64,000 nucleotides of DNA from Deltaproteobacteria bacterium (GTDB lineage: Bacteria > Desulfobacterota > Desulfobacteria > Desulfobacterales > Desulfosarcinaceae). Below, piece after piece: positions 1 to 64,000 of this stretch. Location: contig JAHLLR010000012.1 of the NCBI GenBank assembly GCA_020444075.1, positions 1-64,000 of the forward strand, in the 5' to 3' direction. Made by a program: the position numbers and the translations under genes. A model generated the notes under the pieces. That model had not been told where the DNA came from. It did not search any database and saw only the letters and a list, made by a program, of their open reading frames with translations. Each line of letters begins with the position of its first letter. Position 1 is the first letter of the stretch.

Positions 1-60
1 GCGGCTATTATCGCCTACCGAAAGGCAGGCATTATTTACGGATAAGTACTAAGTACCCAT

Positions 61-204
61 GTTCGTAAATACAGTGACGCACCGAGGTTGCCGAGGCACC
101 CGGATCGCGAGGATAGAGAAGCGTCAACAGCATCGCTATTGGGGCGCCGAGCAACGCGCCGAGTCGGGTTGCATCGGCGATCGAATGCCATCGTATTTAC
201 GAAC
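61..204. repeat. imperfect inverted repeat
   Basis: The 12-base sequence GTTCGTAAATAC at 61-72 is matched exactly in reverse complement at 193-204. The 120 bases between are GC-rich and pair poorly. It lies in the non-coding stretch 1-255 downstream of the fic gene, in which I see no other gene. It could be a degenerate palindromic intergenic repeat, but no second copy is present in the window. Confidence 0.5.
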
Positions 205-255
205 AAGCGCAGTTAAGTCTTCTCTTATGAAATCCTATCAGCTATCAGCGCTGAG

Positions 256-948
256 CTATTTCCTTTTTACCCGATAAACCGCCGTCCGTTTGTCAGCGGT
301 TTTCGCAAAAATTCCCATATTAACCCCCAGTTGCAGATCGCGGCTGGCGGTGGCGGTTGAGATGGTTTTGAAAATCGCTTGGTAGTCTTTCCGGGAAAAG
401 GAATTGTCGCCAAACGACTGTGCGGCCAATTCCAGCCGGTCCGCGGCGGGGAGCGTCACCGATCGAATTGCAGTGACCAGGTCTGCCAACGATTCACGGA
501 TGAGGGCCAGCATTAAGACGACAAGCCCGGTGCAGTCACCAGTGTCATCGCCCGTGGACAATTCCCGATAATAGTTGTTTTGGCGTTCTTTGATCAAATC
601 TTCCACCGGCAGAAATTCAAAGATGGGATGATATTCCATCAAGATGCGGGTCTGCCAGAGTCGCCCCATACGACCGTTGCCGTCCACAAACGGATGGATG
701 TTTTCCAACTGGAAATGGAAGCGGCACGATTTTAACAGCCAATGGTCATCGGTTGTCTTCAGGTAGGCAAACAGGGCTTGCATCATCGGATCGACATGTT
801 TCCGAGGTGGGGCTTCATGGAAGATATCCCCTGGCCGGAGAACCCCAATCGGTTCCTTGCGCAATGCGCCCGCGGAAGGGATCAACCCTTCCATGAGGAT
901 ACCATGCGCTTTCAGGAAATTAGTAATTGTATCATATGATACTATCAT
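256..948 (-). CDS. Fic family protein, N-terminally truncated
   Basis: Fic proteins transfer AMP (or another nucleotide part) to target hydroxyl groups. The catalytic motif HPFVDGNGRMGR is intact, preceded by the usual flap region and followed by a winged-helix-like C-terminal part. The sequence matches the COG3177-type Fic proteins of roughly 330 residues, but this one has only 230. It begins just before the segment that reads AHGILMEGL, so the N-terminal part that normally carries the inhibitory S/T-x-x-x-E-G helix is missing. The reading frame stays open upstream to a TAA at 1054-1056 without an ATG and without a ribosome binding site, so the 5' end seems to have been lost. It may be a non-functional remnant or a short, unrestrained enzyme. 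Confidence 0.75.
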   Translation of the reverse strand: MIVSYDTITNFLKAHGILMEGLIPSAGALRKEPIGVLRPGDIFHEAPPRKHVDPMMQALFAYLKTTDDHWLLKSCRFHFQLENIHPFVDGNGRMGRLWQTRILMEYHPIFEFLPVEDLIKERQNNYYRELSTGDDTGDCTGLVVLMLALIRESLADLVTAIRSVTLPAADRLELAAQSFGDNSFSRKDYQAIFKTISTATASRDLQLGVNMGIFAKTADKRTAVYRVKRK

Positions 949-1085
949 TTCAACGTGGATTCGCGCTTTACCGGGAATGAAACCATGTGTGCCGTCAGGT
1001 GTTTCAGGGAAAAAAGCGGTTGATAATAGGACATTTCTATTATAGTCTCGCCATTATTCCTTAATACAGGGAATTATCCCCGCCA

Positions 1086-1829
1086 ATGGCTGAGAATTCT
1101 GCGAACACATATCAGCTTCTTCCCGAGCACAAGCGTTTTCAAGCGCTGTTGCTGCTTTACCTGTCGCCCTATCTGGTTTACGTCTCCCTTTCCAGTATAC
1201 CCGAGCCCGTGCTTTCGACAGATGTGGTTCAGGGGCTTAAGCTGCTGGCCACCGGTGCCGTTTTGCTCTGGTTTGGCAAACACTATCGGTTCGGCCCCCT
1301 CAAAGCCATCCATGGATTCATTGCCCTGCTGGCGCTTCCGGTGGCCCTGCTGTGCTGGGTGGGGCCATTTTATGGGTTAGCGGCGGTTGGCATCACTGAT
1401 GTCATGGCTGCCGGTGATCAAAAATCCTTTTCGTCCCTCTATTTTTGCCTGAGGCTGGTCAACTCGGTGATCCTGGTGGCAATTCTGGAAGAGTTGTTCC
1501 TGCGCGTTTATGTGATGGGCTGGCTGCATCAGGCCGGATTGCAACGGCGGGAAAAGGGACTGGTGGGATCGATCCTGGACACGCTCGAGCAGCGTCCCGC
1601 TGCTTTGACGACGCTGCCGTTGAGCACCTTTGCCGTGGTTGGCGCAACCCTCAGTTTTACCGCGGGCCATCAAACCGATGAGTATCTGTCCGCCGTCCTC
1701 TATTTTCTTTTTACCACCTGGCTGTACAAAAAGACCGGCAGCCTGTGGGTCTGCATCCTCATCCACGGCCTGACCAACCTGTCCATCGCCCTGATGGTGA
1801 GGTATGCCGGGATGGCGTGGCTGTGGTAG
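1086..1829 (+). CDS. CPBP family intramembrane protease
   Basis: A membrane protein of 247 residues with about six hydrophobic segments. It carries the CPBP (CAAX protease and bacteriocin processing, Abi) motifs in order: EELFLR at 135-140, FTAGH at 191-195 and a late histidine in ILIHGLTN near 227. The glutamates and histidines are the expected catalytic residues of this glutamic intramembrane protease family. The substrate cannot be told from the sequence. The gene stands alone between fic and a decayed acyltransferase on the other strand. The ribosome binding site is weak (AGGGAA well upstream of the ATG), so the exact start is less sure than the family. Confidence 0.85.
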   Translation: MAENSANTYQLLPEHKRFQALLLLYLSPYLVYVSLSSIPEPVLSTDVVQGLKLLATGAVLLWFGKHYRFGPLKAIHGFIALLALPVALLCWVGPFYGLAAVGITDVMAAGDQKSFSSLYFCLRLVNSVILVAILEELFLRVYVMGWLHQAGLQRREKGLVGSILDTLEQRPAALTTLPLSTFAVVGATLSFTAGHQTDEYLSAVLYFLFTTWLYKKTGSLWVCILIHGLTNLSIALMVRYAGMAWLW

Positions 1830-1915
1830 AACCCATCTCAAAAATAGTCTAAGCGCCCCTGGCGGCGTTACGAAACGGCGCAAAATGCTCACATACTGCA
1901 TGTATGCTGCGTTTC
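1830..1915. repeat. intergenic repeat fragment with palindromic centre
   Basis: Just after the CPBP gene lies a stretch beginning CCCATCTCAAAAATAG and centred on CATAC-TGCAT-GTATG (1892-1906). From memory this resembles half of a palindromic intergenic repeat of Desulfobacterales; the mirror half is absent here. It forms the last codons of the acyltransferase pseudogene, which suggests that the repeat replaced the original 3' end. No other copy is in the window, so the family assignment is tentative. Confidence 0.4.
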
Positions 1916-2705
1916 AATCTGCTGAAGTCCGTTCCGGTTTCGCTGCAGTAGGCTTTGATGGACAAGGGCGCGCCGAAGTTGACGCAGGCGTAGCCGTAGC
2001 GGCGCCATCGGCTGAGGAGCATCAATACGAGGTTGCGCAGGATGAAGCCAAGGGTCGTCCTGCAGACGAACCACAGGCTGCGCCGTTGGGTTTCAGGGTT
2101 CAGGCTGCGCAGCAGGCTGCGGTCCTCGATGGTGCGGTCATAGTCGATTCCCACCGGGATGAAGACGATGTCGCGGTCCCGTTGGGGGTCGAACCGGCGC
2201 AGCATGTAATCCATCAACCCGAGTTTCGGGTCACGCAGACGTCCGTCACGGCTCAGGCCACCCTCCAGAAAAACCGCCTGACAGACTCCTTCCTGGGTGG
2301 CCATGTGGATATATCGTTCAAGAATCCGGCGATAGAGGGGGGTGCCGGAATTGCGCCTGACGAAGAACGCCCCCATGAACCGGAACAGCATGTGCAATGG
2401 CCAGATCTTGGCCCACTCGCCCACGGCGTAGGAAGGGGCATGCCGTGCTCGCGGGCGTAGTCTCTCACGGCTTCGATCACGATGGGATCGTAAACCAGCC
2501 GGTCCACCAGCACCTGCCGTTTGGTGAGCTGGAAAGGGCGGATTTCGATGTCCAGGCGGGTGCCGATCTCCTCGATTACCCGGTTGATGCGCCGGCGCAG
2601 GAACTATCGGCTGCTGGGAATCAGCACCCGGTCCAGCACCGCGATCACGGCCACGGCAACCAGCACGACAAACATCCAGACGGAGATGGTGATTTCACCG
2701 GCCAA
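1849..2705 (-). pseudogene. plsB-like glycerophosphate acyltransferase pseudogene
   Basis: Translation of the minus strand gives a recognisable PlsB/LPLAT-type acyltransferase in broken pieces. From a possible TTG at 2705 comes a hydrophobic N-terminal segment, then an in-frame TAG at 2604-2606 where homologues have Trp. The same frame then runs through PFQLTKRQVLVDRLVYDP to about 2433. There a one-base loss shifts the frame, and the second frame continues as GEWAKIWPLHMLF, FVRRNSG and FLEGGLSRDG, which are family motifs. The last residues come from a repeat (1830-1915). It follows the upstream acyltransferase by only a few bases, in the same frame as that gene's stop. Two independent lesions argue for real decay, not one sequencing error. 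Confidence 0.75.
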
Positions 2706-2708
2706 TGA

Positions 2709-3425
2709 TTAATGCCCCGATCGACCCACTCCCGCCTCCAGGTAACCGCACGTTTGGTCCACCGTATCGGTCAGGCGGTTCAGGTCGTCCTCCAGTTTCC
2801 GGCAGAAGGTTTCCAGGTCGTTTCCTATAAGCCCGGCCGGGATGGCGACCGGTTCGCCGAAAGCGATGGTCATCCGGCTGAACGGTTTCGGAATAATGGT
2901 TTTGTCCCAGGCTTTGGGAAAAGTGATCAGGCGGTTGCCGGAACAGGCCATGGGTACGAACAGGGCCCCGGTCTGCATGGCCACGGCCACCATGCCCTTT
3001 TTTAATTTTCGCGCCGGGCCCCGGGGACCGTCAACAGCGGTGCCGCACAGGTATTTTTTCTGCCCGCCGTTCATGACATCGATCATCTGCTGCAAGGCTT
3101 CGCCGCCCCCCCGTGAAGAGGAGCCGCGGACCGGGGTGTATCCGAATCGTCTGGCCACACCGGCGGTGATCTCTCCGTCGAGGCTGCGGCTGATCATGAT
3201 CAACCGATCCCCTAAATTCCGGAAGAAGTAAAAGAGAAAGATGGCATTACGGTGCCAGGAAGCGCCGACCACATGGTGGGGTATTCCGACCTGCTGGAAG
3301 TGCCGGTTATAAACGTCCCTGTTGACAATAGAAATCCGGACGGTAGCAAACCACAGGCGGGCAAACCAGGTTGCTACGAAGCTTATGGCGGCGGCTTTTG
3401 CGCGTTGCTTGAATGAGTAGGGCAT
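2709..3425 (-). CDS. lysophospholipid acyltransferase family protein (DUF374-like)
   Basis: About 238 residues from the ATG at 3423-3425. The protein shows the DUF374/LPLAT pattern: SRSLDGE near 75, VRGSSSRGGGEAL near 95, and AVDGPRGPARK near 125, with a hydrophobic N-terminal anchor. Family members transfer acyl chains onto lipid or lipid A-like acceptors at the inner face of the inner membrane; the exact acceptor is not readable. A longer frame starts at 3512, but the extra residues do not look conserved, so I take the internal ATG although its ribosome binding site is weak. It directly precedes the plsB-like pseudogene, so the two may once have formed an acyl-transfer pair. Confidence 0.75.
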   Translation of the reverse strand: MPYSFKQRAKAAAISFVATWFARLWFATVRISIVNRDVYNRHFQQVGIPHHVVGASWHRNAIFLFYFFRNLGDRLIMISRSLDGEITAGVARRFGYTPVRGSSSRGGGEALQQMIDVMNGGQKKYLCGTAVDGPRGPARKLKKGMVAVAMQTGALFVPMACSGNRLITFPKAWDKTIIPKPFSRMTIAFGEPVAIPAGLIGNDLETFCRKLEDDLNRLTDTVDQTCGYLEAGVGRSGH

Positions 3426-3694
3426 GGATCGCTTTCGTGTGTAGGCATGGTCCGACTGAATGTTGAGATTGTATGTCCCCGCAACGCTGAAACGGAAAGA
3501 CGTCCATACCACGAAGCTCCGATGATGTCCATTAATCGAAAATGGGATGAAAGCGATGGTGGGGCGCTTGCCGGGTTATCGGCAGCAATGAAAGGCAGGA
3601 ACACCTTGCCCGATCCGCGTGGCTATGCAGATGGCACCCTATTCCACCGGCCTCGGATTTTCAAAATGAATGTGTCATCCAATTTGAACACACG

Positions 3695-3722
3695 GGGAAT
3701 CCGCCGCTAATGGCGGGTTCCC
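3695..3722. other. hairpin downstream of khpA
   Basis: GGGAATCCGCC at 3695-3705 pairs with GGCGGGTTCCC at 3712-3722 apart from one mismatch, with a six-base loop. There is no T-tract, so it is a weak candidate terminator for khpA. The rest of the gap 3426-3736 shows nothing I can name. Confidence 0.45.
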
Positions 3723-3736
3723 AAAGACCCGGGTAT

Positions 3737-3967
3737 CTATTCCAGGAGTTCCAGGATGATGCGTTTTTTGCTTTTTCCCGAGGCGGCGTTCAGGATGGTT
3801 CGGATGGCCTGCACATTCTGGCCTTTTTTCCCGATGATTTTCCCCAGGTCCTGTTTGGCCACGGCCAGCTCGACGACGATGCTCTGCTGGCTTTCAATTT
3901 CGTTTACCGATACCTGTTCCGGAAGGTCAACAAGGGCCTTTGCAATTTCCTCGACCAGCTTCTTCAT
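3737..3967 (-). CDS. khpA: KH domain RNA-binding protein KhpA
   Basis: A 76-residue single KH domain protein. The GxxG loop reads GKKGQN near residue 47, in the setting KIIGKKGQNVQAIRTIL that is typical of KhpA (YlqC family). KhpA binds RNA, often together with KhpB/Jag, and affects cell division and translation. The start has a good ribosome binding site (GGGAGAGG before ATG). In many bacteria khpA sits between rpsP and rimM; here it is alone, with a 350-base non-coding gap upstream in which I see only the terminator of the neighbouring operon. Confidence 0.9.
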   Translation of the reverse strand: MKKLVEEIAKALVDLPEQVSVNEIESQQSIVVELAVAKQDLGKIIGKKGQNVQAIRTILNAASGKSKKRIILELLE

Positions 3968-4259
3968 GGCGCCTCTCCCTGGATAGTATTATGGAAGTTC
4001 TCGCTGCTCACATTCAGCTTCAGGTTGACAGGTAAAAACAAACTGGCGATCGTTTCATTTATTCAATCATCGGTCGAAAACGATGACAAGTCAATCACTC
4101 TTGAAAAAATGGTTACTGATACCATTGAGATGCCTGAACGGCTGGAAGGACTGTAATTGTATGTAGCCTATCTGACGGGCGAACGCAATACGGCAAAATT
4201 GACATGTATTCGATGTTCTCATTGGTTCAGTGGAAGCATCGGCAAGCCTCCACAAAAAA

Positions 4260-4296
4260 GCGGACCGGGCGTGCAACCTCCCGGTCCGCTTTTTTT
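4260..4296. terminator. bidirectional intrinsic terminator
   Basis: A perfect 10-base stem (GCGGACCGGG at 4260-4269 with CCCGGTCCGC at 4280-4289) is flanked by an A-run on the left and a T-run (4290-4296) on the right, so it works as a rho-independent terminator on either strand. It lies 30 bases past the stop of the thiolase gene and marks the 3' end of the long minus-strand aromatic operon. Confidence 0.9.
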
Positions 4297-4318
4297 CCCC
4301 ATGGCAGGGGTGATGGGT

Positions 4319-5509
4319 TTAACCGATTTTCAGAATCAGCGAGGCGCCGCAGTCGCCGGCGGCACAGCCTGTCCACAGCAGGTACCCGCCGCCTTGCATG
4401 ACCGCCTCTTCGATGCCTTCCATGATCAGCCGGGTGGCCGTGGATCCCTGGGGATGGCCATAGATCACCGAGGATCCGTAGTTGTTGAAGCCGTCGACGT
4501 CGATCGCCATCTTTTTGGCAAAGTTGATGTCGTTGACCACAAAGGGGTTGTGGGTCTTGATGACCTGGATGTCGTTGATGGACAGTCCGGCCTTTTCCAG
4601 GGCCATGCGGGCTGCCGGGACCGGCGCGGCGGCCATGTAGCCTTTCTTTTCCCTGGCAAAACCGTAGGCGATCACCTGGATGGGAATGGATGGGTCTGCG
4701 CTCAATTGGGCGGCCTTCTTTTTTGTGGTGACCACCATGGAGGCGTTGCCGTCGGCCGGGTGGGTCTGGGCGCCGAAGCTCAGCACCCCTCCGGGCACCA
4801 GGGGTTTGAGTTTGGCCAGTCCTTCGGCGGTGGTGGGCATGATGCCTTCGTCTTCCTCCACCAGGATGCTTTTCTTCCGGGAAAGCTGGATTTCGGCGGC
4901 GAACATGTACCGCTTCTGAAAGGCCCGGTCGTCGGCCAGGGCCATCTGATACTGCTCGTAGCGGCGCACGGCCAGGCGGTCGCACTCCTCCTTGGTGATG
5001 CCTTCCTCCCTGGCTACGTTCTCCGCCGTCTCCACCATGCGCAGGCCCACATTGGGATCGGCATTGAAGTTGTCCATGAGCCAGTTTTCGCTGATCACTT
5101 CACCGCCGGGACCGTTGGGGTTGGGCCAGATGGTATGGGGTCCGTTGGAGGTGCGGTCCGTAGTAAGGACAAATGTGTTTTCGGCCATGCCCGTCTCGAC
5201 GAATGTGGCTGCCTGGAAGATACAGGTGGTGCCGGTGGTGCAGGCCTGGCTGACGGCGATGCCGGGAATACCGCCACATCCCATCAGGGCGGCGGCGTAA
5301 GGCGCGCTGTAGAACTGGTGCGGCTGGCCGATGGTATTGCCGAAGACCAGGTAGTCGAAGATGCCCGGATCCCAGTTCTTGTGAGTGATCCATCGGGCGG
5401 CGGTCTTTGCGCCCAGCACGATGGAATTCTCGTTGGCCATGGCCCCCTGCCAGCGGCAGAACGGGGTCGAGTAGTAACCCTTGTAAGGGATGAACGCTTT
5501 GCTTAACAT
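4319..5509 (-). CDS. thiolase family protein (acetyl-CoA acyltransferase)
   Basis: A 396-residue thiolase, starting at the ATG preceded by AAGGAGGCG. All four thiolase signature regions are present in modified form: the nucleophilic Cys in QACTTGTTC, the HNPF segment in place of the usual NEAF, the GHPQGST histidine motif, and the C-terminal Cys in GCAAGDCGAS. It should cleave a 3-oxoacyl-CoA with CoA to release acetyl-CoA. It is the last gene of the aromatic block, 111 bases after the AMP-forming ligase. A second thiolase of the SCP2 type lies near oah, so the two may serve different chain lengths or branches. The substrate is inferred from context only. Confidence 0.8.
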   Translation of the reverse strand: MLSKAFIPYKGYYSTPFCRWQGAMANENSIVLGAKTAARWITHKNWDPGIFDYLVFGNTIGQPHQFYSAPYAAALMGCGGIPGIAVSQACTTGTTCIFQAATFVETGMAENTFVLTTDRTSNGPHTIWPNPNGPGGEVISENWLMDNFNADPNVGLRMVETAENVAREEGITKEECDRLAVRRYEQYQMALADDRAFQKRYMFAAEIQLSRKKSILVEEDEGIMPTTAEGLAKLKPLVPGGVLSFGAQTHPADGNASMVVTTKKKAAQLSADPSIPIQVIAYGFAREKKGYMAAAPVPAARMALEKAGLSINDIQVIKTHNPFVVNDINFAKKMAIDVDGFNNYGSSVIYGHPQGSTATRLIMEGIEEAVMQGGGYLLWTGCAAGDCGASLILKIG

Positions 5510-5620
5510 ATAAGACGCCTCCTTAAATGATTGATACACGATTCGATGATCAATTGATCAGTGCTGTCAGCCGTACCGGCAATGCCTCAATCCCTGGATT
5601 CCTTAATTCGCAATCGGTTT

Positions 5621-7216
5621 TCATTGCTCCGGGGCTTTGCAACTGTCGGTTTCCGGGAACACCGGCTCGCCGTCGGCGTATTGTTCCCGCAGAATCCGGT
5701 GAAGGATCTTGCCCGTGGCGGTGCGCGGCATCTGGTCCGGCCGGATGAAAAATACCTGCTTGGGGCGCTTGTAGCCGGCCATCCGATCACGGCACCAGTC
5801 GAAAATTATCGCTTCGGTAAGATCCGAACCCTGCCTGGGGATCACTACCGCGGCGACCTTTTCCCCCCACTTGTCGTCCGGCAGGCTGATGGCTGCCACG
5901 TCGAACACATCCGGATGGCTGCCGATGGCTTCTTCCACCTCGCTGGGATAGACGTGCTCACCGCCGGTGATGATCATATTGTCCTTGCGGTCCACGATCT
6001 GGTAAAAGCCGTCCTCGTCCATCTGGGCCATGTCACCGGCTGAAAACCAGCCGTCCTTGAAGGCGGCGGCGGTTTTTTCGGGCAGCTTGTAGTACTCGTC
6101 AAACAGCATCGGACCCTTGGAATAGAGCTCACCCACCTCGCACGGCGGCACCTCGTTGCCCTGCGAATCAAGAATCTTGATCCGGTCGGTGCCCAGGCTC
6201 TCCGACCCGATGGATCCCAGCTTGCGCATCTGGTCCTCGGGCCGCAGGACCGTGACGATGCCTGCTTCCGTTGAGCCGTAGCCCTCGTAGAGCTGAACGC
6301 CGGGAAAAAATTCCATGATGGCGGTCTTCATGGTTTTCCTCACCGGGGCGCTGCTGCAAAGCAGTTTTTTGATGGACCGGGTGTCCCTTCGCCTGCCTTC
6401 GTCGGAGGTGTTGAGGATCAGGTTGTAGTGGGTGGGGATCAGGGAAATAAAGGTGATCTTTTCCCGTTCCACGATTTCCAGAATCTCCTCGGGCCGGAAG
6501 GATCGGGCCGGGTGAATGTATACCGTGGCGCCGATATAGGTGAAAGTGAAGGTGAAGAAGGTGGAGTTGATGTGGCACAGGGGCATGACGTTCATGCACA
6601 CGTCATGCGGGTCGAACCCGAAGTCCACGGCGTTGATCAGGTAGAAGGCGATGTGGGATTCATGGGAGCGAACCACGCCTTTGGGCTTTCCGGTGGTGCC
6701 GGAGGTATAGATCAGAATCCAGGTGTCCGACGGGGCGACCTGGACGTCCGGTTCGTCGTCCGGCGCACCGTCCAGCAGGGATTCGTATTCTCGGTAACCT
6801 GCTCTGGTCCGGTCGACGACGATGTAATTCTCCGGCGGGATTTGTTTCAGCCGACCCTTGATGGCGTCCACACACGGGGTAAATTCGTGATGCACGGCCA
6901 TGGCCTTGGCGTCGGCATTGTTTACGATGTAGGCCACCTCAGGTCCCACCAGACGGAAATTTACCGGCACGATGACAATGCCGGTTTTGGCCGTGGCCAG
7001 GTAGAGTTCGACGATCTCGATGCTGTTTTCCATGAGCACGGCCAGTTTGTCGCCTTTTTCCAGGCCCATCTGCATGAGGCGGTGGGCCAGGCGGTTGACC
7101 CGGCGATTGACCTGGGGATAGGTGAACCGTCGACGGGCGTCACACAGGGCCATGGTCTGAGGATACTTCTTGGCGTTCATCTTGAGCTGCTGTCCCAGGT
7201 TCATCCAATGGGCCAT
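5621..7216 (-). CDS. AMP-forming acyl/aryl-CoA ligase
   Basis: A 531-residue member of the ANL superfamily. The P-loop-like motif YTSGTTGKPKG is near 168, the YGSTE adenylate motif near 315, the hinge region GWFSAGD near 395, and the C-terminal catalytic lysine lies in PRTATGK near 505. It should activate a carboxylic acid to its CoA ester through an acyl-AMP. The substrate is not readable; benzoate, phenylacetate, cyclohexenecarboxylate or a fatty acid are possible. The PRTATGK segment fits the PX4GK motif recognised by lysine acetyltransferases that switch off such ligases, and an AcuA homologue lies at 23811. The start has AAGGAACACCCC upstream of the ATG. Confidence 0.85.
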   Translation of the reverse strand: MAHWMNLGQQLKMNAKKYPQTMALCDARRRFTYPQVNRRVNRLAHRLMQMGLEKGDKLAVLMENSIEIVELYLATAKTGIVIVPVNFRLVGPEVAYIVNNADAKAMAVHHEFTPCVDAIKGRLKQIPPENYIVVDRTRAGYREYESLLDGAPDDEPDVQVAPSDTWILIYTSGTTGKPKGVVRSHESHIAFYLINAVDFGFDPHDVCMNVMPLCHINSTFFTFTFTYIGATVYIHPARSFRPEEILEIVEREKITFISLIPTHYNLILNTSDEGRRRDTRSIKKLLCSSAPVRKTMKTAIMEFFPGVQLYEGYGSTEAGIVTVLRPEDQMRKLGSIGSESLGTDRIKILDSQGNEVPPCEVGELYSKGPMLFDEYYKLPEKTAAAFKDGWFSAGDMAQMDEDGFYQIVDRKDNMIITGGEHVYPSEVEEAIGSHPDVFDVAAISLPDDKWGEKVAAVVIPRQGSDLTEAIIFDWCRDRMAGYKRPKQVFFIRPDQMPRTATGKILHRILREQYADGEPVFPETDSCKAPEQ

Positions 7217-7225
7217 GGGGTGTTC

Positions 7226-7365
7226 CTTAGGTTGAAGGGTTCGAGGTTCAGGGTTAGGGGTTCAAACTCAGAGAAAAAACAACGTTCAAATCCCAAATTC
7301 CAAATAAATTCCAATTTTTAAAATCTCAATCAAGATAAAAAAACCAATCAACTAATCAAACCAAC
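7226..7365. repeat. AT-rich CAAAT-type intergenic repeat
   Basis: The gap between the ligase and the synthetase holds first GGTTC-rich short repeats (7226-7262) and then a run of degenerate CAAAT/CCAAATTCC units (about 7287-7330). The segment CAAATAAATTCCAA also occurs at 11696-11709. The stretch is far more AT-rich than the genes around it. It looks like a dispersed low-complexity element and contains no gene. Confidence 0.5.
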
Positions 7366-7368
7366 CCT

Positions 7369-9441
7369 TCACAGGGCAATCCGCGCATCAACCGCCACGG
7401 CCCCTTTTTCGAAGGCCATGACCGGATTGAGGTCCAGTTCCCTGATCTGGGGAAAGTCGGTCACCAGCTTGGACAGCCGCTGAATCAGATCGACCAGCGC
7501 GGTTTTGTCTACCGGCTTTTCGCCGCGCACCCCGTCGAGCAGGGCGGATGTCCGGATGCCGTCCACCATTTCCCGGGCCTCGGCGTCGGTGACCGGGGTC
7601 AGGTTGAACACCACGTCCTTGAGCACCTCCACGAAGATGCCGCCGAGACCGAACATGACCAGATGCCCCACACCGGGCTCAGCTTTGGCGCCCAGGATCA
7701 CTTCCCGGCCACCGGGTACAAACTGTTGGACGAAAAAGCGCAGGTCCGCGGCGTCGATTTGTTCTTTCATCTTCCTGGCGGCATTTTTCACCGCATCGGC
7801 GTCGGCCAGGTTCACGGCCACGCCGCCCATGTCGCTCTTGTGGACTACGGAAGCGGCATCGGCCTTGACGACGACCGGATAGCCGATGGCCTCTGCGGCG
7901 GCAATGGCACCATCGATATCGTCGGCCATGCGCCACTCGGGCACATCAATGCCGTAGGCTTCAAGGATTTCGTAAACTTGATCGGCAGCCAGCATCGACC
8001 GTCCGTTGGCCTTGACGAAAACGGTCCTGGCGCCAGCGGTGTCCACATCGCCGAATGTCCGAACCCGCCCGGGTGGTCGATCCAGGATGTTGCGGTAGCG
8101 CACCAGGGCGCCCAGGGCCCGGGCGGCATCGCTGGGCAGGGCAAAGCAGGGCACACCGCCCTCCTTGAGGATGGCTTCGGTTCCGGCCCACTGGCGCCGG
8201 TCGGTCATCAGGTTGCAGACCATGGGCTTGATCTGCTGCTGGTTCACCTGGGCGATGGCGGTGGCGATCTTTTCCGTATCCACGAAAAAGGGGGTGACAA
8301 AGTGGACGAGGATGCAGTCGAAACTGTCGTCGGCCATCATGGCCTCAAGGCAGACCAGGTAATGCTCGGCGGTGCCCGTGGCCAGTACATCCACCGGGTT
8401 GCTGATCGATGCCTCGGGATAAAGCTTCTCCGTGAGCATGGCTTTGGTTTTCCCGGAGAGCGGAGGCAGGGTCAGGCCGGCATCCACGAGGATGTCGGTG
8501 GCGATCACCGCCGGACCGCCGGTATTGGTGATAATGCCCACCCGGTTGCCCCTGGGAACCGGCTGTGAGCCGAAGGCCACGGCGGCGTTGATCAGGTGGC
8601 CTTCATCCCTGAAATCGACGATGCCGGCCTTTTTAAAGATCAGGTCGGTGGCCAGGTCTTCCCGGGCCAGGCCGCCGGTGTGGGAGGCGGCCGCCTTGGC
8701 GCCCTCCATGGTTCGGCCGGCCTTCATGGCCAGCACGGGCTTTTGTTTGGTGGCTTGCCGGGCTGCCTCGAAAAATCCCATAGGATCCTTGAGCCCCTCC
8801 ACGTAGGTGACAATGACCCGGGTGCCGTCGTCGTCGGCCAGGTACTGGATGATCTCGGGGATGGAGATGTCGCAGGCGTTGCCGTTGGACGCATAGATGC
8901 GGGTGCCCACATCCATGGCCGAAAATCCCTGGTGGATCACCTCGGCCACCCCGCCGGACAGGGCCACGATGGAGATGTGCCCGGCGTCGGGGAAGGTGAA
9001 CGTGAAGTTGCAGTAGGCGCGCACGGCCGGGTCGGAATTGATGATCCCCTGGCAGTTGGGGCCGAAGATGCGGATGCCGTAGGCCTTGGCCTTTTCCAGA
9101 AAAACCCTTTCGATTTCGGCCCCCTCGGGGCCGGTTTCGGAAAACCCGCCGGAGTTGATGATGATGTGTTTCACGCCCTTTTTGCCGCAGTCTTCCACGG
9201 CCATGGGCACGAATTTGGCCGGGATCACCATGTGGGCCACGTCCACCTGGCCGGGTACGTCGAGAATGGATTTATAGGCCTTGATTCCCCGGATTTCGTC
9301 GGCCTTGGGGTTGATGGGGTAGATTCCCCCCTGGTAGCCGAAATCCAGCAGGTTCTTGATCACGCGGTTGCCGATGTGCAACTCTTTTCCGGAGGCACCG
9401 ATGACCGCCACGCCTTTGGGGTTGAAAAGGGTATCCAGCAT
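7369..9441 (-). CDS. acyl-CoA synthetase (ADP-forming)
   Basis: A 690-residue single-chain synthetase of the Acd family. An N-terminal CoA-binding domain (VAVIGAS near 13) is followed by the ligase-CoA domain with the phosphorylated histidine in ASHTGG near 252, and a C-terminal ATP-grasp domain (from about 475). The enzyme converts acyl-CoA, ADP and phosphate to acid, CoA and ATP, so it saves energy as substrate-level phosphorylation, or runs in reverse for activation. Archaeal relatives accept acetyl-CoA or arylacetyl-CoA. Its position beside iorAB and paaK would suit an aryl substrate, but acetyl-CoA from the thiolases is as likely. The start has AAGGAGCGAGG, and only 12 bases separate it from the preceding gene. 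Confidence 0.9.
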   Translation of the reverse strand: MLDTLFNPKGVAVIGASGKELHIGNRVIKNLLDFGYQGGIYPINPKADEIRGIKAYKSILDVPGQVDVAHMVIPAKFVPMAVEDCGKKGVKHIIINSGGFSETGPEGAEIERVFLEKAKAYGIRIFGPNCQGIINSDPAVRAYCNFTFTFPDAGHISIVALSGGVAEVIHQGFSAMDVGTRIYASNGNACDISIPEIIQYLADDDGTRVIVTYVEGLKDPMGFFEAARQATKQKPVLAMKAGRTMEGAKAAASHTGGLAREDLATDLIFKKAGIVDFRDEGHLINAAVAFGSQPVPRGNRVGIITNTGGPAVIATDILVDAGLTLPPLSGKTKAMLTEKLYPEASISNPVDVLATGTAEHYLVCLEAMMADDSFDCILVHFVTPFFVDTEKIATAIAQVNQQQIKPMVCNLMTDRRQWAGTEAILKEGGVPCFALPSDAARALGALVRYRNILDRPPGRVRTFGDVDTAGARTVFVKANGRSMLAADQVYEILEAYGIDVPEWRMADDIDGAIAAAEAIGYPVVVKADAASVVHKSDMGGVAVNLADADAVKNAARKMKEQIDAADLRFFVQQFVPGGREVILGAKAEPGVGHLVMFGLGGIFVEVLKDVVFNLTPVTDAEAREMVDGIRTSALLDGVRGEKPVDKTALVDLIQRLSKLVTDFPQIRELDLNPVMAFEKGAVAVDARIAL

Positions 9442-9453
9442 GGTCCTCGCTCC

Positions 9454-10701
9454 TTATTTGTTTTCCGCCAGTTGCTCGATGAAGGCCTCCACGTTGGTTT
9501 TGGTCTGCTCGTCGGAAATCAGCCGCAGGTCGTTCAGGTCGCCGTTGATGGTCAGGCTGGGGATGCCGGACTGCCGCTCGATGCGCTGGGGCATGCCGTA
9601 GCGGCAGTTGGAGTTGTTGGGGCAGGTTTTGGCGTCGTGGTAGATGATGCCGTCCACCTTGAAGAATTTCAGCATCTCCTTGATGTAGGCTTCCTTGGGG
9701 GTGTCGGCACGAACGATGAACAGCTCCGTGTAGGCCCGGGCCATGGAGTTGAAAGGATCGTCCGGGTCCAGGGCGGAGAAGATCCAGGAGTTGCAGTAGG
9801 TCGAGGCCAGTACATTGGTTTTCAGGGAGGCGAACAGCTTGGCGTGGGCGGACAGCCGACCCCAGACGGGCATGCCGTCCCAGTAAATCCGGAACTGCTC
9901 GTCTTCAACGGCCCCTTCCTTATCCGCGATGCGCTGGTTCAGCTCCGCCAGCAGGGTGCGGTAGCAGTCATTGGCTCGCTGGGTTCCCCGGCCCACCACG
10001 GCAGCGCCCATGAGGGTGGTGCCGTCGAAGAAGGTGATGGGCGATGGCACGGCGGCGGCGGTGTCCAGCACCTGCTTCCACAGGTCCGAGCATTCCCGCG
10101 ACAGGGCCACGGTCTCCTTGAGCCGGTCCATATCGAACGTGTTGCCGACGATGCGTTCCAGCGGGGGGATCAACGCTTCCATCTGCGCGGCAATGGATTT
10201 CACGTGGGACGCTTCCACCTCCTGGATACCCACATAGGAGTGGACGCCCACCACCGGCACGTCGTACTCTTCACCGTAGAAATTGAACCAGTCCTGCACG
10301 TCGCGGCACTGGTTGGTGTTGAACACCAGGACGTCCGGCTTTGGTGGCCCCTGGATGCCTTCGAAGATCTTGGCCAGGGGGGATACCTTTTCCAGGTAGG
10401 CGCCGATGTCGGCAGTAAGATAGGAACAGATGTCCGGTGAATAGCCCACGGCGTTGGCTTTGGGAATCAGCTCCGTGGCCATGCGCGAGGATCCCAGCAT
10501 GGCCGAGTGGGTTTCCGGAAAATAGACCAGAAAACCCATGGCCCGCAGAATCTCCGCCGGACCCACGCTGGTGCACCAGGCGATTTTTTTCTCACCGGTC
10601 TTGGCGGCGTTGTCCAGCTCGTAGTAGTAGTCGGCCATGAACTTGCCCAGCACCTTGGACGATTCAAGCCGTTTCAGTTTGATCTTCTTCTCTTCAGACA
10701 T
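9454..10701 (-). CDS. HgdB/BcrB-type 2-hydroxyacyl-CoA dehydratase or benzoyl-CoA reductase-like protein
   Basis: A 415-residue protein (ATG preceded by CCGGAGGTACGGC) of the family that contains HgdB, BcrB/BcrC and double-cubane cluster proteins. Cysteines at 43, 92 and 132 match the family pattern (for example PDICSYLTADIG), and two more lie at 360 and 366 in TCPNNSNC. Length and the DIC-Y-ADIG region resemble class I BcrB. Such proteins receive very low-potential electrons from an ATP-driven activase and use them for ring reduction or alpha-hydroxyacyl-CoA dehydration. The activase gene lies 94 bases upstream. No second large subunit is encoded nearby, unlike Hgd (two) or class I Bcr (two plus two ATPases), so a homodimer as in DCCP is possible. 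Context points to aryl-CoA chemistry; the reaction itself is unproven. Confidence 0.8.
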   Translation of the reverse strand: MSEEKKIKLKRLESSKVLGKFMADYYYELDNAAKTGEKKIAWCTSVGPAEILRAMGFLVYFPETHSAMLGSSRMATELIPKANAVGYSPDICSYLTADIGAYLEKVSPLAKIFEGIQGPPKPDVLVFNTNQCRDVQDWFNFYGEEYDVPVVGVHSYVGIQEVEASHVKSIAAQMEALIPPLERIVGNTFDMDRLKETVALSRECSDLWKQVLDTAAAVPSPITFFDGTTLMGAAVVGRGTQRANDCYRTLLAELNQRIADKEGAVEDEQFRIYWDGMPVWGRLSAHAKLFASLKTNVLASTYCNSWIFSALDPDDPFNSMARAYTELFIVRADTPKEAYIKEMLKFFKVDGIIYHDAKTCPNNSNCRYGMPQRIERQSGIPSLTINGDLNDLRLISDEQTKTNVEAFIEQLAENK

Positions 10702-10795
10702 GCCGTACCTCCGGTAAGTAAATTGGGGGATTGAGGGAATCAGGAATGGGTGAGTGAGAATCAATTAATACCTCGAGGCCCGGATCCCTTAATTT

Positions 10796-11611
10796 TCAAT
10801 TCCCAAACGTTTCTCTCGCAATCAGCGCTGCCCCCAATGCGCCGGTGAACTGGGGCAGTTCCGGCACCAGAATGGGGCGGTTGATCAGCTCCTGGGTCAT
10901 TTCCACCAGGTAGGGGTTATGGGCCACGACCCCGCCAGTCATCACCACCTTTTCGGTGAAGGCGTCCATCTCCTTGATTCTTGAAATGACCGAGAAGAAC
11001 AGTCCCTTGACGATGTCTTCCACCCGTTTACCCCGACGGATGTTCTCCAATACCTCGGTGGCGGAAAAGACCGTGCAGAAACTGCCCAGCTTGACCATGT
11101 CCGTGGATGCCGCGGCAAGGCCGTTCATTTCCGTCAGGGGGATGTCCAGTCGGGGGGACATCTCCTCCAGAAATGCGCCGGTGCCGGCGGCGCACTTGCG
11201 ATTCATCTTAAAGGACGTCCGTTTGCCGTTTTCATCCAGTTTGATGATCTTATTGTCCTGGCCGCCGATATCGATAATGGTGATCGCAAAGGGAAAATAG
11301 TGGAAGCACCCTTTGCCGTGGCAGCTTATTTCGGTGCGGTAGTCATGGGCATAGGAGACGTTCTTTCGGCCGTATCCGGTGGATATCGTACGTGCAATCC
11401 GATCTTTTTCAATATCTGCCATGGCCAATGCCTCGGTCAGGCATCGATCGGCAGTGGCCGTAAAATCCGTTCCCGACCGGTCGACACAATAACCGAGCAT
11501 ATAGCCGTCGGCATCGATCACCGCCACTTTGGTTCGGGATGCCCCCACGTCGGCACCGGCGAAGCAGGGTGGGTAGAGGTTTTGGGAAATGGTCTCCTTG
11601 ACTGTCGGCAT
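10796..11611 (-). CDS. CoA-substrate-specific enzyme activase (HgdC/BcrA-type ATPase)
   Basis: A 271-residue ASKHA-fold ATPase. Phosphate-binding DVGASRTK lies at 21-28 and DIGGQDNK at 114-121; the cluster cysteines are C140 in KCAAGTG and C179 in FCTVFS, which in a homodimer hold one [4Fe-4S] cluster. The activase couples ATP hydrolysis to transfer of one low-potential electron to its partner iron-sulfur enzyme, here almost surely the gene just downstream. A longer frame begins at 11716, but the added residues are not family-like and the ATG at 11609-11611 follows AGAAGAG. Only one such ATPase is present, whereas class I benzoyl-CoA reductase uses two different ones. Confidence 0.88.
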   Translation of the reverse strand: MPTVKETISQNLYPPCFAGADVGASRTKVAVIDADGYMLGYCVDRSGTDFTATADRCLTEALAMADIEKDRIARTISTGYGRKNVSYAHDYRTEISCHGKGCFHYFPFAITIIDIGGQDNKIIKLDENGKRTSFKMNRKCAAGTGAFLEEMSPRLDIPLTEMNGLAAASTDMVKLGSFCTVFSATEVLENIRRGKRVEDIVKGLFFSVISRIKEMDAFTEKVVMTGGVVAHNPYLVEMTQELINRPILVPELPQFTGALGAALIARETFGN

Positions 11612-11654
11612 GGTTCGCTCTTCTAACCCGGGTATACCGTAAACAACAGAATAC

Positions 11655-11930
11655 ATGCACCAAATCTTAAATGACAAACTACAAATCACAAATCCCAAAT
11701 AAATTCCAAATTTCAATATCCAAATAAGGCAAAAACCAACGGTTGAACATCATTTTGATTTCTCCACTATCGATAATCGGAATGTCCATTGTTCAAGACC
11801 GTAAGGTTTGGAAATTTGAATTTGGCTATTGTGATTTATTTGTCATTTGGTTTTTGGTTATTGCATTTTATTTATTATTTGCCTCTTGTTGTCTGACTTA
11901 AAAAATACGAATTTCGGAATCAAAATACCA
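11655..11930. repeat. paired, opposed CAAAT-type AT-rich repeats
   Basis: The 325-base gap between the activase and the PanE-like gene is AT-rich. Its right half (about 11660-11735, AAATGACAAACTACAAATCA and onward) is roughly the reverse complement of its left half (about 11808-11870, TTTATTTGTCATTTGG). The two arms form a long imperfect inverted repeat. The same CAAAT-rich wording recurs at 7287-7330. No gene is seen. The element may end one transcript or carry a promoter for the activase and its partner, but neither is clear. Confidence 0.5.
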
Positions 11931-11936
11931 ATTATG

Positions 11937-12884
11937 TTACAGTCTGGACTCCAACCCCTTCACCAGGCTCTGCAGGGTCATGTTATAGGGGGTTTCAATG
12001 CCGGCCCGCCGGCCGTATTCTACGAACTTGCCATTGATGTAGTCGATTTCGGTGCGTCGGCCGTTTTCGATGTCCATGAGCATTGAGGGCTTGTGGTTGC
12101 CGGCGTTGCGCATGTATTCGATGGCGTTGGGGTAATACTCCCAGCCCAGCAGGATCTCATTGGCCCGGGCGACCTTGACGCACTCTTTGACCAGAGCGTC
12201 GACGAGGTTGAAAATGATCGGGTCGTTCATGGCCTGGGACATGGTCAGGCCGGTCACGGCGCACACCGGGTTCATGCAGGCGTTGAGCACCCCTTTGCGC
12301 CACACCATGGCGATGATGTCTTCCGTATGGCGGGTGGGCAGGCCGCAGGCGGTCAGCGCATCGGCAATGGCATCGGCGGCGAATTTGGCCTCCGGGTCCA
12401 GCTCCTGAATAAAGTGGGGCGGGTGGTGAAAGGGAATCGTAACATGAGCCGGCCCCAGAAGGCCGCAGCCGTAGTTGACCACTGCCCGCATCACCGGTTC
12501 TTTGCCCAGGCTTTTGGCCAGAACCAGTTCGGTGTCGATGCCGTTCTGCCAGCTCACCACATAGAGGCCTTTTTTATGGAATCCCTCGATGGCCGATGCG
12601 ATCAGCGGCAGGACATTGGCTTTGACGGTGACGAAAATAACATCGGGCTTGTAGTCCGGCAGGGAGTCGATGCTGGTGCAGGTGTGGCTGACCGTCTGGG
12701 TTAGCTTTTCGGCCCCTTCGATGATAATTCCCCGTTTCAGGGCCGGTTTGAGAAGATCAGGGATGACGTCGCACAGAATTACCTCATAGCCCCCCTTGGC
12801 CAGGAATGCGGACACGATACAGCCGACGGGACCTGCACCAATGACGGCAAAGGTTTTGGGGACAAAGGGTTGTTTGTCTGTCAT
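11937..12884 (-). CDS. PanE/ApbA family ketoacid reductase (2-dehydropantoate 2-reductase-like)
   Basis: A 315-residue protein with the N-terminal Rossmann motif VIGAGPVGC at about 14-22, the family segment VTVKAN and WQNGID near 113, and the helical C-terminal domain. Family members reduce 2-oxo acids with NADPH; the classical case is ketopantoate. The place within an aromatic operon, directly after paaK, makes an aryl 2-oxo acid or another pathway ketone a fair guess, and some PanE relatives are general 2-hydroxyacid dehydrogenases. A pantothenate role is not supported by any neighbour. The start has CGGAGG seven bases before the ATG. Confidence 0.75.
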   Translation of the reverse strand: MTDKQPFVPKTFAVIGAGPVGCIVSAFLAKGGYEVILCDVIPDLLKPALKRGIIIEGAEKLTQTVSHTCTSIDSLPDYKPDVIFVTVKANVLPLIASAIEGFHKKGLYVVSWQNGIDTELVLAKSLGKEPVMRAVVNYGCGLLGPAHVTIPFHHPPHFIQELDPEAKFAADAIADALTACGLPTRHTEDIIAMVWRKGVLNACMNPVCAVTGLTMSQAMNDPIIFNLVDALVKECVKVARANEILLGWEYYPNAIEYMRNAGNHKPSMLMDIENGRRTEIDYINGKFVEYGRRAGIETPYNMTLQSLVKGLESRL

Positions 12885-12898
12885 GGTTGAACCTCCGA

Positions 12899-14206
12899 TT
12901 ATCGGAACTGTTTGGGCCGTTCATCAACCACGCGAAGGGCCTTGCCCTCGCTTCGTGCAATGAACTTGGGTTCCACGAGGTTTACCTCCACGCTGATTCC
13001 CATGTGACCGCGGATGTGGGCCATAATTTTGGCTTCCACTTCAAATTTCTTGCGGTCGCCTGCCGCATAAACGTCCTGTTTCGCCTCCACTTGCACCACC
13101 AGTTGATCCAGATAGCCTTTTTTTCGAACCAGCATGCGGTACTGAGGTTCCACCTCCTCGATATCCAGCAGCAGGGATTCGATCTGTGAGGGAAAGACAT
13201 TTACGCCGCTGATGATCAGCATGTCGTCGGTCCGACCAAAAATTTTATCCATTTTGACGAATGTTCTGCCGCAGACGCATTTTTCGCGGTACAGGCGGGT
13301 GATGTCTTTAGTGCGGTAACGGATCATGGGCATTGCCCGACGCTGAAGGGATGTGAAGATCAACTCGCCCTTTTCACCCAGCGGAACCGGTTCAAGGGTG
13401 ATGGGGTCGACCACTTCGGCCAGGTAGTAGTCTTCGTTGATGTGGATACCGCTCTGGGCCTCGCAGTCGAAGCCTACACCGGGGCCGCCCAGTTCGGTAA
13501 GACCATAAGCCTCCATGGCCTTGATTCCCATGCGCGCCTCGATCTCTTCACGCATGCCGGCGGTCCAGGGTTCGGCGCCGAAAATGCCGATGGAGAGCGG
13601 CAGTTTTTTCAGATCCACCTTGAGTTCCTCTGCCCGTTCGGCAATGGTCAGGGCATAGGATGGCGTACAGCACAGCACGTTGGTCTCGAAATCTTTTAAC
13701 AGGGTGATCTGGCGTTCGGTCAGCCCGGAACTGGTGGGCACAACCGTACAGCCCATGGTCGTGGCGCCCTGGTGAAATCCCAGGCCGCCCGTGAACAGGC
13801 CGTAGCCGTAGGCGTTTTGAACCACGTGCCCGGGTCTGACCCCGGCAGCATGAAAGTTGCGCGCCATGCACTCGCCCCACTGTACCAGGTCGTCGGCGGT
13901 ATACGGGCCGGTGATGGGTTTGCCCGTGGTTCCGGACGAGGCATGAACGCGCATCACGTCCTTTAAGGGAACGGCGCACAGGCCGAAGGGGTAATTGTCC
14001 CGCAGATCATTTTTTACCGTGAAAGGAAGTTTGGCCACGTCCTCGATGCCCTTGATGTCGGCGGTCTTGATACCCGCTTCCTTGAATTTTTTCTTGTAAA
14101 ACGGAACGCGTTTGGTCACCCACTCAAGGGTTTCCTGCAGCTTTTCCACCTGAAACTGATGAATCTGCTCCACCGCCATGCATTCGAACTTCTCATTCCA
14201 GGGCAT
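12899..14206 (-). CDS. paaK: phenylacetate-CoA ligase
   Basis: A 435-residue PaaK-type ANL enzyme. It starts at the ATG following GAAGGAGG; the family opening MPWNEKFE is intact. The ATP-binding motif SSGTTGKPITGPY lies near 95, the adenylate motif EAYGLTE near 240, and the short C-terminal domain ends in the PaaK style (VDERPKQFR). It makes phenylacetyl-CoA (or a related arylacetyl-CoA) from acid, ATP and CoA. It lies 69 bases after iorB, an arrangement known in anaerobes where IorAB and PaaK-like ligases handle aryl pyruvates and arylacetates. Unlike the ligase at 5621, it has no obvious PX4GK motif. Confidence 0.9.
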   Translation of the reverse strand: MPWNEKFECMAVEQIHQFQVEKLQETLEWVTKRVPFYKKKFKEAGIKTADIKGIEDVAKLPFTVKNDLRDNYPFGLCAVPLKDVMRVHASSGTTGKPITGPYTADDLVQWGECMARNFHAAGVRPGHVVQNAYGYGLFTGGLGFHQGATTMGCTVVPTSSGLTERQITLLKDFETNVLCCTPSYALTIAERAEELKVDLKKLPLSIGIFGAEPWTAGMREEIEARMGIKAMEAYGLTELGGPGVGFDCEAQSGIHINEDYYLAEVVDPITLEPVPLGEKGELIFTSLQRRAMPMIRYRTKDITRLYREKCVCGRTFVKMDKIFGRTDDMLIISGVNVFPSQIESLLLDIEEVEPQYRMLVRKKGYLDQLVVQVEAKQDVYAAGDRKKFEVEAKIMAHIRGHMGISVEVNLVEPKFIARSEGKALRVVDERPKQFR

Positions 14207-14275
14207 CGTTTTCCTCCTTCTCAATGGTCGGTTTTCCCCGGGCATGCCCGGGGCACAGTCACTTTTTACGCAGCT

Positions 14276-14869
14276 TCAGGCGTTGGCTGCCGCGATGAAA
14301 CCCAAGTCAAAGGCTTTAAGGTTCACATCCACAAAGGCCTTTTTGGTCTTGGTACGGATGGCTTCCACCAGATTTTCCTTGGGGATGGGCAAAATGCCTG
14401 TCTGGATCAGCGCGCCGAGCAGGACGATATTCACGGACATGACGTTGCCGGCAGCCGTGGCCCGTTCAACGGCATCAAAAGCGATGAGTCGTCTGGTTTT
14501 GGCTTTGATCAGGTCCTGAACCTGGTCCAGGTCCGGATAGGTACCTCTGCCGATCGCCACGGTAAAGGGCGGCAGGGGCGCCAGATTGGTAATGACGGTG
14601 GTGCCTGCATTGCACTTGTTCATGGCCCGCAGGGTCTCGGAGGGTTCGAATCCGACCAGTACGTCGGCTTCGCTGTCTGAAATGATGGTGCTGCTGGCAT
14701 CGCCGAACACGATGGCAGACTCCACCACCCCGCCTCTCTGGGCCATGCCGTGAATTTCGCTCATGCGCACCGGAACACCGGAAAGCAGAGCTGCCTGGCC
14801 GAGGACTTTGGAGGCCAGCAGGTTGCCCTGGCCTCCCACCGCTACGATAATCAGTCTTGTTGTCTTCAT
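14276..14869 (-). CDS. iorB: indolepyruvate ferredoxin oxidoreductase, beta subunit
   Basis: A 197-residue gamma-domain protein of the 2-oxoacid:ferredoxin oxidoreductase family. The motif GGQGNLLASK is at 13-22, followed by SEIHGMAQRGG, both diagnostic of IorB. With IorA it oxidises aryl pyruvates (indole-, phenyl-, hydroxyphenylpyruvate) to arylacetyl-CoA, CO2 and reduced ferredoxin. Reduced ferredoxin could feed the activase/BcrB-like pair of the same operon. The gene follows iorA by about 107 bases. Confidence 0.92.
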   Translation of the reverse strand: MKTTRLIIVAVGGQGNLLASKVLGQAALLSGVPVRMSEIHGMAQRGGVVESAIVFGDASSTIISDSEADVLVGFEPSETLRAMNKCNAGTTVITNLAPLPPFTVAIGRGTYPDLDQVQDLIKAKTRRLIAFDAVERATAAGNVMSVNIVLLGALIQTGILPIPKENLVEAIRTKTKKAFVDVNLKAFDLGFIAAANA

Positions 14870-14976
14870 GGTTGTTTCCCGTATGATAAGGGCTGCCGGC
14901 GCTAAGACCGGGATGGTCGGAACTATCCGAAAACGGTTGCCGGCAGCCGAAGGTTCGCTTTTTTCAGTTCAGGTGC

Positions 14977-16839
14977 TCAGCCGGCTTTTTTTGCCTTGAC
15001 CGGTGTAATGGCATTTTCCGGGCAGATCTGCGCACAGACCGCGCAACCCACACAGGTGTTGGGATTGATCTGGACCCGTTCCCCTTCCAGGAAAAAAGCC
15101 GGGCAGCCGATCTGGTTGATACAGTCCCGGTGGTTCTTGCATTTGTCCGTGACCGTGAAGGCCCGCACGTTGAGTTTTTTCAAACTGCGGGCGTACAGGG
15201 TGCACATCTCCTGGGAGATGATCACCGACACGCCCTTGTGGTCCAGCGCCGCCTTCACCGCTTCGATGCTCTTATTAACCTTGTAGGGCTTGATGACGGT
15301 AACGTGTTCGACGCCAATGGCTCGCACTACCGCTTCTATTGAAATGCGTCCGTAACCGGACAGGTTCAGGTTGCTCATGTCCACCCCGGGATTGGGCTGG
15401 TGGCCGGTCATGGCGGTGGTGCCGTTGTCCAGGATGACCAGGGTGAAGTTGTGGTTGTTGTATACGGCGTTGACCAGGCCGGTCAGCCCCGAGTGAAAGA
15501 AGGTGGAGTCGCCGATGAAGGCGATCACCTTCTTGTCGGTTGCTTTGGAAAAGCCGCAGGCGGTACTCACCGACGAGCCCATGCAGATGAGAAAATCACC
15601 CATGGCCAGCGGGGGCAGAAAACCCAGGGTGTAGCAGCCGATGTCCGTGGGATAGATCGTTTCCCTGCCTTCGGCGGCTTTTTTTACCGCATAATAGGTG
15701 GCCCGGTGGGAGCACCCGGCACACAGATTGGGTGGTCGCTGGGGGATTTCCGGCACGTCGGACAGGTCTGGCGGCTGGCTGGGGGCGTGCGGTACACCGA
15801 AATAACCCGCCATCACCCGTCGGACCATGGCCGGATCGAACTCATAGAGCCTTGAGAACAGACGTTCGCCCTTGCCGGCGATGGGCAGGGTCAGTCCGGC
15901 TTCCTGGGCAAATGCCTTGACGGCCTCCTCCATGACGGGTTCGCCCTCTTCCGCCACCAGCACTTTTTCGCAAGCGTTCAGGAAGGCTTTGATCAGGTTC
16001 GGCGGCATGGGGTGAGAAAAACCCAGGCGAAGAATTCGGGTCTTGTCGGCGATGCCCAAATCCTTCACCGCGTCGGAAACGTAGTTGTAGCTGACACCGT
16101 TGCAGATGATTCCCCAGGTGCCGTTGCCGTCGGTGAAGTTGAAAGTGGAGGTTTCGGCCATGGCCTGGGCCTTGTCCCAGTTTTCCAACAGGCGCACATG
16201 AAGGCGGCGGGAGACGGCCGGTACGGTGACAAAATTGAAGGGGTCCTTTTTAAAATCACCCTTGATTTTGCGGGGTGTTATTTTTCCCAGTTCCACGAAG
16301 GCGCTGGAGTGGTTGACGCGGGTGGTCGTGCGCAGGATCACCGGCTCGCCCAGTTTTTCGGACAGGTCAAAGGCTTCGGCGGTCATTTGCCGGGCCTCTT
16401 CCACCGAGGACGGTTCCAGGATGGCCAGGCCGGAGAGCTTACCGTAATACCGATTGTCCTGTTCGTTCTGGCTGGAGAACATGGAGGGATCGTCGGCCGT
16501 GAGAATAACCAGCCCTCCCTTTACCCCCACGTAGGCCAGGGTCATCAGCGGATCCGCTGCCACGTTCAGGCCGACGTGCTTCATCATGCAGAAGGTGCGC
16601 AGTCCGCTGTTGGCGGCGGCGGCGGCTACTTCCAGCGCGACCTTTTCATTGGTGCTGTATTCAAAGTAAAGGTCGCTTTCATGAGAAACCCGGAACAGGT
16701 TAAGTGAAATTTCTGACGAGGGGGTGCCCGGGTAAGTGGTGGCAAAGGCCACGCCGGCCTCGATGGCTCCGCGGGCGATGGCTTCGTTGCCCAGGAGCAG
16801 CATTTTTTTCCCGGGGCTGTCTGCGAGTAGTTTGTGCAT
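14977..16839 (-). CDS. iorA: indolepyruvate ferredoxin oxidoreductase, alpha subunit
   Basis: About 620 residues. The N-terminal pyrimidine domain (GNEAIARGAIEAGV, then TYPGTPSSE) is followed by the TPP-binding domain (GDSTFFHSGLTGL near 475) and a C-terminal ferredoxin-like domain with cysteines of two clusters (CKNHRDCINQIGC and CVGCAVCAQICP). It is the catalytic subunit paired with IorB. I chose the ATG at 16837-16839, which has CAGGAAACC upstream; an in-frame ATG 21 bases earlier lacks a good ribosome binding site. It begins 78 bases after had. Confidence 0.92.
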   Translation of the reverse strand: MHKLLADSPGKKMLLLGNEAIARGAIEAGVAFATTYPGTPSSEISLNLFRVSHESDLYFEYSTNEKVALEVAAAAANSGLRTFCMMKHVGLNVAADPLMTLAYVGVKGGLVILTADDPSMFSSQNEQDNRYYGKLSGLAILEPSSVEEARQMTAEAFDLSEKLGEPVILRTTTRVNHSSAFVELGKITPRKIKGDFKKDPFNFVTVPAVSRRLHVRLLENWDKAQAMAETSTFNFTDGNGTWGIICNGVSYNYVSDAVKDLGIADKTRILRLGFSHPMPPNLIKAFLNACEKVLVAEEGEPVMEEAVKAFAQEAGLTLPIAGKGERLFSRLYEFDPAMVRRVMAGYFGVPHAPSQPPDLSDVPEIPQRPPNLCAGCSHRATYYAVKKAAEGRETIYPTDIGCYTLGFLPPLAMGDFLICMGSSVSTACGFSKATDKKVIAFIGDSTFFHSGLTGLVNAVYNNHNFTLVILDNGTTAMTGHQPNPGVDMSNLNLSGYGRISIEAVVRAIGVEHVTVIKPYKVNKSIEAVKAALDHKGVSVIISQEMCTLYARSLKKLNVRAFTVTDKCKNHRDCINQIGCPAFFLEGERVQINPNTCVGCAVCAQICPENAITPVKAKKAG

Positions 16840-16917
16840 CGTGGTTTCCTGTAAAGTCATACTGCAGCCATCCGAATTTTCCGTCAGCTGCAGCAACGGT
16901 TGTTGTCAACGATAGCG

Positions 16918-17991
16918 TCAGGGCACCATGATCGCCCGCTGAACGATCTTTTTGTGGTGGACCCTGTCGAAGACCGTATTGATGTCCGACAGCGGAAACG
17001 TTTTGACAAACGGTGCCATCTTCACCTGGCCGGAAAGGACCAGGTCCCGCACCGGTGCATAATACCGGGTCAGGCAGCCCCAGTTGCCCCGTGCGGTGGC
17101 ATGGAAGGCCATGAGGTTGGACAGGCGGATGTCCACCGAATCCATGGTAAAACCCACCACGGAGAGGTTGCCCCCGAAGGTCATGAGGCCGAAGGCGGTT
17201 TTCTGGCCGGCGGCGGTGCCGGAGGTTTCGAAAATCTTCCATTCGGTCCGGCGTTTTCCCTGCTCCTTGACGAAGGTCGAGACCGCCTTGCGAAGGTCCT
17301 TGAATGCCATCTCGGCGGCGTTGAAGGTTTTGTCCACCATGGGTTCCAGTGCCTTCAGCTTGACCGGGTCTACATCGATGGCCACCACCAGTGCCCCGAA
17401 GGCCTTGGCGATCTGGGCGCCGAAGCCGCCCACCCCGCCGACACCCACGAAAATGGCCGTATCATCGGCGGACAAGCCGGCATCGACAACGGCCTGGTAG
17501 GGGGTTGTCAGGGCATCCGCCACCACGGACAACTGGGCCAGGGATACGTCTGCCTTTCCAACGGGCCGGTATTGATCGTCTACCGGAACCTGACACAGCT
17601 GCCCGGACGGAACGACGATATGGCTGGCAAATCCACCCTGGATATCGTTTCCGGGCATCTTCTGGGCCGTGCAGATGTTGCCCAGGTCCCGATTGCAGAC
17701 GTCGCACGATCCGCAGGGCATGACCGCGGGGATGATCACTGCTTTGCCTTCCCACTGACGGGCGTCGGGTCCTGCGGCGGTGACAATGCCGCTGATTTCA
17801 TGTCCCAGGGTCAGGGGAAGCGGTGATTTGGTTTTCACACCATCGTAGTAAAACCCCAGGTCCGTGTGACAAACACCGCATCCGGCCACCTTGACCAGCA
17901 CTTCACTGGGGCCGGGGTCAGGGATCGGTGCTTCCACCTTTTCCAAGGGCTTTCCGGGTTCTGTCATCTGCCAGGATATCATGGACGCCAT
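16918..17991 (-). CDS. had: 6-hydroxycyclohex-1-ene-1-carbonyl-CoA dehydrogenase
   Basis: A 357-residue zinc alcohol dehydrogenase of the Had type. Catalytic zinc ligands sit in GCGVCHTD near 38 and GHE near 65; the structural zinc cysteines are in CGSCDVCNRDLGNIC at 97-111; the NAD motif is GVGGVGGFGAQ near 185. Overall wording follows Had of Thauera and BamQ-type enzymes. It oxidises the 6-hydroxyl to the 6-oxo compound in the benzoyl-CoA pathway between Dch and Oah, both present in this operon. It is separated from dch by a 372-base gap with a repeat, so it may have its own promoter. Confidence 0.9.
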   Translation of the reverse strand: MASMISWQMTEPGKPLEKVEAPIPDPGPSEVLVKVAGCGVCHTDLGFYYDGVKTKSPLPLTLGHEISGIVTAAGPDARQWEGKAVIIPAVMPCGSCDVCNRDLGNICTAQKMPGNDIQGGFASHIVVPSGQLCQVPVDDQYRPVGKADVSLAQLSVVADALTTPYQAVVDAGLSADDTAIFVGVGGVGGFGAQIAKAFGALVVAIDVDPVKLKALEPMVDKTFNAAEMAFKDLRKAVSTFVKEQGKRRTEWKIFETSGTAAGQKTAFGLMTFGGNLSVVGFTMDSVDIRLSNLMAFHATARGNWGCLTRYYAPVRDLVLSGQVKMAPFVKTFPLSDINTVFDRVHHKKIVQRAIMVP

Positions 17992-18035
17992 CGCTGGTTC
18001 TCCTGTGGGTTAGTGCTCATCCAGAAACGGTTAAT

Positions 18036-18129
18036 TTGTCCGATATCTGCGTTATGCTCAAAATTTTATCCTCGGAATATCAACTATATGCCTGCGGTAA
18101 AATTTTTCGCATGCCTTGATCTCAGTCAA
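18036..18129. repeat. dispersed imperfect palindrome (GTCCGATATC family), copy 1
   Basis: In the 372-base gap between had and dch lies GTCCGATATCTGCGTTATGC, an AT-rich inner pair (CAAAATTTTA and TAAAATTTTT), then GCATGCCTTGATCTC. The same outer blocks in the same order occur at 58473-58560. The two copies differ in their inner loops. The element is an imperfect inverted repeat and holds no gene; the rest of the gap shows nothing else. Confidence 0.65.
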
Positions 18130-18363
18130 AATTCCTCATTTCTTGATGGACACGAGTTAAGGGTCGGTGATGAATTCATGGTTCTGCGTTGGCGGATGCT
18201 GGTATGGGTACTATACAATGGAGCATATCCGCCTGAGGCCTGAGCCTCAATCACTATCGAAAGACGCTTCAATCATGTCGGGAAAGCCGACTGTCAACTG
18301 AAGAAATGCAGACATTTGAGAAATGGATACGATTGACCATCTCTTCTGCCGTGGCCGGTTGCA

Positions 18364-19134
18364 TTACCTGTTCTTCCATACCGGCCGACGTTTTTCCTCG
18401 AAACTCTTGATCCCTTCCAGGGTATCTTGGGTTTTCATCAAGGTGTTGAGAAACAGATCGCTGACATTGGAAAGGGCCTGTTTGAATCCCAGTCCCAGGT
18501 GAGCGGTGACGGCCCGCTTGTTGAGTCGGATGATCAGCGGGCTGCACGCCTTGATTTCACCCACGAGGTTGTCCAGGGTTTCGGCAAAGTTGTCTTCACC
18601 GGACAGATGAGCCACCAGCCCCATGCGGTGCGCCGCTTCGGCTTTGTAGCGGCGGCCGGTGGTGCAGATCTCCACGGCCCGGGCCGGACCCACCAATTGG
18701 GGCAGCCGGATGGCCGCGTAGGGCGGGAAGAAGCCCAGCTTGATCTCCGGCTGGCCGAAGACCGCCTTGGGGGATGCCACGATGATGTCACAGGCCATGG
18801 CCACTTCCATGCCGCCGCCCAGGCAGGCACCGTGGACCGCTGCAATCGTCGGCACGGCCATGCGGTGAATCCGTTCAAAGATGCCGTTGAAAGTCGCGAT
18901 CATCTCGTCAACCATCCCCGGTTTGTGGTCGGCCACCTCTACACCGGCACACCAGCTGGGCCCGTTGGCCGCCAGTATCACGCACTTGAGCGACCCGTCG
19001 TTGGTCAGGGTTTCCAACAGTCCATTGAGTTCGTTCATCATCTCGATGTTGAGCACATTGTGCTTGGGCCGGTCTAGGGTCAGGGTGGCGACCCCCTCAA
19101 CGCTATCATGTTTGATTAATTTCAGATGCGACAT
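18364..19134 (-). CDS. dch: cyclohexa-1,5-dienecarbonyl-CoA hydratase
   Basis: A 256-residue crotonase-fold enzyme. The oxyanion-hole regions are WCAGVEVADH near 61 and HGACLGGGMEVAMACD near 106; the wording, including FPPYAAIRLPQLVG, follows Dch/BamR. It adds water to cyclohexa-1,5-diene-1-carbonyl-CoA, the product of benzoyl-CoA reduction, giving 6-hydroxycyclohex-1-ene-1-carbonyl-CoA for Had. A TAAGGAAAAAG ribosome binding site precedes the ATG. It follows the DUF35 gene by 63 bases. Confidence 0.9.
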   Translation of the reverse strand: MSHLKLIKHDSVEGVATLTLDRPKHNVLNIEMMNELNGLLETLTNDGSLKCVILAANGPSWCAGVEVADHKPGMVDEMIATFNGIFERIHRMAVPTIAAVHGACLGGGMEVAMACDIIVASPKAVFGQPEIKLGFFPPYAAIRLPQLVGPARAVEICTTGRRYKAEAAHRMGLVAHLSGEDNFAETLDNLVGEIKACSPLIIRLNKRAVTAHLGLGFKQALSNVSDLFLNTLMKTQDTLEGIKSFEEKRRPVWKNR

Positions 19135-19197
19135 GTCTTTTTCCTTACCGGGAATTTCTCCGGTTCCATTTGAGAGGAGAGGGTGGGACGAAAATGT

Positions 19198-19629
19198 CTA
19201 TTGCTTGTGAAACACGTAATTGATACGTCCGTCGGCGAGCGGGTTGGCTTTGGCCGCCAAGGCCATGCCGATGGATAAATCGGATTCGACAATACCGTCG
19301 GCGATGCGCCCGAAAACCTTATACGCGCCGAAATCCACCAGGGCGATGGTGTAGGGAAGATCTCCTTCGAACCCCTTGGGCCCGAAGGCCAGCGTACTGA
19401 AGGTAACCAGCCTGCCCGTGCCCTGCACATCGAACCATTCCATTTCGGATGATCGGCAGGCCCAGCAGTCCGCCCGGGGCGGGAAGAACGTGTTGCCGCA
19501 GGATTTGCAGCGGGTGCCGGTGACTTTGCCCTGCTCCAGGTGGTCGATGAAATCGTTGACCCGGGTGGTACCGGTAAAGCTCACCGTTCCGAATTTCCTG
19601 AAACGTTCGTCTTTTTCCTTCTTTCCCAT
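19198..19629 (-). CDS. DUF35 zinc-ribbon/OB-fold protein (thiolase partner)
   Basis: A 143-residue protein with an N-terminal rubredoxin-like zinc ribbon (CKSCGNTFFPPRADCWAC, near 41-58) and a C-terminal OB fold (GTGRLVTFS onward). DUF35 proteins bind SCP2-type thiolases and are needed for their activity, as in BbsA-BbsB and the archaeal HMG-CoA thiolase complex. The thiolase gene lies 50 bases upstream, so the two surely form a complex. ATATAAGGAAAC precedes the ATG. Confidence 0.9.
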   Translation of the reverse strand: MGKKEKDERFRKFGTVSFTGTTRVNDFIDHLEQGKVTGTRCKSCGNTFFPPRADCWACRSSEMEWFDVQGTGRLVTFSTLAFGPKGFEGDLPYTIALVDFGAYKVFGRIADGIVESDLSIGMALAAKANPLADGRINYVFHKQ

Positions 19630-19679
19630 GAATGCGTTTCCTTATATAGCGTGTCCGCCCATAACCGTCCGGACTTTTT

Positions 19680-20846
19680 TTATCTGCCCAGAATGGTCAC
19701 ATTGCCGTAGAGCCCCACACCGCCGATGTTGTGGACCAGCCCCACACTTGCGTCGGGGACCTGGATCTCACCGGCCTCGCCGCGCAGCTGCAGCACGATG
19801 GTGCGGATCTGGCTGCCGCCGGTGGCGCCGATGGGATGGCCCTTGGAAAGCAGACCCCCGTCCACGTTGACCGGTATGCTTCCATTTAGATAGGTTTCCT
19901 TGCCGTTGATCAGGTCACGGCCCTCACCTGGTCCGGCAAACCCCAGGTCTTCGTAAGCCATCATTTCGGCAATGGTGAAGCAGTCGTGAACTTCGGCCAC
20001 ATCGACATCCTTGGGGCCGATACCGGCCATTTTATAGGCCTGGCCGGCGGCCTCACGGGCCACGGCCAGTCCGGTGAACAGGTCCCGGCCGGCCAGGTTG
20101 ACCGGCGCGGAGGACGACCCGATGCCCCGGATCCACACGGGCTTGTCGCACAACGATTTTGCTCTTTCGGCGCTGGCAACGATGATGCATGAACTGCCGT
20201 CGGCGTTGGCACAGCAGTCTCCCACCCTCAAGGGGGAGGCCACGGATCCGCTCATCATGTTATCCGGGTCCGTGAACATGTCGGCCGTCACGGCTTTGCG
20301 GTAGACGGCCCGATCGTTGAGTTGGCCATAGGTGGACGCTTTGACCCGGATGGCCGCCAGGTCTTCGGGGGCGGTGCCATAGGCGTTCATGTGGGCGCGG
20401 GCATACATGGCGTAGTAGGCGGGCATCATGGTGCCGAAGGGGCTCTCCCACTGGATGTCCGCGCCCCGGCCCATTCGTTCCTGGGTCTCGGCGGAGGAGA
20501 TCTCCGACATCTTCTGGAAGCCGACCACGGCCACCACATCGTGCAGTCCCGATTTGATAAGACTGTAAGCCAGTTTCAAGCCGGTACTTCCCGATGAACA
20601 CAGGGTTTCTACATAAAAGGTCGGGCCCGGGTTGAGACCCAGATATTCGGCGAAGACCCCGGCCGGCGAGCGCTGCAGGTCGTACTCCGGGGCCGAGCAG
20701 ACCACCGACGCATCGATGTCTGCGGCGGCGATGCCGGCATGACCCAGCGCGTCGGAAAATCCCTCGAAGGCCAGTTCGCGAACCGATCCCGGATAGTATC
20801 GCACGAAGGTGCTTTGTCCCGCGCCGATGATGGCGACGTCATTCAT
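19680..20846 (-). CDS. SCP2-type thiolase
   Basis: A 388-residue thiolase of the SCP-x/archaeal type. The nucleophile is the Cys in ETLCSSGSTG near 82, the histidines lie in EVHDCFT and in GGLLSKGHPIGATG, and the C-terminal HNIGGVG replaces the usual Cys region, as in thiolases that work with a DUF35 partner. It should split 3-oxopimeloyl-CoA to glutaryl-CoA and acetyl-CoA, the last step encoded by the oah-SDR-thiolase group. BbsB-like use on benzoylsuccinyl-CoA is less likely since no bbs genes are near. The start follows AAAGGATTCC. Confidence 0.88.
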   Translation of the reverse strand: MNDVAIIGAGQSTFVRYYPGSVRELAFEGFSDALGHAGIAAADIDASVVCSAPEYDLQRSPAGVFAEYLGLNPGPTFYVETLCSSGSTGLKLAYSLIKSGLHDVVAVVGFQKMSEISSAETQERMGRGADIQWESPFGTMMPAYYAMYARAHMNAYGTAPEDLAAIRVKASTYGQLNDRAVYRKAVTADMFTDPDNMMSGSVASPLRVGDCCANADGSSCIIVASAERAKSLCDKPVWIRGIGSSSAPVNLAGRDLFTGLAVAREAAGQAYKMAGIGPKDVDVAEVHDCFTIAEMMAYEDLGFAGPGEGRDLINGKETYLNGSIPVNVDGGLLSKGHPIGATGGSQIRTIVLQLRGEAGEIQVPDASVGLVHNIGGVGLYGNVTILGR

Positions 20847-20864
20847 ATTTGGAATCCTTTCGAT

Positions 20865-21614
20865 CTATATGTACTGCCCCCCGTCCACCTTGATCACTTC
20901 GCCGGTGATGTGGCGGGCCTTTTCAGAAGCCAAGAAGGCAATCACCGACGCCAGTTCTTCGGGTTGGCCTACGCGCTTCAAGACTATTTCGGCCATGGCC
21001 ATATCGATGATTTTATCCCGGGCCTCGGATTCTTTCAGCATGGCGGTTTCGATCAGACCCGGGGCCACAGCATTGACGTTGACGCCAAAGGCGCCCAATT
21101 CCTTGGCCACGGCTTTGGTGTAGCCGATGATGCCCGCCTTGGAAGCCGAGTAATTGGTCTGCCCGAATTTGCCCCGCATGCCGTTGATGGAAGTGATATT
21201 TATAATTTTACCGTACTTCTGGTCTTTGAACAAGGGGGCAACCTGTCGGGTGAAATTGAAATATCCCTTCAGATTCACACCAATCACCCGGTCCCACTGC
21301 TCTTCTGACATTTTCCAGCACACGCTATCCCAGTTCATGCCGGCGTTGTTCACCAGAATGTCGATTCGACCGAAGGCTTCCACAGCCGTCTTCACCGCGG
21401 CTTCGGCTTCGGCGAAAACGGCAATGTCGCAGGCCACGCAGATTGCCTTGCGGCCCATCCGTTCAATCTGGTCCACCACGGCCCGGGCTTCGTCCGCGTG
21501 GCGGCGATAGGTCAGGCAGACGTTGGCCCCCTCTTTGGCCAGTTCCAGGCAGGTGGCTGTGCCGATGCCCTGGGATCCGCCGGTGACAATGGCATTTTTT
21601 CCTTGGAGCAGCAT
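20865..21614 (-). CDS. SDR family 3-hydroxyacyl-CoA dehydrogenase (FabG-like)
   Basis: A 249-residue short-chain dehydrogenase. It has the cofactor motif TGGSQGIG at 11-18, NNAG near 89, the catalytic Ser in NITSINGMRG, YSASK with Tyr and Lys near 155, and ends in VDGGQYI. The true start is the ATG at 21612-21614 behind AAAGGAGA; the longer frame upstream overlaps oah and is not SDR-like. Placed between oah and the thiolase, it is best read as the 3-hydroxypimeloyl-CoA dehydrogenase that makes 3-oxopimeloyl-CoA. FabG activity in fatty acid synthesis cannot be excluded from sequence alone. Confidence 0.87.
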   Translation of the reverse strand: MLLQGKNAIVTGGSQGIGTATCLELAKEGANVCLTYRRHADEARAVVDQIERMGRKAICVACDIAVFAEAEAAVKTAVEAFGRIDILVNNAGMNWDSVCWKMSEEQWDRVIGVNLKGYFNFTRQVAPLFKDQKYGKIINITSINGMRGKFGQTNYSASKAGIIGYTKAVAKELGAFGVNVNAVAPGLIETAMLKESEARDKIIDMAMAEIVLKRVGQPEELASVIAFLASEKARHITGEVIKVDGGQYI

Positions 21615-21627
21615 ATTCGAATCTCCT

Positions 21628-22761
21628 TTAATCGGTGGGGCGGCCAAGTACCGCGGCCATGAATTCCACATCGAAGGCATCGCCGGCCGCCTGGCGCCGG
21701 CGGTACTCGATGAAGTCGATGGTGTCCCGTCCAGTGATTTTTTTGGTGTTAAAGGCGTTGAATCCCAGGTAGGCCTCATAATTCATGTTGGCGGCCAGCC
21801 AGTGGCGGTTGATGACTTTGGCCTGGTCCCAGAAAAACTTCTTTTTCAGGCGGATGCCTTCCACGCTCTTGATCAGACAGCCCGGAAAAAGGTTGGTGTA
21901 GGTCCACAGAATATGGTTTACTTCGCCGTCCAGCAGTTCGAAATCGGTCTTGGCTGATTTGACATAGGACCGGGCCTGTTTGGCCGCATCCCCGGTCTTG
22001 TATTCACCATAGACGATCTCGCCGTCGGCCACATAGCGATCGGTGTGGATGGCGGGATTGCGGACCCAGCCATCGGCATCCTTGATTACGGGAACGCATT
22101 TGGAAATCAGACCCAGACGTTTCATTTTGTAAGCGCTCCACATTTCGCAGGAAACGCAGTTCCACATGGCCAGTTCCATGGGCAGCATCCAGGGCAGGAA
22201 ATCGGTGCTGCCACCGTCCGGTGCGCTGCCGTGCCTGGGCCCGGCCTGGCCGAAAATGGCCAGGTCGCTGGACAGTGTCAGGTCGCAGGCCATGCCGATC
22301 TCCTGGCCGCCGGCCACGCGCATGCCGTTTACCCGGCAAATGGTGGGTTTCTTGCACCCGAGAATGGCATCCACCATGGCGTTGAACAGATCCATGTACA
22401 GTCCGTATTCGTTGGGTCGACCCGCATAATATTCGGCATATTCCTTGGTATTGCCGCCCGTGCAGAAAGCCTTGTCGCCCATGGCCGTGAAGACGGCGGC
22501 AACCACCGAACTGTCCGCCGAGGCACGGTGAAAACCGGCGATTACCCCCTTGACCATTTCGGTGGTATAGGAGTTATACTGCATCGGGTTGTTCAGGATG
22601 ATCCAGGCCGAGAACAAACCGTCAACGGGGCTGCCCGACGGATCCAGAATGGGGCGCTTTTCGAACACAACCCCCGGCGCGTCAGCGGAAAAATGTTCCT
22701 CGCCCCACAGATGATGGTTCTTGATACCGGATTCTTTCGGCAGCCAGCTTAGATCACTCAT
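21628..22761 (-). CDS. oah: 6-oxocyclohex-1-ene-1-carbonyl-CoA hydrolase
   Basis: A 377-residue crotonase-superfamily enzyme, close in wording to Oah of Thauera and BamA of Geobacter and Syntrophus: LNNPMQYNSYTTEMVKGV, KAFCTGGNTKEYAEYY, CRVNGMRVAGGQEIGMAC and FGQAGPRHGSA. It hydrates and opens the alicyclic ring, giving 3-hydroxypimelyl-CoA. bamA is the standard marker gene for anaerobic aromatic degradation. It is the first gene of the operon. The ATG at 22759-22761 has GGGAGGAACTG in front. Confidence 0.95.
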   Translation of the reverse strand: MSDLSWLPKESGIKNHHLWGEEHFSADAPGVVFEKRPILDPSGSPVDGLFSAWIILNNPMQYNSYTTEMVKGVIAGFHRASADSSVVAAVFTAMGDKAFCTGGNTKEYAEYYAGRPNEYGLYMDLFNAMVDAILGCKKPTICRVNGMRVAGGQEIGMACDLTLSSDLAIFGQAGPRHGSAPDGGSTDFLPWMLPMELAMWNCVSCEMWSAYKMKRLGLISKCVPVIKDADGWVRNPAIHTDRYVADGEIVYGEYKTGDAAKQARSYVKSAKTDFELLDGEVNHILWTYTNLFPGCLIKSVEGIRLKKKFFWDQAKVINRHWLAANMNYEAYLGFNAFNTKKITGRDTIDFIEYRRRQAAGDAFDVEFMAAVLGRPTD

Positions 22762-22860
22762 CAGTTCCTCCCTCTTGGCGGCCGGCAAAAGGGCCGCCGG
22801 TTTAGTAATGTCGCTGTTCCGGTTTTACCGGGACTCAATTGTTCAGGGTCAGGCGGGGCG

Positions 22861-22886
22861 ATTTGATCCTGTAACGAAGATCAAAT
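22861..22886. promoter_or_regulatory. candidate operator (perfect inverted repeat) before oah
   Basis: ATTTGATC at 22861-22868 and GATCAAAT at 22879-22886 form a perfect 8-base inverted repeat with a 10-base spacer, giving 18 bases between half-site centres. It lies between the oah start and the likely promoter at 22926-22955, where a repressor would block transcription. No regulator gene is adjacent, so the binding protein is unknown. Confidence 0.6.
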
Positions 22887-22917
22887 TATGGATAAAATTC
22901 ATTTGCTAAAAGGTTAC

Positions 22918-22955
22918 ATATTAGCTATATATTAGCTACGAATAGGGTTAGTCAA
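22918..22955 (-). promoter_or_regulatory. candidate promoter of the aromatic operon with tandem 11-mers
   Basis: On the minus strand a TTGACT -35 (22950-22955) is followed by AT-rich -10 candidates (TAATAT at 22929-22934 or TATATA at 22926-22931), with spacers of 15 or 18 bases. The -10 region lies within two tandem 11-base units, ATATTAGCTAT and ATATTAGCTAC (22918-22939). The predicted leader to the oah ATG is about 160 bases. Confidence 0.5.
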
Positions 22956-23172
22956 GAAAAAAAACCAGGCTTTTCAATATCCTTTTCAAGGTAAGCGGTT
23001 CCCATGATCGCCCGACCTGCGGACGTTTTCCGCCCATCGGATTCCATGATTGGCGGCTTGGCGTCCGGATTGTCGTGAGATGGAAAGGGAAACCCATACA
23101 GCGCCGCTCCGGACCGGAAACGGATTACCTTTTCGGGGTCGGCTGATGCCACCGGCGAAGGAGATCGAGACC

Positions 23173-23727
23173 GTGAGATACCCGAAAGAATGTGTCCTGA
23201 AAGAGTGCGTGGAAGCAGTCATCCGTCCGCTGGAACCCGGAGATCGGCCGTTGATGGAAGCCTTTTACAACCGGATTCCCGAATCGGACCGGTGGTTCAT
23301 GAATTACGATGTCATGGACCCGGCCATCATGGACAGGTGGTTCGATGCCGTGGAAAAAGGCAGCGTCTGCTCAATCCTGGCCCTCTGCGAAGAGACTGTC
23401 GTGGGCCAGGGAAGCCTTTATCTGCGTGGTTTCGGCGCCACCAGCCATGTGGGCCGGTTCCGCATCGTGGTACTGCCGGAGTTCCGACAGATGCGGCTGG
23501 GGACCTGGTTGCTGCTGGACCTTATTCAACTGGCCATGGACCGGGGCTTGGAGATGCTCCGGGCGGATTTGGTGGCCGGTGTCGAAGACGGTGCCATCGA
23601 AGCCGTTCAGAAGTTCGACTTTTTCAAGTTTGCCGAACTGAAAAATTATGTGAAGGATATCCACGGCAATCGTCAGGATCTGGTGATCATGGTCAAACGG
23701 CTGCATAAGGAGTGGAGTGACTTTTAG
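23173..23727 (+). CDS. GNAT family N-acetyltransferase
   Basis: About 184 residues from a GTG behind GAAGGAG. The family wording (RYPKECVLKE opening, IRPLEPGD, RIPESDRWFM, then FRIVVLPEFRQMRLGTWLL as the acetyl-CoA binding motif A) marks a GNAT acetyltransferase that often occurs in Desulfobacterota. The acceptor is unknown. It diverges from oah and is followed by the AcuA homologue, so it may act on enzymes of the aromatic operon. An upstream ATG at 23146 is also possible. Confidence 0.75.
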   Translation: MRYPKECVLKECVEAVIRPLEPGDRPLMEAFYNRIPESDRWFMNYDVMDPAIMDRWFDAVEKGSVCSILALCEETVVGQGSLYLRGFGATSHVGRFRIVVLPEFRQMRLGTWLLLDLIQLAMDRGLEMLRADLVAGVEDGAIEAVQKFDFFKFAELKNYVKDIHGNRQDLVIMVKRLHKEWSDF

Positions 23728-23810
23728 CTGAAAGCCGGCTAAGGTGTGGCGACACGCATTGATATCGAGAAGATTTCGGTATACCGCCGCCAGGGAGAAG
23801 ACAGACGATT

Positions 23811-24446
23811 TTGAGCGATCCCATACAAAAGGAGATTGTCCGGTCCACTCCTGTCGGCCCCATTCAGATCCGCTCATTCTGCACGCCCGATGAAATCCAG
23901 GCGTACCGTTTTGACGAACAGTTCGGTACCCACGCCCAGTATAAATCCATCTATACCAAAAGAGAAACCCTTGAAAAGCATGCCGCTAAAAAAGATGCCA
24001 ATGTGGTTTTGGCCCTGACGGAAAACGAGCAGATTGTGGGATTCGGAGTATTCAGCCATCCGGAAGCCGATGAGCGGTGGATGGAGCTGGGACCGGGGGT
24101 GATGATGGAAGTAAAAGCGGTGGAAGTCAGCCGCAGCCTTCGATCATGGAGAATTGCGGGGGACCTGGTCCGTCTGATGCTGACCCACCCGAAGATCGAA
24201 CAGATGATCGCCTACATGGTCGGATACTCCTGGACATGGGATCTGGACGGTTCGGGCATGACCGCTCAACAGTACCGCAACATGCTTATTCGGCTGTTCA
24301 ACCCGCATGGGTTCATCGAACTGCAGACCAACGAACCGAACATCTGCCTGAAGCCCGAAAATCTCTTCATGGCTCGCATCGGCGGCGAGGTTTCCGATCG
24401 GCTTCGCCAGGATTTCAAGTGGCTTCGGTTCGGGGTTTCCCCCTGA
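23811..24446 (+). CDS. acuA: AcuA-type protein lysine acetyltransferase
   Basis: A 211-residue GNAT protein (TTG start with GGGAGAAG upstream). It resembles Bacillus AcuA along its length, for example in the ERWMELGP region, EVKAVEVSRSLR, the SWTWDLDGSGM segment, and the C-terminal LFMARIGGEVSD with LRFG at the end. AcuA acetylates the catalytic lysine of acetyl-CoA synthetase and so inactivates it. In Rhodopseudomonas, acetylation controls benzoate-CoA and related ligases. Here the target may be the ligase at 5621, which has the PX4GK motif. No AcuC-like deacetylase is in the window. Confidence 0.82.
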   Translation: MSDPIQKEIVRSTPVGPIQIRSFCTPDEIQAYRFDEQFGTHAQYKSIYTKRETLEKHAAKKDANVVLALTENEQIVGFGVFSHPEADERWMELGPGVMMEVKAVEVSRSLRSWRIAGDLVRLMLTHPKIEQMIAYMVGYSWTWDLDGSGMTAQQYRNMLIRLFNPHGFIELQTNEPNICLKPENLFMARIGGEVSDRLRQDFKWLRFGVSP

Positions 24447-24569
24447 TAAGACCCTGCGCACCAGTGGATTTTTCCTGGTTGGCGGCAGGGCTGATCACTG
24501 ACCGGCAAACCGACACGATCGCCCATTCGACGTAAGCCCCCTGCCGCCAACCAGAACCTCAACCGTGGT

Positions 24570-24764
24570 ATGACAATGACTGGTTTCTTCTCAGGCCCGC
24601 CCTTGCTTGTGCATATTCTGATCATCGCCATGGTCAATGCTTTTTTCTTCCCCCTCATCGCCCATTGGTCAGGATCCCTTCTTTATGCGTTTCTGATCAG
24701 CGTCGGCATTCTCTGCATCTACGGGCTGATTGCGATCCGGCTGTTTGGCAGGGGCAAACGGTAA
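24570..24764 (+). CDS. small membrane protein, unknown
   Basis: A 64-residue frame with two hydrophobic segments separated by a short polar turn, ending in the basic tail GRGKR. No clear ribosome binding site is seen and I do not recognise a family. It lies in the 480-base gap between acuA and rnhA. The membrane-like composition is the only support. Confidence 0.4.
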   Translation: MTMTGFFSGPPLLVHILIIAMVNAFFFPLIAHWSGSLLYAFLISVGILCIYGLIAIRLFGRGKR

Positions 24765-24928
24765 CCGGGTGAGCCGGTTTCCAATGGAAAAAAGAAGATT
24801 GCCAAGCACCGGACATTTTGGATATAGAGTCCTTACGAAACGGCAGGGTGGGTGATCGACGGATAACCCCATTCACTCGATTAAAAAATTCTCTGCGGCT
24901 TGCCGCGGGCCAATTATGCTCAATCGTT

Positions 24929-25666
24929 ATGGCCAATAAAAAATACTACGCGGTTGCCGTTGGCAGGCAGCCGGGCATTTATACCCAATGGTTCGGCGAA
25001 GCCGGCGCCCAGAACCAGGTGGTCGGTTTTCAGGGGGCCCGGTACAAGGGCTTTCAGACCCGTGAGGAAGCACGGGATTTTATCCGTGATCGGTGTTCGG
25101 GCGAAAAAATCCGCGTCAAGCCTCCAGGACAATCAAAGACCCGGCCGACCGCCACGTCGACCGTCAAACCGGATGTTTCCCTTGCAGACCGAACCATTAT
25201 TTACACCGATGGTTCCAGCCTGGGCAATCCCGGCCCCGGCGGTTATGGAGCCGTCATTTCATTGCCTGAGGGAAACCGGGAACTTTCTGGAGGTTTTCGA
25301 AAAACGACCAACAACCGCATGGAACTGTTGGCCTGCATTGTCGGCCTCGAACAGCTCGAATCACCTTCCGCCGTTGCCCTCTACAGCGACTCCCGGTATG
25401 TGGTGGATGGGATCACCAGGGGGTGGGCCAGACGCTGGCGCCAAAACAACTGGTCCAAAGGATCCGGCGGCAAAGCCCTGAATATCGATCTGTGGGAACG
25501 TCTGCTTTCACTTTGTGACCGGCATGACGTGCATTTTGTCTGGGTGAAAGGCCATGCGGGAAACCCCGGAAACGAACGATGCGACCAGCTTGCCACCCAG
25601 GCCGCCAACCGACCTGACCTGCCGGCAGATGACGGATATGAAACGGGACCTTCGCCAACTTCCTGA
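24929..25666 (+). CDS. rnhA: ribonuclease HI with N-terminal hybrid-binding domain
   Basis: About 245 residues. An N-terminal hybrid-binding domain ([15 protein letters not shown], with [11 protein letters not shown]) is followed by a linker and an RNase HI domain with all four metal-binding acids: D in [12 protein letters not shown] in NNRMELLA, D in YSDSRYV and D in GNERCDQLA. It removes RNA from RNA-DNA hybrids. The ATG at 24929 opens the conserved domain; the earlier frame start at 24818 adds unconserved residues. Confidence 0.92.
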
Positions 25667-25948
25667 AAGCAGACCCGGCTTCTCCTGTTCCTGACCTGAA
25701 TGAGCTATTTTTCGGCGATCTGTGTTTGATTCGCAGGTCCAGGCGGTTCACATGGTTTCGCACCGTATCGTCTGCCGGACGCAGCCAATGGAAACGAGGG
25801 CCATTTATCCTTTGTTCTTTGGCGGATCCAGTAACCCGGCGGATTCCTTCTCAAGTTTTTCGTTCACCTGGCGATACCCATTAAAGATACAAAAAGATAA
25901 CAACGATAAGGGGGGCGCTTCCTGCTCCCGGAAGCAAATTGAAAACCT

Positions 25949-26458
25949 ATGCCACATACCACCGCAGGCTTGAAGGATGAAAGGAAAGAGCACCGGGTCT
26001 TTCTCAATGACCGGGGAGAAGGCACGTTTATCTGTCCGGCTTGTGAAAAAGGCGTCATCAGGGACTTGAGCCAGTTCGCCGAGACCAAGACGGCGATTCG
26101 GCTCAAATGCAAATGCAGCTGTGGAAACGACTATCGGGTGCTGCTGGAGCGCCGGCGCCATTTTAGAAAGCCGACGAACCTGGTGGGGATGTTTTTTTTC
26201 AGCAGGGGCCACGGCTCTCCCATTAAAGGGTTGATCAAGATACGGGATATTTCCCAGTCCGGCATTCAGTTTTCGGTGAACAGCATGCCCGAATTCGAGG
26301 TGGGGGACAAACTGACCATCGAGTTCACCCTGGATGACGAGGAACGATCCCTGATCCGGGAAGAGGGTGTCGTCCAACGGATCCAGTCCAACATTGTCGG
26401 GTTGGATTTTAAAACCACCGACCACTACGGCAAACTGGGCCGGTACCTGTTCCGATGA
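25949..26458 (+). CDS. PilZ domain protein with N-terminal zinc-ribbon-like part
   Basis: A 169-residue protein. The N-terminal half has two cysteine pairs (CPAC near 29 and CKCSC near 54), which suggests a zinc ribbon. The C-terminal half is a PilZ domain: the RRRHFRK arginine motif is followed by RDISQSGIQF, the usual D-x-S-x-x-G pattern that binds cyclic di-GMP. It probably acts as a c-di-GMP-responsive adaptor, target unknown. It stands alone on its strand, convergent with the WYL regulator gene. The gap before it (25667-25948) shows nothing clear. Confidence 0.8.
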   Translation: MPHTTAGLKDERKEHRVFLNDRGEGTFICPACEKGVIRDLSQFAETKTAIRLKCKCSCGNDYRVLLERRRHFRKPTNLVGMFFFSRGHGSPIKGLIKIRDISQSGIQFSVNSMPEFEVGDKLTIEFTLDDEERSLIREEGVVQRIQSNIVGLDFKTTDHYGKLGRYLFR

Positions 26459-26564
26459 AGACCCGCCCCCATCTTGTCATCCGCCTCCAGCCAGCACGTT
26501 TTGTCATATCCACACCCGTTTAGAAGTGATCGCCATAGGATGGCTCTCCGTGGAACGGGCGCCG

Positions 26565-27578
26565 CTATGATTCTTCCACCAGGTGCCCATCGGCAGGTGC
26601 ATCGCGGTAGTGGGACGCCATGGCAGTCACCTGTCGGCTGACGGCCTGGCGAAGCTCGTCCGGAGCCAGCACTTGTGCCCCGCCTCCCCAGCGCAGAATC
26701 CAATGGCTGATCTCTTCGATACCGGCCACGGTAGCGGTGAAAATCAGCGTGCCGTCAGCCTGATCCGACAACTGCTGGCTAGGGTGCCAGATGCGTTCAC
26801 GAATGTAGCCGGCCACCGATTTGAGGAAACGGATTTGGACCGTCACCGGTGGTCCCTGGTAGATGCCGAAGCTGTCCTGCAAAAAGGCCTGCATGTCAAA
26901 TCCCTCGGGGATCTGAAATTCGTCATCGCTGACTGCTACGGTTTTTATCCGGTCCACCGCAAACGTCCGAACCTCTTTTCGCAGGGCGCAATAGCCGACC
27001 AGGTAGAGGGTGTCCTCCACATGGCGCAGCCGGTAGGGATGAACGGTGCGTCGGCTTTCCTTCTTCCGGCCCATGGAGAAGTAGACCATGCGGATTTTTT
27101 TCTCGTCAATGATCGCCCGGTTGAGTTCGGCGATGATGGGCCCGAACCGGGTGTAGTCTTTCCTGGGGGCCGGGCCGGCATCCACCCGGTTGCGGATCCG
27201 GTCCAGGTAGTCGATGTATGCGGACGGCAGTGTGGCTTTTATCTTTGACAACAGGGAGTCGATGGCTTCGTAAAAGACGGTTCCCCGGTAGGTTCTGAGC
27301 ATGTCCTTGCCGAAGTAAAGGGCCATCAGCTCAGGGATAGTGAAAGCCAGGGGAACCTGCTGCCGACCGGCATTGAGGATGCGCCAATAACTGTGATTGT
27401 CCCGGGTCTCGGTGGTAATGGGAAATCCGCCGGCCTGAAGCGCCTCCAGATCACGATAGACGGTCCGCGGGGTGCAGCCCAGCCGTCCGGCAAGGTCGGG
27501 AACGGTCTGGCCATATGTGGCCGCAGCGAGGGTCTGGATGATCTTCCACTGCCGGCTCAACTGATCGCCTCTGGCCAT
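26565..27578 (-). CDS. WYL domain transcriptional regulator
   Basis: A 337-residue regulator. It has an N-terminal winged HTH of the HTH_11 type (TVPDLAGRLGCTPRTVYRDL near 24-43), a central WYL domain (IRMVYFSMGRKKESRRTVHPYRL, then LVGYCALRKEVRTFAVDRI) and a C-terminal WCX extension. WYL domains sense nucleic acid pieces or other ligands; some regulators of this type control DNA damage or phage defence genes. It precedes the methyltransferase by six bases on the same strand in reverse order, meaning that the methyltransferase is transcribed first and the regulator may be co-transcribed. Confidence 0.88.
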   Translation of the reverse strand: MARGDQLSRQWKIIQTLAAATYGQTVPDLAGRLGCTPRTVYRDLEALQAGGFPITTETRDNHSYWRILNAGRQQVPLAFTIPELMALYFGKDMLRTYRGTVFYEAIDSLLSKIKATLPSAYIDYLDRIRNRVDAGPAPRKDYTRFGPIIAELNRAIIDEKKIRMVYFSMGRKKESRRTVHPYRLRHVEDTLYLVGYCALRKEVRTFAVDRIKTVAVSDDEFQIPEGFDMQAFLQDSFGIYQGPPVTVQIRFLKSVAGYIRERIWHPSQQLSDQADGTLIFTATVAGIEEISHWILRWGGGAQVLAPDELRQAVSRQVTAMASHYRDAPADGHLVEES

Positions 27579-27584
27579 CCGAAG

Positions 27585-28253
27585 TCAACTTTCCATTCGG
27601 CGGTCGGCCTTGCGATGCAACCGAAACAGGACCATATGCTGCGTCCCCTGGTCGGATCGAAGGGTCTGGCGCCGGACCTTGACATCGTAGCGGAGCCGCA
27701 TGCGTTCCCAGAAGTCAACGCCGGTGCGGCGCACCCCTTCGGCCAGGATGATGGTGCCGCCGGGATTCAGATACCGGTCGAACAGGGCGTCAAGGCCCTT
27801 GATGTCTTCGGTCTTGTAGACGGTCTCGGATCCCACGATCATGTCGAACCGGTCTTCCAGTTGGGGGGCGTTCCAGTCCAGTCTCTCGATGGCAACCTCC
27901 GGGCAGCCGTTGGCCATGGCGTTGGCCCGGGCAAAATTCAACGCGTCGGGGTTGAGTTCGGTCATGGTGATGCGGTGGCCCGCCTTGGCGGCGGCAATAC
28001 CCACCATCCCCAGGCCGCATCCGATCTCAAGCATGGTCTTCATCGGATCCGGCGGCAGGCTCACCAGATAGCTGGCCAGGACCCCGGAGGCCTCCCAGAT
28101 CTTGGCCCACAAGGGAAAATTGTCCATTATGTCGTCCGGATTGATGAACCGGTCAAGGGATGCAGGGGTAAACAGCCTCAGCGTTTGCCCGTTGATCGTC
28201 ACCGGTGTGGTGACCGTGTCGTAGGTTCGGTGAAAGTGATCCAGAGAGAACAT
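27585..28253 (-). CDS. SAM-dependent methyltransferase (METTL21/FAM86-like)
   Basis: A 222-residue class I methyltransferase. Motif I reads LEIGCGLGMVGIAAA near 73, motif II TELNPDAL near 97, and ERLDWN with IVGSETVY follows, in the style of the lysine methyltransferase group METTL21/FAM86. The substrate is unknown but may be a protein lysine. It lies between uspA and the WYL regulator on the same strand and probably shares a transcript with the latter. Confidence 0.8.
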   Translation of the reverse strand: MFSLDHFHRTYDTVTTPVTINGQTLRLFTPASLDRFINPDDIMDNFPLWAKIWEASGVLASYLVSLPPDPMKTMLEIGCGLGMVGIAAAKAGHRITMTELNPDALNFARANAMANGCPEVAIERLDWNAPQLEDRFDMIVGSETVYKTEDIKGLDALFDRYLNPGGTIILAEGVRRTGVDFWERMRLRYDVKVRRQTLRSDQGTQHMVLFRLHRKADRRMES

Positions 28254-28292
28254 GCGCGTTGAGATTTCCTCGATTATGTTTGTCGGGAGGGG

Positions 28293-28715
28293 TCAGCGAA
28301 CCACGAGTACCGGGCAGGGCGATTGCTGCAGCACCCGGTGCGCCACGCTCCCCAGCAGCAAACCTTTCAGGTCGGACCGGCCCCGGGACCCCATGATGAT
28401 CATTTCGCAATTCTCGATTCGGGCGATTTCGCAGATCTTTTCTCCCGCGGGTCCTTCCATGATAAGGTCGTCAACGCTGACTCTCTTTTCTGTCAGTACC
28501 GACCGGAACGGTTCCAGCAGTGCATTGGCCTCAGTCATAATCTTGTCGATGGCATTTTGAAAATAGGGTTCGCCCAGCTTAACCGGAAAGGGGCGGTGGC
28601 AGTACAGCAAAATCACGCGTGCTTTCATCAGGCCGACTATTTTCAAGGCATAGGCCGTTGCCCGGGCAGCATGCTCCGATCCGTCTACCGGTAGCAGGAT
28701 CACAGGTGTTGACAT
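28293..28715 (-). CDS. universal stress protein (UspA family)
   Basis: A 140-residue Usp domain from the ATG preceded by AAGGAGGTGCGCC. The opening ILLPVDGSEHA and the ATP-binding motif GSRGRSDLKGLLLGSVAHRVL, followed by CPVLVVR, fit the ATP-binding Usp group (G-x2-G-x9-G-S). It protects cells in stress and stasis; the specific role is unknown. Confidence 0.92.
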   Translation of the reverse strand: MSTPVILLPVDGSEHAARATAYALKIVGLMKARVILLYCHRPFPVKLGEPYFQNAIDKIMTEANALLEPFRSVLTEKRVSVDDLIMEGPAGEKICEIARIENCEMIIMGSRGRSDLKGLLLGSVAHRVLQQSPCPVLVVR

Positions 28716-28859
28716 GGCGCACCTCCTTCGTGAAACGGTCACATAAACCGGCTCGATGCCGGCTTGTCATGGGTCTGGCCCAAATTTTTCATTCATTCGT
28801 GCCAGCCATCGTCCAAGCATGGCCGGCGCCCGCTTTCTTGTCAAAAGAAGGCGGATCGA

Positions 28860-29315
28860 TCAGCGGAGCATGTTTTCCGGCATCCGCACTGCCACCACTT
28901 CACCTCTGGCGCAGATCTTCCCCATGGCTGAAACCGTTGCCGATACCACCACCTTCTTCTCCTTCAGTTCCTTGATCACGCCACGGATTTCCAGCTCGGC
29001 ATCGATCGGGGTCGGGCGCAGGTAGTCCACATGCAGGGAGGCGGTGACGAATCGGAAAGGGGCCTCCTCGGGCCGGGCCCGGCCGGCGGCGGCCGATGCC
29101 GAACCCGTGCCGTGACAGTCGATCAAAGAGGCCAGCAGGCCGCCGTAAACATAACCGGGTATGGCCATATGACTGGGTCGCGGCCGAAAGTGGGCGACCG
29201 TTTCGTCGCCATCCCAAAAGCTCTTCAACTGGAGGCCATCCGGATTGAGTCGTCCGCATCCATAGCAGTGGCTCAGTTCATCGGGATAGGTGTCCTGAAA
29301 TGCGTTCTCGCTCAT
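28860..29315 (-). CDS. PaaI-type hotdog-fold thioesterase
   Basis: A 151-residue hotdog protein: the opening CYGCGRLNPDGLQLK, the central PGYVYGGLLASLIDCHG with Gly and Asp of the active site, and LHVDYLRPTPID are typical of the 4HBT/PaaI thioesterases. It likely hydrolyses an acyl- or aryl-CoA. It is not in the aromatic operon, so a direct link to benzoyl-CoA is speculative. Confidence 0.82.
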   Translation of the reverse strand: MSENAFQDTYPDELSHCYGCGRLNPDGLQLKSFWDGDETVAHFRPRPSHMAIPGYVYGGLLASLIDCHGTGSASAAAGRARPEEAPFRFVTASLHVDYLRPTPIDAELEIRGVIKELKEKKVVVSATVSAMGKICARGEVVAVRMPENMLR

Positions 29316-29452
29316 GATGCTCCTTTCTGCTTAAGATCCAGCTGTCCCGCGGGTCGATCAGGCGTTCACCGCCTGCTCCGCGATGAACGTGACCGGAGGG
29401 CGCATAAACAGGTTTAAAATCTTTCGGTGACGGAGAATAAAGGGCGGTGGGG

Positions 29453-29749
29453 CTATGGCTGCGTCAGGTAGATGAACACAAACTGCTCGTCATTGATGTC
29501 GACGGTCATGTCGCAATTGCGGGATTCCGCATAATTGAGCCATCCCGGCTTCCCGGCGGAACCGCATTCAACGTTGGGATGCGATTCGCCGGTGGTGGCG
29601 TTATACCACGAAACCAGCATGGGGTCCGGGCACAATGATTTTACCTTTTCATCTGCCATGGATTGGGCGTCCATAAAATCCAGATCCGAATGGTCGGTTC
29701 TAATTTTAAGCGGGTTGATCAATTGGTACTTCAACGGCGCTTTTGCCAT
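29453..29749 (-). CDS. small conserved protein, possibly AF1514 family
   Basis: A 98-residue soluble protein with a strong ribosome binding site (AGGGGGGG before ATG). It has the segment LDFMDAQSMADEKV and ends FVFIYLTQP. The wording recalls small AF1514-like proteins found in sulfate reducers and archaea, but I cannot confirm this. Two cysteines are present and no membrane segment. It stands alone between the thioesterase and the divergent GalT-like gene. Confidence 0.65.
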   Translation of the reverse strand: MAKAPLKYQLINPLKIRTDHSDLDFMDAQSMADEKVKSLCPDPMLVSWYNATTGESHPNVECGSAGKPGWLNYAESRNCDMTVDINDEQFVFIYLTQP

Positions 29750-29899
29750 TTTCCCCCCCTTTGATGAAGCCGATCGTCACAGCCGGTTTTGACTTAGTAC
29801 GGGTTGGCCAAAAAATCAATAGCTTTGCCGATTGGTTTGAAGTGATGTCCGCCCTGTGATAGGTTGGTTCCACATAGGTGAAACAAGGAGGGTGTGGTG

Positions 29900-30940
29900 A
29901 TGAAAACTCCAATTCCCGCTGGCTGGTTCTCGATGGAAACGGTTCGGGCCCGATTCATGGAACCTTCCGGTGAGCCTGCTGACCGCATCATTCAGATTCG
30001 TGTTAACCCCATTTCCGGCCGGACCAGCCGAATTACCTTCAGTCGGGAGAATGAAAAAGAGGCGGGTGCCGAGCGCCTGCCTTCCCCCCCACCGGGTATT
30101 CGGCAAACGGACAGATGCCCTTTTTGCCGCCCCCAGGTGCTGGCGCTGACGCCGCAGCTGATCCCTCAAATCCACCCGGCCGGCCGGATGACGCGGGGGG
30201 AATCGCTTTTGTTCCCCAACCTGTTCCCCTATGGAGCCTATTCAGCGGTGAGCCTGTTCGGCAACACCCACTTCGTTGAGATCGGTACAGCCACCCCAAG
30301 CAGCTACACGGACTGCCTGATCAATTGTGCCGACTATCTGCATCGGATCAACCGGCACGATCCGTCAGCGTCGTACATGGCCATCACCCAGAACCACCTG
30401 CCATCGGCGGGAGGATCCATGGTCCATCCCCACCTCCAGGTTCACGCCGACCGGATCGGTTCCAACCATCACCGGTTCCTTTACGACCGGGCCCTATCCC
30501 ACAGACATGCCGTGCAGCGAGGGCTGTTCGGTGATTATTCCACCCATGAAATCAATGCCCGGGATCGATATATCGGCAGCACCGGACCGTGGGAATGGCT
30601 GGCGGCTTTTGCGCCGGAGGGGTTTTTCGAGATCTGGGCCGTGTACCCCGGGCAGACCTCTCTGATAACCCTGGAAGAAAGTGCGTGGGGCCATCTGGCC
30701 GCCGGCATGATCCGGGTTCAAAAATTCTACCGCAGTATACACCGCAACGGGTACAACTTCGGCCTGCTTGCGGTGGAAACGCCGCAAAGCGCCCTGGAGC
30801 TGAGGGCTGTTATGGTGGTGCGGTCCAACTATGCCCCCTGGACCCGGAGCGACCACACCGGCTTCGAGGTCATGCTGGGGGATATGGCCACGTTTTCCGC
30901 TCCGGAGGATACTGCGCGACTGGCCCGCGCCTTCTGGTAA
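29900..30940 (+). CDS. GalT-like nucleotidyltransferase (HIT superfamily)
   Basis: About 346 residues from the ATG behind AAGGAGGG. A zinc-type pair CPFC lies near 74, and the HIT-like active-site region reads SMVHPHLQVHAD near 176, with the HPHLQ histidines expected for a covalent nucleotidyl-His intermediate. This matches galactose-1-phosphate uridylyltransferase and its ADP-glucose phosphorylase-like relatives. No Leloir genes are near, so a role in glycogen or nucleotide-sugar turnover is as likely as galactose use. Confidence 0.78.
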   Translation: MKTPIPAGWFSMETVRARFMEPSGEPADRIIQIRVNPISGRTSRITFSRENEKEAGAERLPSPPPGIRQTDRCPFCRPQVLALTPQLIPQIHPAGRMTRGESLLFPNLFPYGAYSAVSLFGNTHFVEIGTATPSSYTDCLINCADYLHRINRHDPSASYMAITQNHLPSAGGSMVHPHLQVHADRIGSNHHRFLYDRALSHRHAVQRGLFGDYSTHEINARDRYIGSTGPWEWLAAFAPEGFFEIWAVYPGQTSLITLEESAWGHLAAGMIRVQKFYRSIHRNGYNFGLLAVETPQSALELRAVMVVRSNYAPWTRSDHTGFEVMLGDMATFSAPEDTARLARAFW

Positions 30941-31013
30941 TGATGGCCGCGGCGGCAACCGTTTGGCAGCTATTATTCCGACAAGGTTTTTTTCCGGAAA
31001 TTTTCCTCGAATT

Positions 31014-31862
31014 TTAAAATCGGTAAAACAGACCAGTGAACACCGCCCACAGCAAGACGGCGGCCGTGCCGGACAGGCACAGACCTCCCAGGAGGCGGTG
31101 GCGCAGGTTTTCCTGCTTGCGTTCGTGGTACCCCATCAGCAGTCCCATGAGGATGCCGGCGGCCATGCCGCCGCCGTGGGCCCAATTATTGATGCCCGGT
31201 ACCACCAGCCCGAACAGGACAATGCTGATTGCCCAGCCGCCCACCTGGCGGTAGACGGCCTGGCCGTAGTTGCCGCCACGGCTCTTGCCGTAGTACAGCG
31301 CCGCTCCGATGAGACCGCAAACCGCTGCGGACGCACCGATGGTAAAGCTGACGCCGGCCAGATAGGAAACCATAAAACCGCACACCCCGCTCAGTGTGTA
31401 GATGATGATCATGCGGTGATTACCGTATTCGCGAATTACCAGAGGGGAAATCTGGCGAAGGGCCAGCATGTTGAAAACGATATGAAGAAGCCCGCCGTGC
31501 AGATAGGACGCAGATATCAATGTCCACCAGTGATGGAGGCGATCGATGGGGATGGCGCCCGTTGCGCCCAGCAGGAGCAGTCCCTGGTTGTCCGGCGAGA
31601 GAAAGCTCATCGGGTTTCCCGACAGATTCAATCCGCTATTGCTCATCAACAGGGAGAGCAGATACATGACGGCATTGACGGCAATGATGGTGTTGATCAG
31701 TTGCTCGCCGCTGCTGAATCCCCGGGTAAAAAAGGTGTTTTTCCACCGGGACCCCGGTGCAGGCAGACCGCAGTAGGGGCATTTGGGCTCATCGACGCTG
31801 ACCAGTCTGCGACAGCCGGGACAGAGCAGGGCACTTTTTCGGGAGGGGTTCCCGTTCACCAT
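31014..31862 (-). CDS. rhomboid family serine protease with N-terminal zinc ribbon
   Basis: About 282 residues. The N-terminal CPGC and CPYCG pairs form a zinc ribbon, then six hydrophobic segments follow. The catalytic Ser is in the GASAAVCGLIGA motif and the catalytic His in NNWAHGGGMAAG; WWTLISASYLHGGLLHIVFNM is the usual L1 region. It cuts membrane proteins within the membrane. I start at the ATG at 31860-31862 after GGAAAGGATC; the upstream extension would overlap the aldo/keto reductase gene. Confidence 0.9.
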   Translation of the reverse strand: MVNGNPSRKSALLCPGCRRLVSVDEPKCPYCGLPAPGSRWKNTFFTRGFSSGEQLINTIIAVNAVMYLLSLLMSNSGLNLSGNPMSFLSPDNQGLLLLGATGAIPIDRLHHWWTLISASYLHGGLLHIVFNMLALRQISPLVIREYGNHRMIIIYTLSGVCGFMVSYLAGVSFTIGASAAVCGLIGAALYYGKSRGGNYGQAVYRQVGGWAISIVLFGLVVPGINNWAHGGGMAAGILMGLLMGYHERKQENLRHRLLGGLCLSGTAAVLLWAVFTGLFYRF

Positions 31863-31878
31863 GGAGATCCTTTCCGCG

Positions 31879-32838
31879 CTACCATTTCCATTGCACCGGA
31901 TTATCGTCGATCCGATCGATGACCGGACGGCTGATGCGGTCCATTTCATCCAGTTCGGCCTCGGTCAGAGTGACATCGGCCGCCTTGGCGTTGTCGACCG
32001 CTTGCCGGGCATTCCGGGCACCGGCAATGGCGCAGACGCCCGGCTTGGCAATCACCCAGGCCAGGGCCAGTTGGGCCATGGTAATGCCTTTTTTTTCAGC
32101 AAGGGGACGCAGGGCGTCCAGGGCCTGTTGCACATGCGGATAGACGTCCGCCTGGAACAGGCGGTTGCTGCTGCGGTGGTCTCCGTTTTCAAATTGGTGG
32201 TCCGGACCAAACTTTCCGGTGAGCAATCCCTGGGCCATGGGCGAGTAGGCCAGGATCGTCACCCGGTTTTCCTGACACCAGGCCAGGGTATCGGTCTCAA
32301 CATGACGCCACAACAGAGAATAGGGGGGTTGGAGACTCTCGACGGGACCGATTTTACATATCGATTTGAGTTGATCGAGGGAAAAATTGGATACGCCAAT
32401 AGCGCGAATCTTTCCCTGGTCCTTGAGGTCCGCCAGGGCCTTCATGGTTTCCTCCATGGGCACCGGCCTGGCGCCGAATGAACCCGGAGGCCAGTGGACC
32501 TGGTAATGGTCCAGGTAGTCGGTCCCCAGATTTTTCAGGGAGCGGTCGCAGGCGGCGATCACCTGATCGTATTTGAGATGGTTGGAGAACACCTTGGACA
32601 GGATCACCACCTTGTCCCGGTGGCTGCCGATGGCTTTGCCCAACACCTTTTCCGAGTGCCCGTTGCCATATACTTCGGCGGTATCGAAAGTGGTGATGCC
32701 GGCATCCATGGCCGCCTGGATCGCCTTTTCGCTCTGCGCATCATCGATGCCGGTCCACATGGATTTGCCGGTCTGCCACGTTCCCATGATTATCGGAGAC
32801 AGGCGGATGTCCGTTTTTCCCAGCGTTCTTGATTCCAT
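31879..32838 (-). CDS. aldo/keto reductase
   Basis: A 319-residue TIM-barrel oxidoreductase. The catalytic Asp and Tyr lie in FDTAEVYGNGHSE near 51-63, the Lys in VILSKVF, and the His in DHYQVHWP. It uses NADPH to reduce carbonyl compounds; the physiological substrate is unknown. It lies 16 bases upstream of the rhomboid gene in the same direction, so the two are probably co-transcribed, without an obvious shared function. Confidence 0.9.
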   Translation of the reverse strand: MESRTLGKTDIRLSPIIMGTWQTGKSMWTGIDDAQSEKAIQAAMDAGITTFDTAEVYGNGHSEKVLGKAIGSHRDKVVILSKVFSNHLKYDQVIAACDRSLKNLGTDYLDHYQVHWPPGSFGARPVPMEETMKALADLKDQGKIRAIGVSNFSLDQLKSICKIGPVESLQPPYSLLWRHVETDTLAWCQENRVTILAYSPMAQGLLTGKFGPDHQFENGDHRSSNRLFQADVYPHVQQALDALRPLAEKKGITMAQLALAWVIAKPGVCAIAGARNARQAVDNAKAADVTLTEAELDEMDRISRPVIDRIDDNPVQWKW

Positions 32839-33001
32839 TGTCCCTCCCTAATTTATCGTATTTGAGATGGGGTTGGCCCTTGGGCACACCCCTTTCGAGT
32901 TGCCGGCTTGACCAAAATTATTTCGACCTCTACAGTAGTGCGCGTTTTCGCCATTGGCAAGGAGGCGGAATCCGGAGAATCGGTCAGAAGGGAGAACCCG
33001 T

Positions 33002-35341
33002 TTGAAAGAACGACATCAAATTGCCGTCAGAACGCTGGTGGATGTTGTGCTCCGCGCCGGTGATCTGGATATGCGGTTTGCCGTTTCCGGGCGTCCCCTT
33101 GAAGGCATTCGTGTGCACCAGAAGATCCAGCGGCAGCGGCCTGATGAGTATCGCGCCGAGGTGCCGGTTTCAATGGAGCTAGAAACGGCGGATATGGTCC
33201 TGGTCGTTGCCGGCCGCATCGATGGGGTTCTCGAAACCGAGACGGGGGTCATCGTCGAAGAGATCAAATCAACCACCCACGATCTGAAGGCCATCGAAAA
33301 GGCGCAGAATCCCTGCCATTGGGGACAGGCCAAGGTTTATGCCTACCTGTTGGCACGTGAACAGCACCTTGGGACGGTGACCGTTCGGCTGACCTACTGC
33401 CATCTGGATACCGGCGACACCGTGGAACTGGTCGAGGTGTTGACCCATGATCAACTGGAATCTTTTTTTCAGACACTGATCGACCGCTATCTGAAATGGG
33501 CCACGACCCTCGTCCGGTGGCGCCATCTTCGTGATACCGCCATAGATATCCTCGACTTTCCCTTTACCCCCTATCGAACCGGTCAACGTGCCATGGCGGT
33601 CTCCGTCTATCGAACTATCCGGGATGGCGGTCAGGCGCTCATCCAGGCATCCACAGGCATCGGCAAGACCATGGCGGTGCTCTACCCGGCGATCAAGACG
33701 ATCGGTGAGGGTTTTACCGACCGGATATTTTTTCTTACCGCCCGGAATACCGGCAAGGCCTCGGCGGTCAAGGCCCTGAACATCCTCCAGGAATCGGGAC
33801 TTCGTTTGAAACGGGTGTCCCTGACCGCCAAGGACCGGATCTGCTTTTGTCTCGATGCCACCTGCAATCCGGAGGTATGCGAGTTTGCCCGCGGGCATTT
33901 CGATCGACTGTCGGCAGCTTTGGACGAGGCGTTCGTCCATGACAATCTGGACCGCGGCACCATCGAGGCCGTGGCCCGATCCCACCGGGTATGCCCCTTT
34001 GAGTTTTCCCTGGAGCTGTCCCGCTGGGCGGATTGCATCATCTGCGATTATAACTACGCCTTCGATCCCCGCGTGTACCTGAAGCGATTTTTCGATGAGG
34101 AAAACGGTGCCTACGCCTTTCTGGTGGATGAAGCCCACAACCTGGTGGACCGGTCCCGTGAGATGTTTTCCGCTCACCTGAACAAAAGCGCATTCCTATC
34201 GCTCCGGCGGGCGGTGAAAGCTCATCTGCCGGCGGTTTATCGAGCGGCGGGAAAGGTCAACACCTGGATGCTCGATGCGCGAAAAAAAACCCAGGAAGCC
34301 GGCGGATTTCAATTTGAAAACCGGTTGCCAGACGGGTTGGAGCCCTTGTTGCGCGGTTTTTTGCGCGTATCGGAACGATGGCTGGCCAGGAATCAATCGA
34401 CCCCCTACCGGGAAATCGTTCTGGAACGGTATTTCGAAACCAGCGGATTCCTGCGGGTCTGGGATCAATATGACGACAGCTATGTGACCTGCCGCCAGGT
34501 AACCGGCAAGGACATTCAACTCAAACTTTTCTGCCTGGATCCCTCCGGGCATCTGAATCTGGCCCTGCGTCGCTCCCGGTCGGCCATCTTCTTTTCGGCC
34601 ACCATGGCACCGGCACCCTATTTCAAGGAGATACTGGGATGCGCACCGACCGCGGCCATGCTGGCCATCCCTTCCCCTTTTCCCCGAAAACATCTGAAGG
34701 TGCTCATTGCCAGCGGCGTATCCACCTATTACGCCCACCGGGAACAGAGTGTGGATCGAATTGTGGCCCTGGTCCGAAGCTTCATCCACTCCAAAAAAGG
34801 CAATTACCTGTGCTTTTTTCCTTCTTATGAATACATGACCATGGTGGTCGAACGATTTAAAGCGCACGAGAAGGCTGTTCAGGTCATGGTGCAGGCCCGC
34901 GAGATGGACGAAACCGGACGCACCCAGTTCCTTGACCGTTTTTCAGCGCAAAATCATCAAACGCTGGTCGGATTTGCCGTTATGGGGGGAATTTTCGGCG
35001 AGGGTATCGATCTGGTTGGCGAGCGGCTCAGCGGAGCCGTCATTGTGGGGGTGGGCTTGCCGGCCATCTGTCCGGAGCGGGATCTGATTCGCAGCTATTT
35101 TGATGGGCGGGGAGCCGGATTTGACTTTGCATACCGTTTCCCGGGGATCAACCGGGTGCTGCAGGCCGCCGGCAGGGTAATCCGCACGGACCAGGATCGC
35201 GGCGCATTGCTGCTCGTGGACCAGCGGTTTTGCCGTTCCACCTACCTGGGCCTGCTGCCCGACCACTGGGCAACGGCGATCATCGGATCAGAACGGCAGC
35301 TGGAAGACCGGTTGAAGCGGTTCTGGTCATCCGGCGATTGA
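33002..35341 (+). CDS. PD-(D/E)XK nuclease fused to XPD/DinG-type iron-sulfur helicase
   Basis: About 779 residues from a TTG behind AAGGGAG (an upstream TTG frame starts at 32954). The N-terminal part looks like a PD-(D/E)XK nuclease of the RecB/Cas4 type: GRIDG near 71, EEIKST near 86, and Q-x3-Y near 109-113. The rest is a superfamily 2 helicase: Walker A ASTGIGKT at 216-223, four cysteines for an FeS cluster (281 or 283, 288, 293, 331), DEAH at 376-379, and a C-terminal motif VI, QAAGRVIR. Such proteins unwind 5' to 3'. The combination suggests DNA repair or processing of foreign DNA. It stands alone. Confidence 0.85.
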   Translation: MKERHQIAVRTLVDVVLRAGDLDMRFAVSGRPLEGIRVHQKIQRQRPDEYRAEVPVSMELETADMVLVVAGRIDGVLETETGVIVEEIKSTTHDLKAIEKAQNPCHWGQAKVYAYLLAREQHLGTVTVRLTYCHLDTGDTVELVEVLTHDQLESFFQTLIDRYLKWATTLVRWRHLRDTAIDILDFPFTPYRTGQRAMAVSVYRTIRDGGQALIQASTGIGKTMAVLYPAIKTIGEGFTDRIFFLTARNTGKASAVKALNILQESGLRLKRVSLTAKDRICFCLDATCNPEVCEFARGHFDRLSAALDEAFVHDNLDRGTIEAVARSHRVCPFEFSLELSRWADCIICDYNYAFDPRVYLKRFFDEENGAYAFLVDEAHNLVDRSREMFSAHLNKSAFLSLRRAVKAHLPAVYRAAGKVNTWMLDARKKTQEAGGFQFENRLPDGLEPLLRGFLRVSERWLARNQSTPYREIVLERYFETSGFLRVWDQYDDSYVTCRQVTGKDIQLKLFCLDPSGHLNLALRRSRSAIFFSATMAPAPYFKEILGCAPTAAMLAIPSPFPRKHLKVLIASGVSTYYAHREQSVDRIVALVRSFIHSKKGNYLCFFPSYEYMTMVVERFKAHEKAVQVMVQAREMDETGRTQFLDRFSAQNHQTLVGFAVMGGIFGEGIDLVGERLSGAVIVGVGLPAICPERDLIRSYFDGRGAGFDFAYRFPGINRVLQAAGRVIRTDQDRGALLLVDQRFCRSTYLGLLPDHWATAIIGSERQLEDRLKRFWSSGD

Positions 35342-35417
35342 CTGCCACACCTTCCGTAATGATGTCCGCTCCTGTCCTGCATTGGCTGGATGACGGCGGA
35401 AAGCGCTTCTATCCGGT

Positions 35418-35699
35418 CTATTTCAGGTTGTTCAGCTTTCCGTTTTTCTTGGGATCCGCTGGCGTGCCCTGACAATAATCGCGCCAGTCGCAGTCAGTGA
35501 TATCGCAGTCCGCATTACCCATTTTGAAACAGTCCGTCATCCCCGCGGTTCTCTGCAGGCTTCGGACCATGGCGATAATATCCACTCGTCCGGCGGGACA
35601 ATTTTTTTTCCCCTTGTCATCCCGGGGCGGAAGGTCGGATTTGCAGCTGGAACAATAGGGTTCCTGGTTCTCTGGAACGGAAGATCGATGTTGATCCAT
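35418..35699 (-). CDS. Cys-rich small protein, unknown
   Basis: A 93-residue hydrophilic protein with seven cysteines in CSSC, NCPAG, DCFKMG and a C-terminal DCDITDCDWRDYC cluster, which suggests zinc or iron-sulfur binding. I do not recognise a family. The ATG has AAAGAG some distance upstream. A second Cys-rich gene lies 34 bases upstream on the same strand, so the two are likely expressed together. Confidence 0.6.
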   Translation of the reverse strand: MDQHRSSVPENQEPYCSSCKSDLPPRDDKGKKNCPAGRVDIIAMVRSLQRTAGMTDCFKMGNADCDITDCDWRDYCQGTPADPKKNGKLNNLK

Positions 35700-35733
35700 C
35701 CTCGTTATCTCTTTTGTATTTGGGTCAATGACG

Positions 35734-35934
35734 CTAATACGGGCTCATCATCGCCGCAGACGGCGATTTGATGTGGTAGCGGCTTTCCTCCGTGCAGTCG
35801 ATGGCACTGTAACAGATGCTTTTCGCGGTTATCAGATGGAATTCCTGAACGTCGTGCAGAATTTTACAGTCTTTCAGGCATTCATCCTTCGGGTCGTTCC
35901 TTCTTTCGCAGGTTTTGCATGGAGAAGATATCAT
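35734..35934 (-). CDS. Cys-rich small protein, unknown
   Basis: A 66-residue protein beginning MISSPCKTCERR, with a very good ribosome binding site (AAAGGAGAAC). Six cysteines occur as CKTC, ECLKDC and two later single ones, so metal binding is likely. No known family recognised. It heads a two-gene group with the Cys-rich gene at 35418. The 376-base gap upstream holds two palindromes with the half-site TCCCG. Confidence 0.65.
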   Translation of the reverse strand: MISSPCKTCERRNDPKDECLKDCKILHDVQEFHLITAKSICYSAIDCTEESRYHIKSPSAAMMSPY

Positions 35935-36159
35935 CTTGTTCTCCTTTCGTGGCAAGCGCCATACCCTCACGGGTGTTAAAAGAACATGGTACCCGTTAAC
36001 CTCTCTATCGGTGACCCATTTATTAAAATTGCAGGCAGGGACGGTCTATTTTCCACCCCCTTTCAGACGGTCCGCTTTTCTCTACTGTACCCATAATATC
36101 GGCGGAAAACAAAAAGTCTATAGGGCTTATGATTCATTTTTTTAGGTTTTTTTACTAGG

Positions 36160-36185
36160 TCCCGGGAGAAAATCCCGAATCGGGA
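36160..36185. promoter_or_regulatory. TCCCG palindromes, candidate operators
   Basis: TCCCGGGA (36160-36167) and TCCCGA-A-TCGGGA (36173-36185) are adjacent palindromes sharing the TCCCG/CGGGA half-site. They lie in the 376-base gap between the Cys-rich gene (upstream side) and the response regulator stop. The gap is otherwise AT-rich and shows no gene. Confidence 0.45.
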
Positions 36186-36310
36186 GAAATTTTGGGGGTG
36201 AGAAGGGAGTTATATACAAGATGTTGATATTGCGGTTGAAGCGAACCGAAGGGGCATCCCCGTCAATAATAAAAAAAATCCGGCTGAGTGGTTGTGGAAA
36301 AACGCTGCGT

Positions 36311-36988
36311 TTACTCTTTCCACAGGTCTATGTCGATGAGTCCCAGCTTGGCAGCGTATCGCACGAGATCCATGGCGCTGTGCAGATCGAGTTTTTTCAT
36401 GATGTTGGACCGGTGGTTTTCGACGGTTTTAATGCTGATGCATAGCCGTCCCGCGATTTCCGATTTCGGAAGTCCTTCAGCCAGCATGCGCATAATTTCC
36501 TGTTCTCGAGGAGTGAGACGGCCATAATCCGTATCACTCACCCGCGCCTCGCGGACCGGAGATTTCATCAGCCGTTCCACGACCTCGTGAGAGATGGAGC
36601 TGTCCAGAAAATACTCCCCTTCAGTAACGGCATGGAGCCCCTGAACCAGACGGCCGGCGGCAGATTCCTTGACCACATAACCGGTTGCCCCGGCCTGGAA
36701 GGCTTCGACGATATAGTCGATCTTCGAGTGCATGCTGATAATCATTACCCGGGTGTCCGGGAGCGCCTCCCGGATTCGTCGGGTCAACTGCATGCCGCTC
36801 TCATCGGGAAGCGAAATGTCAACCAGGGCGACGTCCGGCTTGATCTTTTGGGCCATGTCAAAACCATTGCGTGCGTCTCCGGCCTCGCCTTCGACCGAGA
36901 AATGGCGGTCTCCGGCAATAATCGACTTGAGGCCTTCTCTGAACAGCGGGTGGTCGTCAATAATCAGAATGCTCTTCCTGGAGGACAC
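36311..36988 (-). CDS. NarL/FixJ-type response regulator
   Basis: A 225-residue regulator. The receiver domain has the acidic pair in IIDDHPLF, the phosphorylated Asp in VALVDISLP near 55, and the Lys in VVKES. The C-terminal LuxR-type HTH reads LTPREQEIMRMLAEG and KTVENHRSNIMKKL. It overlaps the kinase gene by 32 bases, so the two are translationally coupled and form one two-component system. The targets are unknown. Confidence 0.93.
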   Translation of the reverse strand: MSSRKSILIIDDHPLFREGLKSIIAGDRHFSVEGEAGDARNGFDMAQKIKPDVALVDISLPDESGMQLTRRIREALPDTRVMIISMHSKIDYIVEAFQAGATGYVVKESAAGRLVQGLHAVTEGEYFLDSSISHEVVERLMKSPVREARVSDTDYGRLTPREQEIMRMLAEGLPKSEIAGRLCISIKTVENHRSNIMKKLDLHSAMDLVRYAAKLGLIDIDLWKE

Positions 36989-38993
36989 TGGTTTTCTCCT
37001 TTAAAGGGATGGCGATAAAAATGTAGGTGCCTTTGTCGGGCCGGGATTGGATGTTGATTTTCCCTTGCAGCAGACGGACCCGCTCCACCATGCTTTGCAG
37101 GCCCATGCGCTTTTCCTTCAGCGCCTGTTGCCGCCGGGCGTTGACGTCAAAGCCTTTACCATTGTCTTTGATACGAATAACGATGTCCGGCGAGGAGGCG
37201 ACCACCCGAATGGTTACCCGGTTGGCGCCCGCATGCCGTTTGATGTTGTTCAAGGCTTCCTGGATCAGCCGGTAGATGTTGATTTCGGTTTCATATTCAA
37301 GGTTCAGTTCGTCCACACCGGCCGCCGCGAAATCGACTTCCGCAGCACTGGATTTGGAAAAATCCTCGCAGTATAAATACAGGGTTTTGACCAGTCCCAA
37401 CTGGTCCAGACCGGGTGGACGCAGATCGTAGGCCATGTCCCTGACCGCGGCAATCGACCTCTGGAGGATATCGGAAAGTTGCACAACCTTCTCTCTGGTT
37501 TCTGCAGGCTGATCTTTGAACAGGGTTTCAAGGCTGATTTTAAGGGTGGACAGGTCCTGGGCAATATGGTCGTGCAGATCCCGGGATATCTTAAGACGTT
37601 CGTCTTCCTGCGCTTTAATCAACTGATGAGTGAGAAACTGCACCTGATCCTGAGCTTGTTTGCGCTGGGTGACGTCGACCCCGACGCTCAGAATTTCAAC
37701 GATTCGGTCGGTTTTGTCACGGACCGGTTTGTTGGTCCATGCAATCCAGGCCCGCGATCCACCCCGACGGATATTTTCGATTTCATTGGTGGGATATCGC
37801 TCCGGATGCTTCAAAAAATCCATCATCAGGGACCGATAGTCCCGTCCCGAAGATGACCGCCATGGAATGATGCTTCCCAGAATATTTCGTCCGATGATTT
37901 CCTGCTCGGGGAAACCGAAGAATTTCCGGGCATATTCATTGAAGAAAGTGATGTGGCCCAACGGGTCATAACGTACGATAATGCTGTTGGTATTCTGGAC
38001 CAGTTCCCGGTATTTTGCCTCGCTGCGGCGAAGGGCGGCTTCGGATTTTTTGCGGGCGGTTATATCCCTGGCAATGGTGTGGGCACAGGCTTTGCCGGCG
38101 ATCACAATCTTGCGGCTGTAAAATTCCGTATAGATGGGGCGGCCGTCTTTTCTGGCGATTTTCGCCTCGCCGGAGATGGATTGACCGGTCCAGATGCGCT
38201 TAAAAAAGTCACTGTGCCGCGCGGGGTCCACTTTGGCGTACATATCAAATATTTTCATTTTCTTGAGTTCATCCGGCAGGTATCCGGTCAACTGGGAGGC
38301 CCTGCGGTTGAAAATCAGGATCGACCCGTCGGCACTGCTGATGAAAATGGCATCTCTGGAACCGTCGAAAATGATGCGGTGCCGCTCCTGGCTTTCCCGC
38401 AAGGTTTTCTCGATCTTTTTGCGGTCCTCAATTTCGTTGAGCAGGTGTTCGTTGATCAGTGTCAGGTCACGGGTCCGCAGGCGAACCCGTTCTTCCAGAT
38501 TGCGCCGGTGCCGTTCCAGTTCTTGTTCGGCCGTCTTCCGCTGGTGAATGTCGATGATCATGCCGAATTTGGAAATGGATCCGTCCGGGTGCGACAGGGG
38601 GGTGTCGATTTCGTAATACCAGCGTTGATCCCTGGGGCTCTTCACTTCCCAGCGAACGGTTTCCCCTTTGAATACGCGGTCGTTGCAGCACCAGGGGCAA
38701 ACCTTGTCCAGATTGTGCAGTACCTTGTGGCAAAGCTGCCCGGTGCCGTCAAAACCTGTTCGTTGGATCAACCGCTCGTTCATGAACGCTATGCGAAAAT
38801 CTTTGTCGCAAACATACACAAAACCGTCAAAAGCATGGATAATGGCAGACAGTTGAAGATCCCTTTCCTTCAGCACCTCCCGGGGGGGACGGTGATCGGT
38901 AGAAGGGGTCTCGAAGGAAAAACCGACTGTTCCACCGGACTGAAATTCCTTTGCAGGCATGGCAAGATGCTTCAATCGGCGGCGTTCGTTCAT
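36957..38993 (-). CDS. PAS-sensor histidine kinase, NarX/DegS-type
   Basis: A 678-residue cytoplasmic kinase without membrane segments. Three PAS domains (about 45-155, 200-315, 325-440) are followed by a HisKA_3 dimerisation domain with the phosphorylated His in SRDLHDHIAQD and a HATPase_c domain (IQEALNNIKRHA, then KDNGKGF and MGLQSM). The first PAS has a cysteine motif C-x10-C-x2-C (LCHKVLHNLDKVCPWC), which recurs in the hybrid kinase at 44561. This suggests redox or metal sensing. It pairs with the overlapping NarL-type regulator. Confidence 0.9.
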   Translation of the reverse strand: MNERRRLKHLAMPAKEFQSGGTVGFSFETPSTDHRPPREVLKERDLQLSAIIHAFDGFVYVCDKDFRIAFMNERLIQRTGFDGTGQLCHKVLHNLDKVCPWCCNDRVFKGETVRWEVKSPRDQRWYYEIDTPLSHPDGSISKFGMIIDIHQRKTAEQELERHRRNLEERVRLRTRDLTLINEHLLNEIEDRKKIEKTLRESQERHRIIFDGSRDAIFISSADGSILIFNRRASQLTGYLPDELKKMKIFDMYAKVDPARHSDFFKRIWTGQSISGEAKIARKDGRPIYTEFYSRKIVIAGKACAHTIARDITARKKSEAALRRSEAKYRELVQNTNSIIVRYDPLGHITFFNEYARKFFGFPEQEIIGRNILGSIIPWRSSSGRDYRSLMMDFLKHPERYPTNEIENIRRGGSRAWIAWTNKPVRDKTDRIVEILSVGVDVTQRKQAQDQVQFLTHQLIKAQEDERLKISRDLHDHIAQDLSTLKISLETLFKDQPAETREKVVQLSDILQRSIAAVRDMAYDLRPPGLDQLGLVKTLYLYCEDFSKSSAAEVDFAAAGVDELNLEYETEINIYRLIQEALNNIKRHAGANRVTIRVVASSPDIVIRIKDNGKGFDVNARRQQALKEKRMGLQSMVERVRLLQGKINIQSRPDKGTYIFIAIPLKEKTSVLQEEHSDY

Positions 38994-39142
38994 CCGGACA
39001 GCTCCCGTGGGTGACTGACGATGGGGCAGTGGTGTGACTGCTGAAAAGCTATCTCAGAACCCTGTTCCTGGAAAGAAAAAACTTTGAAAAAGATGAAATA
39101 TTCGATAGAACACGTTACCACTGGCACAAAGGCAGGCGCAAC

Positions 39143-39541
39143 GTGACCGATCATGAACCGCTGGAAACGGATGATGATTGCCGGACGGATGTCAGGCAGG
39201 CAGTCTCCGCTTACACCCAGAGCGAAAAAGTGAAGTCGGGATTAATATGGATCTGCCAGGTTGCCGACCAGGTGGCGGCCATGGACGGTCCGGGGCGGCA
39301 GCAGGGACTGAGTCTGCTTAAAACCCTCGCCCATATGGTTGCCGATGAATCGGATCTGGCCGGCAGGATCACCGGTGACCGACGCTGGCAAGAAATCGGA
39401 AAAAAAATCAATATGGCGCTGGTAATGATCAATTCAGGCGTTCCCCAGGAAACCGCATTTCATCTGACGCAGGCCCTGACCCGGGTCACCCGCATTGGTG
39501 GGCAGGCTGCATCGGTGTTAAGGGAAAACGGCCTGTTTTAG
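39143..39541 (+). CDS. hypothetical protein
   Basis: A 132-residue, mostly helical, hydrophilic protein (GTG start, weak AGG upstream). It is rich in Ala, Gln and Asp, with no recognised motif and no signal peptide. It precedes the 85-residue hypothetical gene by 36 bases in the same direction, which suggests an operon with that gene and perhaps the transporter behind it. Confidence 0.55.
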   Translation: MTDHEPLETDDDCRTDVRQAVSAYTQSEKVKSGLIWICQVADQVAAMDGPGRQQGLSLLKTLAHMVADESDLAGRITGDRRWQEIGKKINMALVMINSGVPQETAFHLTQALTRVTRIGGQAASVLRENGLF

Positions 39542-39577
39542 GTCGCGCCCATCCATCATCGGAGGACAATTGAAGGC

Positions 39578-39835
39578 ATGAAAGACAAAATCGGTATCTA
39601 CTACTACCCCGTTCCTGAGAACAAGCGGGTGCGCATGTATGTACGCGAGAAAAACGAAGATGTTGAATTCAGAATGAAAAACGAAGACGACCCCAGCGTC
39701 TGGAATGATCACGGCTGGGTTCCCTATGACGCCATTCAACAGGCTCAGGTGCTGTATGAGAAACGCGGTCGGTTCGATCCCCACCGGGCATATGACATCC
39801 AGATTGCGAAAGTATTGATCCGGGACGGCGGATAG
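39578..39835 (+). CDS. hypothetical small protein
   Basis: An 85-residue charged protein with tyrosine-rich opening (IGIYYYPVPENKR) and the segment NDHGWVPYDAI. The ribosome binding site GGAGGAC lies upstream of the ATG. Function is not known. It sits between another hypothetical gene and the nucleoside transporter, 57 bases before the latter. Confidence 0.6.
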   Translation: MKDKIGIYYYPVPENKRVRMYVREKNEDVEFRMKNEDDPSVWNDHGWVPYDAIQQAQVLYEKRGRFDPHRAYDIQIAKVLIRDGG

Positions 39836-39892
39836 GACGGGTCCGCGATATCAGGGTTTCGGCAACGCTAACGGACGACGGGGACAGGATCC

Positions 39893-41134
39893 ATGGCTTT
39901 ACAGGGATCGGCCGGACTGGTGGTTTTTCTTCTCCTGGCTTGGCTGATGGGCGAAAATCGCAAACAGGTATCGTTGAAAATCGTTGCCGTGGGCATCAGC
40001 GCCCAGGTGATCATCGGCCTGATCCTTCTGAAGGTCCCGGTTTTCAGGCAATTTTTCCTGGTGGTGAACGATGGGGTGATGGCTCTGGAGGCGGCCACCA
40101 CCGCAGGAACGGCATTTGTTTTCGGCTACCTCGGCGGCGGCCCATTGCCCTTTGTCGAGGCCTATCCCGGTGCTGCCTTTATCCTGGCGTTTCGGGCCCT
40201 GCCATTGGTTCTGGTGATCAGCGCCCTGTCGGCGCTGCTGTTTCATTGGCAAATCCTGCCCTTGGTCGTCCGGGGTTTCTCCTGGTGTCTGCGAAAAACC
40301 ATGGGGCTGGGGGGCGCCGAAGGCCTCGGGGTGTCGGCCAACGTATTTGTAGGCATGGTGGAGTCCCCGCTGTTTGTGAGGCCTTACCTCGAAAAGATGA
40401 CCCGCAGCGAGCTGTTTACCCTGATGACGGCCGGGATGGCCACCATTGCCGGTACGGTGATGGTTCTGTATGCCAGTATCCTGGGTGATGTCATCCCCGG
40501 TGTCATGGGCCATATTCTCACCGCCTCCATCATCAGCGTGCCGGCCGCCGTCACCGTGGCCAAGGTCATGGTCCCCGAAACCGGGTCTCCCACCGGTGGA
40601 CGACTGGCGGAGGACCATCCACATGCCGGCAGCATGGACGCAGTCACCCGAGGCACCCTTCAAGGTGTTGAACTGTTGATTAACATAATCGCCATGCTGG
40701 TGGTGCTGGTGGCACTGGTTCATCTCGTCAATACGATGTTGGGGATAATGCCTGACATCGGTGGACAACCCCTCACCCTTCAACGGGTTCTGGGGGGCGC
40801 AATGGCACCCGTCGTCTGGCTCATGGGAGTGCCCTGGCAGGAAGCGCAGGAAGCCGGCCGACTCATGGGCGTAAAAACCATGCTCAACGAATTTCTGGCC
40901 TACCTGGAACTCAGTCGCCTGGCCCCGGGTACGCTGAGTGACCGCAGCATGCTCATCATGACCTATGCCATGTGCGGATTTGCCAACCCCGGCAGTTTGG
41001 GGATCATGATCGGGGGCATGGGAACCATGGCCCCGGGCCGGCGCAGCGAGATCGTTGCCTTGGGTTGGCGATCCGTGGTGGCCGGCACGCTGGCCACCTG
41101 CATGACGGGTGCGGTCGTGGGGATTCTGGATTGA
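39893..41134 (+). CDS. concentrative nucleoside transporter (NupC/CNT family)
   Basis: A 413-residue membrane protein. The CNT signatures are clear: GGGPLPF near 82, GLGGAEGLGVSANVFVG near 140 with the nucleoside-binding GxxE-type region, and GMATIAGTVMVLYASIL near 180. CNT proteins import nucleosides with sodium ions or protons. No nucleoside catabolic genes are near. Its stop lies 17 bases from the stop of the convergent YqeY gene. Confidence 0.9.
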   Translation: MALQGSAGLVVFLLLAWLMGENRKQVSLKIVAVGISAQVIIGLILLKVPVFRQFFLVVNDGVMALEAATTAGTAFVFGYLGGGPLPFVEAYPGAAFILAFRALPLVLVISALSALLFHWQILPLVVRGFSWCLRKTMGLGGAEGLGVSANVFVGMVESPLFVRPYLEKMTRSELFTLMTAGMATIAGTVMVLYASILGDVIPGVMGHILTASIISVPAAVTVAKVMVPETGSPTGGRLAEDHPHAGSMDAVTRGTLQGVELLINIIAMLVVLVALVHLVNTMLGIMPDIGGQPLTLQRVLGGAMAPVVWLMGVPWQEAQEAGRLMGVKTMLNEFLAYLELSRLAPGTLSDRSMLIMTYAMCGFANPGSLGIMIGGMGTMAPGRRSEIVALGWRSVVAGTLATCMTGAVVGILD

Positions 41135-41150
41135 AGGTTTTAAAGCGTTT

Positions 41151-41555
41151 TTATGCAGAAAAATTCTGAAGGACCCGTTTGACGGTATTGCCATCGGCAG
41201 AAGCCCCAAAATGGGCCATAATGGTGCCCATGGCCTGCATCTTATTCTTGTAGGTTGAAAAATCGATATTGGCGGCGATCCACTGGCCAATTTCATCTTC
41301 CGTAGCCATTCGGGGCAGGTAGGCGTCGATGATGGCGATAAAGGGAGATGTATCTCCCCGCCCGCTCTTTTCAAGCATTTCCATTTCCGATTTTATCAGT
41401 TTCTTGAGTATCCGGATGATCTCATCATCCGGTAATTGTTTTTTTTCCGAACGGGCCATTTCGCCCATGACGACCCGGATTGCCTCTTTCCGGGTTTCGT
41501 CCCGGGCCTTCATGGCTGATTTCAGATCGTCTTTCAGCTTATCTTGAAGTGTCAT
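41151..41555 (-). CDS. GatB/YqeY domain protein
   Basis: A 134-residue YqeY-type protein: opening LQDKLKDDLKSAMKARDETRKEAIRVV in the family style, a middle PFIAIIDAYLPRMAT and a C-terminal region ending VKRVLQNF. YqeY resembles the tail domain of GatB, which binds tRNA; the free-standing form has an unclear role linked to tRNA amidation or RNA binding. Its first codons overlap the end of the preceding gene by 17 bases. Confidence 0.9.
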   Translation of the reverse strand: MTLQDKLKDDLKSAMKARDETRKEAIRVVMGEMARSEKKQLPDDEIIRILKKLIKSEMEMLEKSGRGDTSPFIAIIDAYLPRMATEDEIGQWIAANIDFSTYKNKMQAMGTIMAHFGASADGNTVKRVLQNFSA

Positions 41556-42138
41556 CGAAATGATCCTTTCCTAAGAATCGAGGTTGCAGGTACATCGTAT
41601 CTCCTAAGTCAAACTGGACATCATCGTGTCCATCGTAATCCAAGTCGATCAGAATGTAGCCATAGTCCCGGTAATGCAAAAAGGACAGCGTGATCAGGGA
41701 GGGGTCAAAGGGCGCTTCAAAATCGGCCTGTAAGTGCAGCGTCCCTTCCCGTTGGGTGCCGTGGCAGACGATCAGTTCACCATTTTCCAGCGGGTCGATG
41801 GCTTCCGGGGCGTAAAAACTCAGTTGGGGTGCATCAGGATCTACGGTTGCCGGGTTTCCGTCTATTTCAAAGGTCATCGTTGCCAGCCGGGTGTCGAGGG
41901 TGGATCGGTCGACAAAAACCAGCCCCATGGCATGATCCAGGTCGTCGACGGACCACCAGTTGTCCACACCGAAAAGGGTTTTTAAAAGTTCCGTGTTATC
42001 GTACCATGAGGATTGGATATTGCCGTCTGAATCGGTGCAGCGGGCATCGATTTCACTTTTTGTGACCCGGGCAAGGCGGCCCATGCACAATTCAATAAAC
42101 GTTCCTTTCCATTGAAGGGACAATCTTTTTTTGTTCAT
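41539..42138 (-). CDS. hypothetical protein
   Basis: A 199-residue soluble protein of unknown family. It is acidic and rich in aromatic residues, with the segments SSWYDNTELLKTLFGVDNWW and a C-terminal LIDLDYDGHDDVQFD that looks like a calcium-type acidic loop but could be chance. It overlaps the YqeY gene by 17 bases, so the two are translated together. Confidence 0.7.
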   Translation of the reverse strand: MNKKRLSLQWKGTFIELCMGRLARVTKSEIDARCTDSDGNIQSSWYDNTELLKTLFGVDNWWSVDDLDHAMGLVFVDRSTLDTRLATMTFEIDGNPATVDPDAPQLSFYAPEAIDPLENGELIVCHGTQREGTLHLQADFEAPFDPSLITLSFLHYRDYGYILIDLDYDGHDDVQFDLGDTMYLQPRFLGKDHFDDTSR

Positions 42139-42395
42139 TTTTTTCCCATTTTAACTGCCATTTATGTTGGCGCTCACTGTTTCAGCGGCTATCGATTTTG
42201 TCAAGAAAATTGCGTTGTGGGTTTAAGATGCCGCATTTATGTATTTTTTTCACTATGCCCGGCTTGCCAAGGGGTACGGACTCGATTATATTCCCAACCA
42301 TGGCTGGCCCAACTCAAACAACAGCAGCGTAATTTTGTTTGATTTTACCTGTGTGAAAGACAGTTTTCAAGGATCTGTCAAACCGGAAGAAAACA

Positions 42396-43073
42396 ATGCG
42401 ACTCCTACTGGTCGAAGACGATGAAAAAATCGCCTCTTTCGTTAAGAAAGGATTCAAGGCGGAAGGCTTTGCCGTGGATCATGCCGTGGATGGAATGGCG
42501 GGGTTGGATCTGGCTCTCAGCGAACCTTACGATGCCGCGGTGGTGGATATCATGCTGCCCGGGTTGGATGGCCTGTCCCTGATCGGGCGGATGCGGCGGG
42601 AAAAGGTGATGACACCGGTGATCATCCTCAGCGCAAAAAGTTCAATCGATGATCGGGTCAGGGGCCTTCAGACCGGCGGTGACGACTACCTGAGCAAACC
42701 ATTTGCCTTCTCGGAGTTGCTGGCCCGGGTGCAGGCGCTGATCCGGCGTGCCAGCGGGGTCAAGGAACCCACCCGACTCTCCTGCGGCGACCTGTCGATC
42801 GATATGCTGACGCGTGAAGTACTCCGGGATGGCGTCAAAATTGAACTCCAACCGCTGGAGTACTCCCTTTTGGAATATCTGATGAGGAATGCCGGCCGGG
42901 TGGTGTCCAAGACCATGATCATGGAGCACGTCTGGGATTACCATTTCGACCCGCAGACCAACGTGGTGGAGGCGAGAATCTGCCGCCTCCGTGAAAAGGT
43001 GGACAAGGGATTCGAGAATAAACTGATCCACACGGTTCGCGGGGTGGGGTATGCCCTTCGCCATAAAGATTGA
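42396..43073 (+). CDS. OmpR-type response regulator
   Basis: A 225-residue regulator. The receiver has LVEDDEKI at the start, the phosphorylated Asp in VVDIMLPGLDG near 51 and the Lys in YLSKPF. The C-terminal winged helix (LQPLEYSLLEYLMRNAG, and VRGVGYAL at the end) is of the OmpR/PhoB class, close to the CusR/CopR group. It overlaps the kinase gene by 23 bases. GGAAGAAAAC precedes the ATG. Confidence 0.93.
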   Translation: MRLLLVEDDEKIASFVKKGFKAEGFAVDHAVDGMAGLDLALSEPYDAAVVDIMLPGLDGLSLIGRMRREKVMTPVIILSAKSSIDDRVRGLQTGGDDYLSKPFAFSELLARVQALIRRASGVKEPTRLSCGDLSIDMLTREVLRDGVKIELQPLEYSLLEYLMRNAGRVVSKTMIMEHVWDYHFDPQTNVVEARICRLREKVDKGFENKLIHTVRGVGYALRHKD

Positions 43074-44469
43074 ACTGCCCCGATCCCTCTCCTTCAGGCT
43101 GACCTTATGGTACGGGATTATCTTCTTATTGTCCTCCTGTCTGGCTTTTCTTTTCTTCTATGTCTTGATTTCCACCAGCCTGAAGCAGCGTCTGGACAGC
43201 CGCCTTTCCGATAAAATCTCCGAATTCGAGGCCATCTATAACCTTCAGGGACTTGAGGAGGTCAAATCCGCCGCACTGATCGAATCCCAGGCCGCCGGTG
43301 AGAAAAAGATCTTTTTCCGCCTGCTGTATGCCAGTGGTGTGGCATTTTCTTCATCCAACATGTCCTACTGGCAGGAGATCGGGATCAATCGGAAGGCTGT
43401 CGCCATGCTGGTCAAGGGCCGTTCGCGGGTCTATGAAACATTGACCCTTGCCGGTCGGCCGGATCGGGTTCGTATTGCCTACGGCATCATTGGCAGGGGG
43501 GTCGTGGTGCAGTTGGGTTATTCCATGGAAAACGACACGTCCTTTATTGCTATTTTCAAGAAGATTTTTCTCATCACCATGTCCGTGTTGATCCTGACGG
43601 CGGTCCTGGCGGGCTGGTTCATGGCCAGACGCGCCCTCTCCGGTGTAGAGGCGGTCACCCGCACGGCGCAGCAGATTTCCGAATCCGACCTTAGTCGGCG
43701 GGTTCCAATCACGTCGCGGCACGAGGAAATCGACCGATTGGCCGTGACCTTCAATCAGATGCTGGACCGCATCGAAAAACTGGTCGTCGGAATACGTGAG
43801 ATGGGTGACAACATTGCCCACGATCTGAAAAGTCCGGTGGCGCGGATTCGCGGAATGGCTGAACTCAGCATCTCCGATTCATCCTGCGGCGGGAATGACG
43901 AGACCCTGGCCGGCAGCACCATTGAAGAGTGTGACCGGCTGCTGGATATGATCAACACCATGTTGATGATCTCCAAATCCGATGCGGGCGCCGGAGATGC
44001 CAACATGGAGCTGGTGGACATGGCCGAGGTGGCCTGCGGGGCGGCGGCGCTTTTCGGCCCCCTGGCTGAAGACAAGGGAGTTTCCCTGAACTGCAACATG
44101 CCTGAACCCCTGATGGTGGAAGGCGATCTGAAAATGCTGCAACGGGCGATAGCCAACCTTGTGGACAATGCGATCAAGTATACGCCGTCACCGGGTGATA
44201 TTGACATTCGTGGGTTTCATGATAAAGATAATGAGAAAATTAATGTTTCCATTAAAGATAGCGGCATCGGCATCGACACTGACGATCTGCCCAAGATATT
44301 CAACCGGTTCTTTCGATGTGATCAGAGCCGGGCAGCCGGTGGTTCCGGACTGGGGTTGAGTCTGGCAAGGGCCATCGCCCATGTCCATGGCGGTGAAATC
44401 CATGTCGAGAGTACGCCTGGAAATGGAAGCGTTTTCACCTTCAGCTTACCCCGGATGCAATCCAGTTGA
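43051..44469 (+). CDS. HAMP-domain sensor histidine kinase
   Basis: A 472-residue kinase: one membrane segment near 22-42, a periplasmic sensor region to about 165, a second membrane segment (IFLITMSVLILTAVLAGWFM), a HAMP domain, HisKA with the His in DNIAHDLKSPVARIRG, and HATPase_c with NLVDNAIKY, IKDSGIGI and GGSGLGLSLAR. The layout is that of CusS-type kinases, but no metal efflux genes are near. It forms a two-component system with the overlapping OmpR-type gene. The htrA protease gene downstream may be a target for envelope stress control. Confidence 0.92.
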   Translation: MPFAIKIELPRSLSFRLTLWYGIIFLLSSCLAFLFFYVLISTSLKQRLDSRLSDKISEFEAIYNLQGLEEVKSAALIESQAAGEKKIFFRLLYASGVAFSSSNMSYWQEIGINRKAVAMLVKGRSRVYETLTLAGRPDRVRIAYGIIGRGVVVQLGYSMENDTSFIAIFKKIFLITMSVLILTAVLAGWFMARRALSGVEAVTRTAQQISESDLSRRVPITSRHEEIDRLAVTFNQMLDRIEKLVVGIREMGDNIAHDLKSPVARIRGMAELSISDSSCGGNDETLAGSTIEECDRLLDMINTMLMISKSDAGAGDANMELVDMAEVACGAAALFGPLAEDKGVSLNCNMPEPLMVEGDLKMLQRAIANLVDNAIKYTPSPGDIDIRGFHDKDNEKINVSIKDSGIGIDTDDLPKIFNRFFRCDQSRAAGGSGLGLSLARAIAHVHGGEIHVESTPGNGSVFTFSLPRMQSS

Positions 44470-44560
44470 GCAGTGGCGACAGGTCGAATCCAGGTCTTGA
44501 ACCCGCTCCTTTTATTCTACCACGATGCCGTATCTGCCAGGCGAAAACCAACGGTGAAGC

Positions 44561-46915
44561 ATGAATTTAACCATGGAGAAAGTTGACGTCGCCATTCCCT
44601 ACAGTATGCTTCGAGTCAGTCTTCATCCGTTGACCCTGGCCTTTACGGGAAGTCACCAATCCTTGGAACCCCTTTTTAAAAAAGCCTATTTTTCAAACTC
44701 TATCGATCATGTGCGCCGATGCAAACTATACGCAATCCTTTTTTTCAGCGTATTCGGCGTGCTTGACGCCTATGTGTTTCCGGAACAGAAATTACAGCTA
44801 TGGTTCATCCGGTATGTGCTGGTGTGTCCCGTGTTTCTGGTTGGACTGATCTTCTCCTATACCGATGCCTACCGGCGGCTGTGGCAACCCCTCAATGCCT
44901 TTTACATCATGGTCACCGGTTTTGCCTATGTGGCCATGGTGGTGATCACCCCTGCTCCCGAGGCCTATTATTACGGGGTGGGAATTATTTTTTGCGTCTT
45001 TTTCGGATACACCTTTATTCACGCCCGGTTTATTACCGCTTCCATTGCCGGGCTATTGGTGATCGCCGGTTACCAGGGGGCCATGATGTGGCTGATGGAA
45101 GCCACCGGAGTCATCCAATTGCTTTTTGGGGCTCATTTCATGGGGATCAATCTCTTGGGGATGCTCATCTGCTATTCCATCGAAACCCACCATCGCAAAA
45201 GTTTTTTCCTGAATTACCTGTTGGAAAAAGAGAAGGAGAAAACGGACACAATTAACCGGAATCTGGAAAAGCGAGTGGAAGAACGCACCACTGCCCTTCA
45301 ACGGATTAATCGAGATTTGAATAAAGAGGTCCTTGAGAGAAAACAGGCCGAGGGACGGGTTCGGGCCAGTCACGAACAACTCGCATCGATCCTCGACAGC
45401 ATCGATGCGGATATCCATGTGTCCGATATGGAAACCCACACTATTCTGCTGGCCAACCACCACATGAAACAGACATACGGTGACGAGGTCGTCGGTAAAA
45501 TCTGCCATGAAGTGATTCAGGGACTGGACAGGCCCTGCCACCCGTGCAAGAACCACCTGATGCTGGACGAAAACGGCCGGCCCGGTGAGAGCTATTCCTG
45601 GGAAGAAAAAAATCCGATCAACGGCCGCTGGTACATCATCTATTCCCGTGCCATCGTGTGGGAGGACGGCCGTATCGTCCAGCTCACCGTGGCCACGGAT
45701 ATTACGGCGATGAAGGAGATGGAGGCGCGACTTCAACGGGCGCAGAAAATGGAGGCCATCGGTACCCTGGCCGGTGGTGTGGCCCACGATCTGAATAACA
45801 TCCTTTCGGGATTGGTGGGATATCCGGAACTACTCCTCATGGATATCCCCGCGGGCAGCGAGACACGCCTCATCGTCGAAACCATTAAGAACTCCGGTGA
45901 AAAAGCAGCGGCCATTGTTCAGGACATGCTGACCCTGGCACGGCGGGGGGTGGCCGCTACCGACGTCATCGGATTGAACCGCGTGGTTCAGGAATATCTG
46001 GACAGTCCCGAATTGACCAAGCTTAAATCAATCCATCCCCAAGTGACGATTCATTCGGACCTGGCTCCAGCGGTATTCAACATTGTCGGCTCCCCGGTAC
46101 ATCTGGGGAAAACCATCATGAACCTGGTCACCAATGCTGCCGAGGCCATGCCTGACGGCGGGGAGATCACGGTAAGCACGCAGAACTGCTATGTGGACCG
46201 GCCGATTCACGGATTCGAGACGGTTTTGGAAGGCGAATATGTGCTGCTGCGGGTGGCCGACACCGGAATCGGGATTTCGGCCCGGGACATGGAACGGATT
46301 TTCGAGCCTTTTTACACCAAGAAGAAAATGGGCCGCAGTGGCACGGGGTTGGGCATGGCGGTGGTATGGGGTACCGTGAAAGATCATAGCGGTTTTATCG
46401 ACGCCCGCAGTATCGAAGGGCAAGGAACTGTATTTGATCTTTATTTTCCCATTACCCGACAGATTGAAAAAATGGCGGCTGAGGAGCTTCCCATCGATCG
46501 CTACCGGGGTGCCGGCGAATCTGTCCTCGTGGTGGATGACATCAAAGAACAGCGAGATCTGGCTGAATTCATGCTCAAACGCCTGGACTATCAGGTGGAT
46601 ACGGTTGCCAGTGGTGCGGAAGCGGTTCAATTCATCCGCAGGACGCCGGTGGATATCCTCGTTCTGGATATGATCATGGAACCGGAGATGGACGGCCTTG
46701 ACACCTATCGCCAGATTCTGGCCATCTCTCCAGGCCAGAAAGCGATCATCGCCAGTGGCTTTTCCGAATCTGAACGCGTGCGGGAAGCCCAGCGTTTAGG
46801 TGCCGGTCCTTATATTAAAAAACCCTACCGGATGGAACAGATCGGCATGGCATTGAAGGAACAGCTGGCCTCATCACCTCCTGATGAGACGCCGGAATCG
46901 TCGGGCAACAACTGA
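44561..46915 (+). CDS. hybrid histidine kinase with 6-TM sensor, PAS and receiver domain
   Basis: A 784-residue protein. Six membrane segments lie in about 55-225, a coiled coil at 225-265 (KRVEERTTALQRINRDLNKE), a PAS domain at 270-385, HisKA with the His in GTLAGGVAHDLNNILSG near 410, HATPase_c to about 640, and a C-terminal receiver with VLVVDDIKEQRD and the phosphorylated Asp in ILVLDMIMEPEMDG. The PAS carries the C-x10-C-x2-C motif (ICHEVIQGLDRPCHPC) found also in the kinase at 36957. The partner regulator is not known. Confidence 0.9.
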   Translation: MNLTMEKVDVAIPYSMLRVSLHPLTLAFTGSHQSLEPLFKKAYFSNSIDHVRRCKLYAILFFSVFGVLDAYVFPEQKLQLWFIRYVLVCPVFLVGLIFSYTDAYRRLWQPLNAFYIMVTGFAYVAMVVITPAPEAYYYGVGIIFCVFFGYTFIHARFITASIAGLLVIAGYQGAMMWLMEATGVIQLLFGAHFMGINLLGMLICYSIETHHRKSFFLNYLLEKEKEKTDTINRNLEKRVEERTTALQRINRDLNKEVLERKQAEGRVRASHEQLASILDSIDADIHVSDMETHTILLANHHMKQTYGDEVVGKICHEVIQGLDRPCHPCKNHLMLDENGRPGESYSWEEKNPINGRWYIIYSRAIVWEDGRIVQLTVATDITAMKEMEARLQRAQKMEAIGTLAGGVAHDLNNILSGLVGYPELLLMDIPAGSETRLIVETIKNSGEKAAAIVQDMLTLARRGVAATDVIGLNRVVQEYLDSPELTKLKSIHPQVTIHSDLAPAVFNIVGSPVHLGKTIMNLVTNAAEAMPDGGEITVSTQNCYVDRPIHGFETVLEGEYVLLRVADTGIGISARDMERIFEPFYTKKKMGRSGTGLGMAVVWGTVKDHSGFIDARSIEGQGTVFDLYFPITRQIEKMAAEELPIDRYRGAGESVLVVDDIKEQRDLAEFMLKRLDYQVDTVASGAEAVQFIRRTPVDILVLDMIMEPEMDGLDTYRQILAISPGQKAIIASGFSESERVREAQRLGAGPYIKKPYRMEQIGMALKEQLASSPPDETPESSGNN

Positions 46916-46961
46916 AGGTGCCCCACGATCCGCCCCCTCTCATCCAGCCTTTCGTCCCAAG

Positions 46962-47011
46962 ATTACCGTTTGGTAATTTTTCAGTCATCTTGCCGTAACC
47001 GTTTGCGGTTA
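46962..47011. promoter_or_regulatory. paired ACCGTTTG inverted repeats upstream of htrA
   Basis: ATTACC-GTTT-GGTAAT (46962-46977) and TAACCG-TTTG-CGGTTA (46996-47011) are two small hairpin-like inverted repeats that share the core ACCGTTTG, spaced 33 bases apart, about three helical turns. They lie 80-130 bases before the htrA ATG. They look like a double binding site for a regulator such as one of the two upstream response regulators; the first could also act as a weak terminator for the hybrid kinase. Confidence 0.5.
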
Positions 47012-47090
47012 TGTTAGCTTTCATTGAATGACACGGGTGTGGAATGAATTGCCCTTTCGTTAATGCTAAAGGATGTTTGAGGAGGTCTTC

Positions 47091-48533
47091 ATGATCAAAT
47101 TTAAAAAGGTGTTTCCATCGGTTTCTGTTTTTTTTCTGGTTCCCGCTGCGGCAGCAATGCTTTGGGCGGCCACACCAGCGGTCAGTACGGTGTTCGCATT
47201 CTCCGCTCCGGAGAGTTTCAGCGAACTGGCCGAAGCAGCCAGACCCGGTGTGGTTAACATTCGTACCGTGAAAACCATCAAGGGCGGCAGTCCGGTTTTC
47301 CGTCATTTTTTCGGTAACCCCCATGGCGGCAACCGGAGCCCTTTTGACGAATTTTTCGGCCCGTTCCAGGGTGACGGCCAACAGCGTGACTTCAAACAGC
47401 GTAGCCTGGGTTCGGGATTTATTATCGATGACAGCGGTTTCATCGTTACCAACAACCATGTGATCGAGGACGCCGATCAGATCAAGGTGATTCTGGCCGA
47501 TGACAAGGAGTTTGACGCAGAATTGGTGGGACGGGATCCTAAGACGGATCTTGCCCTGATTCGCATCGAAGGGGCCAAGAATCTTAAACCCCTTGAACTT
47601 GGCGATTCAGAAAAATTGAAGGTGGGCACCTGGGTGGTGGCCATTGGCAGCCCATTTGGCCTGGAACAGACGGTCACGGCCGGCATCGTGAGCGCAAAAG
47701 GGCGAATCATCGGTTCGGGACCCTATGACGATTTTATCCAGACCGACGCTTCGATCAACCCGGGCAACAGCGGCGGGCCGCTGCTAAATATGGATGGAGA
47801 GGTGGTGGGCATCAACACGGCCATCATCGCCAGCGGCCAAGGCATTGGTTTTGCGATTCCCGTCAACCTGGCCAAAGGCATCATCGATCAACTCAAAGAC
47901 AAGGGAGAAGTCACCCGCGGTTGGCTGGGCGTGGGGATTCAGGACCTGACCCCGGAACTGGCCGACTATTATGGTCTGAAAGCTGAAAAGGGCGTGCTGG
48001 TAACCCAGGTATTCGAGGGTGATCCGGCGGATAAAGCCGGGATCAAAGTCAATGACGTTATATTGTCCGTGGACGGCCAAAATGTGACCACCGGCCGGGA
48101 GCTCTCTGCCATGATTGCCAACACGCCGGTGGGGCATCAGACAAAAATCGACCTGATAAGGGACGGCAAGAAAAAAGCCCTGACGGTAACCCTGGCCAAA
48201 CGGGACGATGATGAGAAGACCGTTGCCGCCCAGAGCCGGGAGAGCGACGAACTGGGTATCGAGGTCACGGATCTGGATTCAGATATCGCCCGTCGTTTCG
48301 GTATCGACGGCAAGGAGAGCGGTGTGTTGGTCACGGATGTAAAAGATGAGAGCCTGGCCCGGGATGCCGATGTACGGCCCGGCGATATCATCAAAGAAAT
48401 CAACCGCACCGTCGTGAAGGACCGGAAAGACTTTATTCAACTGATGAAAAAGAACGAAGACAGCAAAATCATTCAACTGCTGGTCAAGCGACGTGACGCC
48501 GGGTACCTGGTGGTAAAGATAGAGCGCAAATAG
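47091..48533 (+). CDS. HtrA/DegP-type periplasmic serine protease
   Basis: About 480 residues with a signal peptide or anchor (hydrophobic VSVFFLVPAAAAMLWAA). The trypsin-like domain has His in VTNNHVIEDAD, Asp in KTDLALIRI and Ser in NPGNSGGPLLN; two PDZ domains follow (GWLGVGIQDLTPEL and ELGIEVTDLDSDIA). It degrades or refolds misfolded envelope proteins. The ATG at 47091 has GAGGAGGTCTTC in front, better than the upstream ATG at 47073. Upstream lie three signal transduction genes and a paired operator-like sequence. Confidence 0.94.
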   Translation: MIKFKKVFPSVSVFFLVPAAAAMLWAATPAVSTVFAFSAPESFSELAEAARPGVVNIRTVKTIKGGSPVFRHFFGNPHGGNRSPFDEFFGPFQGDGQQRDFKQRSLGSGFIIDDSGFIVTNNHVIEDADQIKVILADDKEFDAELVGRDPKTDLALIRIEGAKNLKPLELGDSEKLKVGTWVVAIGSPFGLEQTVTAGIVSAKGRIIGSGPYDDFIQTDASINPGNSGGPLLNMDGEVVGINTAIIASGQGIGFAIPVNLAKGIIDQLKDKGEVTRGWLGVGIQDLTPELADYYGLKAEKGVLVTQVFEGDPADKAGIKVNDVILSVDGQNVTTGRELSAMIANTPVGHQTKIDLIRDGKKKALTVTLAKRDDDEKTVAAQSRESDELGIEVTDLDSDIARRFGIDGKESGVLVTDVKDESLARDADVRPGDIIKEINRTVVKDRKDFIQLMKKNEDSKIIQLLVKRRDAGYLVVKIERK

Positions 48534-48555
48534 ACAAGATTGCTCCAGTGATGCC

Positions 48556-48599
48556 ATCGGCGGATCCGGCTGAGAGATTCGGATCCGCCGATTTTTTTT
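48556..48599 (+). terminator. intrinsic terminator of htrA
   Basis: A perfect 13-base stem (ATCGGCGGATCCG at 48556-48568 and CGGATCCGCCGAT at 48580-48592) is followed by an eight-base T-run. It lies 22 bases after the htrA stop. Confidence 0.92.
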
Positions 48600-48620
48600 A
48601 ATTTTTGCGAGATTGAAGAA

Positions 48621-48709
48621 CCTCGCAGCAAGCTGCGAGGAATCTTCGACCGTAAGGAATTCTGTCTATTTTTTTGGTTCGCTCGCTAACCCCGCCGCAA
48701 GCGACGGGG
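48621..48709. repeat. two related short hairpins
   Basis: CCTCGCAG-CAAG-CTGCGAGG (48621-48640) and CCCCGCCGCAAGCGACGGGG (48690-48709) share the GCAAGC centre, the C-rich/G-rich arms and a following GAAT. They lie 50 bases apart in the non-coding gap between htrA and the FmdB-type gene. The rest of the gap shows no gene. Confidence 0.55.
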
Positions 48710-48851
48710 AATGCGCTCGCTGTTGCGGTTCAAAACAGTTATGATCGGGTCTTGACACGATGCGAAAACGGAACTAAGTTGGCTCAAAAACGGGCACTTG
48801 CAAGTGAGAATGCCGCTTGTACAGGCTGCCTGACCCAGAAAGGAAAAAGTG

Positions 48852-49034
48852 ATGCCGGTTTATGAATTCCAGTGCAAATGCGGTCATATTACCGAAGAAC
48901 TGGTGCGGATGGATACCCAAGCGGTTGAGTGCCCCAAATGCCACGGTAAGGCCAAGAAAATACTTTCGGCATGCAGCTTCGAACTGAAAGGCGGCGGATG
49001 GTATGCCGATGGGTACGCCTCTTCTAAAAAATAG
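48852..49034 (+). CDS. FmdB-type zinc-ribbon protein
   Basis: A 60-residue protein with the zinc ribbon pattern MPVYEFQCKCGHITEEL and CPKCHGKAKKI, then a short tail rich in Gly and aromatic residues. This is the FmdB regulatory-protein family, small zinc proteins of unclear role that are frequent in Desulfobacterota. AAAGGAAAAAGTG precedes the ATG. A terminator follows at 49208. Confidence 0.9.
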   Translation: MPVYEFQCKCGHITEELVRMDTQAVECPKCHGKAKKILSACSFELKGGGWYADGYASSKK

Positions 49035-49207
49035 CCGGCTATCCCTGGTATTTCTGACGGAGAAAAGGGGATGTGACCCTTGTAAACCCGCCTGTCCTGT
49101 TTTTCATGCCTGATCATTTGCAGTCGAGAGCATGTCTGTCGTCATTGCCAGTCGTTTCAGCGTTATCACTGTTGCCTGATGATCCTTGCGTGTATGCCAT
49201 GATCAGT

Positions 49208-49244
49208 AAAACCGACCCCCCTCGTTAGCGGCGTGTCGGTTTTT
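49208..49244 (+). terminator. intrinsic terminator
   Basis: AAAACCGAC (49208-49216) pairs perfectly with GTCGGTTTT (49235-49243), followed by T. It lies between the FmdB-type gene and the phosphatase-like gene, 173 bases after the former. Confidence 0.75.
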
Positions 49245-49304
49245 GCATTTTTCCGGCCATCTATGTTTGCAGGAAAACCGACTCTTAAACCATCAGGGGG
49301 GGAA

Positions 49305-50105
49305 ATGAAACAGGAGCCAATCCATGGGATCGAAGCGTTAACGGCATTTGCCATCAACGCCATTCGCAGTGCCGGTCAAGCCGCAATGGAAAGCTTTGGC
49401 AAAGGCAGGGGGCTGATCAAATTTGATGAAAAATTGGTTACCCGGGCAGAACTGCAGATCGGCAAACGCTTCCAACAAGCCTTGAGCGATCAGTATCCCG
49501 ACCACCGGATGTTCACCAGCAAAATGCCGGACACCGCCTATACCCACGATAGCCGGCGATATCTGTGGATTTTCGACCCCATTGACGGGGTGGACAATTA
49601 TCAGGCGGGTATTCCCATCTGGGGGATGTCTTTGGCGCTGCTGGAAAATTTCTGGCCGGTTTTCGGTGCCTTTTACATGCCGGCCACCGGTGACCTGTTT
49701 CATGCCCGGGCCGGCGGCAAAGCCTTCTGGGGTGATAAACGCATCCGGATGAGCGATGATCGTACCATTGACGACGAAAGCCTGATGTTCACCTTTTCAA
49801 GATTTCACCGGCACTATGTTTCCCGGTTTCCCGGAAAGATCAGAAACCTGGGCTGTACCGGCGCCCACCTGTGTTACGTGGCCATGGGGCGCGCGGATGT
49901 AGCTGTGACTGCCAACGAATCCTTTCAGGATCTGGCCGCCGCGCGGATGATCGTGGAGGCGGCCGGCGGGAGGCTGTTTACCGCCAGTGGTGAAAAATTC
50001 TATCTCAACGACTACCTTAACGGAGAGCGGATCGAAGAGCACCTGCTGGTGACCGCACCAGGTAATTGCCAGGCAGTGCTGGACTGTTTGGAAAGACGTA
50101 CATGA
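49305..50105 (+). CDS. inositol monophosphatase family protein
   Basis: A 266-residue protein from the ATG after GGGGGGA. The metal motif DPIDGVDNYQAG lies at 91-102 and the C-terminal FQDLAAARMIVEAAGG matches the second metal site region of IMPase/CysQ proteins. The family's conserved Glu (usually GEE near residue 70) is not seen: the region reads MFTSKMPDT. Loss of this ligand may change or reduce phosphatase activity. The substrate is unknown. Confidence 0.8.
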   Translation: MKQEPIHGIEALTAFAINAIRSAGQAAMESFGKGRGLIKFDEKLVTRAELQIGKRFQQALSDQYPDHRMFTSKMPDTAYTHDSRRYLWIFDPIDGVDNYQAGIPIWGMSLALLENFWPVFGAFYMPATGDLFHARAGGKAFWGDKRIRMSDDRTIDDESLMFTFSRFHRHYVSRFPGKIRNLGCTGAHLCYVAMGRADVAVTANESFQDLAAARMIVEAAGGRLFTASGEKFYLNDYLNGERIEEHLLVTAPGNCQAVLDCLERRT

Positions 50106-50136
50106 GCTGACTCCGTAGGCGTCTAAAACTCACCGG

Positions 50137-50307
50137 TTATTCGGTCTTTTCGTCGATGACCGAGTGGGTGTTTTCCATGCGGTAGATGAACACGCAAACG
50201 CACAGGCCGGCGGCAAACAGGGCGCAGAACAGGAGGAAGCTGTCTGCGGCCTTTCTCCATGAGAGAAAAAACAAAAACGCGATGGTCATCAGGAATTTGG
50301 TGTTCAT
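50137..50307 (-). CDS. small membrane protein, unknown
   Basis: A 56-residue frame: ATG at 50305-50307, TAA at 50137-50139. It has a hydrophobic opening (FLMTIAFLFFLSW), a short basic turn and a second hydrophobic stretch (FLLFCALFAAGLCVCVFIY), then a charged tail ENTHSVIDEKTE. AAGGA occurs upstream but far from the ATG. The regular two-helix design supports a real gene. It lies between the phosphatase-like gene and pepD. Confidence 0.5.
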   Translation of the reverse strand: MNTKFLMTIAFLFFLSWRKAADSFLLFCALFAAGLCVCVFIYRMENTHSVIDEKTE

Positions 50308-50450
50308 GGAGTTTTTTTCATCCTTCCGTTTTGCACCACGGTATTCTATTTTGCATATCGGCTTTTTTTTTCAGATCTTGACTTCCTTTTCTCGAAATTA
50401 CCCCCATGATCCCGGCTTTTACGGATCGCTGCAACTAAGGAGATCGATGC

Positions 50451-51899
50451 ATGCACCCGATGACCCGGACGATTATTGATTATTTTGAACAGATTAACCA
50501 GATTCCGCGATGTTCGAAACAGGAACAGCAGATTTCCCGATGGCTGCAGCAATGGGCCATGGACCGGGGCCTGGCTGTAAAAGCGGATTCAGCCGGCAAC
50601 CTGGTTGTGCAGGTTCCGGCCACCAACGGTTTCGAACACGCACCCACCGTCATTCTGCAGGGCCATATGGACATGGTCTGTGAAAAACAGGCCGGCTCGG
50701 ATCACGACTTTTCCAAAGATCCTATCCGCATGGTGCAGGACGGCCCCTGGCTGACTGCCCGGGAAACCACCCTGGGGGCGGACAATGGGATAGCCATCGC
50801 CCTGGCCCTTGCCCTGGTGGACAGTCCGGAAGTCACTCATCCTCCCCTGGAGCTTTTTTTTACGGTTGACGAGGAGACCGGCCTGACCGGTGTTCTGAAG
50901 ATGGACCCGTCATTGCTGTCGGGAAGGATCCTTCTCAACCTGGATTCCGAGGATGAAGGGGTCTTTATCGTCGGATGTGCGGGGGGTCGAAACACCACCA
51001 TCAACCGGCCATTGGACGTAAAGGTCCTTGATGGCGGGTTTGAATGGGTGGGCGTGTCCGCCCACGGCATGAAGGGGGGGCACAGCGGGGTCGACATCGC
51101 CAAGCATCGTGCCAATGCCAACAAGGTCATGGCCCGCCTGCTGAGTGCCGGGATTTCGGTCGCACCGATGCGGCTTGTGGAACTGAAGGGAGGCACCGGC
51201 AGAAATGTGATTCCCCGTGCGTGCGAGGCGCTTGCCGCCTGTCGCCGTGATCGGATCGATGAACTGGTGAAAGCGCTCGATTCGCTTGCACGGATCATCG
51301 AACAGGAGTACCGGACGGCAGACCCGGGATTGACGATCCATATTGAAAAAAAAGGACCAGCCGCTGCGGATGGCCGCGGCGTAACGGAAAACGATACGGC
51401 CATGGTGGTGAACCTGCTGGCGGCGCTGCCCTGCGGCCCGGCTGAAATGGCCGAGGACTTTCCGCTTCTGGTGCAGACATCCACCAACTTGTCCATGGTG
51501 GAGATAAGCAACGATGCATTGGCGGTGACCTCCAGCCAGCGAAGTTCAGTGCCCTCCCGGCTCGATGCCATGTGCCTGGCGGTTGAGTCCGTAGGCCGCC
51601 TTGCCGGGGCCACGGTTCACACGGGTTCGGGTTATCCATCGTGGCCCATGAACCGGGAATCCCCGCTGCTCAAACGCTGTACGTCGCTTTATCGGGAGCT
51701 TTTTGATGCCGCGCCCACGGTGCAGGTCATGCATGCGGGCCTGGAGTGCGGGGTGATCGGTGACCGGTGCCCGGGCATGGATATGATTTCCCTGGGGCCC
51801 ACCATGGAGAATCCTCACTCGCCGTCCGAGCGGCTCTATCTGCCATCGGTGGAAAAGGTGTGGCGGCTGATGGTTGCCCTGCTGAAAGCGGTGGACTGA
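50451..51899 (+). CDS. pepD: aminoacyl-histidine dipeptidase (peptidase D)
   Basis: A 482-residue M20C metallopeptidase. The metal-binding motifs are LQGHMDMVCEK (His and Asp) near 69, TLGADNGI near 105, the catalytic and metal Glu pair in TVDEETGLTG near 140, and NLDSEDEG near 164. It cleaves Xaa-His dipeptides and other short peptides in the cytoplasm. AAGGAGATCG precedes the ATG. It is convergent with the J-domain gene. Confidence 0.93.
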   Translation: MHPMTRTIIDYFEQINQIPRCSKQEQQISRWLQQWAMDRGLAVKADSAGNLVVQVPATNGFEHAPTVILQGHMDMVCEKQAGSDHDFSKDPIRMVQDGPWLTARETTLGADNGIAIALALALVDSPEVTHPPLELFFTVDEETGLTGVLKMDPSLLSGRILLNLDSEDEGVFIVGCAGGRNTTINRPLDVKVLDGGFEWVGVSAHGMKGGHSGVDIAKHRANANKVMARLLSAGISVAPMRLVELKGGTGRNVIPRACEALAACRRDRIDELVKALDSLARIIEQEYRTADPGLTIHIEKKGPAAADGRGVTENDTAMVVNLLAALPCGPAEMAEDFPLLVQTSTNLSMVEISNDALAVTSSQRSSVPSRLDAMCLAVESVGRLAGATVHTGSGYPSWPMNRESPLLKRCTSLYRELFDAAPTVQVMHAGLECGVIGDRCPGMDMISLGPTMENPHSPSERLYLPSVEKVWRLMVALLKAVD

Positions 51900-51906
51900 T
51901 AAAGCT

Positions 51907-52521
51907 TTATCGGCTCCTGCCGATTCCCCGAACACGGCCTACCGGTTTAACCGGCCCCGGGCTTTCCGGGATGCCCACCGTACCCACGGCTCCCCCACTG
52001 CGGCGGTGTGGCCGGTAGCCGGAAGCGGCGCGGCGGTGAGCGGCGGCAGGGTTGCCCGGTTGGCGCGTCTTTTTGGGGGGGATTCCGCCACCGGCCATTT
52101 CATCGAGAACCTGTTCAAAGCTCTTTCGCCGGTTTGCATCGGTTTCATTGGTCGGCGGTGACGATGGTTCGGCGGCACGGTTTCCCGCAAAGGCGTTCAG
52201 GGTGTCGAACAGGTGGTCGACCCAGGAACGCTTTTTCGATTTTTCATCGGTTGGTACGGGGCGGTCGGCGGTGCCCTGTTTCGGAGGCGGGGGGGCGGTG
52301 ACCGTGGGATCCGGCCGGTGCGTGGCCAGGTGAGCTTTGACACGGGCGTAGGCGATGTTGATCTGCTTCAGTTGCTCTTCGGCCCCGGCCTTGGTGGCCG
52401 ACCCCTCGGGAAACTGATCCGGATGCCAGCGCCGCACCTGGGCCTTGTAGGCGCGTTTGGCCTGCGCTTCATCCGTGTCCGGGCCTATGCCCAGTGTATC
52501 AAAGCTCGTTGTTAAATTCAT
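51907..52521 (-). CDS. J-domain protein
   Basis: A 204-residue protein with an N-terminal J domain (FDTLGIGPDTDEAQAKRAYK and the HPD motif in RRWHPDQFPEG near 32). The remaining two thirds are proline-, serine- and arginine-rich, low in complexity, and end in a basic tail RVRGIGRSR. It would stimulate a DnaK-type chaperone; the client is unknown. No membrane segment is present. Confidence 0.85.
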   Translation of the reverse strand: MNLTTSFDTLGIGPDTDEAQAKRAYKAQVRRWHPDQFPEGSATKAGAEEQLKQINIAYARVKAHLATHRPDPTVTAPPPPKQGTADRPVPTDEKSKKRSWVDHLFDTLNAFAGNRAAEPSSPPTNETDANRRKSFEQVLDEMAGGGIPPKKTRQPGNPAAAHRRAASGYRPHRRSGGAVGTVGIPESPGPVKPVGRVRGIGRSR

Positions 52522-52703
52522 TCCCGGTTCCCGTTCGTCACCGTCTCAAAATAGGTGAAAAGGGCCGTCGTGTCAATCCGTGCCTTGCCGCCGGTCTGCC
52601 ATCCGGTTCCATCCCGGGCCAACAATTTTTCCCGTAGCCCTTGACCCGGCGGCCAAAAGCTTTTATGCAACGACCGGATATCATGGTTGCCCAAGGAGTG
52701 AGC

Positions 52704-52958
52704 ATGCAAAAACGCCCCATAACCGTTTCCTATATATTCTTTTATCTGCTTTTTTCAGAAGATATCTGGCGCATCGTCGCCGGTTTTGTTTGCGCCCTTT
52801 TTTTGGGACCGCTGCTTACCCAGGGACGGAACCTGAGCCAGGGCGGGGAAGTGATGGCCTGGCTGATGATTATGGCCATCGGATGGTCGGTGACGGCCTG
52901 GCCGGCCAAAAAGATCACCGGCGCCCTCCAGCGTGCCGTGAAACGGGCTTCCAAATAA
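52704..52958 (+). CDS. small membrane protein, unknown
   Basis: An 84-residue protein from the ATG behind AAGGAGTGAGC. Two hydrophobic segments (IWRIVAGFVCALFLGPLL and VMAWLMIMAIGWSVTAW) and a basic C-terminal tail (KKITGALQRAVKRASK). No family recognised. It lies between the J-domain gene and the dnaE2 end. Confidence 0.65.
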   Translation: MQKRPITVSYIFFYLLFSEDIWRIVAGFVCALFLGPLLTQGRNLSQGGEVMAWLMIMAIGWSVTAWPAKKITGALQRAVKRASK

Positions 52959-53020
52959 CGCATCCCGGGCCAAGGACAACGCTTTTTACTTGACGCAACG
53001 CGTTCATGATGATTGCGTCC

Positions 53021-53076
53021 TTCACCCTTCACCCTTCACCCTTCACCCTTCACCCTTCACCCTTCACCCTTCACCC
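53021..53076. repeat. tandem heptamer (TTCACCC) x8 at the dnaE2 stop
   Basis: Eight exact copies of TTCACCC run from 53021 to 53076. The dnaE2 stop codon lies inside the array: its last residues VKGEG and the TGA are read from the complementary GGGTGAA units. Changes in copy number downstream of the stop would not alter the protein. Confidence 0.95.
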
Positions 53077-56000
53077 TTCTTTCTATGGCCTGCACCCGAT
53101 CCACGGTCAGGGTCACGGCGCCCCAGTTCGCTTCCACCTTTCCCGCCAGCAGGTAGGGCCGGTTCCGGTCGATCATGTGACAGAAGCGGCGGTAGGGTTC
53201 GGTGAAAAAAGTGGTTTCAACGATAGCGGTCTCGTCTTCGAAGGTGAGAAACTCCATGGGATCCCCGTGGCGGGTATGCACCACCTTGCCGGTGACCAGC
53301 CAGGCGGCCAGGCGAACCCGCCGCCCTACCAGACCCGGAAGGCGGTTCGCCTTCACGGTGTGCATCGTCTTGATAACGTCGGCAAACAAGGTGATGGGGT
53401 GTTGGCCGCACAGAAACCCCAGAACCGCATATTCACGACGAAGGCGCGTGGTCGGGTCCTCCGGCGGAAATACAGGCGGTGGCGTTTCAGTCGCGGTGAG
53501 TCGCCGGGTTGAGAACAGATCCGCCTGTCCCCGTGACCGCCGCCGCGCTGCCTGCCATTGGGCCAGGGCCCACAGCAATCGGGTCCGCGAACGCTCGGTG
53601 TCCAACGTGTCCAGGGCGCCGCAGTGGATCATGGCGCGAATCTCGTCTTCATGGGGCTGCACGCGATCGAGAAAATCGGTGATGTCGCTGAAATCGGACG
53701 TCTGCCGGCACGCTATGATTCTCTCCATGGTAGGTCCGCCCAATCCGCCAACCGCCATCAGGCCCACCCTTAAACGGCGGGCTTTGCCTGTCCATCGGAT
53801 CAGACTGGTGTTGACGTCCGGCGGATCAACCACCAGCCCCATGCGCCGGGCCTCGGAAACGTAGGCAGACGTGCTGTAGAAGCCTCCCTGGTTGCTGATG
53901 ACCCCGGCGATGAACTCGGCCGGGTAATGGGTCTTGAGAAAGGCCGCCTGGAACGACACCCGGGCGTAGGAAGCGCTGTGAGGTTTGCAGAAGGAGTACC
54001 CGGAAAAGCTCATCATCATCTGCCATACGGCAACGGCCTGATCCGGGGATACACCCCGGGTTGCGGCGCCGTCCATGAAGCGGTCATGGAAATCGGCCAA
54101 CTGCCGCTGCCGATCCTTTTTGGCGATAATCTTGCGCAGGCCGTCGGCCTCGGCGTCGGAAAAACCGGCCAGGGCCTTGGCCGCGCGGGAGACGTCTTCC
54201 TGGTAGACCATGATGCCGACGGTTTCGTCCAGCACGTCGGCCAGCAGCGGATGGATGGGGTCCCAACTGCCACCGTGCAGGCGGCGCAGGTACTCCTGAA
54301 TATAGGCGTTGGCCGCCGGCCGGATGATCGAGGAGTGAATCACCAGGTGGTCGAAGTCGCCGTTGCCGGCTTTCTGGTGGAGCAGCCGCATGGCCGGGCT
54401 TTCGATGTAAAAACAGCCCATGGTGCGGCCCCGGGCCACGGTATCCCGGGTAGCCGGATCGTCCTCGGGCTCCCAGCGGCTTTCGTCGAAGTCGATGCCG
54501 TTTGCCCTCACGCTGGTTAGCGCATCCCGGATCACTCCCAGGCTCCGGTTGCCCAGAAGATCGATTTTCACCAGGCCGGCATCCTCGGCGTCCTCCTTGT
54601 CCCATTGGATGAGGGGGACCCCTTTGGGGGCTTTTTCGATGGGGACATAGTCGCGGATGGGACCCGGGGTTATCACCACACCACCGGGATGCACCGAGAG
54701 GTGGCGCGGGATGCCGATGATCCGCTGGGCCAGGGCCATGATCTGGGGCCAGGGGTGAACGAAATCCAGGTGGCGGGTTTCCGGGCGCTGCCTCAGGTTT
54801 TCCAGCAATCCCGCGTCCAGTTCTCCCCGCTGCCAGAACCAGGGCAGGCGCCGGGTGACCTCGCCGATCTCGGCATCGGGCATGCCGAAAACCTTGGCGG
54901 TCTCCCGCAGGGCCATGCGGGGCTGGAACAGAATATGGCTGGCGACCATGGCCGCTTGGCCGGCAAAGCGGTCCAGCACGCCGTCGATGACCGAGTCCCG
55001 TTCATCCCAGGCAAAATCCACGTCGATGTCCGGCGGGTCCGTTCGTCCGGGGTTGAGGAATCGGCCGAAGTAGAGGTTGTGTTTCACCGGGCAGACGTTG
55101 GTGATGCCCAGACAGTAGGCGACGAGGGAGGCGGCGGCCGATCCCCGGCCACAGGTGCGGGGGCTTTGGGACACGATTTTTTGTACCACCAGGAAATAGG
55201 CCGAAAAATCCATGCGGGCGATGACGGCCAACTCGTGTTCCAGTCGCTCCACCAGGGCCTCGTCCAGTTCTTCCCCGTAACGGGTGCGGGCACCGGCATA
55301 GGCTGCCCGGCGCAGGCAATCATCGGCGCTGAGGTCCCTGGCGTCTTCCCACGGCGGCATGACTAGACCAAAGGACGGGCCGACGAAGGCTAATTCATCG
55401 GCAAGTCTGCACGTGTTGTCCACCGCTTCCGTGCAAGCGGCGAATCGCCGGTGATATTCCTTGGCCGGCGCCAGCCAGGCCTCTTCCGCGGCCGTGTCGC
55501 CGGGATCGATCCGGGAAAGGGTCGTATTGCCGGCGATGGCCCGCAACAGGCGATGGACGGCGTATCCGTCCGGTTCCAGAAAAAAACTGCCCGGCGTGGC
55601 TACCAGGGGGATACCCAGGTTTCGGGCCGTCTGCACCACGGGATGGAAAGGGGATGGGGGCCGACGGGGCAGAGCCACAGCCGTGCGGACCCCGGCCCGG
55701 TGCCAGGCCGCCAGCAGGCCGGCGTGGTTGACCAGCACCAGCAGGCCGCCGGCCAGGCGGGGCAGGGCGGTGGACAGATCGAATGCAGGGTCCCGGTGGC
55801 GCCGGGTGATCAATCGGCACAGGTTGGCGTAGCCGGTTGTATCCTTAACCAGGCAGACGGCGCGGTGTCTCTTGTTCGGATCGGTGATCTCCGCCCCTAT
55901 GATGGGGGTGAGTCCTTCCTCCTGGCAGGCGTTGAGAAATTTCCACATGCCGTAGAGGTTGTCCGTGTCGGTGAGGGCCAGGCGGTCGTATCCCATGCGT

Positions 56001-56092
56001 CGGGCGGCCCGGCAGATCGCGGCCGGCGAGTCGGTGCCCCACATGAGCGAGTAGTGGGAGCGGACGGTGAGGGGAATTAGCTTATTGCTCAT
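53057..56092 (-). CDS. dnaE2: error-prone DNA polymerase DnaE2
   Basis: A 1011-residue C-family polymerase alpha of the DnaE2 (ImuC) type. It has an N-terminal PHP domain (RSHYSLMWGTDSP, LTDTDNLYG), GRGSAAASL at 315-323, the catalytic PDIDVDF at 354-360, KIDLLGNRSLG near 500, tandem helix-hairpin-helix and a C-terminal OB fold. It synthesises across DNA damage with ImuB and is the core of the SOS mutasome. The length is normal for DnaE2 and shorter than replicative DnaE. It follows the ROK gene by 164 bases in the lexA-DUF72-imuB-ROK-dnaE2 series. The C terminus is formed by the heptamer repeat. Confidence 0.93.
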   Translation of the reverse strand: MSNKLIPLTVRSHYSLMWGTDSPAAICRAARRMGYDRLALTDTDNLYGMWKFLNACQEEGLTPIIGAEITDPNKRHRAVCLVKDTTGYANLCRLITRRHRDPAFDLSTALPRLAGGLLVLVNHAGLLAAWHRAGVRTAVALPRRPPSPFHPVVQTARNLGIPLVATPGSFFLEPDGYAVHRLLRAIAGNTTLSRIDPGDTAAEEAWLAPAKEYHRRFAACTEAVDNTCRLADELAFVGPSFGLVMPPWEDARDLSADDCLRRAAYAGARTRYGEELDEALVERLEHELAVIARMDFSAYFLVVQKIVSQSPRTCGRGSAAASLVAYCLGITNVCPVKHNLYFGRFLNPGRTDPPDIDVDFAWDERDSVIDGVLDRFAGQAAMVASHILFQPRMALRETAKVFGMPDAEIGEVTRRLPWFWQRGELDAGLLENLRQRPETRHLDFVHPWPQIMALAQRIIGIPRHLSVHPGGVVITPGPIRDYVPIEKAPKGVPLIQWDKEDAEDAGLVKIDLLGNRSLGVIRDALTSVRANGIDFDESRWEPEDDPATRDTVARGRTMGCFYIESPAMRLLHQKAGNGDFDHLVIHSSIIRPAANAYIQEYLRRLHGGSWDPIHPLLADVLDETVGIMVYQEDVSRAAKALAGFSDAEADGLRKIIAKKDRQRQLADFHDRFMDGAATRGVSPDQAVAVWQMMMSFSGYSFCKPHSASYARVSFQAAFLKTHYPAEFIAGVISNQGGFYSTSAYVSEARRMGLVVDPPDVNTSLIRWTGKARRLRVGLMAVGGLGGPTMERIIACRQTSDFSDITDFLDRVQPHEDEIRAMIHCGALDTLDTERSRTRLLWALAQWQAARRRSRGQADLFSTRRLTATETPPPVFPPEDPTTRLRREYAVLGFLCGQHPITLFADVIKTMHTVKANRLPGLVGRRVRLAAWLVTGKVVHTRHGDPMEFLTFEDETAIVETTFFTEPYRRFCHMIDRNRPYLLAGKVEANWGAVTLTVDRVQAIERRVKGEG

Positions 56093-56256
56093 AGCTGATG
56101 GCTGATAGGTGTGGGAACGGTCGCCGGCATCTGGCAGCGATAAAAAGGCTGAATGTCAAAAACCAAATGCCAAAATGAAAGAAGACGGCTGATTTTATGA
56201 TAAAATCGGCAAAACTACCGTTGCCATGAGCTATCCGCTGCGATCTGTCTGCTGTC

Positions 56257-57183
56257 TCACCTGCCGATCCAGGCGGCGCCGATAACGCCGGCCGAATCGC
56301 CCAGCTGATGCTTGAGAATCGGTGTCTCCACGCGTTCGTGGAAGGCGTAGCGCCGTACCTGCTTCAGCCCCAGGGTGTAGAGCTCGTCGATGTTGGATAC
56401 CCCGCCGCCCAGCACTACGGCATCGGGGTCGAGAATGGAAATCAATCCTCCCAGACAGCGGCCGAAATCGTCCAGAAACTGCTCGAAAGCGGTTGTGCAC
56501 GCGGCGTCACCCTGCCGGTACCCGTCGGTGATCTGCTCCAGGGTGAGTTGCCGTCCGGTGTGTTCGAAAAAGGATCGGGCCACACCGCCGCCGCTGATTT
56601 TGGTTTCCACGCACCCCCGGTTGCCGCAGTAGCAGCGCATGCCTGCCGGGTCCACGGCAAAGTGGCCCCACTCCCCGCCGATGCGGTGCCGGCCGGTGTG
56701 GATGTGTCCGCCGATGCTGATACCGCCGCCGCAGCCGGTGCCCAGGATGATGCCGAACACCAGGTGATACCCTTTGGCCGCGCCATCTCTGGCTTCGGCC
56801 AGGGTGAAGCAGTTGGCGTCGTTTTCCATGGCGATGGGGCGGCCCAGGAGGCGCTCCAGGTCCGCTTGGAAGGGGTGGCCGATGAGCCCGGTGGTGTTGG
56901 CATTCTGGACCCGGCCGCTTTGATCGTTGATGGTGCCGGGGATGCCGATGCCGATGGTGCAACACTGACCGTTGGGCACTTTATCCAATGTGCTTCGGGT
57001 CAGCGCGTGGACGGCATCCCGAATCTTTTCGTATTCGGCAGGGCCGTCCGGATCACGCGGCGTGGCCATGCGTTCCCTGAGCAGGCTGCGGCCATCCGGG
57101 TCCAGCAGGATGGCCTCGATCTTGGTGCCGCCCAGGTCGATGCCCAGGCGGTAGGTCGGGTCCATTGGGTTTGTTGAGTTCAT
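56257..57183 (-). CDS. ROK family sugar kinase
   Basis: A 308-residue protein. The N-terminal phosphate motif is GIDLGGTKIEAI, then IGIPGTI, the catalytic Asp in MENDANCF, the zinc site in GEWGHFAVDP with CYCGNRGCVET, and the adenosine motif VLGGGVSN. It should phosphorylate glucose, fructose or N-acetyl-hexosamine at the cost of ATP. Its position between imuB and dnaE2 is unexpected; no sugar genes are near. Confidence 0.9.
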   Translation of the reverse strand: MNSTNPMDPTYRLGIDLGGTKIEAILLDPDGRSLLRERMATPRDPDGPAEYEKIRDAVHALTRSTLDKVPNGQCCTIGIGIPGTINDQSGRVQNANTTGLIGHPFQADLERLLGRPIAMENDANCFTLAEARDGAAKGYHLVFGIILGTGCGGGISIGGHIHTGRHRIGGEWGHFAVDPAGMRCYCGNRGCVETKISGGGVARSFFEHTGRQLTLEQITDGYRQGDAACTTAFEQFLDDFGRCLGGLISILDPDAVVLGGGVSNIDELYTLGLKQVRRYAFHERVETPILKHQLGDSAGVIGAAWIGR

Positions 57184-57279
57184 TGCGTTTCCTGTGTTTG
57201 GTGTGTTTGGGTTCGGTTAATTCCTGAATCTTTCAATCCCTTAATTCGGACTTCAGTCTTCTGACCTCTGTCATCCGGC

Positions 57280-58452
57280 TTACGCCGCCAGCATCCGCCC
57301 CATGGCCAATGCATCGGTGCCGAAGCGCTGACGGATCCGATCCATGGTCGCCACCAGCCGGTCCTGTCTTTCCGCCATGCGGCGTTCCGGTTCGAACAAC
57401 AGACGCTGGGCCGGCGGATAGGTCAAACGGTCGCAGACGAGGGTCATGCGCCGCAGCCGGACCCGCCGGGTCCAGGCCAGATTGAGCACTCGCCGGGCAT
57501 GGGTGAAAAGAGTGAAATCATTGGCCGTAGCCGGTGCGGCCGTTACCTGGCGGATTCGCCGGACGCCGTCGGTGTGGTCCAGGACCAAGGCGACCCGCCG
57601 GGCGGCCAGGGCCTGGTGCCGCAACTGTCGCCCTGCCTGTTCCACCAGCCGGTACAGGCTGCGTTCCATCTGCGAATGGTCATTGGTGTCGTCGCCGAAT
57701 TCCTCGCATTCGACGACCCGCGGCGGCGGATCGTCCACGGGTCGAACGGGCGACGGGTCGATGCCGTGAAGCCGATCATGGATGAAGCGCCCCCGATGGC
57801 CGAAAAGGGTTTCCATCTGATCGGTGCTGAGCATGGCGGCCTGAAACACCCGGATCATGTTCAAATCATTCAATCGTGCAAAGTCGTCTGGCTCGATGCC
57901 GGGCACCAGAAAGAGGGGCAGGGGTGCCAGAAAGGCTGCTTCGTCGCCGGGGTCCACGATATACTCGCCCAGGGGTTTGACCAGCCGGGTGGCGATTTTG
58001 GCGATGAGCTTGCTGGTGGCCACCGACCAGATGGGCACCAGGCCGATGTCCCGCCGGATCCGGCGGGACAGCCGCCAGGCCACATCCACCGGCGGTCCCA
58101 GCAGGCGGCTGCTGCCGGTGACATCCACAAACAGATGTCCATCGCCCTCGCCCGGCTCGATCAAGGGTGAGCAGGGCATGGCGGATTTCAGCATCCGGGC
58201 CATGGCCTGGCCATAGCGATCCGGGCGGGGGGGCAGTACCCGGGCGTCCCGGCACCGGCGAAGGGCACGGTTCAGGGGCATGTGCTTTCTCACCCCGGCC
58301 TGAAAGGCCTCTTCGCTCATGTCGAGCACCGCGGCCCGGGTGGCTCCTTCCGGTGCGACGATCACCGGCCGGCTGTCGAGCCGGCGATCCAGTACGCGCT
58401 CCACGGCGACGGCGAAGTCGGCGACGTTGATGTGAATGATCGATCGTTCCAT
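57280..58452 (-). CDS. imuB: ImuB-like Y-family polymerase homologue, probably inactive
   Basis: About 390 residues (ATG at 58450-58452). The fold is that of Y-family polymerases, opening SIIHINVADFAVAVER. The metal-binding Asp of the active site is Asn9, the next acidic position is Ala11, and the usual S-x-D-E pair is replaced by GDGH at 103-106. So catalysis is unlikely, as in mycobacterial ImuB. A QRLLF segment near 355 resembles a beta-clamp binding motif. ImuB acts as hub that links DnaE2 to the clamp. The usual partner ImuA is not encoded nearby; a DUF72 gene takes its place upstream. Confidence 0.85.
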   Translation of the reverse strand: MERSIIHINVADFAVAVERVLDRRLDSRPVIVAPEGATRAAVLDMSEEAFQAGVRKHMPLNRALRRCRDARVLPPRPDRYGQAMARMLKSAMPCSPLIEPGEGDGHLFVDVTGSSRLLGPPVDVAWRLSRRIRRDIGLVPIWSVATSKLIAKIATRLVKPLGEYIVDPGDEAAFLAPLPLFLVPGIEPDDFARLNDLNMIRVFQAAMLSTDQMETLFGHRGRFIHDRLHGIDPSPVRPVDDPPPRVVECEEFGDDTNDHSQMERSLYRLVEQAGRQLRHQALAARRVALVLDHTDGVRRIRQVTAAPATANDFTLFTHARRVLNLAWTRRVRLRRMTLVCDRLTYPPAQRLLFEPERRMAERQDRLVATMDRIRQRFGTDALAMGRMLAA

Positions 58453-58466
58453 GATTGACGGATCCC

Positions 58467-58570
58467 TAAAACGTCCGATATCTGCGTTAGGCTTCATCCC
58501 TCGTCACTGCGGCGTACAACAAGTACGCCTCATTCCTCAGGATTCGCAAGCCTTGATCTCGAACGTTTTA
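58467..58570. repeat. dispersed imperfect palindrome (GTCCGATATC family), copy 2
   Basis: TAAAACGTCCGATATC (58467-58482) pairs with GATCTCGAACGTTTTA (58555-58570) apart from two positions. The centre is a second perfect palindrome, GGCGTAC-AACAA-GTACGCC (58511-58529). The outer blocks are shared with the copy at 18036-18129. It lies just upstream of the imuB start. Confidence 0.75.
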
Positions 58571-58654
58571 CGGACCCGTCTGGAATGTGAGTTTATACGA
58601 TTACATCAAAATCCTGAGGTCAGAGGCCAGAACTTCGGGATCGGAATTCTGTCT

Positions 58655-59470
58655 TCAATTTTCTGTCAGCTGTTCCATCAGCATCCGGGCATTCTTCGGT
58701 GCCTGGCCGCGGACGTGGTTGTTGAAAAAAATGATGCCGGTGCCTGCCTGCCGGGTCATTTCGGGAATGCGCGACCGGGACCACTGGGCCAGTTCGTCGT
58801 CGCTGTAGTCGTAGTCGAACTGTTTTTGCATGCTGCCCGAACGCCAGCCGGCAGCGTTGCGGCCGTGAAAGCGGATGTAGAACAGGTCCGGGTTGGTGAC
58901 CATGGCCAGGGGCGGGAAGAGATCCTTTAGTTCCGGGCCGTCCACGCAGGCCAGGGTGACCCGGCGCGCTTCCAGGGCGGCGAACACCCGGTCGATGGCC
59001 CAGGAAGCGTGGCGGAACTCCACGACCAGGGGCAGGCCGGAAAGGGCATCCAGCAGCCGGGACAGATAGCTGCGGTTTTCCGGATTGCGCCGGAAAAAGG
59101 GCGGCAGCTGCACCAGCACGGCCAGCAACTGACCCGACTGCACCAGCGGGGCGATGCCCTCCCGGTACAGAACCGCCTGGGCCGGCCATCCGTTGGCGTC
59201 CACCTCGTGGGTCAGGGTGCGGGTGAGTTTGGCGGCAAAGCGAAAATCCTCCGGCGCCTTGCGCCGCATGCGGTCTATGGCCGGTGCCTTGGGCATCTGA
59301 TACCAGGTATAGTTGATCTCGGTGACCGGGAAGATACGGGCGTAGTGTGCCAGCATCCGGTCGGAGCCGGTGCCCGGCGGGTAGAAGCCGGCATCCACCC
59401 ACTCGCTGTAAGCGTATCCGCTGGTTCCCACCAGAATTTGGGCCGGATTTTGAGTCTCTTTACGTTGCAT
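58655..59470 (-). CDS. DUF72 family protein (YecE-like)
   Basis: A 271-residue TIM-barrel protein. Family wording is clear: LVGTSGYAYSEW, FYPPGT, FPVTEINYTWYQMP, FAAKLTRTLTH, LPLVVEFRHASW and the C-terminal FFNNHVRGQAPKNA. The biochemical role of DUF72 is unknown, though genes of the family recur near DNA repair genes. It lies between lexA and imuB, 172 and 202 bases from each, where imuA would be expected in a classical cassette. Confidence 0.9.
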   Translation of the reverse strand: MQRKETQNPAQILVGTSGYAYSEWVDAGFYPPGTGSDRMLAHYARIFPVTEINYTWYQMPKAPAIDRMRRKAPEDFRFAAKLTRTLTHEVDANGWPAQAVLYREGIAPLVQSGQLLAVLVQLPPFFRRNPENRSYLSRLLDALSGLPLVVEFRHASWAIDRVFAALEARRVTLACVDGPELKDLFPPLAMVTNPDLFYIRFHGRNAAGWRSGSMQKQFDYDYSDDELAQWSRSRIPEMTRQAGTGIIFFNNHVRGQAPKNARMLMEQLTEN

Positions 59471-59642
59471 GACTGTTGTTTGGAAAAAAGAATTCGTTTC
59501 TGTTTGCTCGATGAATTCAGAATTCAGGAGCCAGAATCCAGAATGAGGAAATCGCCTTCGGCGCCATCCATTTTATTGATACGGTGGAGCGGAGCGACAA
59601 CAATCCTTCTGGATACTGAATTCTGTCTTCTGGATTCTTCCC

Positions 59643-60299
59643 TCACATGTTTTTATGTGTCTTTGGCGGTTGTTTGGGATGTAATATCCGCTGGATACCC
59701 ACCACCCGCCCCTGAATCAGCACATCGTCAAACCCGTAGCGCATGGTCGGGTAGTCGGGGTTTTCCGGTCGCAGTTCCACGTGGTCCCGGTGGAGAAAGA
59801 ACCGTTTTACCGTGGCGTCCTCCCCGTGGATCAGGGCCACGACGATCTCTCCGCTTTCGGCGTACTGGCGGGGTGCGCACACGGCCATGTCCCCGTCCAG
59901 GATGCCCGCCTCTTTCATGGAATCCCCCCGTACCCGCAGGGCGAAAAGATGCTGGCCGCGGTAAAGGGTGCCGTCCAGCACCAGGCTGCCATCCCACTCC
60001 TGCTGGGCGTACAGGGGCAGGCCGGCGGTGACCCGACCCACTACCGGCACTTCCCGCCACCGCTGGGCCGCCGTTGTCTCACCGGTAGGACTGAGCAGGT
60101 GAAGGGTGCGGCTGTAGCGGCCCTGGCGCTTGACCACGTTTTTTTGCTCCAACAGCTTCAGGCTCTGGGAGACGGCGGCATGGCTGACTCCCAGGTCATG
60201 AGCCGCTTGGCGGAGACTGGGCGTGCTGCCGGTGCGTCGGATCATGGTTTTCAGATAATCGAAAAGCCGTTTCTGAGCCGGCGTCAGTTCGAATCCCAT
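59643..60299 (-). CDS. lexA: LexA repressor
   Basis: A 218-residue S24 repressor. The winged helix at 1-65 (LTPAQKRLFDYLK, and VSHAAVSQSLKLLEQ as recognition region) differs from E. coli LexA, so its operator should differ too. The autocleavage site is Ala92-Gly93 in GRVTAGLPLYA; the catalytic Ser is S127 in RGDSMKE and the Lys is K165 in ATVKRFF. RecA-triggered self-cleavage would release SOS genes. The promoter at 60370-60397 with a downstream palindrome suggests autoregulation. It is divergent from nth. Confidence 0.93.
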   Translation of the reverse strand: MGFELTPAQKRLFDYLKTMIRRTGSTPSLRQAAHDLGVSHAAVSQSLKLLEQKNVVKRQGRYSRTLHLLSPTGETTAAQRWREVPVVGRVTAGLPLYAQQEWDGSLVLDGTLYRGQHLFALRVRGDSMKEAGILDGDMAVCAPRQYAESGEIVVALIHGEDATVKRFFLHRDHVELRPENPDYPTMRYGFDDVLIQGRVVGIQRILHPKQPPKTHKNM

Positions 60300-60324
60300 T
60301 TTGCCTCTCCATGCATCGATGACC

Positions 60325-60355
60325 CACTCAACTTTCGGATTCCGAAAATTGGGTG
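60325..60355. promoter_or_regulatory. candidate LexA operator
   Basis: CACTCAACTTTCGG (60325-60338) and CCGAAAATTGGGTG (60342-60355) form a long inverted repeat, mismatched at only two of 14 positions, with a perfect core TTTCGGA-T-TCCGAAA (60333-60347). It lies directly downstream of the lexA -10 box, over the likely transcription start, the normal site for an autoregulatory operator. Confidence 0.65.
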
Positions 60356-60369
60356 ATTAAGCTGCCTCC

Positions 60370-60397
60370 ATTATAAAAAACAAAATGTAAATGTCAA
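60370..60397 (-). promoter_or_regulatory. sigma70 promoter of lexA
   Basis: On the minus strand TTGACA (60392-60397) and TATAAT (60370-60375) match the consensus exactly, with a 16-base spacer. The AT-rich surroundings contain a second inverted repeat, ACAAAA with TTTTGT, 19 bases apart. The leader to the lexA ATG is about 65 bases. Confidence 0.85.
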
Positions 60398-60540
60398 TGT
60401 AAAGTTTTGTGTGGCTGTATGACTTTACAAATGCGGCGATACGGACGCGGGGCTTTACCTGAACGGTCGGTCGGTGTATGGATGCACGGTAGCGCTGATG
60501 TTGCCCGTCTCTCCTATGGACCCGGAAAGAACCGATTGCC

Positions 60541-61206
60541 ATGACCCCACAGACAGCTTTTGATATCGACCGCTTTGTTGCCGCCATCGAAGCCAATTAC
60601 CGCCAGTGGAATCCGCCCATCATCACCTTTATTGCCAACCGCGGGGCCACCCCTTTCGAGGTTCTGGTCTCCACCCTGCTGTCCCTGCGCACCAAGGACG
60701 AAGTGACCGGTGTGGCTGCCCAGCGGTTGCTGGCGGTGGCCCGGACGCCGGAAGCGATGGTCAAGCTGCCGGCGCGGGAAATCGAAACACTGATCTATCC
60801 GGTGGGGTTCTATCCCACCAAAGCCAAGCGGCTGCTGTCCATCAGCCGGATATTGCTGGACCGCCACGGCGGCAAGGTGCCGGATACCCTGGAGGAACTT
60901 ACCGCCCTGCCCGGTGTGGGCCGCAAGACCGCCAACCTGGTTCTCGTGGAAGGGTTCAAAATCCCGGCTATCTGTGTGGACACCCACGTGCACCGGATCA
61001 GCAACCGCATCGGCTACGTCAAGACGAAAGCTCCGGACAAGACCGAGCAGGTGCTGCGCAAGAAACTGCCCAGGCGGCACTGGGTCCGCTACAACGAACT
61101 GCTGGTGGCCTTCGGCCAGGTGCTGTGCCGGCCCGTTTCCCCTTTTTGCAGCCGATGCCCGGTGGCCGCCATGTGCCCGAGAATTGGAGTGGACCGCCAC
61201 CGTTGA
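60541..61206 (+). CDS. nth: endonuclease III
   Basis: A 221-residue HhH-GPD glycosylase/lyase. The helix-hairpin-helix with catalytic Lys is LPGVGRKTANLVL near 122, the catalytic Asp lies in CVDTHVHRISNR, and the FeS cluster cysteines are in CRPVSPFCSRCPVAAMC near 199-215. It removes oxidised pyrimidines and cuts the abasic site. It is divergent from lexA and followed by xth after a palindromic repeat. Confidence 0.95.
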   Translation: MTPQTAFDIDRFVAAIEANYRQWNPPIITFIANRGATPFEVLVSTLLSLRTKDEVTGVAAQRLLAVARTPEAMVKLPAREIETLIYPVGFYPTKAKRLLSISRILLDRHGGKVPDTLEELTALPGVGRKTANLVLVEGFKIPAICVDTHVHRISNRIGYVKTKAPDKTEQVLRKKLPRRHWVRYNELLVAFGQVLCRPVSPFCSRCPVAAMCPRIGVDRHR

Positions 61207-61211
61207 TACGC

Positions 61212-61318
61212 TGTAGGCGTTGAGATAATCAATTTGGACGGCGTTATCGGTCGTCGCAGTATACCAAATACGGCTTCCTCCCTCTAGTCTTGCCAAATTG
61301 ATTAGCTCAACGCCTACA
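61212..61318. repeat. long imperfect palindrome between nth and xth
   Basis: The 26-base arms 61212-61237 and 61293-61318 match in reverse complement at 25 of 26 positions (TGTAGGCGTTGAG at the outer side, CAATTTGG at the inner side), enclosing 55 bases. The arms begin right after the nth stop and end before the xth ribosome binding site. Confidence 0.9.
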
Positions 61319-61331
61319 TTAGGAGGCAACC

Positions 61332-62120
61332 ATGCCAACGCAAACCATCAAACTGATTTCCTGGAACGTCAACGGCTACCGGGCCGTCATGAAAAAGGAT
61401 TTTCTGGCATCCATCCGCAGCCTGGATGCCGACATCGTTGGGCTCCAGGAAACCAAGCTCCAGGAAGGCCAGTTGACCCGAACCATGAAGGCCATCGATG
61501 ATTACGAGGCCGCCTTTTCCTTTTCAACGGTTAAAAAAGGATACAGTGGGGTGGCCGCTTATTCACGCCTGGTTCCCCGGGCGGTGCGCCACGGCATCGG
61601 CATCCCCCGGTTCGACGATGAAGGCCGCGTGGTGGAACTGGAATTCGATGCATTTACGTTTTTTAACGTCTATTTCCCCAACGGCCAGATCAGCGAGGAG
61701 CGCCTCCACTACAAACTGGACTTCTACCAGGCCTTTTTCGATTATGCCGAAAGGTTGCGCAAACAGGGAAAAAGCCTGATCATCACCGGTGATTTCAACA
61801 CGGCCCACAACGACATTGACCTGAAGCACCCCGGGCCCAATTCCAAGCGATCCGGATTCCTGCCCATTGAACGCCGGTGGCTGGACCGCATCGTCGGGAT
61901 GGGCTACGTGGACACGTTTCGCCACCGCTATCCCGATGCGGTGAAATACTCATGGTGGTCCTACCGCTTCAATGCCCGGAAAAACAACGCCGGCTGGCGT
62001 ATCGACTATTTTTTCGTTTCCGAGGACATTATCCGGAAAGGATGGCTGAAAGATGCGTTCATCGACAACGACATTTTCGGATCGGATCATTGCCCGGTCG
62101 GGATAGTTCTTGAACTCTAA
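61332..62120 (+). CDS. xth: exodeoxyribonuclease III
   Basis: A 262-residue AP endonuclease of the EEP superfamily. Metal and catalytic residues: Asn in SWNVNGYRA, Glu in GLQETKL, Asp and Asn in GDFNTAHNDIDL, and the final GSDHCPVG with Asp and His. Tyr and Trp of the active site are in YSWWSYR. It cuts 5' of abasic sites and resects 3' ends. With nth it forms a base-excision repair pair. AGGAGGCAACC precedes the ATG. Confidence 0.95.
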   Translation: MPTQTIKLISWNVNGYRAVMKKDFLASIRSLDADIVGLQETKLQEGQLTRTMKAIDDYEAAFSFSTVKKGYSGVAAYSRLVPRAVRHGIGIPRFDDEGRVVELEFDAFTFFNVYFPNGQISEERLHYKLDFYQAFFDYAERLRKQGKSLIITGDFNTAHNDIDLKHPGPNSKRSGFLPIERRWLDRIVGMGYVDTFRHRYPDAVKYSWWSYRFNARKNNAGWRIDYFFVSEDIIRKGWLKDAFIDNDIFGSDHCPVGIVLEL

Positions 62121-62138
62121 GCGGTTGAGGGCTTGCCA

Positions 62139-62936
62139 ATGCCAATGGTGAAGATCGGTGGCCTGGACGTGCACTATGAAATCCACGGGGAAGGAGAGAC
62201 CATCGTACTGCTGCACAACGGATTCGCCTGCGGCATGATGTGGGAAGGGATCTATCCGATGCTGGTGGCGGCCGGTTTCCGGGTGCTGTTATACGACCGG
62301 CGCGGATTCGGTCGGTCGGATGGCGGTGCTGATTTCGCCGGCCACTATGTGGATGAGGATTTCCGCGAACATAGCGTGTCGGCAATGGCTGAATTGGTGG
62401 CTCTGCTGGAGCTCGACCGCTTTCACATCGTCGGCCAGTGCGAAGGGGGCGTGGTGGGTGTGGACTATGCCGTTCGTTTTCCTGGCCAGGTCAGAACCCT
62501 CGTCACTGCCAGCACCCTGTGCCACAGCGTCATCTCAATGCAGGCGTTCAACCGTCAGAAGTTGCCGGCAACTTTTGACGACCTGGCTCCGGCGCTTCAA
62601 AAAAAATACATCCGCTGGCACGGCGCCGACCGGGGGAGGATCTTCTACGACATCTGTGCTCAGGGGGGCGGTTGTTATGGCCAAACCGGCTTTTTCGATC
62701 TCCGGCCAGCCATTTCACAGGTGACCTGTCCGATCCTGGTCATGTACCCGGACCGGGGCTATTTTTTCGATGTGGAACAGGGGGTTGACTTTTACCGCCA
62801 TTCGATCAAGGGTGAACTGCTGGTTTTTCCCAAATGCGGGCACAACATTTTCGAGCACTACCCGCAGATGTATGCCCGCCAAGTGGTGGACTTCATCCGA
62901 CGGCAGCGGTCACCTTCCCGGGCGGCCGAAGCGTAG
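62139..62936 (+). CDS. alpha/beta hydrolase with Cys at the nucleophile elbow
   Basis: About 265 residues. The oxyanion-hole region is LLHNGFACG, followed by LLYDRRGFGRSD. The nucleophile elbow reads GQCEGG near residue 101, where most relatives have G-x-S-x-G. The acid lies in MYPDRGYFF and the His in CGHNIFEHYP. A Cys nucleophile is known from dienelactone hydrolases. The substrate is unknown. Several starts (TTG 62133, ATG 62139, ATG 62145) are possible; GAGGG at 62126-62131 best fits the ATG at 62139. Confidence 0.8.
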   Translation: MPMVKIGGLDVHYEIHGEGETIVLLHNGFACGMMWEGIYPMLVAAGFRVLLYDRRGFGRSDGGADFAGHYVDEDFREHSVSAMAELVALLELDRFHIVGQCEGGVVGVDYAVRFPGQVRTLVTASTLCHSVISMQAFNRQKLPATFDDLAPALQKKYIRWHGADRGRIFYDICAQGGGCYGQTGFFDLRPAISQVTCPILVMYPDRGYFFDVEQGVDFYRHSIKGELLVFPKCGHNIFEHYPQMYARQVVDFIRRQRSPSRAAEA

Positions 62937-63062
62937 AAAAATTAGCAGGCGGTTTTTTTTTCGTTTCTAAAAAGCAGTTGACGGATGGTCGGGTGAAATG
63001 TCAGTAAAAGAAGGGGACTGGATCACATCTTGGGAATTGCCGGAACCGGGGAGGGCACCAGG

Positions 63063-63638
63063 TTGAAAAACAATTATATCGATGATCTCATCCATTCTGT
63101 GGCACGGGTGGTCAAGCCGAATGTCCCGTTGCTGAAAGACGTTCTGGTGATCGGCGGCATGCCTGATAAAACACAGAACCTGCAATATCTGAGCTACAAC
63201 CGCGATACCACCCAGGCCAGAGGCCTGTCCTGTGAATTCTCCGCCGTGGCGGTGATCAATAACCGGCGAGCCGAGGAATGGCAGCTCACCGGGTATCCCA
63301 AAAAAATCAGCCGCTGGTTATTTAGTTCCCGATGGGCCCGCAACCCGTTGGATCTGTTTTTGAACAACCTCCGGTGCAACCCGGCGGTCATATCCGTTCT
63401 GGCCGGGGCGAGCAGCAATTTTACCCTGCTTGGCATCCTGACCGAAACCGAGCTTCATGGGTCCGGGCTGACGAATCGGCGGGCGCAGTACATCTGTCCG
63501 GTTGTGGCCGTACCCGGCATCGAGGTTGCCGCCCTGCAAACCATCCAGGCCTTTGAATCGGCCAACCAAATTAAAAAGTCAGGGATTATCGGCTTCCAGC
63601 TGTATCGAAAGACCGGCCGACAGATGGCCGGGACCTGA
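63063..63638 (+). CDS. hypothetical protein
   Basis: A 191-residue protein, read from a TTG behind GGGGAGGG (the frame is open from 63030). It has no membrane segment or known motif; it includes VLVIGGMPDKTQNLQYLSYN, CEFSAVAVINNRRAEEW and a hydrophobic middle. It lies alone between the hydrolase gene and convergent ftsY. Confidence 0.55.
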   Translation: MKNNYIDDLIHSVARVVKPNVPLLKDVLVIGGMPDKTQNLQYLSYNRDTTQARGLSCEFSAVAVINNRRAEEWQLTGYPKKISRWLFSSRWARNPLDLFLNNLRCNPAVISVLAGASSNFTLLGILTETELHGSGLTNRRAQYICPVVAVPGIEVAALQTIQAFESANQIKKSGIIGFQLYRKTGRQMAGT

Positions 63639-63696
63639 AAAAAAGGGTTCAAGGATTCCAGGGGTCAAGGGTTCAAGGATTGAATCCAATCCAGTC

Positions 63697-64000
63697 CTAA
63701 AATAACGCCTCCACGAACTGCTTCGGGTCGAATGGTTGAAGGTCTTCGACGTTTTCTCCCACACCGATATATTTCAGCGGGATGTTCAGGCCGCTGCAGA
63801 TGCTCACCACGATGCCGCCCTTCGCCGTACCATCCAGCTTGGTGAGTGCGATGCCGGTGACCCCCAGCGCCTCGTTGAACATCTTGGCCTGTGACAGGGC
63901 ATTCTGGCCCGTGGTGGCGTCCAGTACCAGCAGCACCTCATGGGGAGCGCCGGGCATCCGTTTGGCCAGGGTGCGTTGGATCTTTTTGATCTCTTCCATC
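63697..64000 (-). CDS. ftsY: signal recognition particle receptor FtsY (3' end)
   Basis: The last 100 or so codons of an SRP GTPase running off the right edge of the window. It shows the G3-G5 region wording: [27 protein letters not shown] (the TKxD guanine motif) and the C-terminal [27 protein letters not shown] of FtsY. It docks the ribosome-SRP complex at the membrane. The N-terminal part is outside the window. Confidence 0.95.

What the first reader, a model, noticed from the sequence alone, without database searches (positions are those of the whole stretch)
9454..11611. Two-gene BcrB-like protein plus activase in place of a known benzoyl-CoA reductase
Class I benzoyl-CoA reductase needs two large subunits and two ATPases; class II needs BamB and partners. 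Here only one HgdB/BcrB-type protein (Cys 43, 92, 132, 360, 366) and one HgdC-type ATPase (Cys 140, 179) lie amid ring-cleavage genes. This fits either a simplified, ATP-driven dearomatising reductase or a double-cubane cluster protein recruited to aromatic metabolism. Neither has been described to my knowledge in such an operon.
Basis: partly seen in the sequence, partly recalled or inferred. Interest (0 to 1): 0.72.

Follow-up and report, generated by a model that had tools for sequence, protein, structure and literature searches.

The report
Lone-subunit dehydratase for aromatic amino-acid breakdown
A pair of genes that was taken for a stripped-down benzene-ring reductase looks instead like an ATP-primed enzyme that removes water from an aromatic lactic-acid derivative before the ring is opened, apparently without the second subunit that its described relatives carry.

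Summary
In detail: window 9454-10701(-) encodes an HgdB/BcrB-type protein and 10796-11611(-) its ATPase, with no second large subunit beside them. The reading "in place of a benzoyl-CoA reductase" is not supported: the same genome has two BamB copies, and of 395 genomes of the phylum 57 of 64 carriers also have BamB, against 48 of 331 non-carriers. The protein forms its own clade on the catalytic-subunit side of the superfamily; its model is closest to HadB of 2-hydroxyisocaproyl-CoA dehydratase (Z 49.0, 1.7 A). Across bacterial phyla and archaeal MAGs it lies near its activase (42 of 45 loci), a ketopantoate-reductase-like dehydrogenase (38) and a CoA ligase (40). Six of 78 carrier genomes scanned hold no other PF06050 protein. 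Best reading: an activase-primed (R)-2-hydroxyacyl-CoA dehydratase without the usual second subunit, probably phenyllactyl-CoA to cinnamoyl-CoA, feeding benzoyl-CoA. Two extra, nearly invariant cysteines (43, 303) lie at or beside double-cubane ligand positions. Reaction, substrate and oligomeric state are inferred, not shown.

The parts
9454..10701 (-). HgdB/HadB-like catalytic-type protein (415 aa), proposed lone subunit of an aryl-lactyl-CoA dehydratase
   Evidence: PF06050 2.6e-65; AF2 pLDDT 91, closest fold HadB Z 49.0; own clade
10796..11611 (-). HgdC-type activase (271 aa) with the two cluster cysteines 140 and 179
   Evidence: PF01869 5.7e-44, TIGR00241 202.7 bits over cut-off 125.4; matches MbdQ, HadI and HgdC chains; both Cys in 25 of 25 rows, 22 of them distinct
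11937..12884 (-). ketopantoate-reductase-like dehydrogenase (KPR), proposed arylpyruvate to (R)-aryllactate
   Evidence: PF08546/PF02558 and TIGR00745 above cut-off; PDB kin; near the pair in 38 of 45 loci
12899..14245 (-). PaaK-like aryl-acetate CoA ligase
   Evidence: TIGR02155 531.5 bits, cut-off 646.3 not reached
14276..14869 (-). IorB, beta subunit of indolepyruvate:ferredoxin oxidoreductase
   Evidence: PF01558; TIGR03334 200.4 bits, cut-off 205.8 not reached
14977..16896 (-). IorA, alpha subunit
   Evidence: TIGR03336 773.3 bits over cut-off 650.9
7369..9441 (-). ADP-forming acyl-CoA synthetase (ACD), candidate ligase for the hydroxy acid, 12 bp from the dehydratase gene
   Evidence: Pfam ATP-grasp_5/Succ_CoA_lig/CoA_binding_2; spacing
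5621..7216 (-). AMP-forming acyl-CoA ligase (FadD-like)
   Evidence: PF00501 3.3e-86
4319..5539 (-). thiolase (thiolA)
   Evidence: PF00108/PF02803; TIGR01930 181.1 bits, cut-off 240.55 not reached
16918..17991 (-). 6-hydroxycyclohex-1-ene-1-carbonyl-CoA dehydrogenase (Had), ring beta-oxidation
   Evidence: TIGR03201 494.5 bits over cut-off 338.65
18364..19134 (-). crotonase; Dch or, as I suggest, a cinnamoyl-CoA hydratase
   Evidence: TIGR03189 162.7 bits, cut-off 292.5 not reached
19198..19629 (-). 143-aa protein with a Cys4 zinc-ribbon-like motif next to the thiolase (name from sight)
   Evidence: no NCBIfam hit at 1e-30 (Pfam not run on it); present in the closest loci
19680..20846 (-). 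thiolase (thiolB, Thiolase_C_1 type)
   Evidence: PF22691 1.6e-43
20865..21611 (-). SDR dehydrogenase, candidate 3-hydroxyacyl-CoA dehydrogenase
   Evidence: PF00106; the ORF runs to 21779, start trimmed by me
21628..22788 (-). Oah/BamA, 6-oxocyclohex-1-ene-1-carbonyl-CoA hydrolase
   Evidence: TIGR03200 556.3 bits over cut-off 464.45

Best explanation
The pair is a (R)-2-hydroxyacyl-CoA dehydratase that works with a single kind of large subunit. The activase (10796-11611) uses ATP to push one electron into the [4Fe-4S] cluster held by Cys 92, 132 and 360 of the large protein (9454-10701); the reduced cluster turns the thioester of an aryl-lactyl-CoA into a ketyl radical, the 2-hydroxyl leaves, and an aryl-acrylyl-CoA (cinnamoyl-CoA) is formed while the electron returns to the protein. 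Neighbouring genes supply the substrate (IorAB/PaaK and an arylpyruvate, KPR to the hydroxy acid, ACD or FadD to the CoA ester) and use the product (crotonase, SDR, thiolases to benzoyl-CoA and acetyl-CoA; then the class II reductase elsewhere and Had/Oah here). Shown by computation: family, fold, cluster-ligand positions, conserved gene neighbourhood, absence of a second family member in six genomes, co-occurrence with BamB. Inferred: the reaction, the substrate, the homodimer.
For: Model fold closest to HadB, the catalytic subunit of 2-hydroxyisocaproyl-CoA dehydratase (Z 49.0, 1.7 A over 392 residues; BzdO 44.2, MbdO 41.7, double-cubane protein 32.2, HadC 31.6). Best NCBIfam match is HadB (219.8 bits, under its cut-off 750). 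The three cluster cysteines are Cys in 116 of 116 family sequences, and S45 and E63, which align with BzdO Ser44/Glu65 next to the cluster water, are also invariant. Neighbourhood: activase 42, KPR 38, CoA ligase 40 of 45 loci with 5 kb on both sides. In a Chloroflexi locus (L150) a fused 3-hydroxyacyl-CoA dehydrogenase/enoyl-CoA hydratase lies just before the gene, and eight other Chloroflexi-type loci have a distant crotonase hit there (not scanned further); a spirochaete locus has GlcD/GlcF-like genes between the large protein and the activase. Six of 78 carrier genomes scanned have no other PF06050 protein (G015, G016, G021; G163, G281, G181). Aromatic link: 57 of 64 carriers have BamB against 48 of 331 non-carriers; Ior, PaaK, Had and Oah neighbours.
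Against: No activity, metal or oligomer data. The dehydratases of this type described in the reviews that I saw are alpha-beta heterodimers, so a defining feature is not met. 72 of 78 scanned carriers have at least one further PF06050 match, the own genome included, which has a HadB/HadC-like pair with activase that could lend a subunit. MbdO, a real ring reductase, has Gly and Phe where BzdO has Trp46 and His131, so these residues do not exclude a reductase. 7 of 45 loci lack a KPR hit (one of them, L151, has an ApbA_C ORF). In Desulfococcus multivorans the related cluster is described as turning phenyllactate into phenylpyruvate, the opposite direction, and a phenylglyoxylate route is proposed there (PMC5109826). 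The extra cysteines 43 and 303 have no role in a plain HadB-like site. The association with BamB is not corrected for relatedness.
Confidence: 0.6

Rival explanations
1. A simplified, ATP-driven dearomatising reductase: the large protein reduces benzoyl-CoA or another aryl-CoA with one activase.
For: The protein belongs to the O-type half that holds BzdO and MbdO, Had and Oah genes are in the same gene run, and four carriers have Oah but no BamB at my threshold (G117, G157, G367, G375).
Against: 57 of 64 carriers have BamB, the own genome has two; 48 BamB-bearing genomes are without it; no N-type subunit, which in BzdNO carries the electron-storing double cubane (PMC11971306); KPR, Ior and the CoA ligases have no place in that reaction.
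Confidence: 0.1
2. An alpha-type dehydratase that borrows the beta subunit of another operon in the cell.
For: The own genome encodes a HadB/HadC-like pair with activase on another contig, and 72 of 78 scanned carriers have further PF06050 matches.
Against: Six carrier genomes (completeness 87-100%) have no second PF06050 match; all 12 other non-PDB O-type rows of the tree have an N-type ORF in the same locus, none of the 100 regions of this family does.
Confidence: 0.12
3. A double-cubane-type reductase of small or CoA-bound molecules recruited to aromatic metabolism.
For: One kind of large subunit and one activase, and two of the three distal double-cubane cysteine positions filled or nearly so (C303 in the same column as BzdN Cys263 and the DCCP cysteine, C43 one column off BzdN Cys36).
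Against: The third distal cysteine (BzdN Cys293) has no counterpart; NCBIfam double_cubane 66.5 bits under cut-off 350; tree position in the other half; a DCCP above the cut-off is present in the genome at C148.
Confidence: 0.08
4. A reductive dehydroxylase or 2-hydroxyacyl-CoA enzyme of other chemistry (for example on mandelyl-CoA or an aliphatic hydroxyacyl-CoA).
For: KPR-type enzymes also include D-mandelate dehydrogenases (recalled); most archaeal and spirochaete loci show no ring genes in the stretch seen.
Against: The association with BamB and Oah and with Ior favours an arylpyruvate-derived substrate with a beta hydrogen.
Confidence: 0.1

Closest known systems
(R)-2-hydroxyisocaproyl-CoA dehydratase HadBC with its activator (PDB 3O3M, 4EHT)
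   Same: fold of HadB (Z 49.0, 29% identity), three cluster cysteines, one activase, a 2-hydroxyacid dehydrogenase and CoA activation as helpers (the last two recalled for Had)
   Different: no HadC; extra Cys 43 and 303; CoA ligases where Had uses a CoA transferase (recalled)
Phenyllactyl-CoA dehydratase FldABC of Clostridium sporogenes (as described in PMC13416013, passages read)
   Same: proposed reaction; activase (FldI, recalled)
   Different: Fld has two large subunits and a CoA transferase; no Fld sequence was at hand for a direct comparison
Class I benzoyl-CoA reductases BzdNOPQ and MbdONQP (PDB 8S02, 9GAI)
   Same: O-type subunit fold (Z 44.2 and 41.7), activase family
   Different: those have an N subunit (with a double-cubane cluster in BzdN) and two ATPases; here one and one
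Double-cubane cluster protein DCCP (PDB 6ENO, 7YYL)
   Same: one kind of large subunit plus one activase; a cysteine at one distal ligand position (C303)
   Different: different half of the tree; third distal cysteine missing; score far under the NCBIfam cut-off
Phenylacetate/phenylpyruvate cluster of Desulfococcus multivorans (PMC5109826, passages read)
   Same: IorAB, CoA ligases, hydratase, dehydrogenase and thiolase formed with phenylpyruvate or phenylacetate in a sulfate reducer with a bam cluster and no PadB
   Different: the passages read name no HgdB-type protein, and give phenyllactate to phenylpyruvate as the direction; I did not look at that genome

Membership tests
2-hydroxyacyl-CoA dehydratase (component D) | HGD-D fold with three cysteines for a [4Fe-4S] cluster | tested here: met
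   PF06050, fold, C92/C132/C360 in 116 of 116 sequences; the cluster itself is not shown
2-hydroxyacyl-CoA dehydratase (component D) | alpha-beta heterodimer with a second, HadC-type subunit | tested here: not met
   no second PF06050-type ORF in 100 of 100 regions (91 distinct); none in 6 of 78 carrier genomes scanned
2-hydroxyacyl-CoA dehydratase (component D) | NCBIfam HadB equivalog cut-off | tested here: not met
   219.8 bits, cut-off 750; a narrow equivalog model
2-hydroxyacyl-CoA dehydratase (component D) | dedicated activase with two cluster cysteines per subunit | tested here: met
   near the gene in 42 of 45 loci
2-hydroxyacyl-CoA dehydratase (component D) | dehydration of a 2-hydroxyacyl-CoA | not testable with these tools
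   needs enzyme assay
Class I benzoyl-CoA reductase | two large subunits (N and O type) and two ATPase subunits | tested here: not met
   one of each
Class I benzoyl-CoA reductase | NCBIfam BcrB and BzdO cut-offs | tested here: not met
   140.8 against 486.55 and 76.8 against 448.6
Class I benzoyl-CoA reductase | ATP-dependent reduction of benzoyl-CoA | not testable with these tools
   needs enzyme assay
Double-cubane cluster protein | NCBIfam double_cubane cut-off and place in the DCCP clade | tested here: not met
   66.5 against 350; DCCP clade apart, 100/99 support
Double-cubane cluster protein | six cysteines at the [8Fe-9S] ligand positions | tested here: not met
   three proximal and C303 present, C43 one column off, BzdN Cys293 position empty
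Double-cubane cluster protein | [8Fe-9S] cluster | not testable with these tools
   needs metal analysis and structure
Class II benzoyl-CoA reductase | tungsten AOR-type catalytic subunit BamB | tested here: not met
   the pair has no such domain; BamB is elsewhere in the genome

The most novel reading that the evidence does not exclude
The operon is a route from phenylacetate (and phenylalanine) to benzoyl-CoA that replaces the PadB-I pathway in strict anaerobes: PaaK makes phenylacetyl-CoA, IorAB carboxylates it to phenylpyruvate, KPR and a CoA ligase give phenyllactyl-CoA, and a partnerless dehydratase, which keeps its own electron in an enlarged cluster built with Cys 43 and Cys 303 at the old double-cubane site, makes cinnamoyl-CoA for beta-oxidation to benzoyl-CoA plus acetyl-CoA. 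The enzyme would be a living intermediate between homodimeric double-cubane proteins and heterodimeric dehydratases.
Probability: 0.18. Interest if true: 0.85.

Novelty: new variant of a known kind. Interest (0 to 1): 0.62.

Why it matters
The described enzymes of this radical family split the work: one subunit binds substrate, the other stores the electron. A family, spread over several bacterial phyla and archaeal MAGs, that manages with one kind of subunit would show how small this machine can be and give a handle on how double-cubane proteins, dehydratases and ring reductases are related. It also offers a testable candidate for a gap stated for a sulfate reducer: how phenylacetate and phenylpyruvate reach benzoyl-CoA without PadB and PadEFGHI (PMC5109826, passages read).

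Tried and rejected
Benzoyl-CoA reductase reading: rejected as the main explanation because BamB is present in the genome and goes along with the family. The first AOR-type protein that I tried (L092) scored best with aldehyde oxidoreductases, not BamB; the BamB genes were found by reading further stretches. Of the 14 AOR-type genes only three were compared with the PDB.

Double-cubane reading: rejected on score, tree and the missing third distal cysteine. I first thought that six cysteines (43, 92, 132, 303, 360, 366) could hold a full double cubane; the wider set shows C366 in only 91 of 116 (N 13, S 11, A 1), so that was dropped.

BzdO His131/Trp46 as markers of ring reductases: rejected, because MbdO lacks both. 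In the smaller alignment BzdO is misaligned in the first block; I used for it. The part of BzdO around the C303 column was not printed, so BzdO is not known there.

A simple gene caller lost genes to antisense frames, so presence counts were remade with tblastn. Of 80 named loci only the 45 with at least 5 kb on both sides were counted; 35 were left out. 'Dch' hits of about 30% in that table are distant crotonases. The 80 loci are the best of 352 relatives that the scan found, so distant members are under-represented. One search had 25 rows of which three were repeats of the same gene.

Trees: 219 profile hits were cut to 165 (at least 330 aa, distinct core), then to 94 at 82% identity plus 7 PDB chains; a 54-row tree chosen by hand with bootstrap agrees. 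Long PDB branches make the exact sister group of the family uncertain. The fold comparison ranks only Foldseek's own matches.

Of 86 genomes in which a full or partial gene was seen (25, 61 more), 78 were scanned for PF06050; 8 were left out, for a partial gene or low completeness but by no fixed rule (G032, G040, G064, G249, G256, G393, G430, G440). In some searches only three or four first-look candidates per genome were scored, so a missing BamB or Oah is not proof of absence.

Paper searches that gave nothing on a one-subunit dehydratase; on carboxylation of phenylacetyl-CoA by Ior: (one listing on Asgard archaea, not opened). Only open-licence papers are held, so absence from print is not shown. 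PMC1924859 (passages) reports an HgdC-like gene but no catalytic subunit in Geobacter metallireducens and did not bear on the question. PadB was not searched in this genome.
Full report
What is there. Window 9454-10701(-) encodes a 415-aa protein of Pfam HGD-D (E 2.6e-65) and 10796-11611(-) a 271-aa BcrAD/HgdC-type ATPase. The two genes sit in a run of 15 genes on one strand (4319-22788); 12 of the 14 gaps are 152 bp or less, the others 325 and 372 bp (with starts chosen by me). In order of transcription: Oah, SDR, thiolase, a small Cys4 protein, a crotonase, Had, IorA, IorB, a PaaK-like ligase, a ketopantoate-reductase-like dehydrogenase (KPR), the activase, the large protein, an ADP-forming and an AMP-forming CoA ligase, and a second thiolase. 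Had, Oah and IorA pass their NCBIfam cut-offs; the crotonase does not pass the Dch cut-off (162.7 of 292.5), and PaaK and IorB miss theirs too.

Is a benzoyl-CoA reductase missing? No. Among 14 AOR-type genes of the genome at least two are BamB: 1269.6 and 988.7 bits to the BamB structure 4Z3W. The first is followed by ORFs that look like BamC, BamD (TfrB-like, 174.3 bits under cut-off) and BamE (HdrA2-like, 788.3 bits under cut-off) (the Bam letters are from sight and memory). I then asked the same of 395 genomes of the phylum. The window protein's family is in 64 of them at E up to 1e-110, BamB in 105 at 1e-180, Oah in 103 at 1e-100. 57 of the 64 carriers have BamB against 48 of 331 non-carriers; 53 of 64 have Oah against 50 of 331 (Fisher p about 1e-31 and 4e-26, not corrected for relatedness). 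So the protein goes with the class II benzoyl-CoA pathway, does not as a rule replace it, and is not needed for it. Against this reading: four carriers have Oah and no BamB at my threshold, and three have neither.

What family is it? By AlphaFold2 (58 sequences, pLDDT 91.0, pTM 0.90) and structural alignment the closest solved fold is HadB, the catalytic subunit of 2-hydroxyisocaproyl-CoA dehydratase (Z 49.0, 1.7 A, 392 residues), then BzdO (44.2) and MbdO (41.7), with the double-cubane protein (32.2) and HadC (31.6) clearly lower. In a 101-row tree the family is one clade (57 rows, SH-aLRT 99) within the half that holds HadB, BzdO and MbdO; DCCP, HadC, BzdN and MbdN are in the other half. A 54-row tree gives the family 100/100 support, apart from a HadB-like group (100/100) and from DCCP (100/99). 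Its exact sister group is unsure because the solved reference proteins have long branches.

A catalytic subunit without partner. The own genome has six PF06050 genes: this one, a DCCP (476.8 bits, above cut-off), a HadB/HadC-like pair with activase (both under the Had equivalog cut-offs), and another pair with no PF01869 hit on its 14-kb contig. By contrast all 12 other non-PDB O-type rows of the tree have an N-type ORF in the same locus. Of 86 genomes in which the gene or a piece of it was seen, 78 were scanned with PF06050: six hold only this one protein (G015, G016 and G021, completeness 95, 97 and 87; G163, G281 and G181, completeness 99, 100 and 95). In the five of these six whose locus I held, the activase is next to it; the three that were in the BamB and Oah searches (G163, G281, G181) have both. 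The other 72 have further matches (in G057 only one under the Pfam cut-off). This says that the enzyme can do without a second HGD-D subunit in those genomes; it does not show that it forms a homodimer, and in the window's own genome a borrowed subunit is not excluded.

What does it do? The neighbourhood is kept over phyla. In 45 named loci with at least 5 kb on each side the activase is present in 42, KPR in 38, a CoA ligase (ACD or FadD) in 40, the thiolase in 20, IorA and IorB in 17 each, PaaK in 16, Had in 11, Oah in 5. By record title the 80 named loci come for the most part from Desulfobacterota or 'Deltaproteobacteria', and also from Chloroflexi/Anaerolineae, Spirochaetes, Thermoplasmata and other archaea, and Ignavibacteria; most are MAGs, so single odd records may be contaminants, but the Chloroflexota rows (5, SH-aLRT 97) and archaeal rows (3, 100) kept in the tree form their own groups. 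In L150 (Anaerolineae) a fused 3-hydroxyacyl-CoA dehydrogenase/enoyl-CoA hydratase lies directly upstream; eight other Chloroflexi-type loci show a distant crotonase hit at the same place. In one spirochaete GlcD- and GlcF-like genes lie between the large protein and the activase. A 2-oxoacid-reducing enzyme, a CoA ligase, an activase-driven HadB-like protein and beta-oxidation enzymes are what a 2-hydroxyacyl-CoA dehydratase needs. With Ior, PaaK and the BamB association the likely substrate is phenyllactyl-CoA or a ring-substituted relative, the product cinnamoyl-CoA, and the sink benzoyl-CoA. All of this paragraph after the counts is inference.

The cysteines. In 116 family sequences (over 50% identity to the window protein, distinct in a 180-residue core) C92, C132, C303 and C360 are invariant, C43 is Cys in 115, C204 in 109, C366 in 91. 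C92, C132 and C360 align with BzdO Cys95, 128 and 380, which hold the catalytic [4Fe-4S]-OH2 cluster (PMC11971306: abstract, sections 8 and 12 and passages). S45 and E63 (116 of 116) align with BzdO Ser44 and Glu65; that HadB Ser37 and Glu55 are the dehydratase counterparts is recalled. C303 shares its column with a distal double-cubane cysteine of BzdN (Cys263 by counting in the printed chain) and with the DCCP cysteine there, and is not Cys in HadB, MbdO or the 11 other O-type rows compared (BzdO not printed there); C43 is one column away from BzdN Cys36, and MbdO and two of those 11 rows also have Cys at the C43 column. The third distal cysteine (BzdN Cys293) has no counterpart. So the family keeps part of the old second-cluster site. 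Whether it binds anything is open, and it is the most interesting unexplained point.

A link to an open question. In Desulfococcus multivorans the proteins formed with phenylacetate and phenylpyruvate include IorA3B3, CoA ligases, a dehydrogenase, a hydratase and a thiolase; PadB and PadEFGHI genes are absent; its authors propose phenylglyoxylate as intermediate and call the step from there to benzoyl-CoA unclear; IorA3B3 is also formed, at lower level, with phenylacetate, which they read as gratuitous induction (PMC5109826, passages read). If Ior runs in the carboxylating direction, the present operon would close that gap; the same paper's phenyllactate-to-phenylpyruvate assignment for neighbouring genes runs the other way. 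Desulfosarcina variabilis was grown on phenylacetate and phenylpyruvate (PMC11887813, passages read), and the closest named loci here are Desulfosarcina MAGs (94 and 93%). The 2026 benzene paper (PMC13416013, passages read) looks for a phenyllactyl-CoA dehydratase in its sulfate reducer and mentions a singular gene, BzS1_13720, 30% identical to FldB; that could be a member of this family, which I could not test.

Known or new. Two reviews (PMC11574389, PMC8473912, passages read) describe the dehydratases as heterodimers, and my searches of open papers found no one-subunit form. I file it as a new variant of a known kind: it works, as I read it, like a 2-hydroxyacyl-CoA dehydratase, but does not meet the subunit criterion by which that family is defined.

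Noticed in passing
G000 C134, locus L209:10251-12535 (-): A second, divergent pair of HGD-D proteins (O-type and N-type, long branch, no NCBIfam match at 1e-40) with no activase hit on the 14-kb contig.
   Followed up: partly
G000 C148, locus L001:1216-2562 (+): A double-cubane cluster protein by NCBIfam (476.8 bits, cut-off 350), with a small Cys-containing protein encoded just upstream.
   Followed up: no
G000 C154:97844-99562 (-): A 1456-aa open frame with two activase domains in tandem (PF01869 twice).
   Followed up: no
L207:5755-7722 and L208:5592-7604: Two BamB paralogs on different contigs; one beside BamC-like, TfrB-like and HdrA-like ORFs, the other beside a BamC-like ORF in the stretch read (names partly from sight).
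   Followed up: partly
L157:2519-5165 (Spirochaetes MAG): GlcD- and GlcF-like genes sit between the large protein and the activase, as if a 2-hydroxyacid oxidase served the same hydroxy acid.
   Followed up: no
window 18364-19134: The crotonase next to Had is under the curated Dch cut-off and may be a side-chain (cinnamoyl-CoA) hydratase instead of Dch.
   Followed up: no
L161, L176, L190, L193, L194, L202: Archaeal MAG records carry the family; L161, L176, L193 and L194 with ACD, FadD and KPR, L202 with FadD and KPR, L190 (3 kb only) with ACD. In L161, L176, L193 and L202 the activase gene is on the opposite strand.
   Followed up: partly
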